Assembly (NCBI GenBank): GCA_011087605.1
Contig: JAALLE010000006.1
Span: 1-64,000 of the forward strand
DNA from: Hyphomicrobiales bacterium
Lineage (GTDB): Bacteria > Pseudomonadota > Alphaproteobacteria > Rhizobiales > Rhizobiaceae
DNA: 64,000 bases
Reading direction: 5' to 3'
Below, piece after piece: positions 1 to 64,000 of this stretch. A program made the position numbers and the translations under genes. The notes beneath the pieces were generated by a model. It ran no database searches, had not been told where the DNA came from, and was given only the letters and a program-made list of their open reading frames with translations. Position 1 is the stretch's first letter. The number at the start of each line of letters is the position of its first letter.

Positions 1-448
1 GGGAATTATAGCATGATCCGCAAACGAACGGACTTTTCACACAGCCTCTCCGCATGTCGGTCGTTCACCCATTAATTATTCTTGGTGTTATGAAAGTCTG
101 CTTCTGTATCCAAGGATTGAAAGCGACCGGATTTGCTCAAAGTCATCCGCAACGATACCTCACCTTCGGATCGGGCTGGTGTGTGGGGCCGCGGATTGGT
201 TCGCGGGGGCGAATTCAACCATTTACTATTTGACAGGCACTCTGCCCGGCTGACCTTGTTCGTGAACCCGGAAAACCAGGATTGTGGCACCTTTGTTGCC
301 GGAACGGGCGGTATGAACCTGCTGACCAATGATGCGTGGATTGGGGAGGTTTAAGAGTTGGGGACGTTTGATACCGTCACACAATCTCTTGATGTAGGCA
401 GGTTCTTTTGGATTGCGGTTTGAGCCAATTATTAGGTCAAGTTCCCCG

Positions 449-476
449 GCGGCCACGACTAAAATGCCGTGGCCGC
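449..476. terminator. Stem-loop just 3' of the adenylation gene (GCGGCCACG-N10-CGTGGCCGC)
   Basis: Perfect 9-bp inverted repeat immediately downstream of the minus-strand stop at 484; no clear U-run, so only a possible terminator. Confidence 0.45.
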
Positions 477-483
477 TTGTAGA

Positions 484-2688
484 TTAAAGTGTAGGAAGGC
501 TGGTCAGAACCTTGCGGTCGACCTTTCCAGGCACTGTCAGCGGCATGTTCTCAATGAAGACCAAATTCTTTGGAATGTAAAAAATCGGACAGATTTCTCC
601 AACACCGGCCTTTAATTCATCACCGCGATTTTCACTGGGATCTTCAGCGACAACATAGGCAGTCAGAACTTTGTTGCCTGCGTTTTCTTCAGCAACCACC
701 ACTACGTCTTCAACTCCAGACTGGGAGCGAATTGCAGCTTCAATTTCTCCCAACTCGATGCGAACACCATTGATCTTAACCTGGAAGTCATTGCGGCCCA
801 TATAGACGATTTCACCATCCGGCATGTAGCGGGCAAGATCTCCGGTCTTGTAAAGCCGCTTGTGCGGTGCTCCGTGAACCGGATTTTCGACAAACCGTTC
901 TTCAGTCAGGTCTTCGCGCGCCCAGTAACCTCGGGCGAGTTGAACACCACCGATATAGAGTTCGCCAGGAACTCCGATCGGTACAGGTTGATTGAGCTCA
1001 TCCAGAATATGAAGGCTGGTATTTGATACCGGCTTACCAATTGGAATGTAATTGCGCTCAGGATTTCTGGGACAATGGTAATAGCTAACATCCACAGCCG
1101 CCTCAGTCGGGCCGTAGAGATTGTGCACTTCAGCAATATTGTTGGATTTGTCGTAGAATTGTTGAACCACATCAAATCCAAGCGCTTCGCCGGAGCAGAA
1201 CAGTTTCTTAATCGGCAATTGATCCAAAGCCGGCGCCATCATGAACAGACGCAGGACGGATGGAACAAAGTGGAGGTGCGTAACCTTCTGATCCTTGATC
1301 AGATGATACAGGTAACCAATCGCCATATGTCCGTCAGGCTCGGCAACGACCAAGGTCGATCCGACACTGAAAGACCACAGAAATTCCCAGACAGAAACAT
1401 CGAATGTATAGGGGGTTTTTTGAAGAATACGGTCCTGGGAGGTGAGACCATATTCTTCATGCATCCACACCACGCGGTTGTAAATCGCACCATGCTCGAC
1501 AATGACGCCTTTGGGTTTGCCGGTCGAGCCCGAGGTATAGATCATGTAGGCAAGTGAATCGGCCTCGATGTTGATGCCCAGATCGCTGGCATCGCCTTCT
1601 GGGTCAATCTCACCATATTCAGGCAATGTCACAACTTCAGCATTCACCTCTTCCAACTGGTCCAACAGATGTTCCTGGGTCAGGACCACCTTTGGCTGAC
1701 AGTCTTCAACAATTTCGGCGATCCGGCCAACCGGATCCTGAGTGTTCAAGGGCACATAGGCACCGCCAGCCTTAAGCGTCGCCCAAAGAGCAATAACCAA
1801 TTCAAAACTGCGATCCAGGCACAGACACACAAATTTATCGCGACCGACGCCCTTGGCGCGCAGGACTCGAGCCAATTGATTTACCCGTGCGTTGAATACT
1901 CCAAATGTCATTTCCTCGTCTTTGTAAACGAGAGCGACTTGATCGGGATTGTCCTTTGCCTGCTGCTCCATTTGAGCAACAAGTCCACCATCATAGGCGT
2001 ATTCTATTTCTGTATCATTCCACTCATGCAATATCAGATTGCGTTCCCGCTCAGACATCAAAGGTTGCTGTGACACGGGCACAGCCAGATCATCGACGAT
2101 GCCTTGTGCCAAGGCGGTTATCCGGTCTGACATGTTGAACACGGCTTCCGCTGAAATCTCGTTGGTGTGCCTCCATTCAACGGATCCGTCATCGCGGCAG
2201 TTCAACCAGACATCAGTCTGCGACAATGGGCTGGCCTGGTTGCCGAAACTCAGTGCCACCGACACAGATTCGCTCAAACCATATTCCCAATTGCTGTCTT
2301 CATTATTGTTCGCAACAGTACGGGAAAGCAGCGCACGGCATAAAAACATGCCGAAAGATTCTTCAGGATGAAGGGTAACAGTGACCGGAATGTAACGACC
2401 GTGACTCAAGGGAGTTCTACGGTCCTGAATAGGAAATACGGCCTCGCCGTTTTCTGAAACCCTGGCAAGATATGCCGCAACAAGCCCGAATGAAATATCG
2501 TTTTTGCGCAAATCAGGAAACAGCTCGGCAAGACACTCAATTAGTTCAACGCTTACCAATGGCGAGCCCTGTTCAAGCAGGCCGCTAAATGCCACCTCAT
2601 GCTTATAAACTTCCAGATCTGGAAGTTTACTCATTTCCCAACCATTCAGTCTTGTTGACGCTTCCAGCGCGACCTTAGGGATCCCCAT
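484..2688 (-). CDS. NRPS-derived amino acid adenylation protein with a partial condensation-domain C-lobe and no carrier domain
   Basis: A-domain motifs YTSGSTGKPKGV, FDVSVWEFLW, NLYGPTEAAVD, YKTGDLARY, VKINGVRIELGEIE, PGKVDRK; N-terminus resembles the C-terminal lobe of a C domain (PLMSERERNLILHEWNDT linker). Confidence 0.93.
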   Translation of the reverse strand: MGIPKVALEASTRLNGWEMSKLPDLEVYKHEVAFSGLLEQGSPLVSVELIECLAELFPDLRKNDISFGLVAAYLARVSENGEAVFPIQDRRTPLSHGRYIPVTVTLHPEESFGMFLCRALLSRTVANNNEDSNWEYGLSESVSVALSFGNQASPLSQTDVWLNCRDDGSVEWRHTNEISAEAVFNMSDRITALAQGIVDDLAVPVSQQPLMSERERNLILHEWNDTEIEYAYDGGLVAQMEQQAKDNPDQVALVYKDEEMTFGVFNARVNQLARVLRAKGVGRDKFVCLCLDRSFELVIALWATLKAGGAYVPLNTQDPVGRIAEIVEDCQPKVVLTQEHLLDQLEEVNAEVVTLPEYGEIDPEGDASDLGINIEADSLAYMIYTSGSTGKPKGVIVEHGAIYNRVVWMHEEYGLTSQDRILQKTPYTFDVSVWEFLWSFSVGSTLVVAEPDGHMAIGYLYHLIKDQKVTHLHFVPSVLRLFMMAPALDQLPIKKLFCSGEALGFDVVQQFYDKSNNIAEVHNLYGPTEAAVDVSYYHCPRNPERNYIPIGKPVSNTSLHILDELNQPVPIGVPGELYIGGVQLARGYWAREDLTEERFVENPVHGAPHKRLYKTGDLARYMPDGEIVYMGRNDFQVKINGVRIELGEIEAAIRSQSGVEDVVVVAEENAGNKVLTAYVVAEDPSENRGDELKAGVGEICPIFYIPKNLVFIENMPLTVPGKVDRKVLTSLPTL

Positions 2689-2837
2689 CGTCTTCTCCTG
2701 CTAGTTTGCTGTGCTTAGGCTTATTTGCCGACACGGTTCTAATTGGAATCAAATTTGACGGGGAAAAACTAACTAAATCTGTTGGGTTATGATGAACAAG
2801 TTATTGGCATTAACTGATGGTAAGGGCCTGTTAAAAC

Positions 2838-3814
2838 TTATCTATTCATTTGATTCGGAAGCGTTAATACATTCTCAGGAAATAGGGCAATCAACGCCAG
2901 TCCGGTGACCAAAAGCGGGAAAAATGGAATTGCCGCAGCGGCAATCTTCAATATGTTCCACCCGTAATACCCTGCAGTACAAAGAGATTAAAACCGACGG
3001 GAGGGCTAATCTGGGACATCTCGACGACAAGAACCACGAATATGAAAAACCGAACCCGATCAGTTTCAACCACTTCCACCATCTGTTTTGGTCTTGATCT
3101 CACCTCATGATGCAGCCCAGCCTCGAGCTTCTGCTGCGCCAGCTGCAAACATCGCAGCCAATTGTTGTTCGGAGATAAGACGGTCAAAGGTACGTTTATT
3201 GACCACGACAATGTTCTTCGGCAACCAGGCCTGAACATCATAGTAGCTGCTGAGATACTCCCAGGCCTTGTTGTTGTACCCGGTTGACGGAGGCGTGACT
3301 ATTGCATCGACACGTCCGGTAGAAAATGCCTGAGCCAATTCGGCAACTTCAACCTGTGTTGGCACAGTGTTTGCCAATTGAGCCAGCCGTTAAGTGGCAG
3401 CATTACTGGCGCGAAATTTCATGCCGGACAAATCGCCGGTCTTTTCGACGGCTGGGCGCTGAATATTCCAAAGTTTCTTGGCGTTCGCGTAGCTATTTGC
3501 AAGAAATGGAACCGAATCCATTCCAGACACCGGATTTTCGTTGGACAACCGCGATAACAAGAATTCACCTATTGGCGCCTGACCACTTCTGGTGGCGTTT
3601 TTGATTTCGACGTTTTTAAAAAGAGATCCAGATGAATGGACTTTGATCGTGATTCCACCATCGGTGGCGCGCTCGAGTTGCCGTCCAAACTCGACATGAT
3701 TCAGCGAACGAAAATTGTTGTCGCCATAAGGAACTGGCATGTTCCACGTGTCGACCAATGCGATCGAACTACCGCTGCCTAGCCCGGCGAAAGCTGCAAT
3801 GCGGCTTTCAACAT
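2838..3814 (-). pseudogene. Decayed TRAP transporter: disrupted DctP plus DctM C-terminal remnant
   Basis: DctP-like fragments (LVDTWNMPVPYG.., AFSTGRVDAIVTPPSTGYNNKAWEY..) split by stops and frameshifts, then DctM C-terminus ISPPVGFNLFVLQGITG / NILKIAAAAIPFFPLLVTGLALIALFPENVLTLPNQMNR in two frames. Confidence 0.85.
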
Positions 3815-3867
3815 GTTGCTGCTTTTGTATCTAATAAGAATTCTCAGGCTGGTAAAAACCGGCCAAA

Positions 3868-4125
3868 TCAGGCTGAAAGACGAACCGGTTCGGTCTCGTC
3901 AAATGATACATTTTTGGCTTCGAGTACGGTTCTCATGTCGCCGAGATTCTGCATGTTCACTACTTCGTTGATGGCAAAGCGAATATTGTATGCCGTTTCT
4001 ACGGCCAGAATCACCTCAATGTGGCGCAGAGAATCCCAGTTTGGTGTATTCATGGCATTGGATTTTTCACTCAGTGTATCTGCTTCAACGTTTAGAATTC
4101 CGGCAATGATATCATAAAGTTTCAT
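3868..4125 (-). CDS. Acyl/peptidyl carrier protein
   Basis: 85 aa; phosphopantetheine-type motif WDSLRHIEVILAVE. Confidence 0.85.
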   Translation of the reverse strand: MKLYDIIAGILNVEADTLSEKSNAMNTPNWDSLRHIEVILAVETAYNIRFAINEVVNMQNLGDMRTVLEAKNVSFDETEPVRLSA

Positions 4126-4220
4126 GGTGTTCCCCGAGTCCAGTTAGTGGCTGTTCAGTCGTAAAAATATGGTTGAAGACTTGCCCAACCGATTGTTGGG
4201 AAATTAGACCAACAAAGTGT

Positions 4221-5738
4221 TTAGAAATCGTAATAGAGGAAGGAAGAGTCCGACCCGATATTGGAGAATGCAAAGACCAGAAGAGCGGCGACCATGAACG
4301 CCCATCCAGCGTTTGGTTTCCACTGAATCAAGTTTGTCAGCTTGCTCATGACTTGTGGTTTTGCATCAGACACAATCCAATGACGCGACAGTATTTCTTG
4401 AGTGTTCGGCACGCACAGGACAATGATGCCCAGTGGTAAGATAAACGCCCAGGCTTCGATCAACACCAGGCGCACTGGTTCGCCCATTCCAGCCGGAACC
4501 AGGGAAGATGCGCCCCACATAGTGGCCAGCATTGTACCCGCGGTAGTCATGTCAGGTGAACGGAATATCACCAGGCCACTAACGACAACCGACATGGTCA
4601 ACAACCAATTGCTGATCACGCCCAGCTTAGGCAGGTTAAATTGTTTCCACCCGTTGTTTATCGCAATCGCAATCCCATGAAGCAGTCCATAAAATACGAA
4701 GGTCCAACCTGAACCATGCCAAATACCCGCAACCAACATGGTGAAAATAATCGGCCAGCCACCAGCAAAAACGAACTTTGGGAATGCCGGCATTTTTTTC
4801 TGCATTGCCTTGCGCATGCCGTTCATGGCCATTGGCGAAAAGACATAGTTGGTAAAGAACCGGGTCATGGTCATATGCCAGCGTTGCCAGAAGTCTGAGA
4901 TGCTTGTCGCCTTGAACGGTGAATTGAAGTTGAGCGGCAATTTCAGACCAAATATGGTTCCAAGCCCAATTGCCATATCCGAATAGCCGGAAAAGTCGAA
5001 ATAGAGTTGCAGCGTGTAGGCGAGCGAACCGGTCCAGGCAGTAACCGGGTCCACAACACCACCGGCAGCCACTCCATCAAATGCCAAATTGGCAAACGGA
5101 GCGAGGGAATCAGCAAACACAACTTTCTTGAACAAGCCCATGGCAAAGATAGAAAGTCCAAGCGCGATGCGTTGACCGTCCAGTGCCCGGTCAGTGCGGT
5201 TTTCCATCTGGTCGAATATTTCCTTCTGCATGACCAGTGGACCTGCAGTCACATAGGGAAAAAACGTCGCGAAGGCGGTGTATTTGACAATCGAACGTTG
5301 CTCGGTTCGACCACCATGAGCTTCAATCAGATAACCAATCTGCACAAATGTGTAGAAGGAGATGCCGATCGGTAAAATGATCGACAGATGATCAAATCCT
5401 GAACCGGTGATTTGATTGGTGATGTCGATAAAGAAATTTGTGTATTTGAAATAACCCAGGGCAAAAAGGTTGCCCAATATTCCCCCGATCAGAAGCTTGT
5501 TGGAAGCTTTTTCTGCTCCGTATGAGCGCGTCAAAACGCTGCCGATGACAAAGTTGGAAATCACTGAAACCAGCAAGATTGCCAACAGTTTCCAGCTCAA
5601 TTGAGCGTAAAAGATCAACGATGCGGCAGCCAGTACGCCAAAGGCATTCGACCACCCCTTGAAATGTTGCACCAGTGCAAATGCGATGAACGTGCAGGGC
5701 AAGAACAGGACGAGAAACTCGTAAGAATTAAATGGCAT
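4221..5738 (-). CDS. MBOAT family O-acyltransferase (DltB/AlgI-like)
   Basis: Multi-TM protein with FWQRWHMTMTRFF and GIWHGSGWTFVFYGLLHG motifs. Confidence 0.93.
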   Translation of the reverse strand: MPFNSYEFLVLFLPCTFIAFALVQHFKGWSNAFGVLAAASLIFYAQLSWKLLAILLVSVISNFVIGSVLTRSYGAEKASNKLLIGGILGNLFALGYFKYTNFFIDITNQITGSGFDHLSIILPIGISFYTFVQIGYLIEAHGGRTEQRSIVKYTAFATFFPYVTAGPLVMQKEIFDQMENRTDRALDGQRIALGLSIFAMGLFKKVVFADSLAPFANLAFDGVAAGGVVDPVTAWTGSLAYTLQLYFDFSGYSDMAIGLGTIFGLKLPLNFNSPFKATSISDFWQRWHMTMTRFFTNYVFSPMAMNGMRKAMQKKMPAFPKFVFAGGWPIIFTMLVAGIWHGSGWTFVFYGLLHGIAIAINNGWKQFNLPKLGVISNWLLTMSVVVSGLVIFRSPDMTTAGTMLATMWGASSLVPAGMGEPVRLVLIEAWAFILPLGIIVLCVPNTQEILSRHWIVSDAKPQVMSKLTNLIQWKPNAGWAFMVAALLVFAFSNIGSDSSFLYYDF

Positions 5739-5755
5739 GACAGTATTCCCGACTT

Positions 5756-8131
5756 CTAAAGCGCGCCGCGCAATTTAAATTCATCACTCTGCAAGCGGTA
5801 CTGCATAAGCAACATTCCCAAACATGCTGGATTCCCATGTTCTGCATCAATGTATTGTTTGGCCCTACAGCCAACATCCTGAGGTGAAAAACCACCTACC
5901 AGACCAAAGCCGTATTTTGCCGCCCAATCCTTGGTGAGATCCTGGATCTTCTTGAGACCAACCATGTATTCGGTGCCCTGAACTGCGTCCCAGAATATTG
6001 GATTGAATTGAGGGTGAGCCAACGTGACTTTCACGCCCTTGTCCTTCAAATATTCAAACAGGAATTCCATATGGGCGACGCCCTTGGGATCGATTTTAGG
6101 TGGAGAGTTCTTGCTGGCTTCTGCAAAGGAGAGAGCTTCGTTGCGAGCTCGTTCCTGCGAGAACAGGCGCTTATGCTCACCGGACCAAAGAATGGATCCA
6201 CCCGGCAACAGTGTGTCGAGACCTTCAAAGTTTCTCTCATCTGTCGCATGCGGCATAACCGGAGCAGTCAGATGTCTTGTTCCGTGTGTTTTAAGCAGGG
6301 AGAAATTGGCCAGTTCTCGCCATGTCTGAACCGGTAAGGTCTCCAGCATTGAATGCGCCTTAAACCCAGTCCGTTCAGCAAACCGGCGATAATATTTAAT
6401 ACCGGGCAACCACAGGAAGTCTGTGCGATCCTTAACCGGTGTCAGCAGCTTGTCGCGAATGGTAATGATCAATTCCGGAGGCAGCCTTCCGTGGCGTTCG
6501 TAAATTTCGACCATCGCCATCATGTCCTCGTAATAATCACGATGAACGTGGCTGTTATAAACGTTGACGCCTGACAAAAGGCTTACATGAGCCTCTTGCC
6601 AATGACTCGCTCCAAGCACGCCGACATCCGGGGTTGTCGTCATTCGCTTGATTGTTTCGTTGCGAAGATCCCGAATGTTGATGTTGAGATCGAAGACGCC
6701 GTAGTTTCTGCCGTCCGTGTGGGCTTGAGTCACATCTGAAATCATATTTTGATCAAACAGCATGGGGGCAAAGTATTTGTTGCCCTGCCAAATCGCGGCG
6801 ATTCCCATAATAAACAGAGCCAGTGTTGCAATTACAAACCGACCACCGGCCCGACCTTCTTGGGTGTCTGCTTTTGCATCCTCATCATAGTGACCTTCAA
6901 GCCGGTTCAAGAGTTCTCGGGCGTCTTCACTGGCAACATCTGCCTGTGTTTCAAATTGTGGCTGCTCATATTGTTCTTGAACTTCAGCAGCTTGTGCTGA
7001 CATGGTGCTGCCACCTACGGCCATGCCCGACGACACAGCCACACCAGTGGACGAGATGACAGCTCTGGCAGATGTACTGATGGCAGGCCCCGCGGGCCCA
7101 GTTCCCGTCGGGTTGACGTCAGAACCTGGATCTTCGACATAGTCGGCTTCAGGATCCAGCGCATGGGTGGAATCTGCATCTTTGTACAATCGGACGTTTC
7201 GCCCAAATACGAGCTCAAACAAGAGCGGTGCAAAAAACATTGGGATTTGTGAAGCGCCGACATAAACGGCCAGGTTGGAATCATTTGCGTAGCCGACCAA
7301 TCCGAAAGTCAGCCCGATGTTGCGGAAGCTGGCAAGGACACTGGCCGTCATGGCAATGTTGTAGCCCAAATGAGCCATTGCCACTCTCAATACCAGCGCA
7401 ACCGATATCGTGGTCATGATCGAAACCGCAATATAAAACAATACTCTTTGGCTGTCTGTCTGCAGGGCGACGACGACCGGAGCTTCCAGTGCGAAACAAA
7501 AAATCACCAATGACAGAACCGAGCCCCAGCGGCCGATTTGGATGGAACGTTCTCTTGATTTTGGTGTCCAGTTGCGTGCCCACTGACGGATCAACAGGAA
7601 GATGCCAAGCGGGACGATCATGAGGGCAAACAATCGGATCGCAAAATTGACGAAGTCAAACTGGAAATGACCATCATGGAGAAGGCTGAAGCCAACAAAG
7701 ATAGAAATCGGTGCGACAAGAGTGGATACCACAACAGTCTGAACGGCCAGTTTTTGGTCCAACCCCATCAAATGAACCAGGGTTGGTGAGGCAAACAGTG
7801 ACCCACTCGTCAAGGTTACCATTATGAAGTAGACAATCTGCGAATCCAGTTTGAATATCCAGCCGGTTGTCGCCACCAACCCGGGCAGCAAGAGTTGCTG
7901 GAGACCGACCAACGGTAATACAGCGGGGTGGAGTTTTGTGAATATTTGGTTTTCGTAGTTCACGTAAGGCAGCAGCGAAAACACCATCACACAAAACAGC
8001 GATGGCATCAGGAAGCCGGTAAAACCGCTTGCAAACCCTTCAAATTGAAATGCAACCACCACTCCCAATGCAAGCACGAGTGCTGCGAGGAATTTCTCGT
8101 CTTCAATACGCATATTTACCGCTCGTCCCAT
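5756..8131 (-). CDS. Fusion: N-terminal BART-superfamily-like (BASS/AEC-like) multi-TM domain + linker + TM + SGNH/DltD-like extracytoplasmic domain
   Basis: About 10 hydrophobic segments, low-complexity linker, TM RFVIATLALFIMGIAAIW, then GVLGASHWQEA (GxSH-like block) domain; alternative start at 8113. Confidence 0.75.
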   Translation of the reverse strand: MGRAVNMRIEDEKFLAALVLALGVVVAFQFEGFASGFTGFLMPSLFCVMVFSLLPYVNYENQIFTKLHPAVLPLVGLQQLLLPGLVATTGWIFKLDSQIVYFIMVTLTSGSLFASPTLVHLMGLDQKLAVQTVVVSTLVAPISIFVGFSLLHDGHFQFDFVNFAIRLFALMIVPLGIFLLIRQWARNWTPKSRERSIQIGRWGSVLSLVIFCFALEAPVVVALQTDSQRVLFYIAVSIMTTISVALVLRVAMAHLGYNIAMTASVLASFRNIGLTFGLVGYANDSNLAVYVGASQIPMFFAPLLFELVFGRNVRLYKDADSTHALDPEADYVEDPGSDVNPTGTGPAGPAISTSARAVISSTGVAVSSGMAVGGSTMSAQAAEVQEQYEQPQFETQADVASEDARELLNRLEGHYDEDAKADTQEGRAGGRFVIATLALFIMGIAAIWQGNKYFAPMLFDQNMISDVTQAHTDGRNYGVFDLNINIRDLRNETIKRMTTTPDVGVLGASHWQEAHVSLLSGVNVYNSHVHRDYYEDMMAMVEIYERHGRLPPELIITIRDKLLTPVKDRTDFLWLPGIKYYRRFAERTGFKAHSMLETLPVQTWRELANFSLLKTHGTRHLTAPVMPHATDERNFEGLDTLLPGGSILWSGEHKRLFSQERARNEALSFAEASKNSPPKIDPKGVAHMEFLFEYLKDKGVKVTLAHPQFNPIFWDAVQGTEYMVGLKKIQDLTKDWAAKYGFGLVGGFSPQDVGCRAKQYIDAEHGNPACLGMLLMQYRLQSDEFKLRGAL

Positions 8132-8311
8132 TATTCCCAGACCGGCAAAGCGAAAACGCCGCAGTTACAACATTCTCATTCCGGCCCCACCAGTGGGAGC
8201 AAGACTACACAGTGAAAATTTGCCCTTGGTGAACAAACATGTTGAACGAATTATTAACGTTCCTAGCGACAATGTGGTGCAGGCATTCAACTGACATGTG
8301 GGAACTCGAAA

Positions 8312-10306
8312 ATGGGGCAAGGAATCCAAAACGCTCTAAAGAAAAGTGTTGATGATGAACTCGGTGCATCGCAGCACGATTTTATAGATTCGTCTGAACT
8401 CATGGAAGCAGCCAATGTAGGATTGGCGGTTTTTAGTTCCGACCTGACCCTTTTAACAGCAAATGACCGCTACTATGAATTGTGCGGTTATTCCCGTGAC
8501 GAAATTCGTCCCGGTATTTCACTTAGCGACCTCATCAAGTTTTCACTCGAGAAGCGGAATTTGGACCCGACTGAAATTGAAACCACCATTTCCACAAGTC
8601 TGCGACGACTAAAGGGAACAGAGAGCCATCAATTTCGCTTTGAAGTAGAAAATGGCGGTTATATTTCCATAACCAGGCGCAAGGCCGGCCAAGGCAAGAT
8701 GTTTGAGACCGTTCAGGAACTGACAGGCGCTGAGCCGATTGCCCATGGATCCGATCAGCTCGGGAAGCTGGCAGATCTAGCAAGAATGCGATTGGCGTTT
8801 GCGTTGGAAGGCATGGCAGATGGCTTTGCTCTGTACGACGATCAAGACCGGTTGGTAAATTACAACAAAAAGTATGTGGAACTGAATCCCCACATTGCCG
8901 ATATGATCATGCCCGGCAGCCGATATGAGGACATGTTGAGGGAAGGTGTGCGCCGTAAAGGTTTTGATCTTCATGGTATGGAACCGGAAGCGTATATTGA
9001 ATGGCGGCTGGAACAACATCTCAATCCGGGCGAACCCTACATATCCCAGCTGACTGACGGTCGCTGGATTCGACTCAACGACCATAAAACAGACGATGGA
9101 GGTATCGTCAGCGTCCGTGCAGACATTTCAGATCTCAAAGCCCATGAGGTGGAAAACAAACGTATTTCCGGTGACCTGAGCCAAGCCAGTTCCAGGCTCG
9201 ATGAAGCACTCAACAATATGGTGCAGGGGCTTTGCATGTTTGATGCGGATCAAAAGCTCATTCTATGCAACAAGCAGTATCTCACCATGTACGGCTTTTC
9301 CGATGAGGTGGTAAAACCCGGAATACATATGCCGGATATCATGCGCTACAGTATCTCTCTTGGAAATTATCGGGACGAAGATGCGCAGCTGGCGTTGGAA
9401 AACCGGAGCAAATCTCGAAATCTCAGCGAACGAACCACCATCAAGCAATATCTCAAAGACGGGCGGGTAATCGCTGTACTCAACGAACCCATGTCCTCAG
9501 GAGGCACAATTGCAACCTATCAAGACATTTCTACACTGGAGCAGCATGAGGCTCGACTGGTCGCTTATAATAAGAAGCTGGAAAGTTCTAACCGCGAACT
9601 CCAGGATTTCGCCTATGTAGCGTCCCACGATCTGCAGGAACCACTGAGGAAAATTGAAACCTTTGGTGACAGGTTGGTTAGAAAACATGGCGAGCTCTTG
9701 CCCGAAGACGGCCAGATGTATCTTGACCGCATGCAGAACGCCGCAGGTAGAATGCGCTTGTTAATCAACGATTTGCTGGGGTACTCCCGCGTCACTACCA
9801 AAGCCAAACCCTTTGTTGAAGTTAACTTGCAAAAAGTTCTGGATGGGGTGTTGTCGGATATTCAAATGCGCTTGGAGGAAACCCGGGGCGTTGTAGAATC
9901 TTCGGACCTGCCAATAATTCCGGCTGACAACACGCAGATGCGACAGTTGCTTCAGAACTTAATCAGCAACGCCTTGAAATTTTGTCGTCCCGACGTTGCT
10001 CCGATTGTAAAAATCAGCGCTGAAAAAGCAGTGATTCATACCGAAAACGGGATCCCCCGTGATATTTGGCGCCTCTGTGTCGCCGACAACGGTATCGGTT
10101 TTGACAACCAGTATAAAAATCAGATTTTCGCTATATTCCAACGCCTTCATGGCCGTCTGGAATACGAGGGAACCGGTATCGGATTGGCCACCTGTCGAAA
10201 AATTGTGGAACGCCATCACGGAACCATTGATGCAAATGGCGTTCCTGGCGAAGGCGCGACTTTCACCATTGAATTACCCGCTGAACAAGAACAATCAGAG
10301 GAATGA
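8312..10306 (+). CDS. Multi-PAS sensor histidine kinase
   Basis: PAS-like repeats; HisKA FAYVASHDLQEPLRKIETF; HATPase NLISNALKFCRP, GTGIGLATCRKIVERHHG. Confidence 0.93.
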   Translation: MGQGIQNALKKSVDDELGASQHDFIDSSELMEAANVGLAVFSSDLTLLTANDRYYELCGYSRDEIRPGISLSDLIKFSLEKRNLDPTEIETTISTSLRRLKGTESHQFRFEVENGGYISITRRKAGQGKMFETVQELTGAEPIAHGSDQLGKLADLARMRLAFALEGMADGFALYDDQDRLVNYNKKYVELNPHIADMIMPGSRYEDMLREGVRRKGFDLHGMEPEAYIEWRLEQHLNPGEPYISQLTDGRWIRLNDHKTDDGGIVSVRADISDLKAHEVENKRISGDLSQASSRLDEALNNMVQGLCMFDADQKLILCNKQYLTMYGFSDEVVKPGIHMPDIMRYSISLGNYRDEDAQLALENRSKSRNLSERTTIKQYLKDGRVIAVLNEPMSSGGTIATYQDISTLEQHEARLVAYNKKLESSNRELQDFAYVASHDLQEPLRKIETFGDRLVRKHGELLPEDGQMYLDRMQNAAGRMRLLINDLLGYSRVTTKAKPFVEVNLQKVLDGVLSDIQMRLEETRGVVESSDLPIIPADNTQMRQLLQNLISNALKFCRPDVAPIVKISAEKAVIHTENGIPRDIWRLCVADNGIGFDNQYKNQIFAIFQRLHGRLEYEGTGIGLATCRKIVERHHGTIDANGVPGEGATFTIELPAEQEQSEE

Positions 10307-10310
10307 AACC

Positions 10311-10763
10311 ATGCTTAATGCCACTCCAATTAGAATTCTGGTCGCAGATGATGATGCAGATGACCGCATGCTGATAGGCGACGCCTTTGAAGAGGCTTGC
10401 CTGAAAAATCCCGTCGATTTTGTTGAAGACGGCCTGGAGCTTCTTGAATATCTGAAACACGAAGGCAAATTCGCCGACCTTGCAGAAGATATTCGTCCCG
10501 GCATCATCCTGCTTGACTTGAACATGCCTCGCATGGACGGTCGAACAGCCCTTCAGGAAATTCGCAATGATCCGGAACTGCGCAACATTCCCATTGTTGT
10601 CCTTACGACGTCCAAATCTGAAGAAGACATTTTGCGAACCTACGACTTGGGAGTGAATTCCTTTATCACAAAACCAGTTACATTTGATGGTTTGGTCAAA
10701 GTCGTCCAAATCCTGAATCAATACTGGGTCGAGATTGTTGCACTGCCAGCCAACATTGATTGA
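10311..10763 (+). CDS. Single-domain response regulator (Rcp1/CheY-like)
   Basis: ILVADDDADDRMLIGDAF, ILLDLNMPRMDGRTAL, VLTTSKSEEDI, FITKPV; start chosen at ATG 10311 inside longer ORF. Confidence 0.93.
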   Translation: MLNATPIRILVADDDADDRMLIGDAFEEACLKNPVDFVEDGLELLEYLKHEGKFADLAEDIRPGIILLDLNMPRMDGRTALQEIRNDPELRNIPIVVLTTSKSEEDILRTYDLGVNSFITKPVTFDGLVKVVQILNQYWVEIVALPANID

Positions 10764-10853
10764 GTTGTCCAAATCAACATTCGGTTAATTATATTATTCA
10801 AATTTTTTTAAAAATGAACTCATGTTCAGAATTGGCTCACGTCTGGAGCATAC

Positions 10854-10877
10854 ATTTCCTAAAGCTGCATAGGAAAT
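10854..10877 (+). promoter_or_regulatory. Hairpin sequestering the Shine-Dalgarno of the REC-GGDEF-EAL gene
   Basis: ATTTCCTA-aagctgca-TAGGAAAT perfect 8-bp stem containing AGGAA, 5 nt before ATG 10882. Confidence 0.6.
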
Positions 10878-10881
10878 AATA

Positions 10882-12912
10882 ATGTTTGGGCACGGATTAA
10901 AAGTACTGGTTTTAGACGACGACGACGATTGTTTCCTGATCTGCGAAACAATCTCTGACATCGAAGGCGGTTCTTATGAGGTAAAGACTGCCCATACCCC
11001 AGAAAATGGCCTGGAACTTATTCGAAAGAATGCGTTCCATGCTGTTCTTTGTGACTACCGACTTGGAGCCACAAGCGGCATTGACTTCATCAAGCTGGTT
11101 CGCGGACAGGGATACGACTTACCCATCATCTTGTTGACCGGAATGGAAGACAGCTCAACGGACAATAAAGCGCTGGAAGCGGGAGCCGCAGATTTCATCA
11201 GCAAATCAGCTCTTTCGTCGGCCATTGTGGACCGAGCTATCAGATACGCTGTTGCCAATGCTGAGCGTCAACGGTTGCTGTCTACGGTTTTAACCAGTGT
11301 AGATGCTGCAGTTTGCGTTCTGGACAACAAAAGAGTTCCGATTCTCTGGAATCCAAGTTTTGCCGGCTTTGCAGAAGTGCAGGGTAAGTTTGACAATGAC
11401 GATCCAATCAGCGCCTTCGCCAGCAGGCTGCTAAGCGCTGAAATGGTCCATTCGGTGGGAGACAGAACTCTTGAAAAGAGAATTTCCAACCTGCCAGATG
11501 AAGGGTTGGTAATCACCCTCCATGATGTCACAGAACATGTTGAGGCGTTGAGAGAACGGGAGCGAGCCGAAAGTCGCGCCGCCCATCTGGCCAATCACTG
11601 CTCACTCACCGGCCTGCCCAACAGAATGGCATTTGCTGAACGAATTGATAAAGAGATTCAAAGAGCAAGATCCAACGGTACCGAATTTTACCTGATGAAC
11701 CTCGACCTGAACCGGTTCAAAGAAATTAACGACGTATATGGTCACAATGTTGGCGATCAACTTCTCAAACTGGTCTCACAACGCTTTGTCAGTTGCTTAA
11801 AGGAAGGTGATTATCTGGCTCGATTGGGCGGCGACGAATTTGTTGCCATCCAAACCAAAAATCCCGACAAAGACGAAATTCCTGCACTTGCATTGCGGTT
11901 TTCTGACTCGGTTGAAAGCCCATTTGAGATCAGCGGCAGCATTGTGAGAACCGGTGTCAGCGTTGGTGTTGCCTCTTTTCCCAGCCACGGAGCAGACGCC
12001 CAGGCATTGCTTTCTAATGCTGACATCGCCATGTATCGCGCCAAGACCGAGCCCAAATGCGGTGTGCATGCCTACAACTCGAAACTCGATCAAACAATAC
12101 GCGAGCGACGCCTGATTGCCAGTGAGCTGAAAAGCGCCGTTGAAAACGAGTCCCTGGAGGTACATTTTCAACCGCAAGCCTGTGTGAAAACGGGTAGAAT
12201 CAGTGGTTTTGAATCTCTATCTCGGTGGAATCATCCAACATTTGGCCAGATTTCACCTGACGTTTTCATCCCCATTTCCGAAGACAACGGACTGATTAAC
12301 GAAATAGGTCGCAGCACATTGCAGTGGTCATGTGAGCTTGCAATGCAATGGCCAGAACCGGTCAATGTAAGCGTCAATATATCAGCATTACAGATCCGCT
12401 TCACGGACATTGTGAGCTTGGTGCGAGACACGTTGTTTCAAACCGGCCTGCCATCCAGTCGGTTGGAACTTGAGGTCACTGAAAGTGTTTTGTTTGATGA
12501 TTTTGATTATGCCATGCACGTCCTGCGCGGCATAAGAAATCTTGGCGTTTCCCTTGCGATGGATGACTTTGGAACAGGTTATTCTTCCCTGTCGTCGATT
12601 ATTTCTTTTCCTTTCAACAAGCTGAAAATTGATCGCTCATTTATTATGGAACTCCATAAGCAGGAACGGCTGGCAACTGTCACTAAAGCCATCATTGGAC
12701 TTGGGCATAATCTGGATTTGAAGATAATTGCCGAAGGTGTTGAGACGATAGACCATGTGAATTTCCTGAAAGCCCAGGGGTGCGACGAAATGCAAGGCTT
12801 CTTGCTGGGTAAGGCCATGCCACAGGAAAAAGTGCTGGAATATCTGAAAACCCCGGTCTTGGACCTTTCCACCCATGCGGATTACGTTGACGAAAAAAGA
12901 CGTGCTTCATAA
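10882..12912 (+). CDS. Response regulator receiver-GGDEF-EAL c-di-GMP turnover protein
   Basis: REC LVLDDDDDCFLI; RLGGDEFVAI; EAL-type FESLSRW, EVTESVLF, DDFGTGYSSL, KIDRSF, AEGVE. Confidence 0.95.
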   Translation: MFGHGLKVLVLDDDDDCFLICETISDIEGGSYEVKTAHTPENGLELIRKNAFHAVLCDYRLGATSGIDFIKLVRGQGYDLPIILLTGMEDSSTDNKALEAGAADFISKSALSSAIVDRAIRYAVANAERQRLLSTVLTSVDAAVCVLDNKRVPILWNPSFAGFAEVQGKFDNDDPISAFASRLLSAEMVHSVGDRTLEKRISNLPDEGLVITLHDVTEHVEALRERERAESRAAHLANHCSLTGLPNRMAFAERIDKEIQRARSNGTEFYLMNLDLNRFKEINDVYGHNVGDQLLKLVSQRFVSCLKEGDYLARLGGDEFVAIQTKNPDKDEIPALALRFSDSVESPFEISGSIVRTGVSVGVASFPSHGADAQALLSNADIAMYRAKTEPKCGVHAYNSKLDQTIRERRLIASELKSAVENESLEVHFQPQACVKTGRISGFESLSRWNHPTFGQISPDVFIPISEDNGLINEIGRSTLQWSCELAMQWPEPVNVSVNISALQIRFTDIVSLVRDTLFQTGLPSSRLELEVTESVLFDDFDYAMHVLRGIRNLGVSLAMDDFGTGYSSLSSIISFPFNKLKIDRSFIMELHKQERLATVTKAIIGLGHNLDLKIIAEGVETIDHVNFLKAQGCDEMQGFLLGKAMPQEKVLEYLKTPVLDLSTHADYVDEKRRAS

Positions 12913-12947
12913 ATTTGCATTTGGCCCCCGGGTCAGCACCCGATTGT

Positions 12948-12987
12948 CATTTTGATGAGATCAGGACGTCCTGCATCATCAAAAATG
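12948..12987. other. Strong stem-loop between the GGDEF/EAL gene and serC
   Basis: CATTTTGATGA ... TCATCAAAAATG with internal palindrome AGGACGTCCT. Confidence 0.5.
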
Positions 12988-13101
12988 TCATGAACTTCTG
13001 AGCGCCTGTAAACCGCCAGAACAACCCCAAAATTAGCAAGCGTTTTCAATATATTATAAACGAATAGGTGATATTTCTAACGCTGAATTTCGCAGTCCAA
13101 T

Positions 13102-13155
13102 TATCCTTTAGAACCGTGAATTTGCGGATCCAAGGATACTTCCCACGAAAGGGAG
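13102..13155 (+). promoter_or_regulatory. Structured serC leader
   Basis: TATCCTT-N23-AAGGATA inverted repeat followed by CTTCC...GGGAG hairpin over the SD AGGGAG. Confidence 0.45.
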
Positions 13156-13164
13156 ATCTGCCCG

Positions 13165-14349
13165 TTGGAAAGAACGCCGAACAAGCAACGACCGGGTGTT
13201 GAAAAACCACCGTTGGCTCCAAAAAACCCCCGGTTTTCTTCGGGGCCTTGTACAAAGCGTCCCGGTTGGACCCTGGGTCACCTGAGTTCTGGTTGTTTGG
13301 GCCGCTCTCACCGATCGGCTGGCGGGAAGGCAAAACTTCAACAGTCAATCGACCTGACCAGAGACGTGCTGCAAGTGCCTGACGGCTACCGAATTGGGAT
13401 TGTTCCAGCTTCCGATACAGGCGCATTTGAGATGGCCATGTGGTCAATGTTGGGCGCTCGGCCTGTAACAATGTTGGCATGGGAAAGTTTTGGCGCCGGA
13501 TGGGCATCGGATGTGAAGAACCAGTTGCAACTTCAGGACACGGTCTTTGTATCTGCAGATTACGGCAAGTTACCCGATCTCAACGCCATCGATTTCAATA
13601 GCGATGTTTGTTTTACCTGGAATGGGACCACATCAGGCGTTCGGGTTCCTGATGGTGAGTTCATCCCATCTGATCGGCAAGGCCTGACCCTGTGTGACGC
13701 TACTTCGGCCGCCTTCGCGCAATACCTGCCTTTTGAAAAGCTCGATGTTGTGACCTATTCGTGGCAGAAAGTACTAGGCGGAGAAGGCGGACATGGAGTG
13801 ATAATCCTGTCTCCGAGAGCGGTGGAGCGACTCGAAAACCATATTCCCGCATGGCCGCTGCCAAAAATCTTTCGACTGACCAAAAATGGCAAACTGATCG
13901 AAGGCATCTTTTCGGGAGCCACAATCAACACGCCGTCCATGTTGTGCGTCGAAGACTATATTGATGCTCTGAGCTGGGCCCAGTCGATTGGAGGTCTTGA
14001 TGGACTTCGCGCCAGGGCCGATGAAAATTTCGCGGAACTGAGCTCGTGGGTCGATCAAACCGACTGGATAGATTTTCTGGCAGAAGACCCGGCAACCCGT
14101 TCAAATACGTCGGTTTGCTTGAAGATTACCGATGCCGGCGTAGCTGCCCAGGAGGTCACCATGCAAAATGCATTTGTCAAAAACATCACCAAACTGCTCG
14201 ATGATGAAAATGCTGCATATGATATTGGCGGCTACCGTGATGCACCTCCCGGCCTGCGAATCTGGACCGGCGCAACAGTAGAGACATCCGACATAAAATC
14301 TCTGACGGCATGGCTCGATTGGGCCTTCGCTGTCACCAAGGCCGCTTAA
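13165..14349 (+). CDS. serC: Phosphoserine aminotransferase
   Basis: [62 protein letters not shown]; start appears to be TTG with upstream AGGGAG. Confidence 0.95.
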
Positions 14350-14400
14350 CCAAAATCAATCTCAACACACAACTCCCGCACTTTGACGAAAGAAGTATCC

Positions 14401-16002
14401 ATGACCGACAGAAAACCACGCGTTCTCGTATCAGATGCCCTCTCCGCAACCGCCGTACAGGTGTTCAAGGACAATGGCTGTGACGTTGATTTCGAACCGA
14501 CTTTGGGAAAGGACAAAGAAAAACTGTTGGCCAGGATCGGCGATTATGACGGATTGGCTATCCGTTCAGCGACCAAAGCCAATGACCAGCTGATTGAAGC
14601 CGCGACCAATCTGAAAGTGATTGGGCGGGCCGGTATTGGCGTCGATAATGTTGATCTGAAGGCTGCTTCCCGCCGCGGCATTATTGTCATGAATACGCCT
14701 TTCGGCAATTCGATCACCACGGCGGAACATGCTTTGTCGATGATGATGGCGGTTGCCCGTCAGATTCCGTCCGCAAACGCTTCGACCCAGGCTGGCAAGT
14801 GGGAAAAGTCAAAGTTTATGGGTGTTGAGCTGACAGGTAAAACGCTGGGTCTCATAGGAGCCGGCAATATCGGATCTATCGTGGCTGATCGCGCCATTGG
14901 CATGAAAATGCGTGTCGTCGCTTTTGACCCGTTTTTGTCCGAAGACCGTGCCCGGAAAATCGGAGTTGAGAAAGTTGAATTGAACGATCTTCTGTCGCGC
15001 GCAGACTTCATTTCCCTGCACACCCCGCTGACAGACAAGACCCGCAACATGATTGATGCCGAGGCGATTGAACGAATGAAGGACGGTGTGCGGATTATCA
15101 ACTGCGCACGCGGCGGGCTCATCGTTGAGACCGATTTGGCCAAGGCCATCGAAACAGGCAAAGTCGCTGGTGCGGCCATTGATGTGTTTGAAGTCGAACC
15201 GGCAACCGACAGCGTCTTGTTTGGTTTGCCGAACGTAGTGTGTACTCCGCATTTGGGCGCCGCCACATCCGAGGCTCAGGAAAACGTTGCTCTGCAGGTT
15301 GCGGAGCAGATGTCCGCCTATCTAACTCGCGGGGCAGTCACCAATGCGCTCAACATGCCGTCCATATCTGCAGAAGAAGCACCACTCCTGACGCCATTTG
15401 TTAAACTGGCCGACACGTTGGGTAGTTTCGTTGGCCAGGTAACCGATGATCCGATTCGCAAGGTAGAGATTCTTTATGATGGCCATGTCGCTTCAATGAA
15501 CACTAGTGCGCTATCAAGCGCTGTTCTTGCTGGTTTGCTACGGTCTCAGGTCTCAGATGTGAACATGGTTTCTGCCCCCGTTATGGCCAGCGAGAGGGGC
15601 ATGCAGCTTCTCGAAATGACCAGGGAAAAATCAGGCGTATTTGATGGGTATATTCAATTGAATGTCGTCACCAATCACATCACCCGATCAATCGCCGGCA
15701 CGGTGTTTTCGGATGGTAAACCGCGCTTTATTCAGATCAAGGGTGTCAATATGGAAGCAGAAGCTGGCGAGCACATGCTGTATACGACGAATCGTGATGT
15801 TCCTGGAATTGTTGGGAAACTGGGCGGAATGTTTGCCGAGTCCGAGATCAATATCGCAAACTTCTATCTTGGCAGAAACCATGCTGGTGGAGACGCAATT
15901 GCGCTGATTCAACTTGACCGACCCGCGCCAGCCGAGTTTTTGAGATTGTTGGACGACGCGCCAGAAATTGAATCGGCAAAACCCTTGGAATTCACTGTTT
16001 AG
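14401..16002 (+). CDS. serA: D-3-phosphoglycerate dehydrogenase
   Basis: Rossmann GLIGAGNIGSIVADRA, NCARGGLIVE, C-terminal ACT-like region; directly downstream of serC. Confidence 0.96.
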   Translation: MTDRKPRVLVSDALSATAVQVFKDNGCDVDFEPTLGKDKEKLLARIGDYDGLAIRSATKANDQLIEAATNLKVIGRAGIGVDNVDLKAASRRGIIVMNTPFGNSITTAEHALSMMMAVARQIPSANASTQAGKWEKSKFMGVELTGKTLGLIGAGNIGSIVADRAIGMKMRVVAFDPFLSEDRARKIGVEKVELNDLLSRADFISLHTPLTDKTRNMIDAEAIERMKDGVRIINCARGGLIVETDLAKAIETGKVAGAAIDVFEVEPATDSVLFGLPNVVCTPHLGAATSEAQENVALQVAEQMSAYLTRGAVTNALNMPSISAEEAPLLTPFVKLADTLGSFVGQVTDDPIRKVEILYDGHVASMNTSALSSAVLAGLLRSQVSDVNMVSAPVMASERGMQLLEMTREKSGVFDGYIQLNVVTNHITRSIAGTVFSDGKPRFIQIKGVNMEAEAGEHMLYTTNRDVPGIVGKLGGMFAESEINIANFYLGRNHAGGDAIALIQLDRPAPAEFLRLLDDAPEIESAKPLEFTV

Positions 16003-16129
16003 GCAGGATTGTTTTTGGGGGGGGTCGATCGATCCTGCAAGAATCAATTTGTGGAACTTTTTGCCGGTAGCATTTTTGTAAAAGTGCTGCTGGCTAAGAT
16101 ATTCTCCTTACGCAGCAGCAAGTTACCGG
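16003..16129 (+). other. Structured 3' region after serA: two inverted-repeat elements
   Basis: GCAGGAT(16003-16009)/ATCCTGC(16032-16038); nested CCGGTA(16064-16069)[TGCTGCTG...CAGCAGCA]TACCGG(16124-16129). Confidence 0.4.
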
Positions 16130-16531
16130 AATTCCCTTGATGTGTTCACGCGACGGGAAAAACGGTTACGGTGTCGATATCGGCACAGACACCAGTTTCG
16201 AACCCCTTTTGACATAAACTGCACTGTCGCAGCTTGAATGATCTGGATGACCCAGCAATGTAATGTTTGGCCTAATGCGGACATTGAGCAAATTATGTCA
16301 CTACTGAGATCATGTCACCCAATTGACAGACTTTGATTGCCAACGCATCCTGCAAGTTCAAGTCAAGTAGATACAGGAATTGGTTGGGCATCGACGATGT
16401 TTTTTGAAATCTCCCCTGTTGGAAGACGTGCTACCGGCTGCGATTTGGTTGTCAGTCCGACGCAATAGAATATTTGAGCGGCAAGAGACCGCTCCCCAGA
16501 CAAACGCAACCAATCCTACTTTCAAAAATCC

Positions 16532-18628
16532 ATGCAATCACTTCCAGGCTTCCGAATAGCGGTCGATGTCGGCGGCACTTTTACAGACACCGTTTTGGTG
16601 GATGCAAAGAATCAAATTCTGGCATCTTGCAAGACGCCGACTACTCCAGAAAATCCAACCATGGGCGCGATGGAAGGTGTGCGACGCGTGCTGAGCGAAA
16701 GCGGCGTCGCGATACCCGATATACGCAATTTTGTTCATGGAACGACGTTGGCGACGAATGCCCTTATCGAACGGCGTGGGGCGCGAACCGCAGTCACCAC
16801 CACCGACGGTTTTCGGGATATTCTGGAAATTGCCTATGAACGCCGCTACAGCCAATACGACATTAATCTGTCAAAACCAGATCTGATAGTTCCGCGGCGA
16901 CGATGCTTTACAATTTCCGAACGGATGCTGGCCGACGGGACAGTTCACGTCCCTCTGGACACAACCGACATTGCCAAGCTGTTGGCGCAGATAGATGAAT
17001 GTGGTGCGGAAGCGATCGCAATCTGCTTCCTGCATTCCTATACAAACGGGACTCATGAGCGCCAGTTGTGTCAGATTCTGCAGGCTGAGCGACCAAACCT
17101 TGCGCTATCCCTTTCCTGCGAAATAAGTCCGGAAGCGCGTGAGTTTGAACGCCTGTGTACCGCTGTGGCCAACGCCTATGTGCAGCCGATTATGGCTCAT
17201 TATCTGATTGATCTTCAATCCACACTTCAAACCGAAGGTCTAATCTGCCCCATTATGATGATGACATCCGGCGGCGGAATGACCACTCTTGAAACAGCGG
17301 CACAACATCCAATCAGACTGGTTGAATCCGGCCCGGCTGGCGGCGCTCTGCTTGCTGCACGCATTGCTGAGAGTCTGGAACAGCGTTCTGTTTTGTCATT
17401 TGATATGGGTGGCACAACGGCCAAGTTGTGCCTGATAGATGACTATAAGCCGCAAACTTCCCGAAAATTTGAAATATCCCGCGCTGAGCGGTTCATAAAG
17501 GGCAGCGGCATGCCGGTCCGCATTCCAGTTATTGAAATGATCGAAATAGGTGCTGGCGGCGGTTCCATTGCATCGGTTGACCGCTTGGGCCGCATTGGGG
17601 TGGGGCCAGAATCTGCTGGTAGCGAGCCGGGACCGGCTGCGTTCGCCAAAGGAGGGACGCATCCGACAGTGACAGACGCAGATGTTGTGACGGGTTTCAT
17701 TGAGCCGGGATTATTTGCAGAAGGTCGGTTGCAAATTGATCTGGATGCCGCCCGTTCGGCGTTGGCCCAGGTTGGCACATCGATTGGTCTGGATGAGACA
17801 GCCGCAGCAATCGGTGTCAGCGAAATTGTCGATGAAAATATGGCCAGCGCGGGCCGCACCCACGCTGTTGAAGCTGGTAAAGATATCACTGGCCGTACAA
17901 TGATCGCTTTTGGAGGCAATGGCCCCCTGCATGCTACCCGCGTTGCCCGCCGGGCTCGGGTCAGCCGTATCATCGTACCACTCAACCCGGGCGTTGGGTC
18001 AGCTGTCGGTTTCCTGTTTGCCCCTGTTGCGTTTGAGATTGTTCGCAGTCGTTACACGCGGTTAGATCAACTTGATGTTGACGAAATAAATTCCTTTTTT
18101 GATCAGCTGACGAACGAAGCACGAAGCGTCGTAAAATTGGCTGCCTCGCATGGCGAACTTAGCACCACGCGAATTGCCTTCATGCGGTATCACGGTCAAG
18201 GCCATGAAATCGAAATTGAATTGCCGGATCGCAATCTGATCAAACGCGATATTTCGGAATTGGTGAGCGCATTCGAAGTAGAATACAGCAGACAGTTCTC
18301 CAGAGCAGTGCCGGGAATGTCGATAGAAGTATTGAACTGGGCGGTGACCGTTTCGACACCTCCTATTCCAACAGATCAGGCCAGTGATGTGTCTTCGGTT
18401 CAACCAATCCAGGTCACAGCAACAAAATCTGTCATTTGCGACGTCAGTGGTGGTGCGATCGAAGCAGCTGTCTTCATGCGGGACACGCTAAATGTTGGTG
18501 ACCAGATAGCAGGCCCGGCCCTGATCATCGAACCACAGACGACAACACTCGTCAGTGCCGACTTTGATGCGCAGGTGCTTGCAGATTTTTCGATACTTCT
18601 AACAAAAAAGAGTGGAGCAGAAACATGA
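16532..18628 (+). CDS. Hydantoinase/oxoprolinase family protein, HyuA-type
   Basis: IAVDVGGTFTDTVLVD, HGTTLATNALIERRGARTA, SFDMGGTTAK, IEIGAGGGSIA. Confidence 0.95.
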   Translation: MQSLPGFRIAVDVGGTFTDTVLVDAKNQILASCKTPTTPENPTMGAMEGVRRVLSESGVAIPDIRNFVHGTTLATNALIERRGARTAVTTTDGFRDILEIAYERRYSQYDINLSKPDLIVPRRRCFTISERMLADGTVHVPLDTTDIAKLLAQIDECGAEAIAICFLHSYTNGTHERQLCQILQAERPNLALSLSCEISPEAREFERLCTAVANAYVQPIMAHYLIDLQSTLQTEGLICPIMMMTSGGGMTTLETAAQHPIRLVESGPAGGALLAARIAESLEQRSVLSFDMGGTTAKLCLIDDYKPQTSRKFEISRAERFIKGSGMPVRIPVIEMIEIGAGGGSIASVDRLGRIGVGPESAGSEPGPAAFAKGGTHPTVTDADVVTGFIEPGLFAEGRLQIDLDAARSALAQVGTSIGLDETAAAIGVSEIVDENMASAGRTHAVEAGKDITGRTMIAFGGNGPLHATRVARRARVSRIIVPLNPGVGSAVGFLFAPVAFEIVRSRYTRLDQLDVDEINSFFDQLTNEARSVVKLAASHGELSTTRIAFMRYHGQGHEIEIELPDRNLIKRDISELVSAFEVEYSRQFSRAVPGMSIEVLNWAVTVSTPPIPTDQASDVSSVQPIQVTATKSVICDVSGGAIEAAVFMRDTLNVGDQIAGPALIIEPQTTTLVSADFDAQVLADFSILLTKKSGAET

Positions 18629-20280
18629 ATACCGTTTCGAACACCCGCTTGCAGGTCATGTGGAACCGTCTGTTATCAGTCGTGGAGGAACAAGGGCAGG
18701 CACTAATTCGGGCGGCCTTTAGCCCGATTGTGCGTGAATGTGGTGATATTTCCGCTGGTATATTTGACGTTAAGGGCCGAATGATTGCTCAGGCCGTCAC
18801 GGGAACGCCGGGACACATAAATACCATGGCCGAAGCGGTCATGACGTTGCGCAAACACTTCCCGATTGGTTCAATGCGGCCAGGCGATATTTACCTGACC
18901 AACGATCCCTGGATTGCTTCGGGCCACCTCAATGATTTCCTGCTGTTGATGCCCGTCTTCTATCAAGATTCGGTCATTGGATTCACTTCCTGCACCTCTC
19001 ATCTGGTTGATTTGGGTGGCCAAGGAATGGGCCCTGAAGGGAGCGATGTATTCGATGAGGGTCTGCGCATACCACTTTGCAAACTGCTGGACAAAGGCGA
19101 GATCAATCAACTTCTGCTCGAAATCGTCAAAGCAAATTCACGCGAACCAATTGCAAATGAAGGGGACATCTATGCGTTGATTGCCTGTTGCGAATCGGGT
19201 GCGAAGCGGCTGGTCGAGATGATGGATGAGTTCGGCATTGTCGACCTCGATACGCTTTCAAACTACATCATCGATACGTCGCGACGCGGGACTTATGACG
19301 CGATTTCTGATGTTCCCAAGGGTGTGTGGACGAGTACGCTCCGTGTTGATGGTTATGAGAAAGAGATCGAACTTAAAGCCAAACTGACAGTTGATGAAAA
19401 CTCGATGGTCCTTGATTTTGCAGGCACATCTGACTGTTCACAAAAGGGCATCAATGTCCCGTTGAACTATGCAACGGCTTATTCTGTTTTTGCTCTTCGA
19501 TGCATCATCGGGCCGGATATTCCAAACAATGCGGGTTCTCTGGAGCCGTTTATTGTCAAAGCGCCAAAGGGCTGCATTCTCAATGCACAGCCTCCTTCTC
19601 CCGTTGCCATGCGTCATACATTGGGACAGATGACGCCAGATTTGGTTTACGGCTGCCTTCATCAGGCTTTGCCCGGCAAGGTTCCAGCAGAAGGGGCCTC
19701 GTGCATGTACGATCTACCGATGCGCAGTGCGCCAGAAGTTGCCCAGAGGGGTGGAACGGTCTTCGCCCTTGAACCGGCCCACAATGGTGGGACAGGAGCA
19801 CGCCCCACAAAAGACGGATTGTCGGCAACGGCATTTCCCAGCGGCGTTTGGGGAAGCCAGGTTGAAATTACAGAAGCAAGCGTGCCTGTGATTATCAGGT
19901 CTCGTGAATTGCGGCGCGACAGTGGTGGTGCCGGCACCTTCCGCGGTGGATTGGGGCAGCGCATCGAGTTGCAATCGTCCAATGATCAACCGTTCGGTGT
20001 GTTTTTGTCTGTTGAGCGAATAAAGCACCCTGCAATGGGTCGTGATGGCGGATTGCCCGGTGCTCCGGGTCGGGTTCGGCTGGATGGTGGGACGGATCTC
20101 CCCGGTAAAGGAGAAGTTCGAGTGGCGCCAAACCAAACGTTGATTTTTGAAACTCCAGGTGGCGGGGGCTACGGGCCACCGGACAAGCGTGGACCTGACG
20201 CGATCGCTTCAGACATTGCAGAGGATTTTGTAAGTTTTGAAGTCGCACGCGACGTTTACGGGTGGGAGGAGGATAAATGA
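18625..20280 (+). CDS. Hydantoinase B/oxoprolinase family protein, HyuB-type
   Basis: GDIYLTNDPWIASGHLNDF, LDFAGTSDCSQKGINVPLNYA, GGGGYG; 4-bp overlap with previous gene. Confidence 0.95.
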   Translation: MNTVSNTRLQVMWNRLLSVVEEQGQALIRAAFSPIVRECGDISAGIFDVKGRMIAQAVTGTPGHINTMAEAVMTLRKHFPIGSMRPGDIYLTNDPWIASGHLNDFLLLMPVFYQDSVIGFTSCTSHLVDLGGQGMGPEGSDVFDEGLRIPLCKLLDKGEINQLLLEIVKANSREPIANEGDIYALIACCESGAKRLVEMMDEFGIVDLDTLSNYIIDTSRRGTYDAISDVPKGVWTSTLRVDGYEKEIELKAKLTVDENSMVLDFAGTSDCSQKGINVPLNYATAYSVFALRCIIGPDIPNNAGSLEPFIVKAPKGCILNAQPPSPVAMRHTLGQMTPDLVYGCLHQALPGKVPAEGASCMYDLPMRSAPEVAQRGGTVFALEPAHNGGTGARPTKDGLSATAFPSGVWGSQVEITEASVPVIIRSRELRRDSGGAGTFRGGLGQRIELQSSNDQPFGVFLSVERIKHPAMGRDGGLPGAPGRVRLDGGTDLPGKGEVRVAPNQTLIFETPGGGGYGPPDKRGPDAIASDIAEDFVSFEVARDVYGWEEDK

Positions 20281-21353
20281 CCAATCAACATATCGCGAAA
20301 ATGCCGCCTTATGCTTTGGCTGAATTTTCGGTTCCGAGCGGTGTTGTTATGACGTCATTGGCTCAAAATGAGAGCCTGAGAGCCCCAAGTCCTTTGGCAA
20401 TCAAAGCTGGTCAGGCCGCCCTTGTATCATCGGCAGCTTATCCAGATCCCGATTATCACATTCTGCGCACCAGCATCTCAAATGCGTATGGTGTTGATCC
20501 TGATCTGATCCTTTGTGGCGCGGGATCCATGGAACTGATCACTTGCATCACCCACGCTTTTGCCGGACCGAAAGCACGGGTCTTAACGTCGGAATACGGT
20601 TACGCGTTATTCAAAAACTCGGCCATGAAGGTTGCCGCGCCCTGCGATCTTGCAAGAGAAGTTAGCCAAGCCGTATCGACCAGCGCATTGTTGCAAGCCG
20701 TTACCTCTGAAACCCGGTTGTGCTTCCTGGCAAACCCTGGCAACCCAACTGGAACGGCTCTTTCTAACAATGAAATCAGAGAGTTTCGCACTCGTTTACC
20801 GGAGCACGTGCTGCTGATCGTTGATGAAGCTTATGGCGAATTCGCCCAAGCCCATGAACAACCACTTTTTGATCTGGTGGATCACGGTAACACGGTTATT
20901 TTGCGCACTTTTTCGAAGGCCTATGGACTGGCAGCTGGCAGAATTGGATGGGGACTTTTCCCTCCTGCTACGAGAGAGCAGGTGCAAAAGCTCATCATTC
21001 CAAGCAGTATCTGCACTGTTAGCGCGGCAATGGCGGAGGCTGCCGTGCAGGATCAGATCTACATGCAAGAGACCTGCAAAATGACCGCTCAGGTAAGAGA
21101 CGAATTCATTCGAGAAGTGAGATCGTTCAATTTGACTTGCGATGACAGTCATACAAATTTCGTTCTCATCAGATTTTCAAACAACGAAATGTCGAACGCT
21201 GCCGACGCTGCACTCCGGCAACAGGGGCTGGTTACGAGAGGCATGGGCGGATATGGTTTAGGCCATTGTCTGCGTGTAACCGTTGCGGCGCGCGAGGTGA
21301 TGACGACCGCCGCAGAAGTGCTGGAAAAATGGTCTCGGGAGTATCTGCGATGA
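20277..21353 (+). CDS. Class I/II PLP aminotransferase (histidinol-phosphate aminotransferase-like)
   Basis: FLANPGNPTGT, LIVDEAYGEF, VILRTFSKAYGLAAGRIGW. Confidence 0.92.
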   Translation: MTNQHIAKMPPYALAEFSVPSGVVMTSLAQNESLRAPSPLAIKAGQAALVSSAAYPDPDYHILRTSISNAYGVDPDLILCGAGSMELITCITHAFAGPKARVLTSEYGYALFKNSAMKVAAPCDLAREVSQAVSTSALLQAVTSETRLCFLANPGNPTGTALSNNEIREFRTRLPEHVLLIVDEAYGEFAQAHEQPLFDLVDHGNTVILRTFSKAYGLAAGRIGWGLFPPATREQVQKLIIPSSICTVSAAMAEAAVQDQIYMQETCKMTAQVRDEFIREVRSFNLTCDDSHTNFVLIRFSNNEMSNAADAALRQQGLVTRGMGGYGLGHCLRVTVAAREVMTTAAEVLEKWSREYLR

Positions 21354-22105
21354 CAGCAAGTTGGCCCTCGCGTGGAGACGCTCGCATTGGTGTGCTGGTA
21401 CCGTTCACCAACGTCAATATGGAATCAGATCTGAACCTGATGCGTTCTAACGGCGTGTCATTTCATTTCACGCGTATGGGGGGCTACGACGCGGGTGAGG
21501 TGCCTAACGCGGAGCAAATGGCCGGGCTTGGTTCATCTGAACTGGATGAGCCATTGACGCTGCTGGCCGGGGCACGTCCAGACTTGATTATGTATGGATG
21601 CACTTCCGCGACGCTCACTCATGGAACGCAGTTTGACCGCGACCTCGCAGTAAAGATCAAGTCAATCAGTGGGGCTCAATCTGTTACAGCGGCAGGTGCC
21701 CTTGTATTTGCGCTAAAATCACTGGCGGTAAGAAATATCGCATTCGCTTCTCCCTATACGCCTGACATCAACAAAGCGGCGATGGCCTTTTTGGGTGACA
21801 GCGGATTTAACATTCATTCGACAGCGGAGATGTCTGAAGAGCTTGGGAACTACGGGCAAGCGGAATTAACACCTGAAGATGTGTTCAAGCTTGGTATGCG
21901 TGCAGTGGATCCCGGCGCGGAGGCTCTTGTTCTGTCCTGCACCGAGATGCGTAGTGTCGAAACCATTCAGCGGCTGGAATCGGTATTGAACCTGCCTGTC
22001 ATCACATCAAACCAGGCTATGTTGTATCAGGCGATGAGCCTGCTTGAGCTTCCAGCGGAAAACATTGTTTTTGGGCGGCTATTCCAACATGGAGTGCTGT
22101 CATGA
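21350..22105 (+). CDS. Asp/Glu racemase superfamily protein (maleate isomerase/arylmalonate decarboxylase-like)
   Basis: RIGVLVPFTNVNMESDL, MYGCTSATLTHG, LVLSCTEMRS; start 21350 overlaps previous stop. Confidence 0.88.
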   Translation: MTASWPSRGDARIGVLVPFTNVNMESDLNLMRSNGVSFHFTRMGGYDAGEVPNAEQMAGLGSSELDEPLTLLAGARPDLIMYGCTSATLTHGTQFDRDLAVKIKSISGAQSVTAAGALVFALKSLAVRNIAFASPYTPDINKAAMAFLGDSGFNIHSTAEMSEELGNYGQAELTPEDVFKLGMRAVDPGAEALVLSCTEMRSVETIQRLESVLNLPVITSNQAMLYQAMSLLELPAENIVFGRLFQHGVLS

Positions 22106-23469
22106 CGTCAAAGACCGTGTTTGATGAAGTTGCAGACTTTGCATTCCTGCCGGCAGACAAGATTCCTCAAGATGTGCTGTCAGCTGCAGCTCTGTTACTG
22201 GTCGACACGATTGGGGTGGCTGCTGGAGCAGCTCATCTCCAGGCCGGGACTATCGCTCGCGAAATGGCCCTGGAATTGTTTCAGTCGGATAAAGAGAGCC
22301 AGGTGCCCATGATGTTCGATGGGCGTCTTGTGAGTAAAGCGGGAGCGGCGTTTGCAGGTGCAACACAGATTGACAATCTGGACGCCCATGACGGTTACAA
22401 CCCAACCAAAGGTCACATAGGATGCGCGGTTGTCCCGGCCTTGTTTGCCTTCGCTCATCGGGTTCCCGAACTCACTGGTCGGGACTCCTTGGCAGCGTTT
22501 GTGATCGCCTATGAGATTGCAACACGCGCGGCAATCGCATTGCATTCCACCGTCAGCGACTATCACACTTCCGGTGCCTGGAACGCTTTAGGGGTTGGTG
22601 CGATGGGGTGTCGGTTAAATGGAAGCTCCGCCATGCAACTGCGGCATGCCCTGGGCATCGCCGAATTTCATGGCCCTCGCAGCCAGATGATGCGGGAAAT
22701 TGCGACGCCAACAATGTTGCACGATGGATCCGGCATGGGAGCATTGGTCGGTGTTATGGCAAGCCAAATGGCAATGCGCGGATTTGAAGGCGCGCCGGCA
22801 ATTACCGTAGAAGCCTGCGGTGTTGCCGACATCTGGGCAGATCTTGGAACAAACTGGACGGTGCCGCTCAACTACATCAAACCCTATCCCATCTGCCGCT
22901 GGGCCCATGCTGCTATCGATGCTGTTCAGATTCTTCAGGCTGAAGAAAATTTTGACGCCAAAGACATCAGGCAAATCAAAGTCAAAACGTTTGGAGAGGC
23001 GGCGCGACTGTTTCCCGGCATGCCAGATACGACCTCAAAGGCGCAATACAGCCTTGCGTTTGCAGTTGCCAAGATGGTTCAGTTTGGCAGAATCGGCGTC
23101 GAGCACATCACCGGTGACGCGCTTGCAGATAACCAGACAGCAGACATCTTATCCAGGATTGTCATAGAGGAAGATGCGCGGCACAATCGCCGCTTTCCAG
23201 AATCCCGTTGGTCCGATCTCACAATTGAACTGACCAATGGTCGCGTGTTGAAATCTGGAGACGTTCATGCTCGAGGCGGGCCGGAATCACCCATGGACCT
23301 GAGCGAGATCGAACAAAAGTTTCATGGCTTGTGTCGTGCCTCAATCAGTGCTGCCAGAGCATCGGCTATTTGGGAAACGGGATTGAAATTGACGGAGCCG
23401 AATGCTCTTTTTCGCGAGCTGCTTGCCGAGGTTACTCCGATGGTTGACCGACCGGTAGTTCCAGGGTGA
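22102..23469 (+). CDS. MmgE/PrpD family protein
   Basis: LLLVDTIGVAAGAA, DAHDGYNPTKGHIGCAVVPALFA, PYPICRWAHAAIDA. Confidence 0.92.
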   Translation: MTSKTVFDEVADFAFLPADKIPQDVLSAAALLLVDTIGVAAGAAHLQAGTIAREMALELFQSDKESQVPMMFDGRLVSKAGAAFAGATQIDNLDAHDGYNPTKGHIGCAVVPALFAFAHRVPELTGRDSLAAFVIAYEIATRAAIALHSTVSDYHTSGAWNALGVGAMGCRLNGSSAMQLRHALGIAEFHGPRSQMMREIATPTMLHDGSGMGALVGVMASQMAMRGFEGAPAITVEACGVADIWADLGTNWTVPLNYIKPYPICRWAHAAIDAVQILQAEENFDAKDIRQIKVKTFGEAARLFPGMPDTTSKAQYSLAFAVAKMVQFGRIGVEHITGDALADNQTADILSRIVIEEDARHNRRFPESRWSDLTIELTNGRVLKSGDVHARGGPESPMDLSEIEQKFHGLCRASISAARASAIWETGLKLTEPNALFRELLAEVTPMVDRPVVPG

Positions 23470-24452
23470 GTGCTTTGAACAAAAAATCCAAACCACGCGT
23501 GATCATCCATGCGGCGAACACCAAACCGCTGTTAGCAAGACTTGGTGAAACACATCGCGACCTGGCCTCTGTCGGATGTGAAACCTATGAGGAACTACCT
23601 GCTTTAATCGGGTCGTTCAAACCGGATGTCGTCTATAGCATCCGCTTTGCCGGGTCGTCCGGTTTTCCTTCCGACGCGCTGCTGGGGCCAGATGGCCCTG
23701 CGTGGATATCAATCGGAGGATCCGGGGTTGATCATTTGGGCATTTGGGATCCGGACAAGGTGAGCGTCACGAATTCATCCGGCGTAGCCGCTGATATGAT
23801 GGCCGAATTCATCATGGGAGGCTTTCTTCATTTTTCCCTGGATATTCCAGGTCTTTTGCTCGATCAGAAGGAACGACTATGGCGGTCGGACCGTTTGATG
23901 ACGCCCCTGGCTGGGAAGACCTTGTTGATCATCGGACTGGGCTCCACCGGGATAGCACTCGCAAAAAAAGCCAAGGCGTTTGGAATGAATGTCGTTGGAA
24001 CGCGGGCCAACCCGAAACCAACCCCCTATGTTGATGAAACGTTTTCGGCAGACAGCCTGGGCAACTTGTTGCCGGAGGCAGACCTGATCGCCGTGTGCGC
24101 CCCGTTGCTAGCGAGCACGCGAGGTCTGATAAGGGAAGATGCCTTTAGTGCTATGAAGTCCGGCACGGTGTTGGCTGATGTGTCCAGAGGTGGAATTGTT
24201 TCGACTGACGCGTTGCTTCAGGCGCTCCATTCCGGCCAGATGAAAGGTGCCATATTAGATGTGTTCGAAACGGAACCATTGCCGCCAAATCATCCAATCT
24301 GGACGGCACCAAATGTAACAATCTCGCCCCACTGCTCCAGCGTCTTTGAAGGTTGGGAGATGGCATCCATGGATATGTTTATCGAAAACTTCAAAAACTG
24401 GATCGACGGAGATCCATTGGAAAATCTGGTTGATCCGATTTCCGGCTACTGA
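23466..24452 (+). CDS. D-2-hydroxyacid dehydrogenase family protein
   Basis: LLIIGLGSTGIALAKKAKAFGM, LADVSRGGIVSTDAL, GAILDVFETEPLPPNHPIW; GTG start, GTGA overlap. Confidence 0.92.
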   Translation: MSALNKKSKPRVIIHAANTKPLLARLGETHRDLASVGCETYEELPALIGSFKPDVVYSIRFAGSSGFPSDALLGPDGPAWISIGGSGVDHLGIWDPDKVSVTNSSGVAADMMAEFIMGGFLHFSLDIPGLLLDQKERLWRSDRLMTPLAGKTLLIIGLGSTGIALAKKAKAFGMNVVGTRANPKPTPYVDETFSADSLGNLLPEADLIAVCAPLLASTRGLIREDAFSAMKSGTVLADVSRGGIVSTDALLQALHSGQMKGAILDVFETEPLPPNHPIWTAPNVTISPHCSSVFEGWEMASMDMFIENFKNWIDGDPLENLVDPISGY

Positions 24453-24627
24453 ACGGACGCGAACATCGCAAAAGTATGGTTCCTGCCAAACGGCCAAGGT
24501 CGACCGTTGGCTCATGGTTGTTCCTTGGTGTTCTGAAGGTCCGCTTTGACGCGCACTGATCGGTAGTCACAGTGTTGGTTCAAGGTCCGATTATCACACC
24601 GTCGGAATCATAGCCTGAAAATATCGG

Positions 24628-25608
24628 CTAATTGGGAGCGGTTGTTCCCAACATTTTAGCTACCAAGGAGGGCTGGCTGCGAGAGCCCGTTTTGTCGAAA
24701 ATCCGGGTCAGGTGGGTTTTTGCAGTGCTGTTGCTGATACCGAGTTGTTTGGCAATCTTCGGAAGTGCTTGCCCGGATAACATCAAGGCCGCGACACGCA
24801 ATTGAGTGGGAGAGAGTTCATAGAGTTCGGCAGCCTCTTCCAGCCGCGACCTCTCATTGTCGGTGTCGCGAAATGTTACCAAAAGCATACCATCCCTGGC
24901 GGTGACCCAGACTATGTGCTGACCATCAGCGCTATCGCCACCAAGGATAATCGGGTCGGCCATCCTGCCACGCGGGTGCCGGATTGAAGGTCGTCGCTCA
25001 ATCACGGTGAGCGCGGAAAATCGTTTGACGGCTTTGCGAAGCCTTTTGTCGTCGGCGCCATATCGACCCCGCAAAAAAGCGCCACTTCTTGTTAACGCCG
25101 GATGATCGCCGAGTTCGCGCTTTGCCACATCATTCATCCATTCGATCCGGCAGGCGGTATCAATGCGGATGACCGGGAAGTCAAAATATTCAAGCGTTGT
25201 ATCACCATGGCCGGCCATCGAAATCCGCCATTGGCCATTGGTCTTTTCAAGAATCCTGATTTGATGGCTTAGACCGACAGTAACCGCCGGATCATCGGAT
25301 TTTAGGCCGTATTGATCGTAGGATGCCCAGGCCATCTCTCCTGAAATTCGAATCGAAAAATTTGTCCGGCGCATGGACTGTGCGGCCGTTGGATTGGGCT
25401 TGGGAAATTTTTCAAAAACCTCCTTGATTACGTCGTGGCCCGAAGCCCAGCCTTCCACGTAATCCATCACGCCACCCATCAGCGCGCCAAGGCGGCGAAT
25501 GCCTTCATCATATACCCAACAGTCAGCCCATGTTTCAAAGTCCCGGCTCAGAAACGCAGTCGTCTCGCGCTCGATGAGCTTGATGATGGCTTGTTTGTCG
25601 TTTGGCAT
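24628..25608 (-). CDS. SnoaL/NTF2-like domain fused to LuxR-type HTH regulator
   Basis: N-terminal NTF2-like fold signature (ETTAFLSRDFETWADCW..QWRISMAGHGD), C-terminal LSPTQLRVAALMLSGQALPKIAKQLGISNSTAKTHLTRIFDKTGSRSQ. Confidence 0.85.
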   Translation of the reverse strand: MPNDKQAIIKLIERETTAFLSRDFETWADCWVYDEGIRRLGALMGGVMDYVEGWASGHDVIKEVFEKFPKPNPTAAQSMRRTNFSIRISGEMAWASYDQYGLKSDDPAVTVGLSHQIRILEKTNGQWRISMAGHGDTTLEYFDFPVIRIDTACRIEWMNDVAKRELGDHPALTRSGAFLRGRYGADDKRLRKAVKRFSALTVIERRPSIRHPRGRMADPIILGGDSADGQHIVWVTARDGMLLVTFRDTDNERSRLEEAAELYELSPTQLRVAALMLSGQALPKIAKQLGISNSTAKTHLTRIFDKTGSRSQPSLVAKMLGTTAPN

Positions 25609-25630
25609 GGTGATGTACGGTTGTTGGTGT

Positions 25631-25864
25631 TCACCCAGTGTGTTTCAGCAGGTCACGGATTTCAACCGCATTGGCAGGCTTTTGAATTTTGCGGCGTGTC
25701 TCCACTGCGACACCGATGAGCCATGATCCAAACTTCATACAGGCGGCATACATTCTTGCAGATCTTTCGAAACTGAACGCGTTGTAGAACTGATCCTCGC
25801 CGTCACTGTCGCTATGTGGCTGCTTCTTGAGCAATTGCGCCCCCAATATCTGTGAGTAATCCAT
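25631..25864 (-). CDS. Small hypothetical protein
   Basis: ORF MDYSQILGAQLLKKQ..; start set at 25864, upstream GGAAGCA. Confidence 0.5.
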   Translation of the reverse strand: MDYSQILGAQLLKKQPHSDSDGEDQFYNAFSFERSARMYAACMKFGSWLIGVAVETRRKIQKPANAVEIRDLLKHTG

Positions 25865-26181
25865 GTTGCTTCCTTTCATGCCGGGCGAGTGCCCGTTCGA
25901 TGAGGTGAGGATAGCCTCGAATGGATTCTCAGTTTGTCAGCCAATCGGACGACAAATGGATCTTTTTAACATCTAACAAATATTGGGCAGAAAATGACGG
26001 GAAGATCTATTGCTGAGCCCATCGTGAGCGGATGATGAACAAACGACCTAACTTTCTAAGACACCAGGTTGAGTTCAGCATCTGGCAAGTCGGTTTCTGT
26101 CATGCAGATCGGTATGACTAGCTTTTGGCAGGTGGCTATGTCCCAAACCTGTAGCGGCAATGCGGCTTTATAACTTCCGGT

Positions 26182-27000
26182 CTAGCCAGGCTTTGAGATT
26201 GCAAAGCTGAACCGTCCAGACGAAAAGAAATGCTCTCCCCGGTCGTTTAGCTCTGCTTGTTCGTCAGCCCACAATTGCAACTCCTGGTTCGGTACGGTTC
26301 CCTGTCCTTTGATGTATGACATGATGAATGGAACCACCCCTGCTTCATAGCATCCATCGTACCGGTCTACATTCAATATGGGGAAATAGCTGACCTCACT
26401 TATATGCAATCCAGAATTACGAAGTCTTGCAGCAAGGGTTCTGGGCAACCCACTATCGGCACAATGAGGTGCGAATGCTTTCAAAACGCGATCCATCCTC
26501 TGAGCATTTTCGCTGTGCCACGACACGGCATCCCAATCGGTAGCCAGGATCAAACCGCGCCCGTTTTTTTTCAATACGCGAAAGACTTCGCTACAAAAGG
26601 TATCAATGTCGGGGACATATTCAGCAACCTGTGTGCTGACAACCACATCGAAACTGTCGTCATCAAACGGCAAAGCGGTCGCATCGGCAACCTCATAAGA
26701 TAGCCATGGGTGTTGAGATCTGGCCGTCGCGCGATCCACCATCTGTTGAGAGATATCCACTCCGGTAACGCTGCCTTCAGATCCGGTCGATGCTGCCATC
26801 GCCTCTGCGAGAAATCCCGGACCGCTTCCAATATCAAGAATGCTTTCGCCTTTTGAGATCGCCAGTCTGCAAAGTGTGTCTTGTCTTTGAGCAACAATAT
26901 CGGAGCCAAGATATACCGCCTCCAGTCGTTGGGCCGCGGCCTCGTCATATTCCATTCCAGACACCAATAAACTCCCCAAATAGCAACCCAGACAAATCAA
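26182..27000 (-). CDS. Class I SAM-dependent methyltransferase
   Basis: ILDIGSGPGFLAEAMA, VTGVDISQQMVDRA, DVVVSTQVAEYVPD. Confidence 0.92.
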   Translation of the reverse strand: MICLGCYLGSLLVSGMEYDEAAAQRLEAVYLGSDIVAQRQDTLCRLAISKGESILDIGSGPGFLAEAMAASTGSEGSVTGVDISQQMVDRATARSQHPWLSYEVADATALPFDDDSFDVVVSTQVAEYVPDIDTFCSEVFRVLKKNGRGLILATDWDAVSWHSENAQRMDRVLKAFAPHCADSGLPRTLAARLRNSGLHISEVSYFPILNVDRYDGCYEAGVVPFIMSYIKGQGTVPNQELQLWADEQAELNDRGEHFFSSGRFSFAISKPG

Positions 27001-27138
27001 CGTTAGGTCAATTTGCCGTTGGTGGAAACAATTTCCCGGTCTGTGATTGGTTTTCTTTTAGCCTTCGCGGATAGGTTGACCGTCAAGCCACGCACAAGGG
27101 AAATCTGATCTACTGACAACATCAATAGGAGAACAATT

Positions 27139-27621
27139 ATGGTCGGACCTATCAATTCAAATCGCCCGGTTCATGTACCTCAGGCATCTGCAACCGATGA
27201 GGCAGCGTCTGCCACCCGCGGTAAAAGTCAAATGAGCGTTGGTCATCGAGCCAAGGAGGCGCTCGCTACTAGATCAGATATGTACGACGTGAATTATGAT
27301 GCGCCCAATGCAATGGGTAAGCTCGCCTCGATGATCGCGAAAATGGAAGTGTCAGCAGTCTCTGTGCCGGACGCTCCCGTTGAGCCGGAAGGCGTCACTG
27401 TTGAGACGACGATTACGACAATTGTTGTGGACCCACCGGTTGAAGAATCCCCACCAGACGTGTTGCTGGATCTACCCGATGATGCAGAAATTGTTCTGGA
27501 CACCGAGGCTGACGAAACCGCAGCAGAGGTGATACTTGATGCTCTCGCCGAACCTGAAGACGCCGCTGAAGCACCGGTCGTTGCCGATCTGGTTCCGGAT
27601 GCTGAAGAGGAAGAGGTCTGA
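27139..27621 (+). CDS. Acidic Pro/Glu/Asp/Val-rich hypothetical protein
   Basis: AGGAG SD upstream; basic N-half, highly acidic C-half. Confidence 0.65.
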   Translation: MVGPINSNRPVHVPQASATDEAASATRGKSQMSVGHRAKEALATRSDMYDVNYDAPNAMGKLASMIAKMEVSAVSVPDAPVEPEGVTVETTITTIVVDPPVEESPPDVLLDLPDDAEIVLDTEADETAAEVILDALAEPEDAAEAPVVADLVPDAEEEEV

Positions 27622-27703
27622 GGTTTTCTTAGATTCAGTTGAAAGATGTATTTGACTGGTCGGGTCAGACGAGAATTGGGGAAAGAAAATCCAAAACTCT
27701 TTG

Positions 27704-28651
27704 CTAATTCTTTCGCCCACCAGCCAATACGATGACACCGACGATGATCGCGCCGGTCAGTATCAATCTAACGCCTGCAGAAAGACCAAATGTGTTGAGC
27801 ATGGTCACCAGCAAAAACATGAATAGCGAAGCGCCCCATAGCCCCGGCAGATTGGAATAACCACCAGCCACCGAGGTGCCGCCAATAACCACCACGGCAA
27901 TCGATGCCAGCAGATATTCGGCGCCCATGTTGAGTGAGGCGCCACCGGAAAATCCTGAAAGCACATAGCCACAAAATCCGGCTAATACGGCTGACAATAC
28001 GTAGGTTGCAAAGCGAATGAAATCGACGCGCACCCCTGCGAGTTTCGCCGCCCGTGGATTTTGCCCGATCGCCAACACGGATTTTCCATAAACCGTGCGG
28101 TGAAGAACCAGACCCATGAAAGCGGCAAGCGGCATCACGCAAATGGCCAGCAAGGGTACGCCGAGGATCTTGGTGGTTGAAAAATCAGCAAGCAGTGGCG
28201 GTGGTTTGATTTTCAACCCTCTTCCATAGGCGATGGCTGATGACTGAACCAGAAAACTGGAAGACAACGTGGCAATAATGGGTGGAATGCGCAGCAGGCG
28301 GATCAGGCCGTAATTGAACACCCCGACAGCTGCCCCGCAGGCCAGGGCTATCAGCAGTCCGGTCAGGATCATCGAGTTCTGGGAGTCGATAATCTTCATC
28401 GAGACCACACCGGCAAAGGTCATTGTTGCAGGAATTGACAAATCGACATTTCCCGGCCCGAGCGTAATGACATACATCTGGCCAATGCCAACAATCACCG
28501 AGAATGTTCCAAAGGACAGGGCCGCCGACAGGATTTCACCCGCTCCCTGGCCACCGGTAAATATGATGGTCGCAATCCACACGCAGGTGGCACCGATGAA
28601 GGCCCACAGCCATGGTTTTTCAGACAGTTTCATCAATGCGGAATGGGTCAT
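27704..28651 (-). CDS. ABC transporter permease (ribose/RbsC type)
   Basis: TM protein; GQMYVITLGPGNVDLS, GVRVDFIRFATYVLSAVLAGFCGYVLSGFSGGAS. Confidence 0.92.
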   Translation of the reverse strand: MTHSALMKLSEKPWLWAFIGATCVWIATIIFTGGQGAGEILSAALSFGTFSVIVGIGQMYVITLGPGNVDLSIPATMTFAGVVSMKIIDSQNSMILTGLLIALACGAAVGVFNYGLIRLLRIPPIIATLSSSFLVQSSAIAYGRGLKIKPPPLLADFSTTKILGVPLLAICVMPLAAFMGLVLHRTVYGKSVLAIGQNPRAAKLAGVRVDFIRFATYVLSAVLAGFCGYVLSGFSGGASLNMGAEYLLASIAVVVIGGTSVAGGYSNLPGLWGASLFMFLLVTMLNTFGLSAGVRLILTGAIIVGVIVLAGGRKN

Positions 28652-29595
28652 GCCAGTTTCCGTGCCTCTGATCTGTTAATCACGGTTCGCAACGCCAGCA
28701 CGATAATCAATATCGCCCCCTGGGCTCCGATCTGCCAGTCGGGAGAAATGCGCAGGAAGGACAAGAAGGATCCTGCCAATGTCAGCGTGATGGCTCCAAG
28801 GACCGCGCCGATAGGTGAAATTCTTCCGCCGACAAATTCACCTCCGCCAAGAATAACACCGGCAATCGACAGCAGCGTATAGCGCAGCGCGATATTTGCG
28901 TCAGCTGCCGAAGTCAGACCAATCAGCGAAATGCCGCTCATCACGCCAAAGAAACCTGCCAGCGCGTACATCGTTATCTTGGCCCGAACCAGCGACCAGC
29001 TGGCCCGTGCGACCGATTGTGGATTGCCGCCGACACCCCTTAAGACAGCGCCATAGGCGGACCGTTTCAACGCGACATGAACAATCAGCGCGATGGCGAT
29101 GGATGCATAAATGGTCATCGGCACAAACGGGGTTTTGAACTTCATCACCGCAGTAACAATGGCAGGCGCTTTGCCGCCGGGTGTTGGCAAAACCAAAAGC
29201 GCCAAACCCAGCCAAACAAATGACATTCCCAGTGTCACGACAATGGATGGCAGATTGCGCAGATGGATGAGAGCACCCATAGCACCGTAGGCGAGAATGC
29301 TGGCTGCCAGTACCAAGAATCCGAGCAACGGCTGATCGTTGAGCCAGGTGACCCCGACGCAGGCAACAAAACCGACAAATGCACCAATCCCCAGATCGAG
29401 ATCATTGACCGTGATGACGCACATTTGTGCCAAGGTGGCAAACGCAATTGGCAGCGCCAGATTGAGCAGCAGGTTCAAGCCAAAATAACTCATTGCCCGG
29501 GGTTGCAGATAAAAGATTGCCAGCAGGATGACGGTCAGCGAAAAGGCCGGCAGCAAACTGCGCAGAAGCCTGGGGGATGTGAGTTGGCTGATCAT
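28648..29595 (-). CDS. ABC transporter permease (ribose/RbsC type)
   Basis: AQMCVITVNDLDLGIGAFVGF, VILGGGEFVGGRISPIGAVLGA; 4-bp overlaps. Confidence 0.92.
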   Translation of the reverse strand: MISQLTSPRLLRSLLPAFSLTVILLAIFYLQPRAMSYFGLNLLLNLALPIAFATLAQMCVITVNDLDLGIGAFVGFVACVGVTWLNDQPLLGFLVLAASILAYGAMGALIHLRNLPSIVVTLGMSFVWLGLALLVLPTPGGKAPAIVTAVMKFKTPFVPMTIYASIAIALIVHVALKRSAYGAVLRGVGGNPQSVARASWSLVRAKITMYALAGFFGVMSGISLIGLTSAADANIALRYTLLSIAGVILGGGEFVGGRISPIGAVLGAITLTLAGSFLSFLRISPDWQIGAQGAILIIVLALRTVINRSEARKLA

Positions 29596-31046
29596 GAAGC
29601 TTCCTCAAATGATGCGTGAAGAACCTTTTGCTCTGTCAGTTCCTGACTGCTCAGATCCGCAGCAATCTGGCCATTTCGAAACACGTAGACATGGTCACAA
29701 TGTTTCAGCTCATCCATCTCGGTTGTGTACCAGATGAAAGTCCGGCCGGTTGCCGCTTCCGCACGTATCATTTCATAAACTTCCTGCTTGGTGCCGATAT
29801 CTACTCCCCGCATGGGATCATCCATCAGGATGGTATCAGCAGGTGACCCGAAGGCGCGTGCGAACAGAGCCTTTTGCTGGTTTCCTCCCGAAAGAGACAG
29901 AATGTTGTGATTTACATCGGGCGTGCGAATGGCAATTTTGTCGCGCCACTCTTCGGCAAGTTCATGTTCGCGCTTCAGGTCCAAAAGGCCCAGATTCAAC
30001 AGGTTTCTGATCGAACTGATGCTGATATTTTGTCCAATCGTCCACAGCGGGAAAACCCCATCAGACTGGCGGTCTCCGGCAACAAATGCCATTTCTATTC
30101 CATATTGTTTGCGACGGTCGTAGATGCGCACCAGAGTATCGGTTTGTCCGTGACCACTCAGCCCCGCCAGTCCGACAATCTCACCCTTGTGGGCGTTAAG
30201 TGAAATTCCGCGATGTGCTTCGGTGGGATAGATCGACAGATAGGGCGTCTCTTCTGAGCGCTTTGAATCTGTGTTTTGGTCAAATTCGTGCAGGTCTTTG
30301 GCAACGCTGCCCATCGTTTCCACGAGGGTCTGGCGGGAAAAGTCTTGTGCGGGTCTGCTGTCAACGACATCACCATCGCGCATCACAATGATCCGGTCGC
30401 TGGTGGTCAGAATTTCTTCCAGTAAATGAGAAATCAGAACACAGGAGCCACCTGCACCGGTGAACCGACGGACATGCGCCATCAACTGATCGGCAATCGT
30501 CGCGTCCAGAGATGATGTTGGCTCATCGAGAATGACCAGGCGAATGTCGGAATCGACGATGCTGAAGGCTCGGGCGATTTCGACCATCTGTCTTTTGGCT
30601 ATGGACAGATCGCCGACCAAGTCATCTGCAGAGATGCCGTGATTGGGAAATATCTCATCCAGATGTCCCAGAATGAGTTCGCGGGCCCTGGCTCGCCAGT
30701 TCCAGCCCTTGATGCCCGGATGTTGAATTCGGGCGTTTTCAGTAACGGTGAGATTGGGACAAAGCGACAGTTCCTGGAATACGCAGCGAATGCCCTGTCG
30801 TCGCGCTTCGCTGACATTGTGGTTTGTTGACGTGCCGCCGTCACCAAAATCCAGAATACCGGACGTAGGTGTCTGGATGCCGGCCAGAATATTCATCAAG
30901 GTGGATTTTCCGGCACCATTGTGCCCGACCAGCCCCAGACACTCGCCCGGCAATATATCCAGATCAACCCCATCCAGAGCGCGAACAGCGCCGAAATTCT
31001 TTTCGACGCTGTTCAGTTTGACGATTGGCCTAGACATATCGTTCAT
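29592..31046 (-). CDS. Sugar-type ABC transporter ATP-binding protein (duplicated ATPase)
   Basis: GLVGHNGAGKSTLMNILAG, LVILDEPTSSLDATIA, LSLSGGNQQKALFARAF. Confidence 0.94.
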   Translation of the reverse strand: MNDMSRPIVKLNSVEKNFGAVRALDGVDLDILPGECLGLVGHNGAGKSTLMNILAGIQTPTSGILDFGDGGTSTNHNVSEARRQGIRCVFQELSLCPNLTVTENARIQHPGIKGWNWRARARELILGHLDEIFPNHGISADDLVGDLSIAKRQMVEIARAFSIVDSDIRLVILDEPTSSLDATIADQLMAHVRRFTGAGGSCVLISHLLEEILTTSDRIIVMRDGDVVDSRPAQDFSRQTLVETMGSVAKDLHEFDQNTDSKRSEETPYLSIYPTEAHRGISLNAHKGEIVGLAGLSGHGQTDTLVRIYDRRKQYGIEMAFVAGDRQSDGVFPLWTIGQNISISSIRNLLNLGLLDLKREHELAEEWRDKIAIRTPDVNHNILSLSGGNQQKALFARAFGSPADTILMDDPMRGVDIGTKQEVYEMIRAEAATGRTFIWYTTEMDELKHCDHVYVFRNGQIAADLSSQELTEQKVLHASFEEAS

Positions 31047-32113
31047 GGGAGTATCACGAAATTCCGTGCCAATCTGAAGTAATTACGGGGACCTACATGC
31101 CCGAGATTACTTTTTTTTGCATCCTCCAGGGAATACTCGATATTGGCAACGCCACCTTTCTCGGTACCGCCAAGCTTTTCCTCAAGATCATGTTGATCAA
31201 CACGCAGGAAAGGAACCGTCAGGTCTTTTGGAACTTCAGCACCATCCAATACTTGCTGAGCTACCCAAAACGCCAATGTTGACACGCCCGGTGCAATCGA
31301 GACCGACATGGTTTCATACCCATTTGCGTCTTTTTGTTCTTTCCACCATTGCAACTCGTCCTGACGGTTGCCCATGATGATCAACGGTGTGGGACGACCA
31401 GCGGCCTTGAATGCCTGGGCAGCTCCGTATCCATCACCACCCTGGGTTACAACGGCTGCAATTTCCGGCAGTGAAGGCAAAATGCCGGCAACTGCTTTTT
31501 GAGATACATCCTGAGCCCAGTCTCCGTGCACGGAACCAACAATCTTGAACTGTGAATTTTCCTTCGCACCTTCATGAATGCCTGCACTGATTTCATCGTC
31601 AACGAAAACACCGGCAAGGCCGCGAATTTCCAGCAGATTGCCACCTGCGGGCACTTTATCGGCGAGATAGATCAGCTGCTCTTTGCCCATTTGCTTGAAG
31701 TTCACCGCGATGCGCCAGGCGCAAGGCTCGGTGACGATACCGTCAAAAGACACGACCGTTATGCCCGCATCACAGGCTTCCTTGACGGCGCCGTTGAGAG
31801 CATCCGGTGAAGCCGCATTGACGACAATTGCGTCATAGCCCTGAAGGATCATGTTCTGAATCTGAGCAGCTTGCTCGGTCACCTGATTTTCTGAGGTTGT
31901 GAATGGGTCTGCTGCTGCAACAATACCCGCAGCAACGGCTGCCTTGCCGTTTTTGTCCCAGCTTTTCAGCATTGCCTGGCGCCAGGAATTTCCGGCGTAG
32001 TTATTCGATAGGGCAATTCTTTTGCCCGATGTATCGGCCAGGGCAGCGGGACCAAATGCGGTTACACCCAATGTAGCACCGACGAGCAGTGCTGATAGAG
32101 ATAGCGTTTTCAT
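31043..32113 (-). CDS. Periplasmic sugar-type substrate-binding protein
   Basis: Signal peptide MKTLSLSALLVGATLGVTAFGPAALA; DAIVVNAASPDALNGAVKEACDAGITVVSFD; SD GGAGG. Confidence 0.9.
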   Translation of the reverse strand: MKTLSLSALLVGATLGVTAFGPAALADTSGKRIALSNNYAGNSWRQAMLKSWDKNGKAAVAAGIVAAADPFTTSENQVTEQAAQIQNMILQGYDAIVVNAASPDALNGAVKEACDAGITVVSFDGIVTEPCAWRIAVNFKQMGKEQLIYLADKVPAGGNLLEIRGLAGVFVDDEISAGIHEGAKENSQFKIVGSVHGDWAQDVSQKAVAGILPSLPEIAAVVTQGGDGYGAAQAFKAAGRPTPLIIMGNRQDELQWWKEQKDANGYETMSVSIAPGVSTLAFWVAQQVLDGAEVPKDLTVPFLRVDQHDLEEKLGGTEKGGVANIEYSLEDAKKSNLGHVGPRNYFRLARNFVILP

Positions 32114-32333
32114 TAATTCCTCCAATGAATTTACACTCCTCGACGGCCCTTCGAATATTTTGTCGTTCTTATTACCCGTCACGAAGCATTTTGATCGATC
32201 GTGCGAACGGTCGCCCCAAAAGCATTCCACAGAAGACCCAGCGGACTCCATTCACGCCATCATTGTAGGAAGGCAGGCCTGTCTCGTAAGCGGCACAAAT
32301 TACTTAATTGCTGCGGCGATGCACCTTGCAAAC

Positions 32334-32347
32334 TGCGGGTTTCCGCA
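32334..32347. promoter_or_regulatory. Inverted-repeat operator candidate TGCGGGTTTCCGCA
   Basis: Near-identical to 34480-34493; upstream of the ABC operon. Confidence 0.55.
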
Positions 32348-32384
32348 GGGTGTCGGTGTTCAACTGTCTGGAACCGCCCACGCT

Positions 32385-33113
32385 TCACACGGAGTGATTG
32401 CCCAACCAGCCATCCATCGATTCCTGGCTTGCAGCCAATCCATCGGCGTTCAGCAATCCTCTCGGGAATGCAATGGCAACCGCCCGGGTGCGGGAGTTGA
32501 ATACCGGGCCGAATTCAGGGTCGACATCGGATCCGTCGATACACAGTTTTTCGTAAAGATGCTTCAACCGACTTTGCACACTGCGGGTAGAGATCTTTCT
32601 GCGCGCTGCGATGGTCTTGTCCGTCAGCCCCAGCGCGATGTCGGTGAGAACTTCAAACTCAGAATCGGTGAGCCCTTCCAGCGTGTCTTCGGACCGCTGC
32701 TGAATACCTCGCACCTCCCGGTCAATGATGCATTGGTCTTGCAGAAATACGCCTCGAACAGCCAGTTCGAGCCGTTCTTCGCTGGCTGATTTTAGCAGGT
32801 ATCCATAAACAGCGCCTGAAGGAACGATTCGGGATACGCCGCGGACATAGGCCTCATCGGCATAATTTGACCAAAACAGAATTCGCATGTCTGGGTTTAA
32901 TTGCCAAATTTCCTTTGCCGCATCGACACCGCTTGCCCGGGGCATCTGCAGGTCCATGATAATTCCGTAAACATCGTTTGATGCCACTGTGTTGACGGCT
33001 ATTTCCCCATTCTCCGCTTCTAAAACCTGCTGACATTCCGGAAGAGCATGTTCCACGGCAGTTTTAAGAAAGGCCCTGTGAAGAGCATCATCTTCTGTAA
33101 TCAATACATTCAT
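32385..33113 (-). CDS. NarL/LuxR-type response regulator
   Basis: VLITEDDALHRAFL, IMDLQMPRASGVDAA, C-terminal LTDSEFEVLTDIALGLTDKTIAARRKISTRSVQSRLKHLYEKL. Confidence 0.93.
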   Translation of the reverse strand: MNVLITEDDALHRAFLKTAVEHALPECQQVLEAENGEIAVNTVASNDVYGIIMDLQMPRASGVDAAKEIWQLNPDMRILFWSNYADEAYVRGVSRIVPSGAVYGYLLKSASEERLELAVRGVFLQDQCIIDREVRGIQQRSEDTLEGLTDSEFEVLTDIALGLTDKTIAARRKISTRSVQSRLKHLYEKLCIDGSDVDPEFGPVFNSRTRAVAIAFPRGLLNADGLAASQESMDGWLGNHSV

Positions 33114-34387
33114 TGTGCCGCCTCCACAGACAGGGTCCCGCCGATATGATCATGATGGCCGGTTGATATGTGGTTGCGAGGAACCGTGATCGTAACCCGG
33201 GTGCCTCCGTGGGGATCATTTCTTTCGAAGACCAGATTTGCTGAAACAATGGCAGCGCGGGCCCTCATATTGTCCAGCCCGTTGGATTGAGTGCCTTGCA
33301 GGGCTTCCATGCCAATTCCATCATCGCACACTGAAATAATGATATCGCGCTCATTTGCTTCAATTCTGACTGCAATCTGTTGTGGTGAACTGTGCCTGAC
33401 TGCATTGTTTATCGCTTCCTGGACAATTCGAAACAAGGCCGTTCTAAGCGAACCTGAAAACTGATCCACGATCGAATTGGTGCTGTCTTCAACAATCGTT
33501 GTGATTGTCGGCACCATGCCACCAACGGTTCGCTCCAGTTGCGCTTCGACCGCCTGGGTAAATCCAAACAGGTCCATCACACCCGGCTTGGTATCTTCGA
33601 TGATGCGCCGCAACTCATTGATACAAATGTTGATGTCATCGGCGATTCCACTCAACGATGTGTTGAGCGAAACCGGGCGGCGTTTCAACCCGGTTATTCG
33701 GCGCAAAATGCGTGTCAGATCGGCAAGTGTCTGATCGTGCAGATCCATGCCGATATGCTTGCGCTCGTCTTCCATGGCTTCGGTGAGCCGCAATGCGCCC
33801 AGACGCAGGGTTTCTTCACGCCCCCGCGCGGCCCCTTCCGAAAGCGCAGCAGTTTTGGCCTGGTCGCCCCAGATCAGGGCGTTGAAATATGGCGCAAGCA
33901 GGTCTGCCACCTGTTGCGCAATTTCCACATGTTCTGGACCATATCTTCCGATTTCATGACTGGACAGATTAAGGGCCCCAAGCACTTCACCATGGACCTG
34001 CAGGGGCACATGAACACGGCTTCGCAAATTTGCCTCAAAAATCGGAGAATCAAACGAGCCTTCAAAATGAAACCTGGAATCGTTGCACGCGTCACTGGTC
34101 AGATAATGGGTCACCTTGCCCGTCAATAGATCGCGAATTGGGCTTTCGACTATCAAGTGAGGTGTATCTGCGGTTTCCCCCCATTTGGTGGATACGCCCA
34201 CTTCAAATGACACATTGCGCCCGGGTTGATCGGGAAGCAGGATAGAAATGTCGAGGTGGTCGTGCTCAATCAGCAGATAGAGTTCCCCGGCAATCTCACC
34301 CAACACGCTTTGAAAGTCCATCTGGCCAGCAATTGCTCGTGAAATCGCAAGATATCTTACCAGCAAAACCTCGGGGCTTATGTGCAT
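33110..34387 (-). CDS. GAF-domain sensor histidine kinase (NarX/HisKA_3 type)
   Basis: ERKHIGMDLHDQTLADLTRI phosphoacceptor; VQEAINNAVRHSSP, CDDGIG; 4-bp overlap with regulator gene. Confidence 0.92.
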   Translation of the reverse strand: MHISPEVLLVRYLAISRAIAGQMDFQSVLGEIAGELYLLIEHDHLDISILLPDQPGRNVSFEVGVSTKWGETADTPHLIVESPIRDLLTGKVTHYLTSDACNDSRFHFEGSFDSPIFEANLRSRVHVPLQVHGEVLGALNLSSHEIGRYGPEHVEIAQQVADLLAPYFNALIWGDQAKTAALSEGAARGREETLRLGALRLTEAMEDERKHIGMDLHDQTLADLTRILRRITGLKRRPVSLNTSLSGIADDINICINELRRIIEDTKPGVMDLFGFTQAVEAQLERTVGGMVPTITTIVEDSTNSIVDQFSGSLRTALFRIVQEAINNAVRHSSPQQIAVRIEANERDIIISVCDDGIGMEALQGTQSNGLDNMRARAAIVSANLVFERNDPHGGTRVTITVPRNHISTGHHDHIGGTLSVEAAQ

Positions 34388-34479
34388 ATCATCTATCCTC
34401 GTCGACCAAAGCTAGCACGGCCCGTTGAGGCCGGTAAGCGCCTCAGACGTTGAAATTGGTGTGCTTCCGCATCTTCAAC

Positions 34480-34493
34480 TGCGGGTATCCGCA
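34480..34493. promoter_or_regulatory. Inverted-repeat operator candidate TGCGGGTATCCGCA
   Basis: Between the divergent histidine kinase and SMP-30 genes; matches 32334-32347. Confidence 0.55.
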
Positions 34494-34599
34494 ATTCAAG
34501 CTGTCGGAAACAACATCAACATGTCGAATTTGCTCGCATACGCGAAGTACTTCAATAAACTAAGCTGCTTATAAGAGCAGGATTGTTGGAGTTTATTTT

Positions 34600-35502
34600 A
34601 TGTCGGGAGAGATTATCAGCCATGATCAAAAATTCCTGCATCTCACCATACCGACGGTAAAACTCGAGCGATTGTGCACCGGCATGCTTTGGACAGAAGG
34701 GCCTGTTTACTTTCCGCTCGGTGATTATTTGCTTTGGAGCGACATTCCCAACAACCGGATCATGCAGTGGATGGACGGCGTGGGCAGTCGGATTTATCGC
34801 GAGGATTCAAACAATTCAAACGGCAATACACGAGACCACCAGGGAAGACTGATAACTTGTGAGCACCGGTCACGGCGCGTTACCCGCACAGAACACGACG
34901 GATCAATAACCGTGTTGGCTGATTCCTATGACGGCAAGCGATTGAATTCTCCCAATGACGTGGTGATGAAATCCGACGGAACCATTTGGTTCACCGATCC
35001 ACCTTACGGAATATTGAGCGACTTTGAGGGCAAGAAATCGCCGCAGGAGCAAAAGGCCTGTAACGTCTTTCGGCTGGATCTGGAATCGGGCTCACTGGAC
35101 GTTGTAATCGACGATTTTGATAAACCAAACGGACTGGCGTTCTCGCCCGACGAGTCGGTTTTATATGTGTCTGATACCGGAATATCGCACACCGAAAATG
35201 GTCCGCGTCATATCCGTGCCCTTGATGTTGCAGATGGCAAAACTTTATCAAATTCCCGGGTATTTGCCGAAATTGAAAACGGTGCTCCCGACGGTTTCAG
35301 ACTGGACGTTGAAGGCAATATCTGGACCAGCACGGGTGGGGGCGTGCAGTGCTTTTCTCCCGAGGGCAAATTGCTCGGAGAGATTGTGATTGATGAAATG
35401 GTTGCCAATGTGACCTTCGGTGGACCGAAAAACAATCGGTTGTTTATTACGGCAACGACTTCTCTCTATTCCATATTTCTGGGAACCAACGGGTTGGTCT
35501 GA
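34600..35502 (+). CDS. SMP-30/gluconolactonase family protein
   Basis: CTGMLWTEGPVYFP, DGKRLNSPNDVVMKSDGTIWFTDPPYG, PNGLAFSPDESVLYVSDT. Confidence 0.94.
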   Translation: MSGEIISHDQKFLHLTIPTVKLERLCTGMLWTEGPVYFPLGDYLLWSDIPNNRIMQWMDGVGSRIYREDSNNSNGNTRDHQGRLITCEHRSRRVTRTEHDGSITVLADSYDGKRLNSPNDVVMKSDGTIWFTDPPYGILSDFEGKKSPQEQKACNVFRLDLESGSLDVVIDDFDKPNGLAFSPDESVLYVSDTGISHTENGPRHIRALDVADGKTLSNSRVFAEIENGAPDGFRLDVEGNIWTSTGGGVQCFSPEGKLLGEIVIDEMVANVTFGGPKNNRLFITATTSLYSIFLGTNGLV

Positions 35503-35525
35503 TCGGCGGTTGCCAACCGCCGGTC
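35501..35525. terminator. Stem-loop between convergent genes
   Basis: GATCGGCGGTT-GCC-AACCGCCGGTC, about 11-bp stem with one wobble. Confidence 0.55.
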
Positions 35526-35527
35526 AA

Positions 35528-36220
35528 TCATGCAGCAACGTTGACGGCAGAATTTTGCAACGCACGGTAAATGGATCCGTCATAGTCCTGACAGATTGGT
35601 TCGGACGGTCGGCAGTGCCAATAATTGACCAGAAGCGTCAGTCTGAGTTCCGACGGTTCTTCTCCTTCCTTCATTCCAGGATGGAGTTTCGTGGAGTCGG
35701 GAATAACTCCGTGCAACCTGTCGCCGGGAAACACCACGTAATTGTTTGAATGCGCAGCTGCCGCTGTGGTCAGATGAGCGATGGTTGGAGACTTTGACTT
35801 TCCATCCGGTCCCGGTACCTGGTCGGTTATTATGGTTGGGCTTGAAGGAAAGTCATTGAGATAATAGACGCTGCCCAAAATTGGGAAAACCTGTTTGCCG
35901 GCTTTCCGGCTCAGCGACAGATCCCGATCGAAATGCATGGAAAGTTTTTTTCCAAATGGCAATCGTCCGAGCCACCATTCTGCGCCAATACACTCAGATG
36001 GTGGTTGGGCGATGTCGCGCAGGGCTACAACGGCCTCTTCCGCTACATTGCTTGGAGCCTGCTCATCGGGATACCAAAATGTGGTCGAATAGGACGACTT
36101 TCCTCGCGGCTTTTCTTCTCCAACGGCCAGCATCGCCGATAAAAGGCGTTGATGCAGGGCCTTGGGAAGGGCTCCCTCGAACAGTTGGATATCAGCCGGA
36201 CTTGCAGTTTGGTCACTCAT
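35528..36220 (-). CDS. 2OG-Fe(II) oxygenase-like protein
   Basis: LSMHFDRD (HxD), NNYVVFPGDRLHGVIPDS, LRLTLLVNYW. Confidence 0.75.
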   Translation of the reverse strand: MSDQTASPADIQLFEGALPKALHQRLLSAMLAVGEEKPRGKSSYSTTFWYPDEQAPSNVAEEAVVALRDIAQPPSECIGAEWWLGRLPFGKKLSMHFDRDLSLSRKAGKQVFPILGSVYYLNDFPSSPTIITDQVPGPDGKSKSPTIAHLTTAAAAHSNNYVVFPGDRLHGVIPDSTKLHPGMKEGEEPSELRLTLLVNYWHCRPSEPICQDYDGSIYRALQNSAVNVAA

Positions 36221-36224
36221 GGTA

Positions 36225-37528
36225 TTACGCCTCCAGGTCTTTTGTCATACTGGCCAAGGACCCGCGTTCGCGCGGTTTGGCCTCCATAATTTTCAGCAGT
36301 TCATCACAAGCCAAGCTGGCTTTGGTCATATCGCCCTTGCTGATGAATGATCGAACCTTTCGCGCCGGGTCAGTGATGTTGAACGGATCGATGGTTTCCG
36401 GGATGTCATCGCTTAAGCGTTCCAGGATGATGTAGTTCAACCGCTTGTCGGTGCCGCCGAGGCTGGTCTTGTAAGGCTCGTCACCATGGCCAAAATCATA
36501 GATCGAAAAGCCGTTCTCGATGGCTCTTTGGATACTGTCGTTATGCAGCAGTAATCCGCTATTTTGTTGATCGGGGTCAGAGCTGCGCCCGGAAAGGACA
36601 AAGTGAACATGGCCGCGACTGGCGTCAGATATACAACCATGCGCCACCAGAGGTCGTTCTGCATGCCACAGAATAGGGAGATGCAAGGCACCCAGATCAT
36701 GGGCGGTTTTCATCATGTGTCGATAATTGGCAGCGATATTGCGAGCCTGGGAAGGTTTCTTTTGCGAACCCCAACGACTCATCCAAAGATCCATCAGGAT
36801 GTCGATATCACGTTTAACAGTATCTGCATTTGCCTGTGTGATATGCCAGGTACCACTTTCCAGTTGGCGACGGGCAAAGCGTCTGATCTTCTGTCGTGTG
36901 TTTGAGCTGAGCCCGGCCAGATAGGCATCATGGGTTGCAGGAAGTTCAATCTGCGGGCAGATCAGGTTGTCGACCGTGCCCTCATTGATGCGGTAATCTT
37001 CAAATCGTCCGCGAAAACTGTCTTCCGGAAAACACTTCAAAAACTGCTCGCTTCGGCGCCCGGTGGGTTCGTAACGCATGGAAAACCGTGTCCAGGGCAT
37101 CGAACAGATGCTGTCGGCAATCGCGGCAATTGCCTTTTTTCTTCGTCCGGGTGGCACAGGAATCCGGTGAGTTCACTCAGCGCAACACGGCCACCTGGCT
37201 CCAGTATGCCTTGAAAGCTTTGCTTGCTGCTGCTCCAGCGTATGCGCGAGGTAATGGGGAAGAAGGCCACATAGCCGGTATTTTTTCCGACGTTTCGCAC
37301 CGCGAGAATCCGGATTCTATCTCGGTTGCGACGGAACACATTCGAAATCCATCCCCAGGATAAAAAGTATCCAGACTCGGAGTCCAGTTCATACAAAGCC
37401 TTCCACGCCGGTTCCAGTTTGAGGAAGGTTTCTATGGAATCAATCGTTTCAACAACCAGCGCGGGTTCAGCTTCCGGTTTGCGCGCGGAGCTTAACAATG
37501 CATCTTGAACTGGAAGGTGAGTTGCCAT
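36225..37528 (-). pseudogene. GNAT/CelD (BioF2-like) acetyltransferase-type protein split by a frameshift
   Basis: Two ORFs (37037-37528 and 36225-37157) join as ..SELTGFLCHPDE/KKAIAAIADSICSM.. at an A6 run (37135-37140). Confidence 0.75.
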
Positions 37529-37626
37529 GACTTATGGGTAGCGGCAATTGATTTAAAATTCGTATGCGTTTGTAGATCGTTAAAATGATTGGCGCGGTAG
37601 CTCGGCTATAGGTTGATATCAACACA

Positions 37627-38361
37627 TCAATTGGAATTGACGAAGGTTGACGCAAGTTTGATGGTGTCGGCCCGGCAGACCGATCGTGCGAGCATATAAG
37701 GTTCGCTGGTTGGTGAGGTGCGGTATTGGCGTTCAATAATCAGGGCCGGTGATCCACAGGATATGCCGAGTGCATTGGCTTCTTCGTTGCTAAACGTGTC
37801 GGCATAAACCGTCTGATTGACCTCCTTTGCGACATAGCCGTATTGATCTGCGATGATCTCGGCGCCGGATTTGTGGAATTCACTAAAGCGGTCGATTACC
37901 GGTTCGATCAAGGCATCTATCCAGATCGTTACAAGGGCAATTGTTCGGGGTTGGGGTTCGATGGTTTTGCGCAACATGCGGGCCTCGGCAAGACGACGTC
38001 CCACAGCGCAGCCAAATCGTTCTGCAAGCAATTCGTCAGCCTCAATTACCCGTCGGCCGATCAGTTCGCGCACAGTTGCCTGACCGAAGGTTATCAACTC
38101 GTCAATCGACTGGATTGTCTCAATAAACGCACTCGCTGGTGCTGAAGCGACCACTCTTGAGCCTTGACCTTGTCGGGATGCAACGACGCCCCGTTTCTTA
38201 AGGTCCTGGACTGCGAAGCGTACGGTATGCCGGCTCACCCCAAAAGCGCGCATTAATTCGGCTTCCGTTGGAAGCAATTCTCCCACCGGATGCAAACCAT
38301 CGCTTATCTCACGCATCAAATGGTCAGCGATCAGTGAATACTTTGGTTTAAGTTGCACCAT
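37627..38361 (-). CDS. GntR-family regulator (HutC/UTRA type)
   Basis: LIADHLMREISDGLHPVGELLPTEAELMRAFGVSRHTVRFAVQDLKKRGVVASRQGQGSRV. Confidence 0.93.
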   Translation of the reverse strand: MVQLKPKYSLIADHLMREISDGLHPVGELLPTEAELMRAFGVSRHTVRFAVQDLKKRGVVASRQGQGSRVVASAPASAFIETIQSIDELITFGQATVRELIGRRVIEADELLAERFGCAVGRRLAEARMLRKTIEPQPRTIALVTIWIDALIEPVIDRFSEFHKSGAEIIADQYGYVAKEVNQTVYADTFSNEEANALGISCGSPALIIERQYRTSPTSEPYMLARSVCRADTIKLASTFVNSN

Positions 38362-38364
38362 TCC

Positions 38365-39564
38365 TCAAATCAGATCTTGATCGCGAAATCCCTGTATTTC
38401 GTCATCGGAGAACCCCACCTCGCGCAGAATCGTATCTGTATCATTGCCCATAGGGGAGCATCCGCGCGTGGCCTGAAGCGTACCCGTTGTGATTGGTGAA
38501 GCCAATAGATCAAATCCCGTACCGTCGCGCAATTCGGTGCGACTGATCCGGCCCTGCTCGCGCAATTGCGGGTCATTCAGCGCCTCCCGGGGGGTGCGGA
38601 TCGGGGCCAAAGGCACCTTGCCCTGCAGAAGCTGCAGCCAGTTGGCCGTTGTGTTTTTACTCAGAGCCTCGTCCAGTATGTCGGTCAGGGATTCCCGGTG
38701 TTGCAAGCGCTGGTCAAATGTCTCGAATCTTGAATCAGTGATCAAATCGGATCTGTTGATCAATGTGCAAAGGCTGGTCCAGAATTTTTCCTTGTTGCAC
38801 ATGATGTAGATCCAGCCGTCTGCGGTGCGGTAAAGCTGGCAGGGGACCAGAGAGGCATGGGCCGACCGCGATATGCGGGCCGGGTCATAGTCGGAATTAA
38901 GTGCCCAGGCACTCAAATAACTCAGGTTGAAAAGCGCCGTGTCATAGAGATTTACATCAATGTCGCGGCCGATTTGGCTGCTGCGTGCACCCAAAACGCC
39001 GGAGACCAGCCCCAGCGCCAGGTAGGTGCCCGCCATGAAGTCCACGACGGATAGACCCATTCGCGTTGGAGGCGTGTCCGGTTCGCCCGACATATGGAAG
39101 TAGCCGGCCTCGGCCTGCATCAGGAAATCATAGCCCGGCCAGTCGCGCCGCGGACCATCGCGTCCATAAGCGGAACAATGGGCGCAGACAATTGCCGGAT
39201 TGTGCTGCTTGAGAGCATCATAATTCAGGCCGAGTTTTTCCGGCACATCACCGCGCAGGTTATTGGCCACCGCGTCGGCGTTGGCCACCAGTTTTGCAAA
39301 TATCGGGCTGGATTTTGGATTGCCCAGATCGAGACTCAGACTTTGTTTGCCCCGATTGACGGACTGGAAAAACAAACTGGCATCATCACCAGAAGCATCG
39401 GGCGCAAAATATGGCCCAAGCCCCCGTGCATAATCGCCACCCATCTTGCGGTTTTCGATCTTGATGACGGTGGCACCCAAATCGGCGAGATGCTGGGTTC
39501 CAAATGGTCCGGCTCCGTATTGCTCAACAGCCAGAACCCGCATGCCTGCTAGGGGGCCATCCAT
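38365..39564 (-). CDS. CaiB/BaiF family CoA-transferase
   Basis: MRVLAVEQYGAGPFGTQHLADLGATVIKIE, VNRGKQSLSLDL, YDFLMQAEAGYFHMSG. Confidence 0.94.
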   Translation of the reverse strand: MDGPLAGMRVLAVEQYGAGPFGTQHLADLGATVIKIENRKMGGDYARGLGPYFAPDASGDDASLFFQSVNRGKQSLSLDLGNPKSSPIFAKLVANADAVANNLRGDVPEKLGLNYDALKQHNPAIVCAHCSAYGRDGPRRDWPGYDFLMQAEAGYFHMSGEPDTPPTRMGLSVVDFMAGTYLALGLVSGVLGARSSQIGRDIDVNLYDTALFNLSYLSAWALNSDYDPARISRSAHASLVPCQLYRTADGWIYIMCNKEKFWTSLCTLINRSDLITDSRFETFDQRLQHRESLTDILDEALSKNTTANWLQLLQGKVPLAPIRTPREALNDPQLREQGRISRTELRDGTGFDLLASPITTGTLQATRGCSPMGNDTDTILREVGFSDDEIQGFRDQDLI

Positions 39565-39565
39565 A

Positions 39566-40102
39566 TCAGCCCATCTCCGCCCGCATGTCATCGACCACCG
39601 AATGCCCACGTTTGGTTGCAAAAAAAGATCGCGTCATATGCATGACATAAGTTCCATCCTGATTCTTGCCGGAATGGCGAATTCGCACGATTCCTGCCGT
39701 CGGTCTGGATTTTGACTCGCGCTTGTCGAGAACCTCCGATTCGGAATAAAGAGTGTCGCCAACAAAGACCGGGGCGGGCACCTTGATTTCTTCCCATCCC
39801 AGATTTGCGATTGCTTTTTGGCTGGTTGATGAAACACACATTCCAGCAACTATCGCCAAAGTCAGAGTCGAGTTGACCAGCGGTTTGCCAAACTCCGAGT
39901 GGGAAGCGTAGTTGAGATCAAAATGCACCGGGTGGGTGTTCATTGTCAGATGGGTAAACCAGATATTGTCGGTTTCGGTGATGGTTCGACCTGGCCAATG
40001 CTCATAAATATCGCCAACTTCAAAATCTTCGTAATACAATCCGGGATCCTCGCGAAAGCGGGACCCTTCGACATGGGTCAGGCCAGGTAATGATCGCTTC
40101 AT
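39566..40102 (-). CDS. MaoC family dehydratase
   Basis: YYEDFEVGDIYEHWPGRTITETDNIWFTHLTMNTHPVHFD. Confidence 0.92.
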   Translation of the reverse strand: MKRSLPGLTHVEGSRFREDPGLYYEDFEVGDIYEHWPGRTITETDNIWFTHLTMNTHPVHFDLNYASHSEFGKPLVNSTLTLAIVAGMCVSSTSQKAIANLGWEEIKVPAPVFVGDTLYSESEVLDKRESKSRPTAGIVRIRHSGKNQDGTYVMHMTRSFFATKRGHSVVDDMRAEMG

Positions 40103-40980
40103 TCGGTGCTCCTGTCATTAAACTCAATCAGCCGATGCGCCCGGGCGAGCACCGGGGCATCTACCATTTTTCCGTTGAAACTGAATGCGCCGCCTCCAGC
40201 ATCCTCCGACGCCGCGACCATCTCGTGTGCCATTGTCAACTCATCTTCACTGGGCGAGAAAACCCTGTTGATGGTTTCGATCTGATCGGGATGAATCGCA
40301 ATCTTGCCTGAAAATCCGATCTCCTGAACCAGTTCTGCTTCGCGCTCCAGCCCAGCTTCGTCCCTGTAATTCAGCCAAACTCCATCCAGTGCGGGCAAGT
40401 TGGCTGCAGCGGCGGCATTCACTACTTGACCGCGCCCCCACGCCAGGCCGGTTTCCATCATGCGCCCGCCGGTCTCTGCCATGTGATCTGCCGACCCATA
40501 ACCTACGATTGCACTCTTCGGTGCTACCGAAAGAATGTCAGCCGCGTCGGCAATTCCCCTGGCGGTCTCCAATGTGATGAGCAGGCGCGTAGGTCGGGTG
40601 GCGATCAAGTCGACCACTTGGCATATTTCTGCTTGCGAACTGACTTTTGGCAATACGAGAACAGCTGGCCATCTTGACCAACTCAGCATAATTGCCATGT
40701 CCAGGATTCCCTCGGGGGTGCTGAGAGAATTTATGCGCAGGCCGAGGCGCAAATACCTGTCGTCATCGTCGCCGCCGCCGCCGTCGTCGCCGTCGTTGCC
40801 GCCGAAGCCGCCGCCACTACTGCCAGTGGCAAAATCAGATACCTTTGCTCGTGCCGCGACTTTGTCGCCTGGACCGACTCCATCTTCGAGATCGAGCACA
40901 ACCAGATCAGCGCCCGAAGCCAAACCCCGTTCGAGCCGATCAAGGCGCGTCGTCGGTGTGAAAAGGACACTTCGGATCAT
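40099..40980 (-). CDS. HpcH/HpaI-CitE family lyase with Gly/Asp-rich insertion
   Basis: RSVLFTPTTRLDRLERGLASGADLVVLDLEDGV, LLITLETARGIADAADI, GKIAIHPDQIETINRVFSPS; insertion GSSGGGFGGNDGDDGGGGDDDD. Confidence 0.93.
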   Translation of the reverse strand: MIRSVLFTPTTRLDRLERGLASGADLVVLDLEDGVGPGDKVAARAKVSDFATGSSGGGFGGNDGDDGGGGDDDDRYLRLGLRINSLSTPEGILDMAIMLSWSRWPAVLVLPKVSSQAEICQVVDLIATRPTRLLITLETARGIADAADILSVAPKSAIVGYGSADHMAETGGRMMETGLAWGRGQVVNAAAAANLPALDGVWLNYRDEAGLEREAELVQEIGFSGKIAIHPDQIETINRVFSPSEDELTMAHEMVAASEDAGGGAFSFNGKMVDAPVLARAHRLIEFNDRSTE

Positions 40981-40996
40981 TGATATTGGTGCTCGG

Positions 40997-41030
40997 CAAA
41001 TTTTATTGGTTGTCCGTACAAATTTTATGG
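40997..41030. promoter_or_regulatory. Direct repeats CAAATTTTAT(T)GG flanking GntR-like palindrome TTGTCCGTACAA
   Basis: In the divergent intergenic region between CitE-type and DctP-type genes. Confidence 0.5.
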
Positions 41031-41097
41031 TTTAGGGTCCAAAGTCAAGACATGATTTGAAGTCCGACCAATATTTGCATTATATCAGGAGTGGAAG

Positions 41098-42105
41098 ATG
41101 AATTTATTCAAACGTTTAGCAGTTATCGCGGCAATTTCAGCCGGCATTCTGAGCGCCGCAAAGGCCGAAGAAATGGCTTTCAGAATTTCATTGAATACCG
41201 GGCCAAATCACGTCAGAAACATTGCATTGGAAAAATTTGTCGCTCAATTATCCGAGCGAACAAAGGGAAAATTGGACGTTCAAGTGTTCCCGTCTTCACA
41301 ATTGTTCAAGGGCCCTGACGTGCCCAAGGCTCTGGCCCAGGGTGGTGTTGAAATGGGTGTTCCGATCATTCTCTATATCAGCCGCGTTGTGCCAAATGCG
41401 GGACTTCTGGACCTGCCGATGTTTTTTGGCCGTACTGCAAAGGAGGTTCATGCTGTTATGGATGGACCCGTGGGAGCCGAGTTGAATGCCGAGATCGAGG
41501 CAAAGGTCGGCGTCAAGATCATCGGACCAAATCTGGATCTCGGTCATGGTTCGATTTTTACAACAGAATCTCCGGCCGGATCGCTTGCGGCGCTTAAAGG
41601 ATTGAAATTGCGCGTCCCGGGAAGCCCTGCCGCGAAAGTGCGCTATCAAAGCCTCGGGGTTGAGTCGGTATCGATCAGCTTTTCAGATGTCCCGATTGCA
41701 TTGGCTCAAAAAAGCATTGATGGGTTAATGACGACTCACGAAACCGTCCGCAGTGCCAAGCTGTGGGAATCCGGTCTGAAATACTCGATCGATACGCAAG
41801 GAACATTCCTGCAATATGTGCCAATGATCGGCAAACCCACCTGGGACAAACTGGGGCCGGAACTGCAAAAGGTCATTACAGACACATGGGCAGAAACAGT
41901 TGGCCCGGCTCGTGAACTGGCAGCGCAGCGTCAGGCATCGGCACGTGAAAAAGGTGTGGCCGAGGGAATTAAAGCCGTTCAGGCAACCCCCGAAGAACTG
42001 GCTGCGTTTCGCGCCGAGTTGATGAAACAGCAATCGAGCATCATCGAAGCGACGCGCATGAATGCGGAATTTGCGGCGCGCGCAGCGACAGCTCTGGGCA
42101 ATTAA
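41098..42105 (+). CDS. TRAP transporter substrate-binding protein (DctP)
   Basis: Signal peptide; FPSSQLFKGPDVPKALAQGGVEMG, LKGLKLRVPGSPAA. Confidence 0.93.
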   Translation: MNLFKRLAVIAAISAGILSAAKAEEMAFRISLNTGPNHVRNIALEKFVAQLSERTKGKLDVQVFPSSQLFKGPDVPKALAQGGVEMGVPIILYISRVVPNAGLLDLPMFFGRTAKEVHAVMDGPVGAELNAEIEAKVGVKIIGPNLDLGHGSIFTTESPAGSLAALKGLKLRVPGSPAAKVRYQSLGVESVSISFSDVPIALAQKSIDGLMTTHETVRSAKLWESGLKYSIDTQGTFLQYVPMIGKPTWDKLGPELQKVITDTWAETVGPARELAAQRQASAREKGVAEGIKAVQATPEELAAFRAELMKQQSSIIEATRMNAEFAARAATALGN

Positions 42106-42153
42106 ACGTTCACGGGTTGAATTTCGCCGCCTCAATCCTCCAACATTGGTGGG

Positions 42154-42660
42154 ATGCGTGTGTTAAAATCAATTGAATCCTACGTTGGCGGAATTCTGGT
42201 GCTCGCCGCATTGGTGCTGTTTCTGTCAGGCATGGTGTTGCGGCTGATGTCGTCCCCGCTTGGTGGCGACTGGGTCGCGGAAGTGTCAATTTACATGGTG
42301 GCCTGGGGGCTATTATTGTCCGCTGCCGGATGTGTTGCGGAAGGTGAACATGTGCGGGCGGATTTCTTTCTGCGCATGGTCGGCCCCAGAACCCACTTTT
42401 TTGCAGATATTCTGGCCGCACTGGCGGGGTTGGTCTTTTGTCTAGTACTTGCCTGGTTTGGCTACAAGGTTGTCGCATTCGCCTTTGCGTGGGATGAACG
42501 CGGTCCGTCATATTTGCAGATCCCGACGGGCTATTATCATGCGGCCCTGCCGGTTTCGATGGGTCTTTGTGCCGTGCGATATCTGTTTGTCCTGATCGAA
42601 TTATTGCGTGTCGGCGGCGGCGGTGGCGGCGACGGGTCGACCCAAAGCGAAGAGTTGTAG
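42154..42660 (+). CDS. TRAP transporter small permease (DctQ)
   Basis: Four-TM protein between DctP and DctM; Gly-rich C-terminus. Confidence 0.9.
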   Translation: MRVLKSIESYVGGILVLAALVLFLSGMVLRLMSSPLGGDWVAEVSIYMVAWGLLLSAAGCVAEGEHVRADFFLRMVGPRTHFFADILAALAGLVFCLVLAWFGYKVVAFAFAWDERGPSYLQIPTGYYHAALPVSMGLCAVRYLFVLIELLRVGGGGGGDGSTQSEEL

Positions 42661-42662
42661 CG

Positions 42663-43937
42663 ATGTTGGTCATCGTCTTCGCCGCTCTCCTGCTACTGTT
42701 GTTTATCGGCTTGCCAATCTTCGTGGCGCTTGGCGGGCTGTCCATGGCCCTGCTGATTTCCGGCCATACGCCGGGAATATCCACCGCGCAGGTCGTTATC
42801 GACAAGTTGAACGGCCAGACCATTTTGGCCGTGCCTTTTTTTGTGATTGCTGCACAATTCATGGAACGCGGTGGTATCGCCAAAAGCCTGATTGCCATGG
42901 CCGAAGCCTGGCTTGGTTGGCTGCGCGGCGGATTGGCACTGACTTGTGTCGGGGCGACAACGGTGTTTGCCGCCGTGTCGGGATCTTCCGTCGCAACTGC
43001 CCTGGCAATGGCAACAATCCTTGTCCCGGCGATGTTGGAGCGCGGTTATGATCGGCCCTTTGCGGTGGGCGTTGTTGGTGCATCGGGCACATTGGGCATC
43101 CTGATACCGCCCTCAATTATTTTGGTGATTTACGGCCTGATCGCAGAAACGTCGATCCCGCGCCTATTTCTGGCGGGAATCATTCCCGGCCTGATGCAGG
43201 GCTTGCTGTTTGCGGTTTTCATATTGTTTTATGCCAACCGCCATAAATTGCCGCGCCGGGACCTGCCGGACCTTTCGGAATTCATTCGTGCCAATATTTC
43301 CGCCATTCCGGCGGTAATCATTCCGATCGTTATATTCGTCGGTATCTATGGTGGCTATTCGACGATTGCCGAGGCTGCCGGGCTTGCTGCGTTCCTGTCG
43401 ATTGTCGTAAGTTTGGTAGTCTATCGTGGCTGCACTGTGCGCGACATTGTCCCGATCACCGCCATTGCCATGCGCCGGTCCGCTGCAATCATCATGATAG
43501 TCGTCGCCGCCTTGTTGTTCGGGCACTGGCTGACCGAAACCCGCATGCCGGTCAAACTGGTTGAATTTGTCACCGATATCGACCTGCAGGCCTGGCAATT
43601 CCTGCTTATCATGAGCGCCATCATGTTGATTCTGGGCACGGTGCTGGAAGGGCTGTCGATTGTCCTGATTACGGTTCCGCTGGTTTTGCCATTGCTGCGG
43701 CAATTCGATATCGACCCGGTCCATTACGCCATTATCGTGGTCATCAATATCGAGGTTGCTATGCTGACACCACCGGTCGGATTGAACCTGTTTGTGTTGT
43801 CGGGGGTTTCAAAAGCACCTTTGTCAGAGGTGATCAGGGGCATTTTGCCATTCCTGGCACTGATGATTGTGTTGTTGATCAGCGTCACATTCATGCCAGG
43901 CCTGACCCTGTATCTGCCAAACCTCGTGCTGGATTAA
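42663..43937 (+). CDS. TRAP transporter large permease (DctM)
   Basis: PFFVIAAQFMERGGIAKSLI, VVGASGTLGILIPPSIILVIYGL, MLTPPVGLNLFVLSGV; start ATG 42663. Confidence 0.95.
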   Translation: MLVIVFAALLLLLFIGLPIFVALGGLSMALLISGHTPGISTAQVVIDKLNGQTILAVPFFVIAAQFMERGGIAKSLIAMAEAWLGWLRGGLALTCVGATTVFAAVSGSSVATALAMATILVPAMLERGYDRPFAVGVVGASGTLGILIPPSIILVIYGLIAETSIPRLFLAGIIPGLMQGLLFAVFILFYANRHKLPRRDLPDLSEFIRANISAIPAVIIPIVIFVGIYGGYSTIAEAAGLAAFLSIVVSLVVYRGCTVRDIVPITAIAMRRSAAIIMIVVAALLFGHWLTETRMPVKLVEFVTDIDLQAWQFLLIMSAIMLILGTVLEGLSIVLITVPLVLPLLRQFDIDPVHYAIIVVINIEVAMLTPPVGLNLFVLSGVSKAPLSEVIRGILPFLALMIVLLISVTFMPGLTLYLPNLVLD

Positions 43938-43949
43938 ATCCGCAACAGA

Positions 43950-44414
43950 TTAGATGGCCAGGTCCAGCCGGGGCTTCCAGAACGGTCTGAAAAGCTCGAT
44001 CTTGGGACAACGGTTCATCACCACTTTAAGGCCGGCGTCTTCGGCCAGTTTGGCGGCTTCATCGTCATAGACGTCAATCTGACCCCACAATACTTTGGCG
44101 CCCAGATCCACGGCATCGCGGGCAATGCCCAGCAATTCTTCCTTGCGACGAAATACCTGCACCATGTCAATGGGCCGATCGACATCGCGGAGCGTTGGAA
44201 ACACTTTCAGACCGCGGATCTCGGTAACATCCGGACGTGGATTGATCGGGATCATGTCGTAGCCGGTCTCATGCAGCACTCGCAGCACACCATAGCTGAA
44301 TTTGGTCTTGTCGGGGCTGGCGCCGACCATGGCGATGGTTTTGACCGATTTGAGGATATCGGCCAGATATCCCGGCTCATAATTGTAGATATGATCGATA
44401 TCGGCTTCGGGCAT
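43950..44414 (-). CDS. CoA-binding domain protein (YccU-like)
   Basis: IAMVGASPDKTKFSYGVLRVLHETGYDMIPINPR; start ATG 44414. Confidence 0.9.
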   Translation of the reverse strand: MPEADIDHIYNYEPGYLADILKSVKTIAMVGASPDKTKFSYGVLRVLHETGYDMIPINPRPDVTEIRGLKVFPTLRDVDRPIDMVQVFRRKEELLGIARDAVDLGAKVLWGQIDVYDDEAAKLAEDAGLKVVMNRCPKIELFRPFWKPRLDLAI

Positions 44415-44415
44415 T

Positions 44416-44787
44416 TCAAATCTCCCTGGGAGTAGCAATATCCGCCTTGAGTTCATGAGGCTCAAGCGGATCAAGGAACGGGTTGCGATAAAGTTTATCG
44501 TGGCTTTCAACGCCGATTTCCAGCGTTATGTCAGAAGTCGCGCGGGCAACGCACATAATGACATAGCCATCGTTGATTTGACGGTTGTTCAGCGCCACCT
44601 GTCGACGTTGGTCGACTTCGCCGGCAACCAGTTTTGCCGCACAGGTAATGCAGCCACCATATTTACAGCCATATGGCAGATCGACACCTTGATCACGCAA
44701 TGCGTCCAGCAGGCTTTGTCTGGACTTGACCTGATAGGTGGCGTTCTGCCGGTTGGCGATAGTGACGGTGTGGTGGGTCATATCCAA
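44416..44787 (-). CDS. 2Fe-2S ferredoxin-type protein
   Basis: LPYGCKYGGCITCAAKL, CVARATSDITLEI. Confidence 0.9.
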   Translation of the reverse strand: MDMTHHTVTIANRQNATYQVKSRQSLLDALRDQGVDLPYGCKYGGCITCAAKLVAGEVDQRRQVALNNRQINDGYVIMCVARATSDITLEIGVESHDKLYRNPFLDPLEPHELKADIATPREI

Positions 44788-46148
44788 ATGTCGCTCGTAC
44801 AGTCGCCACCGGGATAGCGCGTCTCATGGCAGCGCGACGGGCCGTTTGGCTCCTTGCCAAAATCGACCACAAATTCTGGGTCGATCTCCATGCCACCGTT
44901 GTCGGTGTCGCAATTGACCATCAACATACAGCCGCCATTGGTGCGGATTTCCGGATAAAACTGATTGTCCCAGGTGCTGAACAGGCTGGTGGTGACGTAA
45001 AGACGTTTGCCGTCCAAACTGAGCTGGATCATCTGCGGTCCACCGGTAACCCTGACACCGTTAACCTCGGGTGCCTTGCCAAGCAGACCGCCCATCCACA
45101 CCTGTCCGGTAAGAACGGGATTGTGCGGGTCTTCAATATTGTATTGGCGAATATCGCCGTGGAGCCAGTTGCACAGGTATAGATATTTGTCGTCCATTGA
45201 GAGCAGGATAACTGAAATTACGCCAGGAACCGGTATCGGCCATTCCGGATGCGGTTCGTTTTCCACATCGATGATCTTTTCCCATTTCCACTCGCCCTCG
45301 CCCTCGCCGCCGCTGTCGTCCCGCCACCAATGGATGATGTTGGCCGACAGGGCCGCGCCGCAAAAGCCGTGAGTGCTGTCAGGATCGTGGTGAAAGCGAA
45401 CCTCCAATGGAACCAGTCCATCTTCGCCCAAGTAGAAGGTCTGCTTCGGTTCCTTTTTTTCAAAATCCCACAGATGAATGCGGCGGCCATATTTGAGATG
45501 GCCAACTTCTTCCAGATCAAAGCCCGGCATGAAGGTATTGGGTGCTGCCCATTCTGATGATGCCATGACATTGTGGCGCGGCTGATACCAGAAGTCATAG
45601 CCAAACGGGATGTCTCCCATGGAGTTTTCCCATCGGCCAATAATCTCAAAATCCTTGTTCAGATGCAGATAGCCGCCTGGGGCTTCGCCCTGTGCATCGC
45701 CCAGCATAGAGATGATGATCTCTGACCCAAGGCAGTGAACCGTGTGCGGTGCGGACAGATTTGTTTTGGCCTTGATCTCGCTTCCTTCGATCACCTTGTA
45801 CAGCGTGGGTGCGCGTGGGTCTGAAGCCGCGTCGACAATGTGGATGTTTGATGAGCGCACTCCGGGTACCAGCAGATATTTGCGGCTCATTGAGGAATCA
45901 TCAAAACAGGAGGAACAGGCATTCCATCCCATGTGATGCAATTCGTCACCGATACCGGGCATCTCCAACCGGTGAATGACCTGTGAATAAGTTTCGCTGT
46001 CTGGATCTGCATCTATGGTGCACAGATAGTCGGGCTTTTGAATGCCGGTGCCGGTATAGATGGCGATCGAATACAAGATTTTTTCGCGCGGCGCCTTGAT
46101 CGCCTCAGCAGGTGATGCGTAACCCGGTCCGCAGCAAAGATCTGACAT
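44778..46148 (-). CDS. Selenium-binding protein SBP56/methanethiol oxidase family
   Basis: HHMGWNACSSCFDDSS, LSAPHTVHCL, RCHETRYPGGDCTSDIWI; start set at MSDLCCGPGYASP. Confidence 0.93.
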   Translation of the reverse strand: MSDLCCGPGYASPAEAIKAPREKILYSIAIYTGTGIQKPDYLCTIDADPDSETYSQVIHRLEMPGIGDELHHMGWNACSSCFDDSSMSRKYLLVPGVRSSNIHIVDAASDPRAPTLYKVIEGSEIKAKTNLSAPHTVHCLGSEIIISMLGDAQGEAPGGYLHLNKDFEIIGRWENSMGDIPFGYDFWYQPRHNVMASSEWAAPNTFMPGFDLEEVGHLKYGRRIHLWDFEKKEPKQTFYLGEDGLVPLEVRFHHDPDSTHGFCGAALSANIIHWWRDDSGGEGEGEWKWEKIIDVENEPHPEWPIPVPGVISVILLSMDDKYLYLCNWLHGDIRQYNIEDPHNPVLTGQVWMGGLLGKAPEVNGVRVTGGPQMIQLSLDGKRLYVTTSLFSTWDNQFYPEIRTNGGCMLMVNCDTDNGGMEIDPEFVVDFGKEPNGPSRCHETRYPGGDCTSDIWI

Positions 46149-46497
46149 GTTCAATTCTTCCCAATTCGTATCAACCCAACGAGCTCGCGTTGGCAAGTTT
46201 AACAATAGTCCAGCAAACACCAATACTCAAAAGGCAATTATCGCTCTCCTGTTCAGCAGTTCAGGTAACCAGGTTGCAGACTAATTGTTTAGCCCGAATC
46301 TGGTGCGCGATAGATTGAAGACCGGTAGTTTTTTGAGACGCTAGCGTAATAATCGACGATGTGACAATTAGAGTTCTGTTCAGCATTCATGCATTTATTC
46401 TATGAGTCTCAAGGGGAACTCCGCCACATCATCTGGCGAGGCGATTACTCAGCAGGTTATCCACGTCGGGTGTGAAGATGCTGCGCTTGGGAAGAGA

Positions 46498-46980
46498 TCA
46501 ATAGAACGGCATCTGGGACTGCATTCGGGTCAGGTTTTGCTCTTTTTCTTCATCAGTCAGCTCAATGTCATCTGAAAATGCGATGGTTCTTTGCCAGTCC
46601 CCAATCATGTCGCGAAAACTGCGTTTTTTCGGGTCCAGACTGATGATCATATCATTCATTTGCCGCAGTCTACGGACCAGCGTTTTCATGAACATGGCGG
46701 CTTGTTCGGGATTGTTTTGAAAGGATGAAATGAAGTCATCGTAGGAAGTGGCCAAACACTTGGTTTGGGCCAGTGCTTTGACGGTCGCTGAACGTGGTCC
46801 GGGGTCAAGCAGGCTCATCTCTCCAAAGATTTCACCGGCTGAAAGTTGCGCCATGGATTTGCACTTCGACCCAACGCCCTTGAACACCTCCACTTCACCA
46901 TAAACGATCAAGAAAGCAGTCTCTCCTTCGTCGCCTTCCGATATGATCGTGTCGCCTTCCTTGAATACAACGATTTCCAT
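46498..46980 (-). CDS. Cyclic-nucleotide-binding (CRP-like N-terminal) domain protein
   Basis: FKEGDTIISEGDEGETAFLIVYGEVEVFKG, LSAGEIFGEMSLLDPGPRSATVKAL; no HTH evident. Confidence 0.88.
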   Translation of the reverse strand: MEIVVFKEGDTIISEGDEGETAFLIVYGEVEVFKGVGSKCKSMAQLSAGEIFGEMSLLDPGPRSATVKALAQTKCLATSYDDFISSFQNNPEQAAMFMKTLVRRLRQMNDMIISLDPKKRSFRDMIGDWQRTIAFSDDIELTDEEKEQNLTRMQSQMPFY

Positions 46981-46993
46981 TCCCCGCTCCCCA

Positions 46994-47029
46994 CTCAATT
47001 TACTCAGTTTGCTCAGTTTGCTCAGCTAC
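46994..47029. repeat. 9-bp imperfect tandem repeat x4 (CTCAGTTTG)
   Basis: CTCAATTTA CTCAGTTTG CTCAGTTTG CTCAGCTAC upstream of the cNMP-binding gene. Confidence 0.85.
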
Positions 47030-47103
47030 CATAGGATAAGCAGATACGGCGCACCAGCGCTTGTTTGCAAGGTGTGAAACAGGCCTGGACGAAAGTCGAT
47101 TGG

Positions 47104-47469
47104 TTATTTGAACTGAACAATCACGCAATCAAAATCCTCTTCGCTCGTCACAATGGTATGGTGGCCCTTTCCGTGGGTGTCCTCCATGTGCCAGACGTCA
47201 CCGGGGCCGATATGGCGGGTTTCCTGATCACTGGCTGTGACCGTGATGCTGCCAGATAGGCAGACAAGCTGTTGTCGACTGGGAGTTGGATGGGCCGGTT
47301 CATTCCAGCCAGACCGAAGTTTCAAGAACAGGGTCTGAGTTGCTGGCAACGCATCAGAGATTTCAATCTTTTCTGCCGGAGGGGCAAAAACCCGTTCCTC
47401 GAGATGGACCTCCAGATCTTCCCAATGGCTCTCGCCTGCCGCATCGGAATACAGTTTGTAAACTTTCAT
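47104..47469 (-). CDS. Cupin-domain protein
   Basis: QLVCLSGSITVTASDQETRHIGPGDVWHMEDTHGKGHHTIV. Confidence 0.8.
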   Translation of the reverse strand: MKVYKLYSDAAGESHWEDLEVHLEERVFAPPAEKIEISDALPATQTLFLKLRSGWNEPAHPTPSRQQLVCLSGSITVTASDQETRHIGPGDVWHMEDTHGKGHHTIVTSEEDFDCVIVQFK

Positions 47470-47597
47470 TGACTCACGTCCAATTAATACCGGTTCCTGC
47501 AAATTATCACCTGTATGCTTGCTCCGCAAAAACTCCACTCGGTAAGTTCATCCGGTTGCCAAAACGCCCAACCGCTCCTATCCAGTTTGTATTGGTA

Positions 47598-49037
47598 ATG
47601 CAGGACATTTCGAAGATGGACAAATTGTATGATGACCTCCTCGCAACACTTGGTGCCAAAGGCGTCGTGCAAGGGAATGATGTAAAAACCTATCTGACCG
47701 ATTTGCAGGGTTTTCATAGCGGTAGCGCGGAAATCGTCGTTCGGCCGGCATCAACTGAAGAAGTTGTGGCAACGGTCAAGATATGCGCCAAGCACAATGT
47801 CGCTATCGTGCCCCAGGCCGGAAATACAGGCCTGTGTGGCGGTGCGGTACCAGCTGCTGGAAGCGGGGCGGTCATATTGTCAGTGTCCCGGATGAACCAA
47901 ATCCTCAATATCGACCCACAATGTTATGCGATCACCGTTGAGGCCGGGGTCATTTTGCAGGCGGTGCATGATGCGGCAAACGGGGTCGACAGGGCATTCG
48001 CGATGGATTGGGGAGCCCGCGGATCGGCGATGGTGGGTGGTGCTATCTCTACCAATGGCGGTGGATTGAATGTGTTGCGCTACGGTACGGCACGCGATCA
48101 GGTGCTTGGCCTGGAAGTCGTGCTACCCGATGGTAAAGTCTGGAATGGGCTGCGCACCCTGCGCAAGGACGCTTCCGGATATGATCTGAAACAATTATTC
48201 ATAGGCGGTGAAGGAACCATCGGAATCATCACCAAGGCCTGTTTGAAATTGCACCCCTTGCAGCCGATTGACCAGTCCATGCTTGGCGAAGTTGCAGACT
48301 TTAAACGTCTCAATCAGCTATTCGGCTTGGCGCGTGACATCGGCGGAGATGGTTTGAGTGCATTTGAACTGCTTCCCGGTGAGGGCGTGCGCCGCGTGCC
48401 ACAGGTTAAGCCGGCGATCTCGCCCCCAATGGAATCGGATGCGGAATGGTGCATTCTGGTGCGATTTTCCGGCCGCGATGCAGAACAGGTAGAATCGCAA
48501 TTGATGGCGTTTTTTCAACAGGCGCTGGATCGGGAACTGTTGGGCAACGCAATTATCAGTCAGTCCATCGCACAGGAAGAAAACCTCTGGCACCTGCGAG
48601 ACGAAATTCCAGCAGAAAATCTCTATGACGGTAAAGCAATCAAGTGGGATGCGTCGGTACCGATTGACCAGGTCACGGAGTTCATTGAACAGGCAAAACA
48701 TTTGGTGTTGACCTTGCGCCCCCAGGCTCGATTTTACGCCTTTGGCCACATTGGCGACGGAAATGTTCACATCCTTGTATTTCCCGGCGGCGACGGCGAC
48801 GGCGGAGAAATTGATGCTTCGGATATCGACGAAATATGCGCTGAACTCTATGCGCGAATGGATCAGTTGATCTGGTCATTTGGCGGTTCGATCTGCGCTG
48901 AACATGGAGTGGGCACTGAAAATGTCGAGCGATTGACGGGGCAAAAATCCGAAACCGAACTGCAAATGATGCGTCAGATAAAACGGCTCTTCGATCCTGA
49001 TGGGCGGATGAACCCGGGCAAGCTTATTTCAATGTAA
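47598..49037 (+). CDS. FAD-linked oxidase (GlcD/D-2-hydroxyglutarate dehydrogenase-like)
   Basis: IVPQAGNTGLCGGAVP, ISTNGGGLNVLRYGT, FIGGEGTIGIITKA, SICAEHGVGTENVERL. Confidence 0.94.
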   Translation: MQDISKMDKLYDDLLATLGAKGVVQGNDVKTYLTDLQGFHSGSAEIVVRPASTEEVVATVKICAKHNVAIVPQAGNTGLCGGAVPAAGSGAVILSVSRMNQILNIDPQCYAITVEAGVILQAVHDAANGVDRAFAMDWGARGSAMVGGAISTNGGGLNVLRYGTARDQVLGLEVVLPDGKVWNGLRTLRKDASGYDLKQLFIGGEGTIGIITKACLKLHPLQPIDQSMLGEVADFKRLNQLFGLARDIGGDGLSAFELLPGEGVRRVPQVKPAISPPMESDAEWCILVRFSGRDAEQVESQLMAFFQQALDRELLGNAIISQSIAQEENLWHLRDEIPAENLYDGKAIKWDASVPIDQVTEFIEQAKHLVLTLRPQARFYAFGHIGDGNVHILVFPGGDGDGGEIDASDIDEICAELYARMDQLIWSFGGSICAEHGVGTENVERLTGQKSETELQMMRQIKRLFDPDGRMNPGKLISM

Positions 49038-49074
49038 CCGACTACTCAGTGCATCTTTGACGAGGGACGACCGA

Positions 49075-49806
49075 ATGAACACCTTGTATGACACGATCGG
49101 ATTAAATTATGCCGATCTCCGCAAGCCCGATGCGCGAATCGCAGAGCGCATAGAGAGCGCTCTGGGAAATGCCAAATCGGTGTTGAATGTTGGGGCTGGA
49201 GCCGGTTCCTACGAACCGGCCAACAAGCAGATTACGGCCGTTGAACCGTCGGCTGAAATGATCAAGCAACGGGCTGTTTCCGATGTGGCGGTAGTTCAGG
49301 GGCGCGCTGAAAATCTTCCATTTGAAGATAACAGTTTTGATGCCTCAATGGCGGTTTTGACCATTCACCACTGGTCCGACCAGCAAAAAGGCGTGGAGGA
49401 AATGCGACGGGTAACGCGGCAGAAGGTTGTTTTCCTGACTTATGATCCGTCATTTCGTGGGTTTTGGCTTTTTGATTACTTTCCAGCCCTTGTGACGTTG
49501 GATGAAGGCCAAATGCCGCAAATGTCGGATTATCAGGATTGGTTAGGCCCGGTGGCCATTTCTCAGGTGCCAATTCCCAGCGATTGCTCGGACGGCTTTC
49601 TTGCGGGCTACTGGCGACGACCTGAGGCTTATCTGGATGAGCGCGTCCGCGCCGCCATGTCGTCATTTTGGGCCTTGGATGATCTGGATGAAGGCCTTGA
49701 AAAACTCAAATCAGACTTGGATAGCGGGGAGTGGCAAAAGCGCCATGGTGATCTGCTCAATCTGCAACAACTGGACTGCGGTTACCGACTGGTCGAAACT
49801 GTTTGA
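49075..49806 (+). CDS. Class I SAM-dependent methyltransferase
   Basis: VLNVGAGAGSYEPANKQITAVEPSAEMIKQR, LPFEDNSFDASMAVLTIHHW. Confidence 0.9.
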   Translation: MNTLYDTIGLNYADLRKPDARIAERIESALGNAKSVLNVGAGAGSYEPANKQITAVEPSAEMIKQRAVSDVAVVQGRAENLPFEDNSFDASMAVLTIHHWSDQQKGVEEMRRVTRQKVVFLTYDPSFRGFWLFDYFPALVTLDEGQMPQMSDYQDWLGPVAISQVPIPSDCSDGFLAGYWRRPEAYLDERVRAAMSSFWALDDLDEGLEKLKSDLDSGEWQKRHGDLLNLQQLDCGYRLVETV

Positions 49807-49936
49807 TCCGGGGCAACCGCAGCGCGGCAATGTTGTTTTGCGTTGGTGGAGCCAATAGAGTGATGAACTCAACGCCGGTCTGATGGATAAATTGCCCCCA
49901 ACAAGTCTGGCTTGCAGATAACGATAGGCATGGAAT

Positions 49937-50401
49937 ATGCAGGAAACAGTGTTCATTCCCGTGATTTTTATTGGCGCCATTGTGGCGTTTATCGCCTTCT
50001 GGTTGGGCATTGTTTACATGATATCCAGAATTGGTGGCTGGGCCGGCCTGGCAGAACAGTTTCCTGCGACTGGGCGAATCCAGGGGAGCGTCTATCGGTT
50101 TTGCAGTGCGCGGCTGAAATTCATGACAAGTTACAGCAATTGCATGACTGTGATTGTGTCACCTTCAGGTCTGTATATGGAGCCGATGATCCTGTTTCGT
50201 TTTGGCCATTCTCCAATACTAATACCGCGCCGTGCGATAGTGGATTATGATGTGGGATCGCTGCCGTTTTTTCGTTCTGTACGTTTGACAATTCAAAAGC
50301 CAAACAGCGCGCAAACGATATCCGTGAGATTGTATGGCAGAGGCCTGTCAGACGAGCTGGAACAATGGCTCGGCGGCCCGCAGCTTTCAGGTCGGATTTG
50401 A
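49937..50401 (+). CDS. Hypothetical membrane-anchored protein
   Basis: N-terminal TM VFIPVIFIGAIVAFIAFWLGIVYM; no recognised family. Confidence 0.7.
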   Translation: MQETVFIPVIFIGAIVAFIAFWLGIVYMISRIGGWAGLAEQFPATGRIQGSVYRFCSARLKFMTSYSNCMTVIVSPSGLYMEPMILFRFGHSPILIPRRAIVDYDVGSLPFFRSVRLTIQKPNSAQTISVRLYGRGLSDELEQWLGGPQLSGRI

Positions 50402-50441
50402 AACACTGAAACCACACGGTTGGGGGGTTGAAGGTCAAAGT

Positions 50442-51350
50442 CTAAGTTTTCAGCTCACCCGTCGCTGGGGCCAGCACGGTCTGCAGCCAATCAGCAAACA
50501 GTTTCAACCGGGGATCGCGAAATGGCGATTGGGGGAACACCAGATAAAGACCGCTTTTCAATCTTTGTGCCAGCGGATGCAGGCGCACAAAGCGGCCTGA
50601 GTGCAATTCCAGCTGCATGGCCTGTATGTCGGGCAAGCATACGCCGTTACCACCCAACGCATATTCGGTTGCCAATGCGCGGTTATCGAAATGGATGAAC
50701 TTGGGTTCCAGTTTTTTTGACATGCCGGCTTCTTCAAACCAGTTCCGCCAGGCCTCTTCCTGTCCCCTTGCGATGGCCAGATCCATTGCTGCAATATCCT
50801 GTGGCTGAAGCGGAAGCTTCCTGCCAGCGACCAGTTCCGGAGCGCATAGGGGCGAAACAAGATCAAGGTGAACACTGTATTGATCGAGTCCCGGCCAGTT
50901 TCCCAAGCCATGGCGCAATGCTGCATGGAAATCGGTATTGGTAAAGTCGACCAGCTCGTAAGAAAACCCAAGATCGACCGACAGACCGGGATTGGCAGCG
51001 TGAAAATCTTGCAGGCCCGGAACAATCAGCCGATTGCCATACCATGGTACAACCGATACCCGCAGCGATCCTGTTAATTCGGTTGATCGGAATCGGTTGA
51101 CGGCGAAATCCATGCGATCAAAAGCGTGGTTGAGCTCTTCCGAAAGTGCCCGAGCTTCATCGGTCAAACGGACGCCGCGGGTCACCCGGTGAAACAGTTG
51201 TGCATCAAGATATTCTTCCAGAGCTTTGATCTGGTGGGAGACGGCAGCGTGAGTGACGTTCAATTCGTCAGCTGCCCCCTTAAAGCTCAAGTGCCGCGCT
51301 GCGGCTTCAAAGGCACGAAGTTGATTGAGCGGGGGCAGGCGGCGGGTCAT
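50442..51350 (-). CDS. LysR-family regulator (GcvA-like)
   Basis: LPPLNQLRAFEAAARHLSFKGAADELNVTHAAVSHQIKALEEYLDAQLFHRVTRGVRLT. Confidence 0.94.
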   Translation of the reverse strand: MTRRLPPLNQLRAFEAAARHLSFKGAADELNVTHAAVSHQIKALEEYLDAQLFHRVTRGVRLTDEARALSEELNHAFDRMDFAVNRFRSTELTGSLRVSVVPWYGNRLIVPGLQDFHAANPGLSVDLGFSYELVDFTNTDFHAALRHGLGNWPGLDQYSVHLDLVSPLCAPELVAGRKLPLQPQDIAAMDLAIARGQEEAWRNWFEEAGMSKKLEPKFIHFDNRALATEYALGGNGVCLPDIQAMQLELHSGRFVRLHPLAQRLKSGLYLVFPQSPFRDPRLKLFADWLQTVLAPATGELKT

Positions 51351-51475
51351 GCCAGGAACGGATGAATTTTTCTAACCATCCCCGTTAGATATGATCGTTT
51401 GTCGGTGCCCACTTCAGTTTCCTATCGTCTCTGCACCAGCTGATTAAAGCAAAGGTTCAATAGAAAGGGAACGTT

Positions 51476-51640
51476 ATGAAACAGATTGCACCAAACCGAT
51501 TTTCCGAGCTTGATATCGAATATATGCGGGCCGGGCTTCCACTTACACCTGACTTCCACCGCTTCACCACCCGGTTGCCAGGCGTAAATCGCCTTCAGCA
51601 GATATTTCGCCGTCCATTCTCCGGCAGAGTCGGTCGCTAA
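51476..51640 (+). CDS. 54-aa ORF divergent from the LysR gene
   Basis: ATG with SD GAAAGGGA; MKQIAPNRFSELDIEYMRAGLPLTPDFHRFTTRLPGVNRLQQIFRRPFSGRVGR (below the ORF-track cutoff). Confidence 0.4.
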   Translation: MKQIAPNRFSELDIEYMRAGLPLTPDFHRFTTRLPGVNRLQQIFRRPFSGRVGR

Positions 51641-51693
51641 CTTGGACAAATAGGCATTTGCCGGAATATTGTTTCAGGCAATAGGAGGACAAA

Positions 51694-52113
51694 GTGTCAG
51701 ACCAATCCGAAAACATTTTTACCGACGAGCTTGAAAACTTTACCGGCGGTTGCCTGTGTGGAGAAATCAAGTTCAGATCCGTCAACCCGCCCTACAATAC
51801 CGGCTACTGTCATTGCAAAATATGCCGCAAATCGCTTGGCAACCTGTTTGGAACCTGGGTAATTTTAAAGCGCAAAGACTTGGAATACGTCACCCGTGAA
51901 CCCGACTGGTATCAGTCAAGTGATGAGGTGCGGCGCGGGTTTTGCGGCAAATGCGGCTCTCCCATCGTTTTTCAACCCATGAAGCGGGACTTTGATGCGG
52001 TGTGGATTGGGACCATTGACGGTGCTGAACGGTTCAAACCGCGGGGTCATTTTCATACAGAAAATAAAATTCCCTGGGTTGATATCCATGACGACCTGCC
52101 GGTCAGATCCTAA
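51694..52113 (+). CDS. GFA family (CENP-V/GFA fold) protein
   Basis: GGCLCGEIKFRS, YCHCKICRKSLGNLFGTW, RGFCGKCGSPI. Confidence 0.93.
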   Translation: MSDQSENIFTDELENFTGGCLCGEIKFRSVNPPYNTGYCHCKICRKSLGNLFGTWVILKRKDLEYVTREPDWYQSSDEVRRGFCGKCGSPIVFQPMKRDFDAVWIGTIDGAERFKPRGHFHTENKIPWVDIHDDLPVRS

Positions 52114-52158
52114 GTCACTGTCGGTGGGCTCTTCGGCACTTTCCAACGGCGTTATGAC

Positions 52159-52353
52159 TTAACCGGACTTGATCAGAGTTCCCAGATACTGCCGCGTTTC
52201 GTCGTCCCAGGAACTGGGATCTTCACCATGGGCAATCACTGCATGCAGTTCCATCAGTTTCCAAACTTCATCTTCGGTGGCGGCCTTAACTTCACCCGAG
52301 CAGGTTTCCAAGCCTTCGCAGTCCTTGCAGGCATAAGAATAGATCGCGGACAT
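52159..52353 (-). CDS. Small Cys-containing protein (DUF1059-like)
   Basis: YSYACKDCEGLETCSGEVKAATEDEVWKLMELHAVIAHG. Confidence 0.7.
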   Translation of the reverse strand: MSAIYSYACKDCEGLETCSGEVKAATEDEVWKLMELHAVIAHGEDPSSWDDETRQYLGTLIKSG

Positions 52354-52388
52354 GATGTTCTCCTGTTTGTTGTGTGAACGTTTGCTGT

Positions 52389-52799
52389 TTAAAATTCTGA
52401 AAATGTCGGTAAGTCGTCATCGAGCTTGATCCAGGGTTGCTGGTGGCTGGTGAAAACATGGGATTTGGGGCTGACAATTGAAGGGTCGTCCAACGTGATG
52501 GCTGAGAACCAGGCGTCTGCGCTCCAGTCCTGACCATCTACTTCACCCTCGGCTGCATAGGTCAGAGTGGTGCCGCAGTCGCCGCAAAATCCTCGTTTAA
52601 TGCCTGACGATTTTTCAATGGTTTTGATGGCTCCATTGGTAAAGGTAAAATCTTCGGCAGGGACCCGTGCCCAGGTCGCAAACGCCGCGCCCATCGCCAT
52701 TTGGCAAGAGCGACAATGGCAATGAGCAGACCATGTTGGTTGACTGACGATCTGGTATCGCACTGCACCACAATAGCATCCACCTTCAAACTTGCTCAT
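52389..52799 (-). CDS. GFA family protein
   Basis: GGCYCGAVRYQI, AHCHCRSCQMAMGAAFATWARV, RGFCGDCGTTLTY. Confidence 0.93.
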   Translation of the reverse strand: MSKFEGGCYCGAVRYQIVSQPTWSAHCHCRSCQMAMGAAFATWARVPAEDFTFTNGAIKTIEKSSGIKRGFCGDCGTTLTYAAEGEVDGQDWSADAWFSAITLDDPSIVSPKSHVFTSHQQPWIKLDDDLPTFSEF

Positions 52800-52911
52800 A
52801 AAATGTTGCCCTTCATTCTTCCAACACCAAAGAAATTCTAGTCCATATTGATCTTAAATTTCCAAGAAATTCTGTTACATTCCATGTCAACATTGCTTTT
52901 TACTCATCAAT

Positions 52912-53844
52912 ATGCGACTCAAAAATAATTCCAAAGCTTTAGAAAATCTATTATATGGAATGGAAAGACTTTCCCCCTTGAACAGCCTGCGTGCATTTTC
53001 AGCGGTGGCACAATGTGGAAACTACACGCAGGCAGCCAGTCGGTTGAACGTCACGCAGGCGGCTGTAAGCCAGCAGGTCAAGGCCTTGGAACTGCGACTT
53101 GGGATGAAGCTTGTTTCGCGGGTCGGGCGCAGCATCGAACTGACCGGCTCCAGAGCACTTTTGGCACGCGAGCTGGAGACCGGATTTGAAATCATCGGTC
53201 GCGGTATCGAGCGATTATGGGAAGAACAAGTCAGTCGCCCGGTGCAAATTACCATGCCACCCGCCTTTGCGGTTGAATGGCTGATGCCCAAAATGGCCGA
53301 GTTCCAACGGCTTCATCCAGAGATTCCGTTGATGCTCAACCCAACTTCCAAGATGGTTGACCTGAGACCTGGTGGGATGGACATAGCAATCCGTTATTCC
53401 GACCGACGACGGCTGGAATCCGGTCTTGATCCGCTGCTTGTCTCGGACATGATCGTGGTTGGTGCGCCATCACTGGTTGATGCCCACGCACCTTATGATC
53501 CTTCATCGCTGGTTGAGTTTCCATGGATTCAGGAATTGGGAACCAATGAGGTTGCTGACTGGTTTACCTATCATGGTGTCATCCCGGCTCAGTCTTTGAA
53601 GCTCAATGTCATGCCGGGCAATCTGATCATGGGGGCAGTTCGACGAGGCGAAGGTATCACCTATACCGCACGGGCATTTTTCGAAGAGGATCTTGCATCG
53701 GGCAACATCATCGAATTGCACTCAGAGCCGGTGTTCGGACACTACTGCATCAAGCTGCCGCAGGATTATCAACGCCCGGCGGCGCAGATATTCCTGAACT
53801 GGCTTCGCAGCAAGGCGGAAACCGTATCGACAGTAGATAGTTGA
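52912..53844 (+). CDS. LysR-family regulator (GcvA-like)
   Basis: LSPLNSLRAFSAVAQCGNYTQAASRLNVTQAAVSQQVKALELRLGMKLVSRVGRSIELT; true start may be 52960. Confidence 0.93.
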   Translation: MRLKNNSKALENLLYGMERLSPLNSLRAFSAVAQCGNYTQAASRLNVTQAAVSQQVKALELRLGMKLVSRVGRSIELTGSRALLARELETGFEIIGRGIERLWEEQVSRPVQITMPPAFAVEWLMPKMAEFQRLHPEIPLMLNPTSKMVDLRPGGMDIAIRYSDRRRLESGLDPLLVSDMIVVGAPSLVDAHAPYDPSSLVEFPWIQELGTNEVADWFTYHGVIPAQSLKLNVMPGNLIMGAVRRGEGITYTARAFFEEDLASGNIIELHSEPVFGHYCIKLPQDYQRPAAQIFLNWLRSKAETVSTVDS

Positions 53845-53889
53845 CGATAGCTCGGGTCGGGCAATCACAATCTGTGGATTGCTGAAGTG

Positions 53890-54264
53890 CTAACCCTTCA
53901 TCTCAATTCGGATGCCGTGCACAGCTTTATCGCCGGTATTGTGGACGCGACCAAGCGGTTGCGGTGCCATATTGACCACCAGAGGGCCCTTGCCATCCCA
54001 GGCTTCGATGGCCTGCATGACATCACGGCTTGGCGGCAGACGTTCGCCCTCCGGCGAAATGTCATAAATATCGGGGTGAATGGCATCGAGTACAAATACC
54101 GATGGCCATCGATGGTGGTGCAACGGTTCTTGGTCATTTGGCGGCAGCGTAACTTCAAGGACCCTCAACCGATCATTTTCAAAAATTACCTTGTGGTGAT
54201 CGGGAGCTGCAGCAACCGCATCGAATTCTAGATCCCAGCTTTCGGGGTCCGACATATCTGACAT
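53890..54264 (-). CDS. Cupin-like protein
   Basis: DRLRVLEVTLPPNDQEPLHHHRWPSVFVLD. Confidence 0.8.
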   Translation of the reverse strand: MSDMSDPESWDLEFDAVAAAPDHHKVIFENDRLRVLEVTLPPNDQEPLHHHRWPSVFVLDAIHPDIYDISPEGERLPPSRDVMQAIEAWDGKGPLVVNMAPQPLGRVHNTGDKAVHGIRIEMKG

Positions 54265-54364
54265 TTTGCATCTCCGGCGAGTTTCATAATCAGGGCAGTG
54301 TATGCAAACCCCTAAACTTGGTCAAAATTGCCGGGACCGGGTCCAACGGTGCATGGAATACAGG

Positions 54365-55228
54365 TCAGTCTTTCTGCCGGCGTTTGGTGGCCTGGCCAGA
54401 AGTTCGTGGTGCTGAAAAATCGGCTTTGGGCTGCAGATTTCCGCCAGGGTTGCTATTCGCTGAGGTGAAGGCTGCGTCCCATTCGCCGAGTTTGTCTTCG
54501 CGGTCCTCCCAGGTCTCCAGCAATTCTTCATCACGATACATGGCAAAGGGCCGCAATGTGCTTTCGTAGAAATCGACCTGTTCGTGGGTGCGGTATTGTT
54601 CGGCCTGATAGCCGTTCCAATGCAGGCTTTGCTCAAGTGGTCGGTGGTAGCGGCGGTTCTGGCTGGCGGCGGGAAATCCGATTGGGATGGTACCATAGGC
54701 TTTCATCCAATCCGGATACCCAAGAAGCTTCGACAATTCGCGATTGGTCAGGTCTTCGCCACCGCCAGACAACCAAGCGGAAGTCAGCCCTTCAGCAGTC
54801 ACCCCCAACTGGATATTCTGTATCGCCGCCCCCAGCGAACACAAAAAGATCGCCTCGTTATTGTCGAGATATTCAGCATCCATGTCGGCTGTCGTGGGTT
54901 GTGGAAAACAGACTTTCCAGCGGGGATCACCAAGAACAATGATGATGGCCACCGTATTGGCCAGATAGGTCTTTTTGACTGCCGGAAAACCTTTTGCATG
55001 GTCCACCAGTCTTTGGGCCTGGCGTTGAAAAACTGCTGTCACCGCGTCACGCATTTGCGGATCATCAACCACAATAAAGTCCCAGCATTGGGCATTGGCT
55101 CCCGAAGGGGCCCAGCGCCCGCAATCGACAATGCGGGAAAGGGCCGCGCGGTCGACGTCGCGTCCGGCTTCAAATTTTCGGACGCTGCGGCGTTGGCGAA
55201 TGATATCCTGGAAAAGTTTGCTGGCCAT
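54365..55228 (-). CDS. Nitroreductase family protein
   Basis: IIRQRRSVRKFEAGRDVDRAALSRIVDCGRWAPSGANAQCWDFIVVDD. Confidence 0.93.
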   Translation of the reverse strand: MASKLFQDIIRQRRSVRKFEAGRDVDRAALSRIVDCGRWAPSGANAQCWDFIVVDDPQMRDAVTAVFQRQAQRLVDHAKGFPAVKKTYLANTVAIIIVLGDPRWKVCFPQPTTADMDAEYLDNNEAIFLCSLGAAIQNIQLGVTAEGLTSAWLSGGGEDLTNRELSKLLGYPDWMKAYGTIPIGFPAASQNRRYHRPLEQSLHWNGYQAEQYRTHEQVDFYESTLRPFAMYRDEELLETWEDREDKLGEWDAAFTSANSNPGGNLQPKADFSAPRTSGQATKRRQKD

Positions 55229-55259
55229 TTGTGTCTCCCATATTCGGGAACACTGTAAA

Positions 55260-55320
55260 CAAAAAAACCTGCCAGGAGCACATTTCTAATAAAAGAAATG
55301 ACGGGGTGTCCTGGCAGGTT
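55260..55320 (-). terminator. Rho-independent terminator with nested hairpin
   Basis: Minus strand AACCTGCCAGGA...ATTTCT-N6-AGAAAT...TCCTGGCAGGTTTTTTTG; 12-bp stem plus U-run. Confidence 0.88.
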
Positions 55321-55413
55321 ACTCGGCACATCATCGCAAGATGATCCCTACGCGCCGATTGAGGGTTTCGCGATCCGGATCAATAGGCGCCGGATCAGCG
55401 AAAATTCGATATG

Positions 55414-55848
55414 CTAGCCGCCCAGTTGAATTTTGCAGGAGGCTTTCAGAGGCGCCCAGTTGCTAAGTGTCTTGCCGTATTTGGTGCCAATCAGAATGCG
55501 ATATTGAGAATCGACTTTGTGATGGACATCAAAGCTTCGCGTAAAACTGGCCATGTGCAGGCCGTTGGCACCGGTTTTGGACTGAATTGTATACGGACCG
55601 CTGACGCTGCCGCCTTTGCGGGCGAGCAGGTATTGAATCGTCCCCGGCTTGTTGGTGAATATCCATCCGGTCATTTTCGCAGGTGCCGGGCAAACATTGA
55701 CGATTGGGCTATTGATCGCCAGTTGGGCTTTGGTGACTTTGAGCTGCCCTCCAGGTGGCGCAATCAAGTTTCCTGCAAAAGCCGCGCCTGAACCAACGGA
55801 AAGAGCCAGCGCTAAAATATAGGGGGCAGGTTTGTTAAAAAATGGCAT
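55414..55848 (-). CDS. Secreted hypothetical protein
   Basis: Signal peptide MPFFNKPAPYILALALSVGSGAAFA; no recognised family. Confidence 0.7.
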   Translation of the reverse strand: MPFFNKPAPYILALALSVGSGAAFAGNLIAPPGGQLKVTKAQLAINSPIVNVCPAPAKMTGWIFTNKPGTIQYLLARKGGSVSGPYTIQSKTGANGLHMASFTRSFDVHHKVDSQYRILIGTKYGKTLSNWAPLKASCKIQLGG

Positions 55849-55999
55849 CTGGTTTCTCCATGAACCGGGTTGGTGAGCCCAATATGGAGAAGCAGTGAGA
55901 TCAATTCTGTGCAAATGTGCACTCATTGAAATGGATTGAATTATAACAATATAATCAATGTATTATGAGGATAATATCAATGTTCTGCTGATAAATCTG

Positions 56000-57085
56000 C
56001 TAATTTTTTAATAGTACCGGCGCATTTTTTGCGAATGTCACACTGACTTTAGTACCTGATTCCAACGGTGCATCGACATCGTCGGATGTGGCGAACAGTT
56101 CACCGGCATTGGTCTTAATCGTCAGCTCCAGATGATTGCCGACATAGGTAACCCGTACAACTTCTCCGGCAAGACTGTTGGCCGCCCCCGGCTTGCCAAT
56201 CACAATCCGGTTGGGGCGCACGCCCAACAATGCAGGCCCGACCTGATTGTCTCTAGGGGGTAATCTTACATTGTATCCGTCAAGCTCGACCAGTGCCTGA
56301 TTGCCCTCAATCGAGACGATCTGACAATCAAGAATATTTGCTTCGCCGATAAAGTCGGCAACGAAGCGATTTGCCGGGGCGTCATAGAGATCTCGGGGCG
56401 TGCCGTCCTGAGCGATGACGGCATTATTCATCACGATTATCCGGTCGGAAACGGCCAGTGCCTCTTCCTGGTCGTGGGTGACATAGACCACCGTCAAGCC
56501 TAAATTCTGCTGGATTTCGCGGATTTCTTCGCGCACCCGTCGGCGTAATTTGGCATCGAGATTGGACAGGGGTTCATCAAACAGCAGCACCTGCGGTTCC
56601 AGCACAAGCGCGCGCGCCACGGCGACACGCTGCTGTTGGCCACCCGACAGTTCACTTGGCAGGCGATCGCCATATCCATCCAGCCCGACTAGATTCAATC
56701 CGGCAAGCGCACGATCCTGAATTTCGGACTTCTTGAAACCTGAAAATTTTAGTCCATAGGATACATTTTCCAGCACCGACATATGTGGAAACAGCGCATA
56801 GGACTGGAACACCATCGACACATCACGATCTGTGGCTGGAAGATTGGTGACATCCATGTCGCCGATCATCACTTTGCCGCTGGTTGGCATTTCAAGACCG
56901 GCAATCATACGTAGCGTCGTGGTTTTGCCACAGCCCGACGGACCAAGCAGAGTGACGAGCGTACCAGCTTCGATATTGATCGAGACATCGTCCACCGCTC
57001 GAACACCGGTGGTTGGATTGCCATAAACTTTAGAGACATTGTGGAACGATACCGAGGCGGCTTTGCTGTTTTTGTTGAGCATCAC
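56000..57085 (-). CDS. ABC transporter ATP-binding protein (Fe3+/spermidine type)
   Basis: TLLGPSGCGKTTTLRMIAGLE, LPSELSGGQQQRVAVARAL, VLLFDEPLSNLDAKLR. Confidence 0.95.
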   Translation of the reverse strand: MMLNKNSKAASVSFHNVSKVYGNPTTGVRAVDDVSINIEAGTLVTLLGPSGCGKTTTLRMIAGLEMPTSGKVMIGDMDVTNLPATDRDVSMVFQSYALFPHMSVLENVSYGLKFSGFKKSEIQDRALAGLNLVGLDGYGDRLPSELSGGQQQRVAVARALVLEPQVLLFDEPLSNLDAKLRRRVREEIREIQQNLGLTVVYVTHDQEEALAVSDRIIVMNNAVIAQDGTPRDLYDAPANRFVADFIGEANILDCQIVSIEGNQALVELDGYNVRLPPRDNQVGPALLGVRPNRIVIGKPGAANSLAGEVVRVTYVGNHLELTIKTNAGELFATSDDVDAPLESGTKVSVTFAKNAPVLLKN

Positions 57086-57091
57086 ACTTCC

Positions 57092-59317
57092 CTAATTTTT
57101 CGATGATGGCTGACTGTGTCGTCGGCCGATATTGGTGCGGCCGACCAGCAATTGGAGCAGCCCGACGGCCGCCAGCATGACGATGATCAGCGAAGTGGAA
57201 TAGGCGATGGCGAGCCCGTAGTCGTTATTCTCAACGCGGCCGATAATGTAGCTGGTCGCCATATTGTATTCCGCGCTGACCAGAAAGATAACCGCTGAAA
57301 TTGCTGTCATGGCCCGGACAAATGAATAGACGAGGGCAGCGAGTATGGCCGGTTTGAGCAGTGGTAGAATTACATTTAGAAAGGTCTGCCAGGAATTTGC
57401 CCCAAGGGTGAGGGAAGATTCGTCGAGGCTTTTGTCGAGCTGTGACATGGAGGCGATACCAGCTCGCACACCAACCGGCATGTTGCGGAAGATGAAACTG
57501 ACAACAAGAATGACGCCAGTGCCGGTGATCTCAAGAGGCGGCACGTTAAAGGCCAGGATATAGCTGACGCCGATCACCGTGCCGGGAATGGCGAAGCTCA
57601 GCATGGTGCCAAATTCGAAGGAGTTTTTGCCGGCAAAATTCTGGCGGGTCAGCAGATAGGCGGTGACCAGCCCAACCGCGGCTGTCAAAGGCGCTGAGAT
57701 GGCGGCAATTTGCAAGGTTGTCCAAAAGGAATCCCAGGCAGAGCCGGTGTATTTCCTGACGCCCTCTTGTGTGAAATCAATCGAGAAAGCCGTTATGTAG
57801 TGTTTGAAAGTTAGCGTATTTTTGACACCCCACAGTTCAACAAAGGAACCATAGATAATCATCGTATAGATGGTGATCGTAAATATCGTCCAGATGCCGA
57901 CGACAAGGTAAACCGGAATGGCCAGGCCTTTTGGCAGTAACGGATGGACGCCTGAATCACCCTTTCCGGTCATGGTGGTATAGCTCTTCTTGCCGAGCCA
58001 GAAGCGCTGAGCCCAAAACGCACCAAGGGTGAATGCCAGCAATACCAGCGCCAATACGGCGGCGCGGCCCTGATCATATTGCGCCCCGACAATGGCGAAG
58101 AATATCTCGGTTGAAAGCACATCGAAATTGCCGCCAAGTACCAGCGGGTTGCCGAAATCCGCCATGCTTTCGATAAAGCCCAGCAGGAATGCATTGGCCA
58201 ATCCGGGTCGCATCAGGGGCAATGAAACGGTGCGAAACGTCTCCCAGCGATTGGCCCGCAGGGTTTGCGCCGCCTCTTCCATCGACGGGCTGACACCTTC
58301 AACAACACCGATCAGCACCAGGAAGGCAATTGGGGTAAAGGCCAATACCTGGGCGATCAGAACACCTGGCATGCCATAGACCCAGCGGGTGGGAGCAATG
58401 CCAATCGTGTCGGCTACAAAACGCGTGACGTTTCCTGACAAGCCGAACAACAAAATGATCGCCAGACCAATAACAAAGGGTGGGGTGATTATCGGCAGAA
58501 CAGTCAGTGCCCGCAGACCTCGTTTGAAACGGAAACCCGTGCGCGTCACCACAAGGGCAAATGCCAGACCTAATACGGTGGTAATCATCCCAACCAGTAT
58601 CGCCAGGACCAGCGAGTTCCACGCCGCGCCACATCGTCCGCCCTGAAGACAGCCGAGACCCCACAAGCGTCGGTCGGTAAATTTTTCAAAAAAGACACTG
58701 ATCGAATAGCTGTTATCCTGGGTAACAAAAGCGGAAGTCAGCATGTTGAAGATCGGATAAAAGACGAAGATTGCGACAATGGTGATAACAAAGCCGATGG
58801 CACCAACAACGAATATGTCACCATTGACAGCACCGCGTGCTGCAATGCCCTGGGTCAGGATGAACAAAAAGGCGCTGGCAACCAGCATAGCACCTGTGCC
58901 CATGCCGAACTGTCGATCTCCCAGCGGGCCGAACAGGCTTTCCTGCCAGCCAAAATTCCAGCCACGGATGCCGATGGAGAATCCCTGCGCAATCAGCCAG
59001 CCAAAACCCAGTGCGCCACAGATGATTAGTATTTTAGCATGAAGCGGGTCGGATCGAGGGCGATTTAACGCAAATATCGGCCCAATCAGAAATATCAGAT
59101 GCGGCAGCAACCAGCCTTTTTGGCCGCTGATGCCCTGAAAAAATACTGGAGCCACGTCATCGTCAAGGGGATAGCCTTCAAAAAGCCAGCCAAACGTAAA
59201 GACGCTGTCTTCAACACCATACCAGGGGAAGACAAAAAAGCCCGCCCACCCGATAATGAGCCAGAGGATCAAAGTCGGGTGGGCGGAGCCGGATTTGGTT
59301 TCAGCAATTGCTCGCAA
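57092..59317 (-). CDS. ABC transporter fused permease (Fe3+/FbpB type)
   Basis: Two permease EAA-like regions (EEAAQTLRANRWETFRTVSLPLMRPGL; DESSLTLGANSWQTFLNVILPLLKPAI). Confidence 0.94.
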   Translation of the reverse strand: MRAIAETKSGSAHPTLILWLIIGWAGFFVFPWYGVEDSVFTFGWLFEGYPLDDDVAPVFFQGISGQKGWLLPHLIFLIGPIFALNRPRSDPLHAKILIICGALGFGWLIAQGFSIGIRGWNFGWQESLFGPLGDRQFGMGTGAMLVASAFLFILTQGIAARGAVNGDIFVVGAIGFVITIVAIFVFYPIFNMLTSAFVTQDNSYSISVFFEKFTDRRLWGLGCLQGGRCGAAWNSLVLAILVGMITTVLGLAFALVVTRTGFRFKRGLRALTVLPIITPPFVIGLAIILLFGLSGNVTRFVADTIGIAPTRWVYGMPGVLIAQVLAFTPIAFLVLIGVVEGVSPSMEEAAQTLRANRWETFRTVSLPLMRPGLANAFLLGFIESMADFGNPLVLGGNFDVLSTEIFFAIVGAQYDQGRAAVLALVLLAFTLGAFWAQRFWLGKKSYTTMTGKGDSGVHPLLPKGLAIPVYLVVGIWTIFTITIYTMIIYGSFVELWGVKNTLTFKHYITAFSIDFTQEGVRKYTGSAWDSFWTTLQIAAISAPLTAAVGLVTAYLLTRQNFAGKNSFEFGTMLSFAIPGTVIGVSYILAFNVPPLEITGTGVILVVSFIFRNMPVGVRAGIASMSQLDKSLDESSLTLGANSWQTFLNVILPLLKPAILAALVYSFVRAMTAISAVIFLVSAEYNMATSYIIGRVENNDYGLAIAYSTSLIIVMLAAVGLLQLLVGRTNIGRRHSQPSSKN

Positions 59318-59328
59318 TGGGTTGAAAC

Positions 59329-60354
59329 TTATTGAGGCAGTGTCGAGACCTCATCATCCCATTTCTTCAGCAGGCGTTTACGTTCAGCGCTGGAGCCGTA
59401 TTTTTTGAAGTCATAATCGATCAACTTGATCGACGACAGGTCCGGTGCTGATGGTGACGTTTCGGCGCCTTTGTTGGAAGGAACCTGATAGGCCTTTACT
59501 TCAAGCGCCCGTGTTTGTGCAGCAGCCGTTAGGGCCCAGTCGTAGAACTTCTTGGCTTCATCGAGATTGCGCGCACCCTTGATGATCGACATGGAACCGA
59601 TCTCATAACCGGTGCCCTCGCATGGTGCGACCACTTTGATGGGGAAACCGGACACAGCCTGTTTCACTGCGTCATGCATGAACACGATGCCAATAGTATT
59701 TTCACCACGGCCAGCTGCCTTGATTGGAGCGGAACCGGATTTGGTATATTGGTTGATGTTCTTGTGCAGCGCCTTCATGAAGTCAAATCCACCGTCTTCT
59801 CCAAACAGCTGAACCATGGTGGCAAGTGTTGTATAGGCGGTGCCCGATGAATTCGGATTGGCCATCTGAACGTGACCCTTATATTCGGGCTTGGTCAGAT
59901 CCTTCCAGCATTTTGGCTCAGGCAAGTTGTTGGCCTTCAGCAGGTCTGAATTAAAGCCGTAGCCCAACGCGCCGGAATAAATTCCGATTGTGCGATCTCC
60001 GGCAGATGTTGCCTGAGAAATCGCCCAGTCATTCAGCTCGCCGCGCATACCGGTAACATATGGCTCTGTCAGATCTTCCTCTGCAGCCTGCAGATGCGGG
60101 TCACCAGTTCCACCCCACCAGACATCGCCTTTGGGATTGGATGATTCTGCCTTGACCTGTGCAAAGGTCTCACCAGAGCTTTTGCGGGTCATGTTGACGT
60201 CAATGCCGGTCGCTTCTTCAAAGCCACGGGCCATTGACTGACACCAGTCTTCCTGGGCGCTGCAATAGAGCGTCAATTTGGCCGCACTGGCCATGGTCGT
60301 TGAGGCTGCAAGCACTGCGGCTGCTGCCAATAGGGTTTTTTGAACGTTTTTCAT
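59329..60354 (-). CDS. ABC transporter substrate-binding protein (Fe3+/FbpA type)
   Basis: Signal peptide; LTLYCSAQEDWCQSMARGFEEATGI, PKGDVWWGGTGDPHLQAAEE. Confidence 0.92.
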   Translation of the reverse strand: MKNVQKTLLAAAAVLAASTTMASAAKLTLYCSAQEDWCQSMARGFEEATGIDVNMTRKSSGETFAQVKAESSNPKGDVWWGGTGDPHLQAAEEDLTEPYVTGMRGELNDWAISQATSAGDRTIGIYSGALGYGFNSDLLKANNLPEPKCWKDLTKPEYKGHVQMANPNSSGTAYTTLATMVQLFGEDGGFDFMKALHKNINQYTKSGSAPIKAAGRGENTIGIVFMHDAVKQAVSGFPIKVVAPCEGTGYEIGSMSIIKGARNLDEAKKFYDWALTAAAQTRALEVKAYQVPSNKGAETSPSAPDLSSIKLIDYDFKKYGSSAERKRLLKKWDDEVSTLPQ

Positions 60355-60453
60355 TTGAACTCCTCCCAAGTCTGAATTTCCAACCTTCGGTTGTGAGAGT
60401 TTATGACACGTTGAATTTGTGGTCCTGTCAATGCGGCTGATGCAAAGAAATGC

Positions 60454-61702
60454 CTAATGGGAGGATTTGGAACGGGATCGGTGCAATTTGGGGTAGTGGA
60501 CGGCGAGACGATTTTCGCCTTCCAGCATGTAGTCACGGGTTATCGGCAGGGTTTCCAGGTGCTTTGTTAACTGCACTTGATAAACCACCAGATCGTGGAA
60601 GCGGAATGAGGCTTCTGAGGAAGCCAGGTAGAATTCCCACATGCGACAAAAGCGCTCGTCATACATGAGTTGCGCGCTTGCGGTTTTGCATGAAACGGCG
60701 ACGCCATGCATTCAGGGTCAGCGCGTAGTGGAGGCGCAATATTTCAAAATCGGTGATCAGCAATTGCTGATCTTCACAGCCCGGCACCAGTTCGGAAAAC
60801 GCCGGTATTTTGCCGCCGGGGAAGATGTATTTCGTGATCCAGCGGCTGGTCTCGCAAGGTCCATAAAGGCGACCAATCGTGTGGATGACAGCCACGCCGT
60901 CCTGATTTAGCAGTTCCTTTACCTTGGAAAAATACTCGCCGTAGTGCTCGACACCGACATGTTCAAACATGCCGACTGAGACAACCCGGTCGAATTTTTC
61001 ATCCAGTTTGCGGTAGTCCAGCAGTTTGAAAGTCACTCTCTCCTGCAATCCGCGCTCGGCACATTTCTGGCAGGAAAGTTTGTATTGCTCCTCCGACAGG
61101 GTGACGCCCACCACGTCAACTCCGCAGGTTTCGGCCAAATATATCGCCATGCCACCAAATCCCGAGCCGATATCCAGCACTTTCATCCCCGGCTGCAGTG
61201 CCAGTTTGGCGACGATATGCTGTTTCTTGTTCAGCTGCGCCTGTTCCAGACCATCCTCTGGATTCTGATAATAGGCGCAGGAATATTGCAAATCATCGTC
61301 GAGAAACAATTCAAACAGGCGACGTGACAAATCATAATGATGCGCCACATTTTTCTGTGCCTTGCCGATTGGGTTGGGTCGAAACTTTCGCCAGCGCCAC
61401 AGGTTCAAGACATTCCATTTGAGGTGCGGAGTTGAGCCCTTTTGAGAGGCGAGAATGGCAAACAGATCATAAATGCTGCCGTCCAGCATTTTCAGGCTGC
61501 CATCCATGAATGCTTCACCAGCCGCAGGATCAGGAAACAGGACCAGACGCCAATAGAGCGAAGGGTTTGTTATCTGAACCGTCAGCGGCTGTCCCGTGCC
61601 ATCTCCAAAACTGTGCGATTTGCCCACCGCATCGACGATGGTCAGAGTTCCTGATTTGACTGTGCGGTTTAAATAGGATTTCAGAAGAAAGAATGCAGGC
61701 AT
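60454..61702 (-). pseudogene. Cyclopropane-fatty-acyl-phospholipid synthase family gene with C-terminal frameshift
   Basis: DIGSGFGGMAIYLAETCGVDVVGVTLSEEQ...; frame breaks near 60670 between RRRFMQNRKRA and QLMYDERFCRMWEFYLASSEASFR. Confidence 0.85.
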
Positions 61703-62131
61703 AAGGCTGTATCCCCGCGCTGTTACTAACTAATAATCTAGGCTTCCAAAAGTTATTAATATGCTTGATGAAGAATTTTTACCATTTTTGGAGCAGACCG
61801 TCAAAAATTTTAATAAAAGTATCTTATGATTGGATTTGTAGGATTTAATATATCATAATCAATATTATATATATGTTTATTGGAAAATGCATTTTGCCAC
61901 TTAAACTTAAACAATATTTCATGGGTATTATAGTTTATCCGGCGACCGCACCCACTCGTTCCAGAACAGCTCTACGTCAATGGAAAGCGGCAGGGGACAA
62001 TTTTGAAACTCATTGCAAAGTGGTCTTTAATGGTACCAGTGATGTCGATAGTCGGGGTGTATCAATGCCCAAATTGCAAAGCCACGACACGACTGTCGAC
62101 CATCCGCAATGGTGATGGAAGGTTATGAAAA

Positions 62132-62326
62132 TTGGACTGGATCACCCGACACAATGATAGCCTGACCCTGCGCGACTTGCTGGAGGGGGGCAATGAATTG
62201 ATATTTCAATGTAGCCAATGCGGCCGTAAGACACCGCTTGACTTGAAACAGTTGGTTATCCGGCACGGCATCGAAACCCGTGTTGCCTATATCAAGCGCC
62301 ACACGGATTGCTCTAATTGCAGCTAG
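62132..62326 (+). CDS. Small zinc-ribbon-like protein
   Basis: FQCSQCGRKTPLDLKQLVIRHGIETRVAYIKRHTDCSNCS (two CxxC pairs). Confidence 0.55.
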   Translation: MDWITRHNDSLTLRDLLEGGNELIFQCSQCGRKTPLDLKQLVIRHGIETRVAYIKRHTDCSNCS

Positions 62327-62859
62327 GCAGCCTGTTCCCCCGGTTTTGGCTCACCGCCACCGTCGCCACCGCCGCCACCGCCGCCGCCGCCAAGGCTGCC
62401 GCCGACTGAATCGATCGCCCATTTTTTGATCTGACTTTCCAACTCCTGATTGCGCTGACGCAAGTTTTCGGCATCGCTGACAACCTTTTCACGCTCCGCC
62501 TGATGGATGGCTTCCAGTTGTTCCTTCAGCTGTTGATTTTCTTCAGCAAGGGACTCCCTGTCCTGCCCGGTAAGGTCATCCATCTTTGTCTGCAGGGCTG
62601 TCAGTCTCGAATTCAGCTTGGCCTGAATTTCGGCAATTCTTTCATCAACCCCTTCTTCACCGGCCGGGTCGCCGGCTTGGCTTTTTGCAGTCAGGAAAAT
62701 CGGTACGATTGATAAAATTGCAAACAACACCACTGGGCCAATCGCCACCGGGTAGATCATTTCCTTGAGTCCGAAATGTCCCACATCAAATGCAGCCGCA
62801 AACATCACGGTGGCCAGAATAACCGCCACGCATTGCAGTATCTTGAGCACGAGTGCCAT
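62323..62859 (-). CDS. Membrane protein with coiled-coil region and Gly-rich tail
   Basis: Two TM segments, coiled coil (LAEENQQLKEQLEAIHQAEREKV), tail GGSLGGGGGGGGGDGGGEPKPGEQAA. Confidence 0.7.
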   Translation of the reverse strand: MALVLKILQCVAVILATVMFAAAFDVGHFGLKEMIYPVAIGPVVLFAILSIVPIFLTAKSQAGDPAGEEGVDERIAEIQAKLNSRLTALQTKMDDLTGQDRESLAEENQQLKEQLEAIHQAEREKVVSDAENLRQRNQELESQIKKWAIDSVGGSLGGGGGGGGGDGGGEPKPGEQAA

Positions 62860-63038
62860 TGGAGGTCTCCAGGTATTTGCGACCGCCAGACGGTCGGATT
62901 TAGTCGAATTCCCATCTATATTACCCGTCCAGGCGTGCCCGAAACTTGCGTAACCTGTCAGCAAACCATCGCAGCATGGCGATTTTGCCTTTCCGATGCT
63001 GGCCTCGATCATCATACTGCCTGCAGGAGGAGTGTTTC

Positions 63039-63815
63039 ATGCCCAGACGATTTGTCGATATCAGCGTTCCATTGGAGGCAGGTATTGTATCAGATCCACC
63101 GATGATGCTGCCGACCATCGACTATGTGGATCACAAGATGTCGGCTGAGGGCATGGCGGCCTTTTTCCCGGGTCTGAAAACGGATCAACTGCCGGCGGGC
63201 GAAGGCTGGGCGGTCGAGTTTCTCAAGATTGCCACTCACAATGGCACCCACCTTGATGCGCCGTATCACTTTCATTCGACGATGAATAATGGCGAACGGG
63301 CGATCACCATCGATGAAGTGCCGCTGGAATGGTGTTTCAACCCTGGTGTCAAACTGGATTTTCGCGACTTTGATGATGGTTATGTGGCCACGGCTGCTGA
63401 TGTGGAGGCGGAACTCAAACGCATTGGACATGATCTGCAGCCGCTGGATATCGTTGTGATAAACACATCGGCTGGTGCTCATTACGGCAAGGATGATTAT
63501 CTGCTAAAGGGTTGTGGTATGGGGCGCGAAGCCACGCTCTATCTGACCGAAAAAGGCGTCAGAGTAACTGGCACTGATGCCTGGTCCTGGGATGCTCCAT
63601 TTGCCTATACCGCACAGGAATTTGCCAAAACTGGCGATGCTTCGATTATCTGGGAGGGTCATCGGGCTGGCATGGAGATCGGTTATTGCCACATTGAGAA
63701 ACTGGGCAATCTGGAACAGCTGCCATCGAACGGATTTGAAATTTCCTGCTTTCCATGGAGCATCAAGGGAGCTTCGGCCGGATTTACCCGAGCTGTTGCC
63801 ATCTTTGATGAATGA
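63039..63815 (+). CDS. Cyclase family protein (kynurenine formamidase-like)
   Basis: RFVDISVPLEAGI, THNGTHLDAPYHFH; SD GGAGG before ATG 63039. Confidence 0.93.
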   Translation: MPRRFVDISVPLEAGIVSDPPMMLPTIDYVDHKMSAEGMAAFFPGLKTDQLPAGEGWAVEFLKIATHNGTHLDAPYHFHSTMNNGERAITIDEVPLEWCFNPGVKLDFRDFDDGYVATAADVEAELKRIGHDLQPLDIVVINTSAGAHYGKDDYLLKGCGMGREATLYLTEKGVRVTGTDAWSWDAPFAYTAQEFAKTGDASIIWEGHRAGMEIGYCHIEKLGNLEQLPSNGFEISCFPWSIKGASAGFTRAVAIFDE

Positions 63816-64000
63816 ATGCCCGGTTGGCGTGATGCTTTTCACATTTGGTGTTTGCAGGCAGCTGACATGAAGGCATGAAAACTCATCCCACTCCGGGTGA
63901 AGTGGCGTGATTGATGGGGTCGATGTTCGACAAGAATCATCGACCCGATATTGCCCCATTGAGCCTGACGAGCTCTAACTTCCTGGCGGTGTATAACTAC

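Follow-up and report, generated by a model that had tools for sequence, protein, structure and literature searches.

A proposed carrier-protein-dependent, Dlt-like MBOAT-SGNH cassette with alternative activating enzymes and L-serine as its predicted cargo

A stretch of 64,000 nucleotides from a Hyphomicrobiales bacterium (contig JAALLE010000006.1; hereafter the window) carries genes for all four functional classes of the D-alanylation (Dlt) pathway, which raises the question of whether they form a Dlt system, another kind of transmembrane acylation pathway or a set of unrelated neighbours. An earlier note on this DNA had placed the four classes on one strand in compact order. All of the genes were found there, on the minus strand and in that order. 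A gene for a BART-SGNH fusion protein of 791 amino acids (5756-8131) is separated by 17 bp from that of an MBOAT acyltransferase (505 amino acids, 4221-5738), which is followed after 95 bp by the gene for an acyl carrier protein (ACP; 85 amino acids, 3868-4125). Compactness did not hold for the gene of the stand-alone, NRPS-derived adenylation protein (734 amino acids, 484-2688), which lies about 1.2 kb from the ACP gene and, in the genome of one relative, on another contig. The gap is occupied by the relic of a TRAP transporter (about 2841-3794, minus strand), recognised from Pfam fragments and by tblastn with an intact Roseibium TRAP, in which DctP residues 34-298 are joined to the last 80 or so residues of DctM and DctQ is missing. 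Roseibium locus L047 has a complete transporter at this position. A role for TRAP in the mechanism was set aside, the transporter being a relic in the window and patchy in other loci. The adenylation gene may have its own promoter.

A divergent PAS histidine kinase (8312-10306; Pfam) and a single-domain response regulator (10311-10763) are encoded on the plus strand and are conserved neighbours, present at 22 and 14 of the 25 loci described below, several of which are interrupted by contig ends. The kinase is likely to be a regulator of the cassette. Directly 3' of this pair the window encodes a REC-GGDEF-EAL protein (10882-12912). Elsewhere in the window, hydantoinases A and B, an aminotransferase, MmgE/PrpD and a 2-hydroxyacid dehydrogenase (16532-24452) are likely to constitute a catabolic operon.

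No family match was obtained for the fusion protein in Pfam or NCBIfam. Sequence searches of Pfam, NCBIfam and the PDB with its SGNH domain gave nothing useful, and that domain was placed only by the structure model. The AlphaFold2 model (mean pLDDT 82.9) exhibited a helical membrane domain (residues ~1-310), a disordered linker (315-402), one long transmembrane helix and a periplasmic alpha/beta SGNH domain. Foldseek matched the membrane domain to the bacterial bile-acid transporter ASBT (7cyg) with a TM-score of 0.79 by target length, and a profile of the domain and its relatives matched ASBT_NM with an E-value of 7.8e-8. This profile match is independent of Foldseek and agrees with it and with the model, bearing out the proposed BART/SGNH fusion; membership of the BART superfamily, characterised by the bile-acid-symporter fold, is met. 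The C-terminal domain matched an SGNH sialate O-acetylesterase (TMt ~0.64) and, more weakly, DltD. Its catalytic residues Ser509 (6605-6607), Asp762 (5846-5848) and His765 (5837-5839; all minus strand) are invariant across aligned fused and unfused homologues, and the serine in GxS, the DxxH and the fold together meet membership of the SGNH fold. Absence of these residues from all homologues would have counted as a refutation of the original proposal. Fusion of the BART domain is seen in the nearest relatives of the window, whereas L058, L060 and L111 encode the domain in its own gene immediately upstream, and five further loci encode it nearby. Its role is a guess: it probably anchors the SGNH domain and might also transport the acceptor or act as a sensor.

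The MBOAT (Pfam PF03062, 9e-20) contains the histidine of the WHGxGW motif at residue 341 (4716-4718), conserved in 25 MBOATs, and terminates in FLYYDF, of which Tyr502 is encoded at 4233-4235. All 25 homologues carried the C-terminal motif F-(L/V)-Y-Y-x-(F/Y), in which Phe500 and Tyr502 do not vary and the last residue is either Phe or Tyr. A motif of the FxYxxF type in DltX and PatA serves as an acyl shuttle, its invariant tyrosine carrying the acyl group from the MBOAT to the SGNH protein (PMC12148441). The PatA/AlgI-type feature, a catalytic histidine with an in-cis C-terminal Tyr hexapeptide, is met by the MBOAT of the window. Dlt relies on a carrier protein and has the motif on DltX, a protein of its own, whereas other MBOAT-SGNH pathways have the motif in cis, lack a carrier and evidently use acyl-CoA (PMC12148441). 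The present cassette has both a carrier protein and an in-cis motif. In Caballeronia NK8 the MBOAT homologue is split into three ORFs (L108:6001-7582).

Matches of the ACP to Pfam (PP-binding) fell below the cut-off, and in NCBIfam only generic acyl carrier models were returned, all likewise below their cut-offs. The phosphopantetheine serine, Ser32 (4030-4032), lies in the motif NWDSLRH, which is conserved in the family, and the ACP gene was present in every cassette not interrupted by a contig end.

The adenylation protein exceeded the cut-off of TIGR01733 (440.7 against 317.4 bits), and the adenylation core and code expected of an NRPS are met. A functional condensation domain and a PCP in cis are not, as no HHxxxD motif and no PCP were found in the protein, which ends after the A domain. 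Judged from its sequence, the N-terminal remnant is the inactive C-terminal part of a condensation domain. Without a PCP, the protein needs a carrier in trans. The suggested derivation of the activator from an NRPS module is thus supported, but this activator is the minority form among relatives.

Scanning of genome contigs with an SGNH alignment yielded 25 loci, nearly all alphaproteobacterial, together with two Nonomuraea-type actinomycetes. The cassette of SGNH, MBOAT, activator and ACP genes was conserved, and its SGNH-MBOAT-ACP core lies together in relatives; rare co-localisation had been named in advance as grounds for abandoning the proposal. A search from the side of the ligase described below recovered the cassette at loci of the SGNH scan and at one missed locus, L111. 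Among the neighbours of these loci, inspected for conserved genes that would indicate the acceptor, only the kinase and response regulator were widely recurrent, plus the separate BART protein where it is unfused; no further conserved biosynthetic genes were found in the cassette.

At 17 loci the activator is a class II ligase of roughly 400 amino acids rather than a piece of an NRPS. Its gene lies between the MBOAT and ACP genes, and the protein is related to the amino acid:[carrier protein] (aa:CP) ligase BLL0957 (PDB 3mey, 1e-31 to 9e-33) and to type-2 seryl-tRNA synthetase (SerRS). The Zn site, Cys219/Glu247/Cys370, does not vary among 14 full-length ligases and lines up with that of the solved BLL0957. 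The NCBIfam equivalog NF005479 was not met (163.5 of 357 bits), and the score against the type-2 SerRS model was nearly equal (155.9 of 611 bits). The ligase is rare: among 386 genomes of the class, one contained it at E 1e-60. A 2022 review gives the function of the known aa:CP ligases as unknown (PMC9437257).

The adenylation protein, at 57% identity or more, was found in the window, in L044, in Roseibium L047 and, on another contig, in the genome of L049, the cassette of which lacks a ligase; in L044 the adenylation gene is convergent. No ligase was detected anywhere in the genome of the window, including as a remnant in the window, or in the other three genomes with the adenylation protein, while two control genomes did yield the ligase. 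Conversely, the adenylation protein was absent from the 18 other cassette genomes searched (17 with the ligase and one cut by a contig end), where only ordinary NRPS matches at 32-37% were obtained. The activators are therefore mutually exclusive, the adenylation protein occurring in four genomes and the ligase in 17 with no overlap. On the MBOAT tree, the two activator states require about four changes, at least three of which are forced for the group with the adenylation protein by well-supported branches. In L046, sister to Roseibium, the catalytic core of the ligase is deleted in frame, leaving residues 1-116 and 352-402 (L046:10654-11151), as would be expected of a loss in progress. The adenylation protein was not found in the L046 genome, where an incomplete assembly could hide a replacement. 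The same distribution would result if the adenylation gene had been passed from one lineage to another; in both cases one enzyme substitutes for the other, and in the window the NRPS-derived enzyme takes the place of the SerRS-like aa:CP ligase.

Other loaders were also observed. In Nonomuraea (L039:6896-12847; also L065 and L066) the SGNH, MBOAT and ACP genes are followed by that of a protein of ~1000 amino acids with a cyclization/condensation-like domain, an adenylation domain and a degenerate carrier domain. The adenylation code is DLYNLSLIW, which we take to be of the Cys type; the cargo is on that assumption not fixed across the wider family. An FkbH-type (HAD-IIIC) loader accompanies an ACP, an MBOAT and an adjacent SGNH-like gene at L040:5775-10628 and L109:5980-11016 (Rhodobacteraceae SC52, Sinorhizobium meliloti pSymB). 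The MBOATs at these loci end in FIYFNF or FLYQGF, and the gene sets apparently work through a carrier in like manner, with a cargo of the glyceryl type. This layout suggests more generally that carrier-dependent MBOAT-SGNH pairs are supplied by loaders that can be exchanged for one another.

The specificity code of the adenylation protein in the window, L044 and L047, DVWHFSLVD plus the A10 lysine (DVWHFSLVDK), is identical to that of Escherichia coli EntF, which activates L-serine. For its extraction we relied on a GrsA reference segment assumed to be correct; the A10 lysine was read from the GK(V/I)(D/N)RK motif and the EntF sequence was retrieved. The ligase gives a similar indication. The residue preceding its conserved SxNxH is glycine, as in type-2 SerRS, whereas it is Met or Leu in 24 BLL0957-type (Gly-type) ligases, and its motif-2 loop lacks the two-residue deletion of the latter. 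In Streptomyces NBC_00557 (L110:3692-8513) a full-length homologue of the ligase is encoded with an ACP, a 3-hydroxyacyl-CoA-type dehydrogenase, an aminoacyl-PCP-type dehydrogenase and an acyltransferase. This is the gene set for aminomalonyl-ACP, which requires a serine loader at the position of the ligase. ZmaJ, the loader in aminomalonyl-ACP formation, is a serine enzyme (PMC6395733), and the Streptomyces homologue in the ZmaJ position suggests an aminoacyl-tRNA-synthetase-like seryl-ACP loader in natural product synthesis. Weak support comes from the serine biosynthesis genes serC/serA, found close to the cassette in four loci; they are located at 13165-16002 in the window, and serA or serC/serA also accompany the cassette in L041/L067, L045 and L046. 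On sequence evidence alone, the cargo is most likely L-serine and not D-alanine.

Taken together, these data suggest a carrier-protein-dependent transmembrane aminoacylation cassette, Dlt-like in operation and most likely moving L-serine, a reading to which we assign a probability of about 0.72. The observed gene content, gene order and conservation, the fold of the fusion protein, the complementarity of the activators and the identity of the code lead to the following inferred route. The adenylation protein would form seryl-AMP and load the phosphopantetheine of the ACP, as inferred from code and gene set; in most relatives the SerRS-like ligase would do the loading. By inference from the mechanism of PatA and DltX, seryl-ACP would deliver its seryl group to the MBOAT at the cytoplasmic face, and the MBOAT would place it on Tyr502 of its own FLYYDF. 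Likewise presumed are the onward transfer to the SGNH domain in the periplasm, at Ser509, the esterification of an acceptor outside the cytoplasm (a glycan, lipid or small molecule, none of them singled out) and any part played by the BART domain. The sequence of activation, carrier loading, MBOAT, SGNH and an outside acceptor put forward in the earlier note remains the best-supported reading, its biochemical steps and acceptor being inferred. It is refined here in that the NRPS-type activator is a minority form, the predicted cargo is L-serine instead of D-alanine and the shuttle tyrosine motif resides on the MBOAT. Counting against it are the failure of any conserved neighbour to name the acceptor, the relic of ~1.2 kb before the adenylation gene, the ACP scores below cut-off, the Cys-type code of Nonomuraea and the lack of an intact activator in L046.

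The same distance from the ACP gene, together with the convergent orientation in L044 and the separate contig in the L049 genome, could be taken to mean that the adenylation gene is an unrelated downstream neighbour and that the real cassette is an acyl-ACP-dependent MBOAT-SGNH system moving a fatty or other acyl group. A chance neighbour was rejected given that the adenylation protein and the aa:CP ligase strictly complement each other from genome to genome, and with the ligase gene lying between those of the MBOAT and ACP in relatives and an adenylation protein adjoining the ACP in Nonomuraea, this explanation is considered highly improbable. If the activator does belong to the cassette, the same machinery might still carry glycine, alanine or D-alanine and so resemble systems that D-alanylate or glycylate a polymer of the envelope. 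Gly or Ala is the substrate of the aa:CP ligases that have been characterised (PMC5370406), and the DltA model was among the matches of the adenylation protein (290 bits). Its cut-off was missed, however, the EntF serine code is identical in the window, L044 and L047, and the pocket glycine of the ligase is that of SerRS, unlike the Gly-type ligases; a different amino acid is thus unlikely.

A small natural-product pathway has more in its favour. In such a pathway a secreted small molecule would be decorated or released by means of seryl-ACP, tailored by the MBOAT and SGNH proteins and exported by the BART domain, and no envelope polymer would be modified. The NRPS ancestry of the loader, the BART-fold transporter domain fused or encoded nearby and the occurrence of a ligase homologue within a Streptomyces natural-product cluster are consistent with this. 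Against it, the cassette conserves no other biosynthetic genes, and the characterised Tyr-motif MBOAT-SGNH pairs modify envelope or exported polysaccharides (PMC12148441), leaving it possible but doubtful.

The preferred reading, L-serine transfer by a Dlt-like cassette, has a wider form that we consider reasonably probable, namely that this is a dedicated transmembrane serylation pathway giving aa:CP ligases a physiological role, that the ligase and the NRPS-derived enzyme replaced each other several times, and that the MBOAT combines a carrier-protein donor with an in-cis Tyr shuttle. A ligase subfamily locked into an MBOAT-SGNH cassette provides a testable role for aa:CP ligases, the export of an amino acid to the cell surface, and the recurrent swap with an adenylation protein of readable code provides an independent forecast that the cargo is L-serine. 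The combination of carrier and in-cis motif would extend the general MBOAT-SGNH model, which assigns a carrier to Dlt and acyl-CoA to MBOATs with the motif in cis (PMC12148441). Prior description elsewhere is not excluded, since preprints and most subscription journals were not covered. If the reading is true, a seryl ester would equip a Gram-negative surface with a cationic amine, like D-alanine in Gram-positive bacteria.

Membership of Dlt itself (DltA-DltC-DltB-DltX-DltD) can be rejected, since none of its models was met. The adenylation protein scored 290.6 bits against the DltA equivalog TIGR01734 (cut-off 559.85) and the MBOAT, at 505 amino acids with an extra C-terminal part, 184.8 bits against the DltB equivalog TIGR04091 (cut-off 375). 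No DltC model was among the NCBIfam matches of the ACP, the SGNH domain matched DltD in neither Pfam nor NCBIfam and resembles it at the level of fold only, and the motif is located at the C-terminal end of the MBOAT in all 25 homologues instead of residing on a separate DltX microprotein. Dlt and the cassette share an adenylate-forming loader, a separate carrier, an MBOAT, an FxYxxF shuttle motif and an SGNH transferase. Unlike Dlt, the loader is an NRPS-derived protein of the Ser type or a class II ligase resembling an aminoacyl-tRNA synthetase, the shuttle motif is fused to the MBOAT and the SGNH domain to one with the bile-acid-transporter fold, no teichoic acid is expected in the host and the predicted cargo is L-serine. 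An MBOAT with an in-cis C-terminal Tyr hexapeptide and an SGNH partner is also found in PatA/PatB and AlgI-type O-acetylation (PMC12148441), but those systems use acyl-CoA without a carrier, whereas the cassette has a dedicated ACP and loader, its donor being inferred. The ligase of relatives is, like the BLL0957 type, a class II, SerRS-derived enzyme with a Cys/Glu/Cys Zn site and a carrier protein encoded alongside; it differs in its longer N-terminus, its equivalog score below cut-off, its SerRS-like pocket residue and its confinement to an MBOAT/SGNH cassette. With EntF-type NRPS modules the adenylation protein shares an A domain with the same ten code residues and, at its N-terminus, the remnant of a condensation domain, but it lacks an active condensation motif, PCP and TE and is inferred to serve an ACP in trans. 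The closest precedent for this step, itself inferred here, is the pairing of ZmaJ and ZmaH, a serine adenylation enzyme and a separate ACP that yield seryl-ACP (PMC6395733); the cassette is without the dehydrogenases of that system, and its seryl-ACP would meet an MBOAT instead of a PKS acyltransferase.
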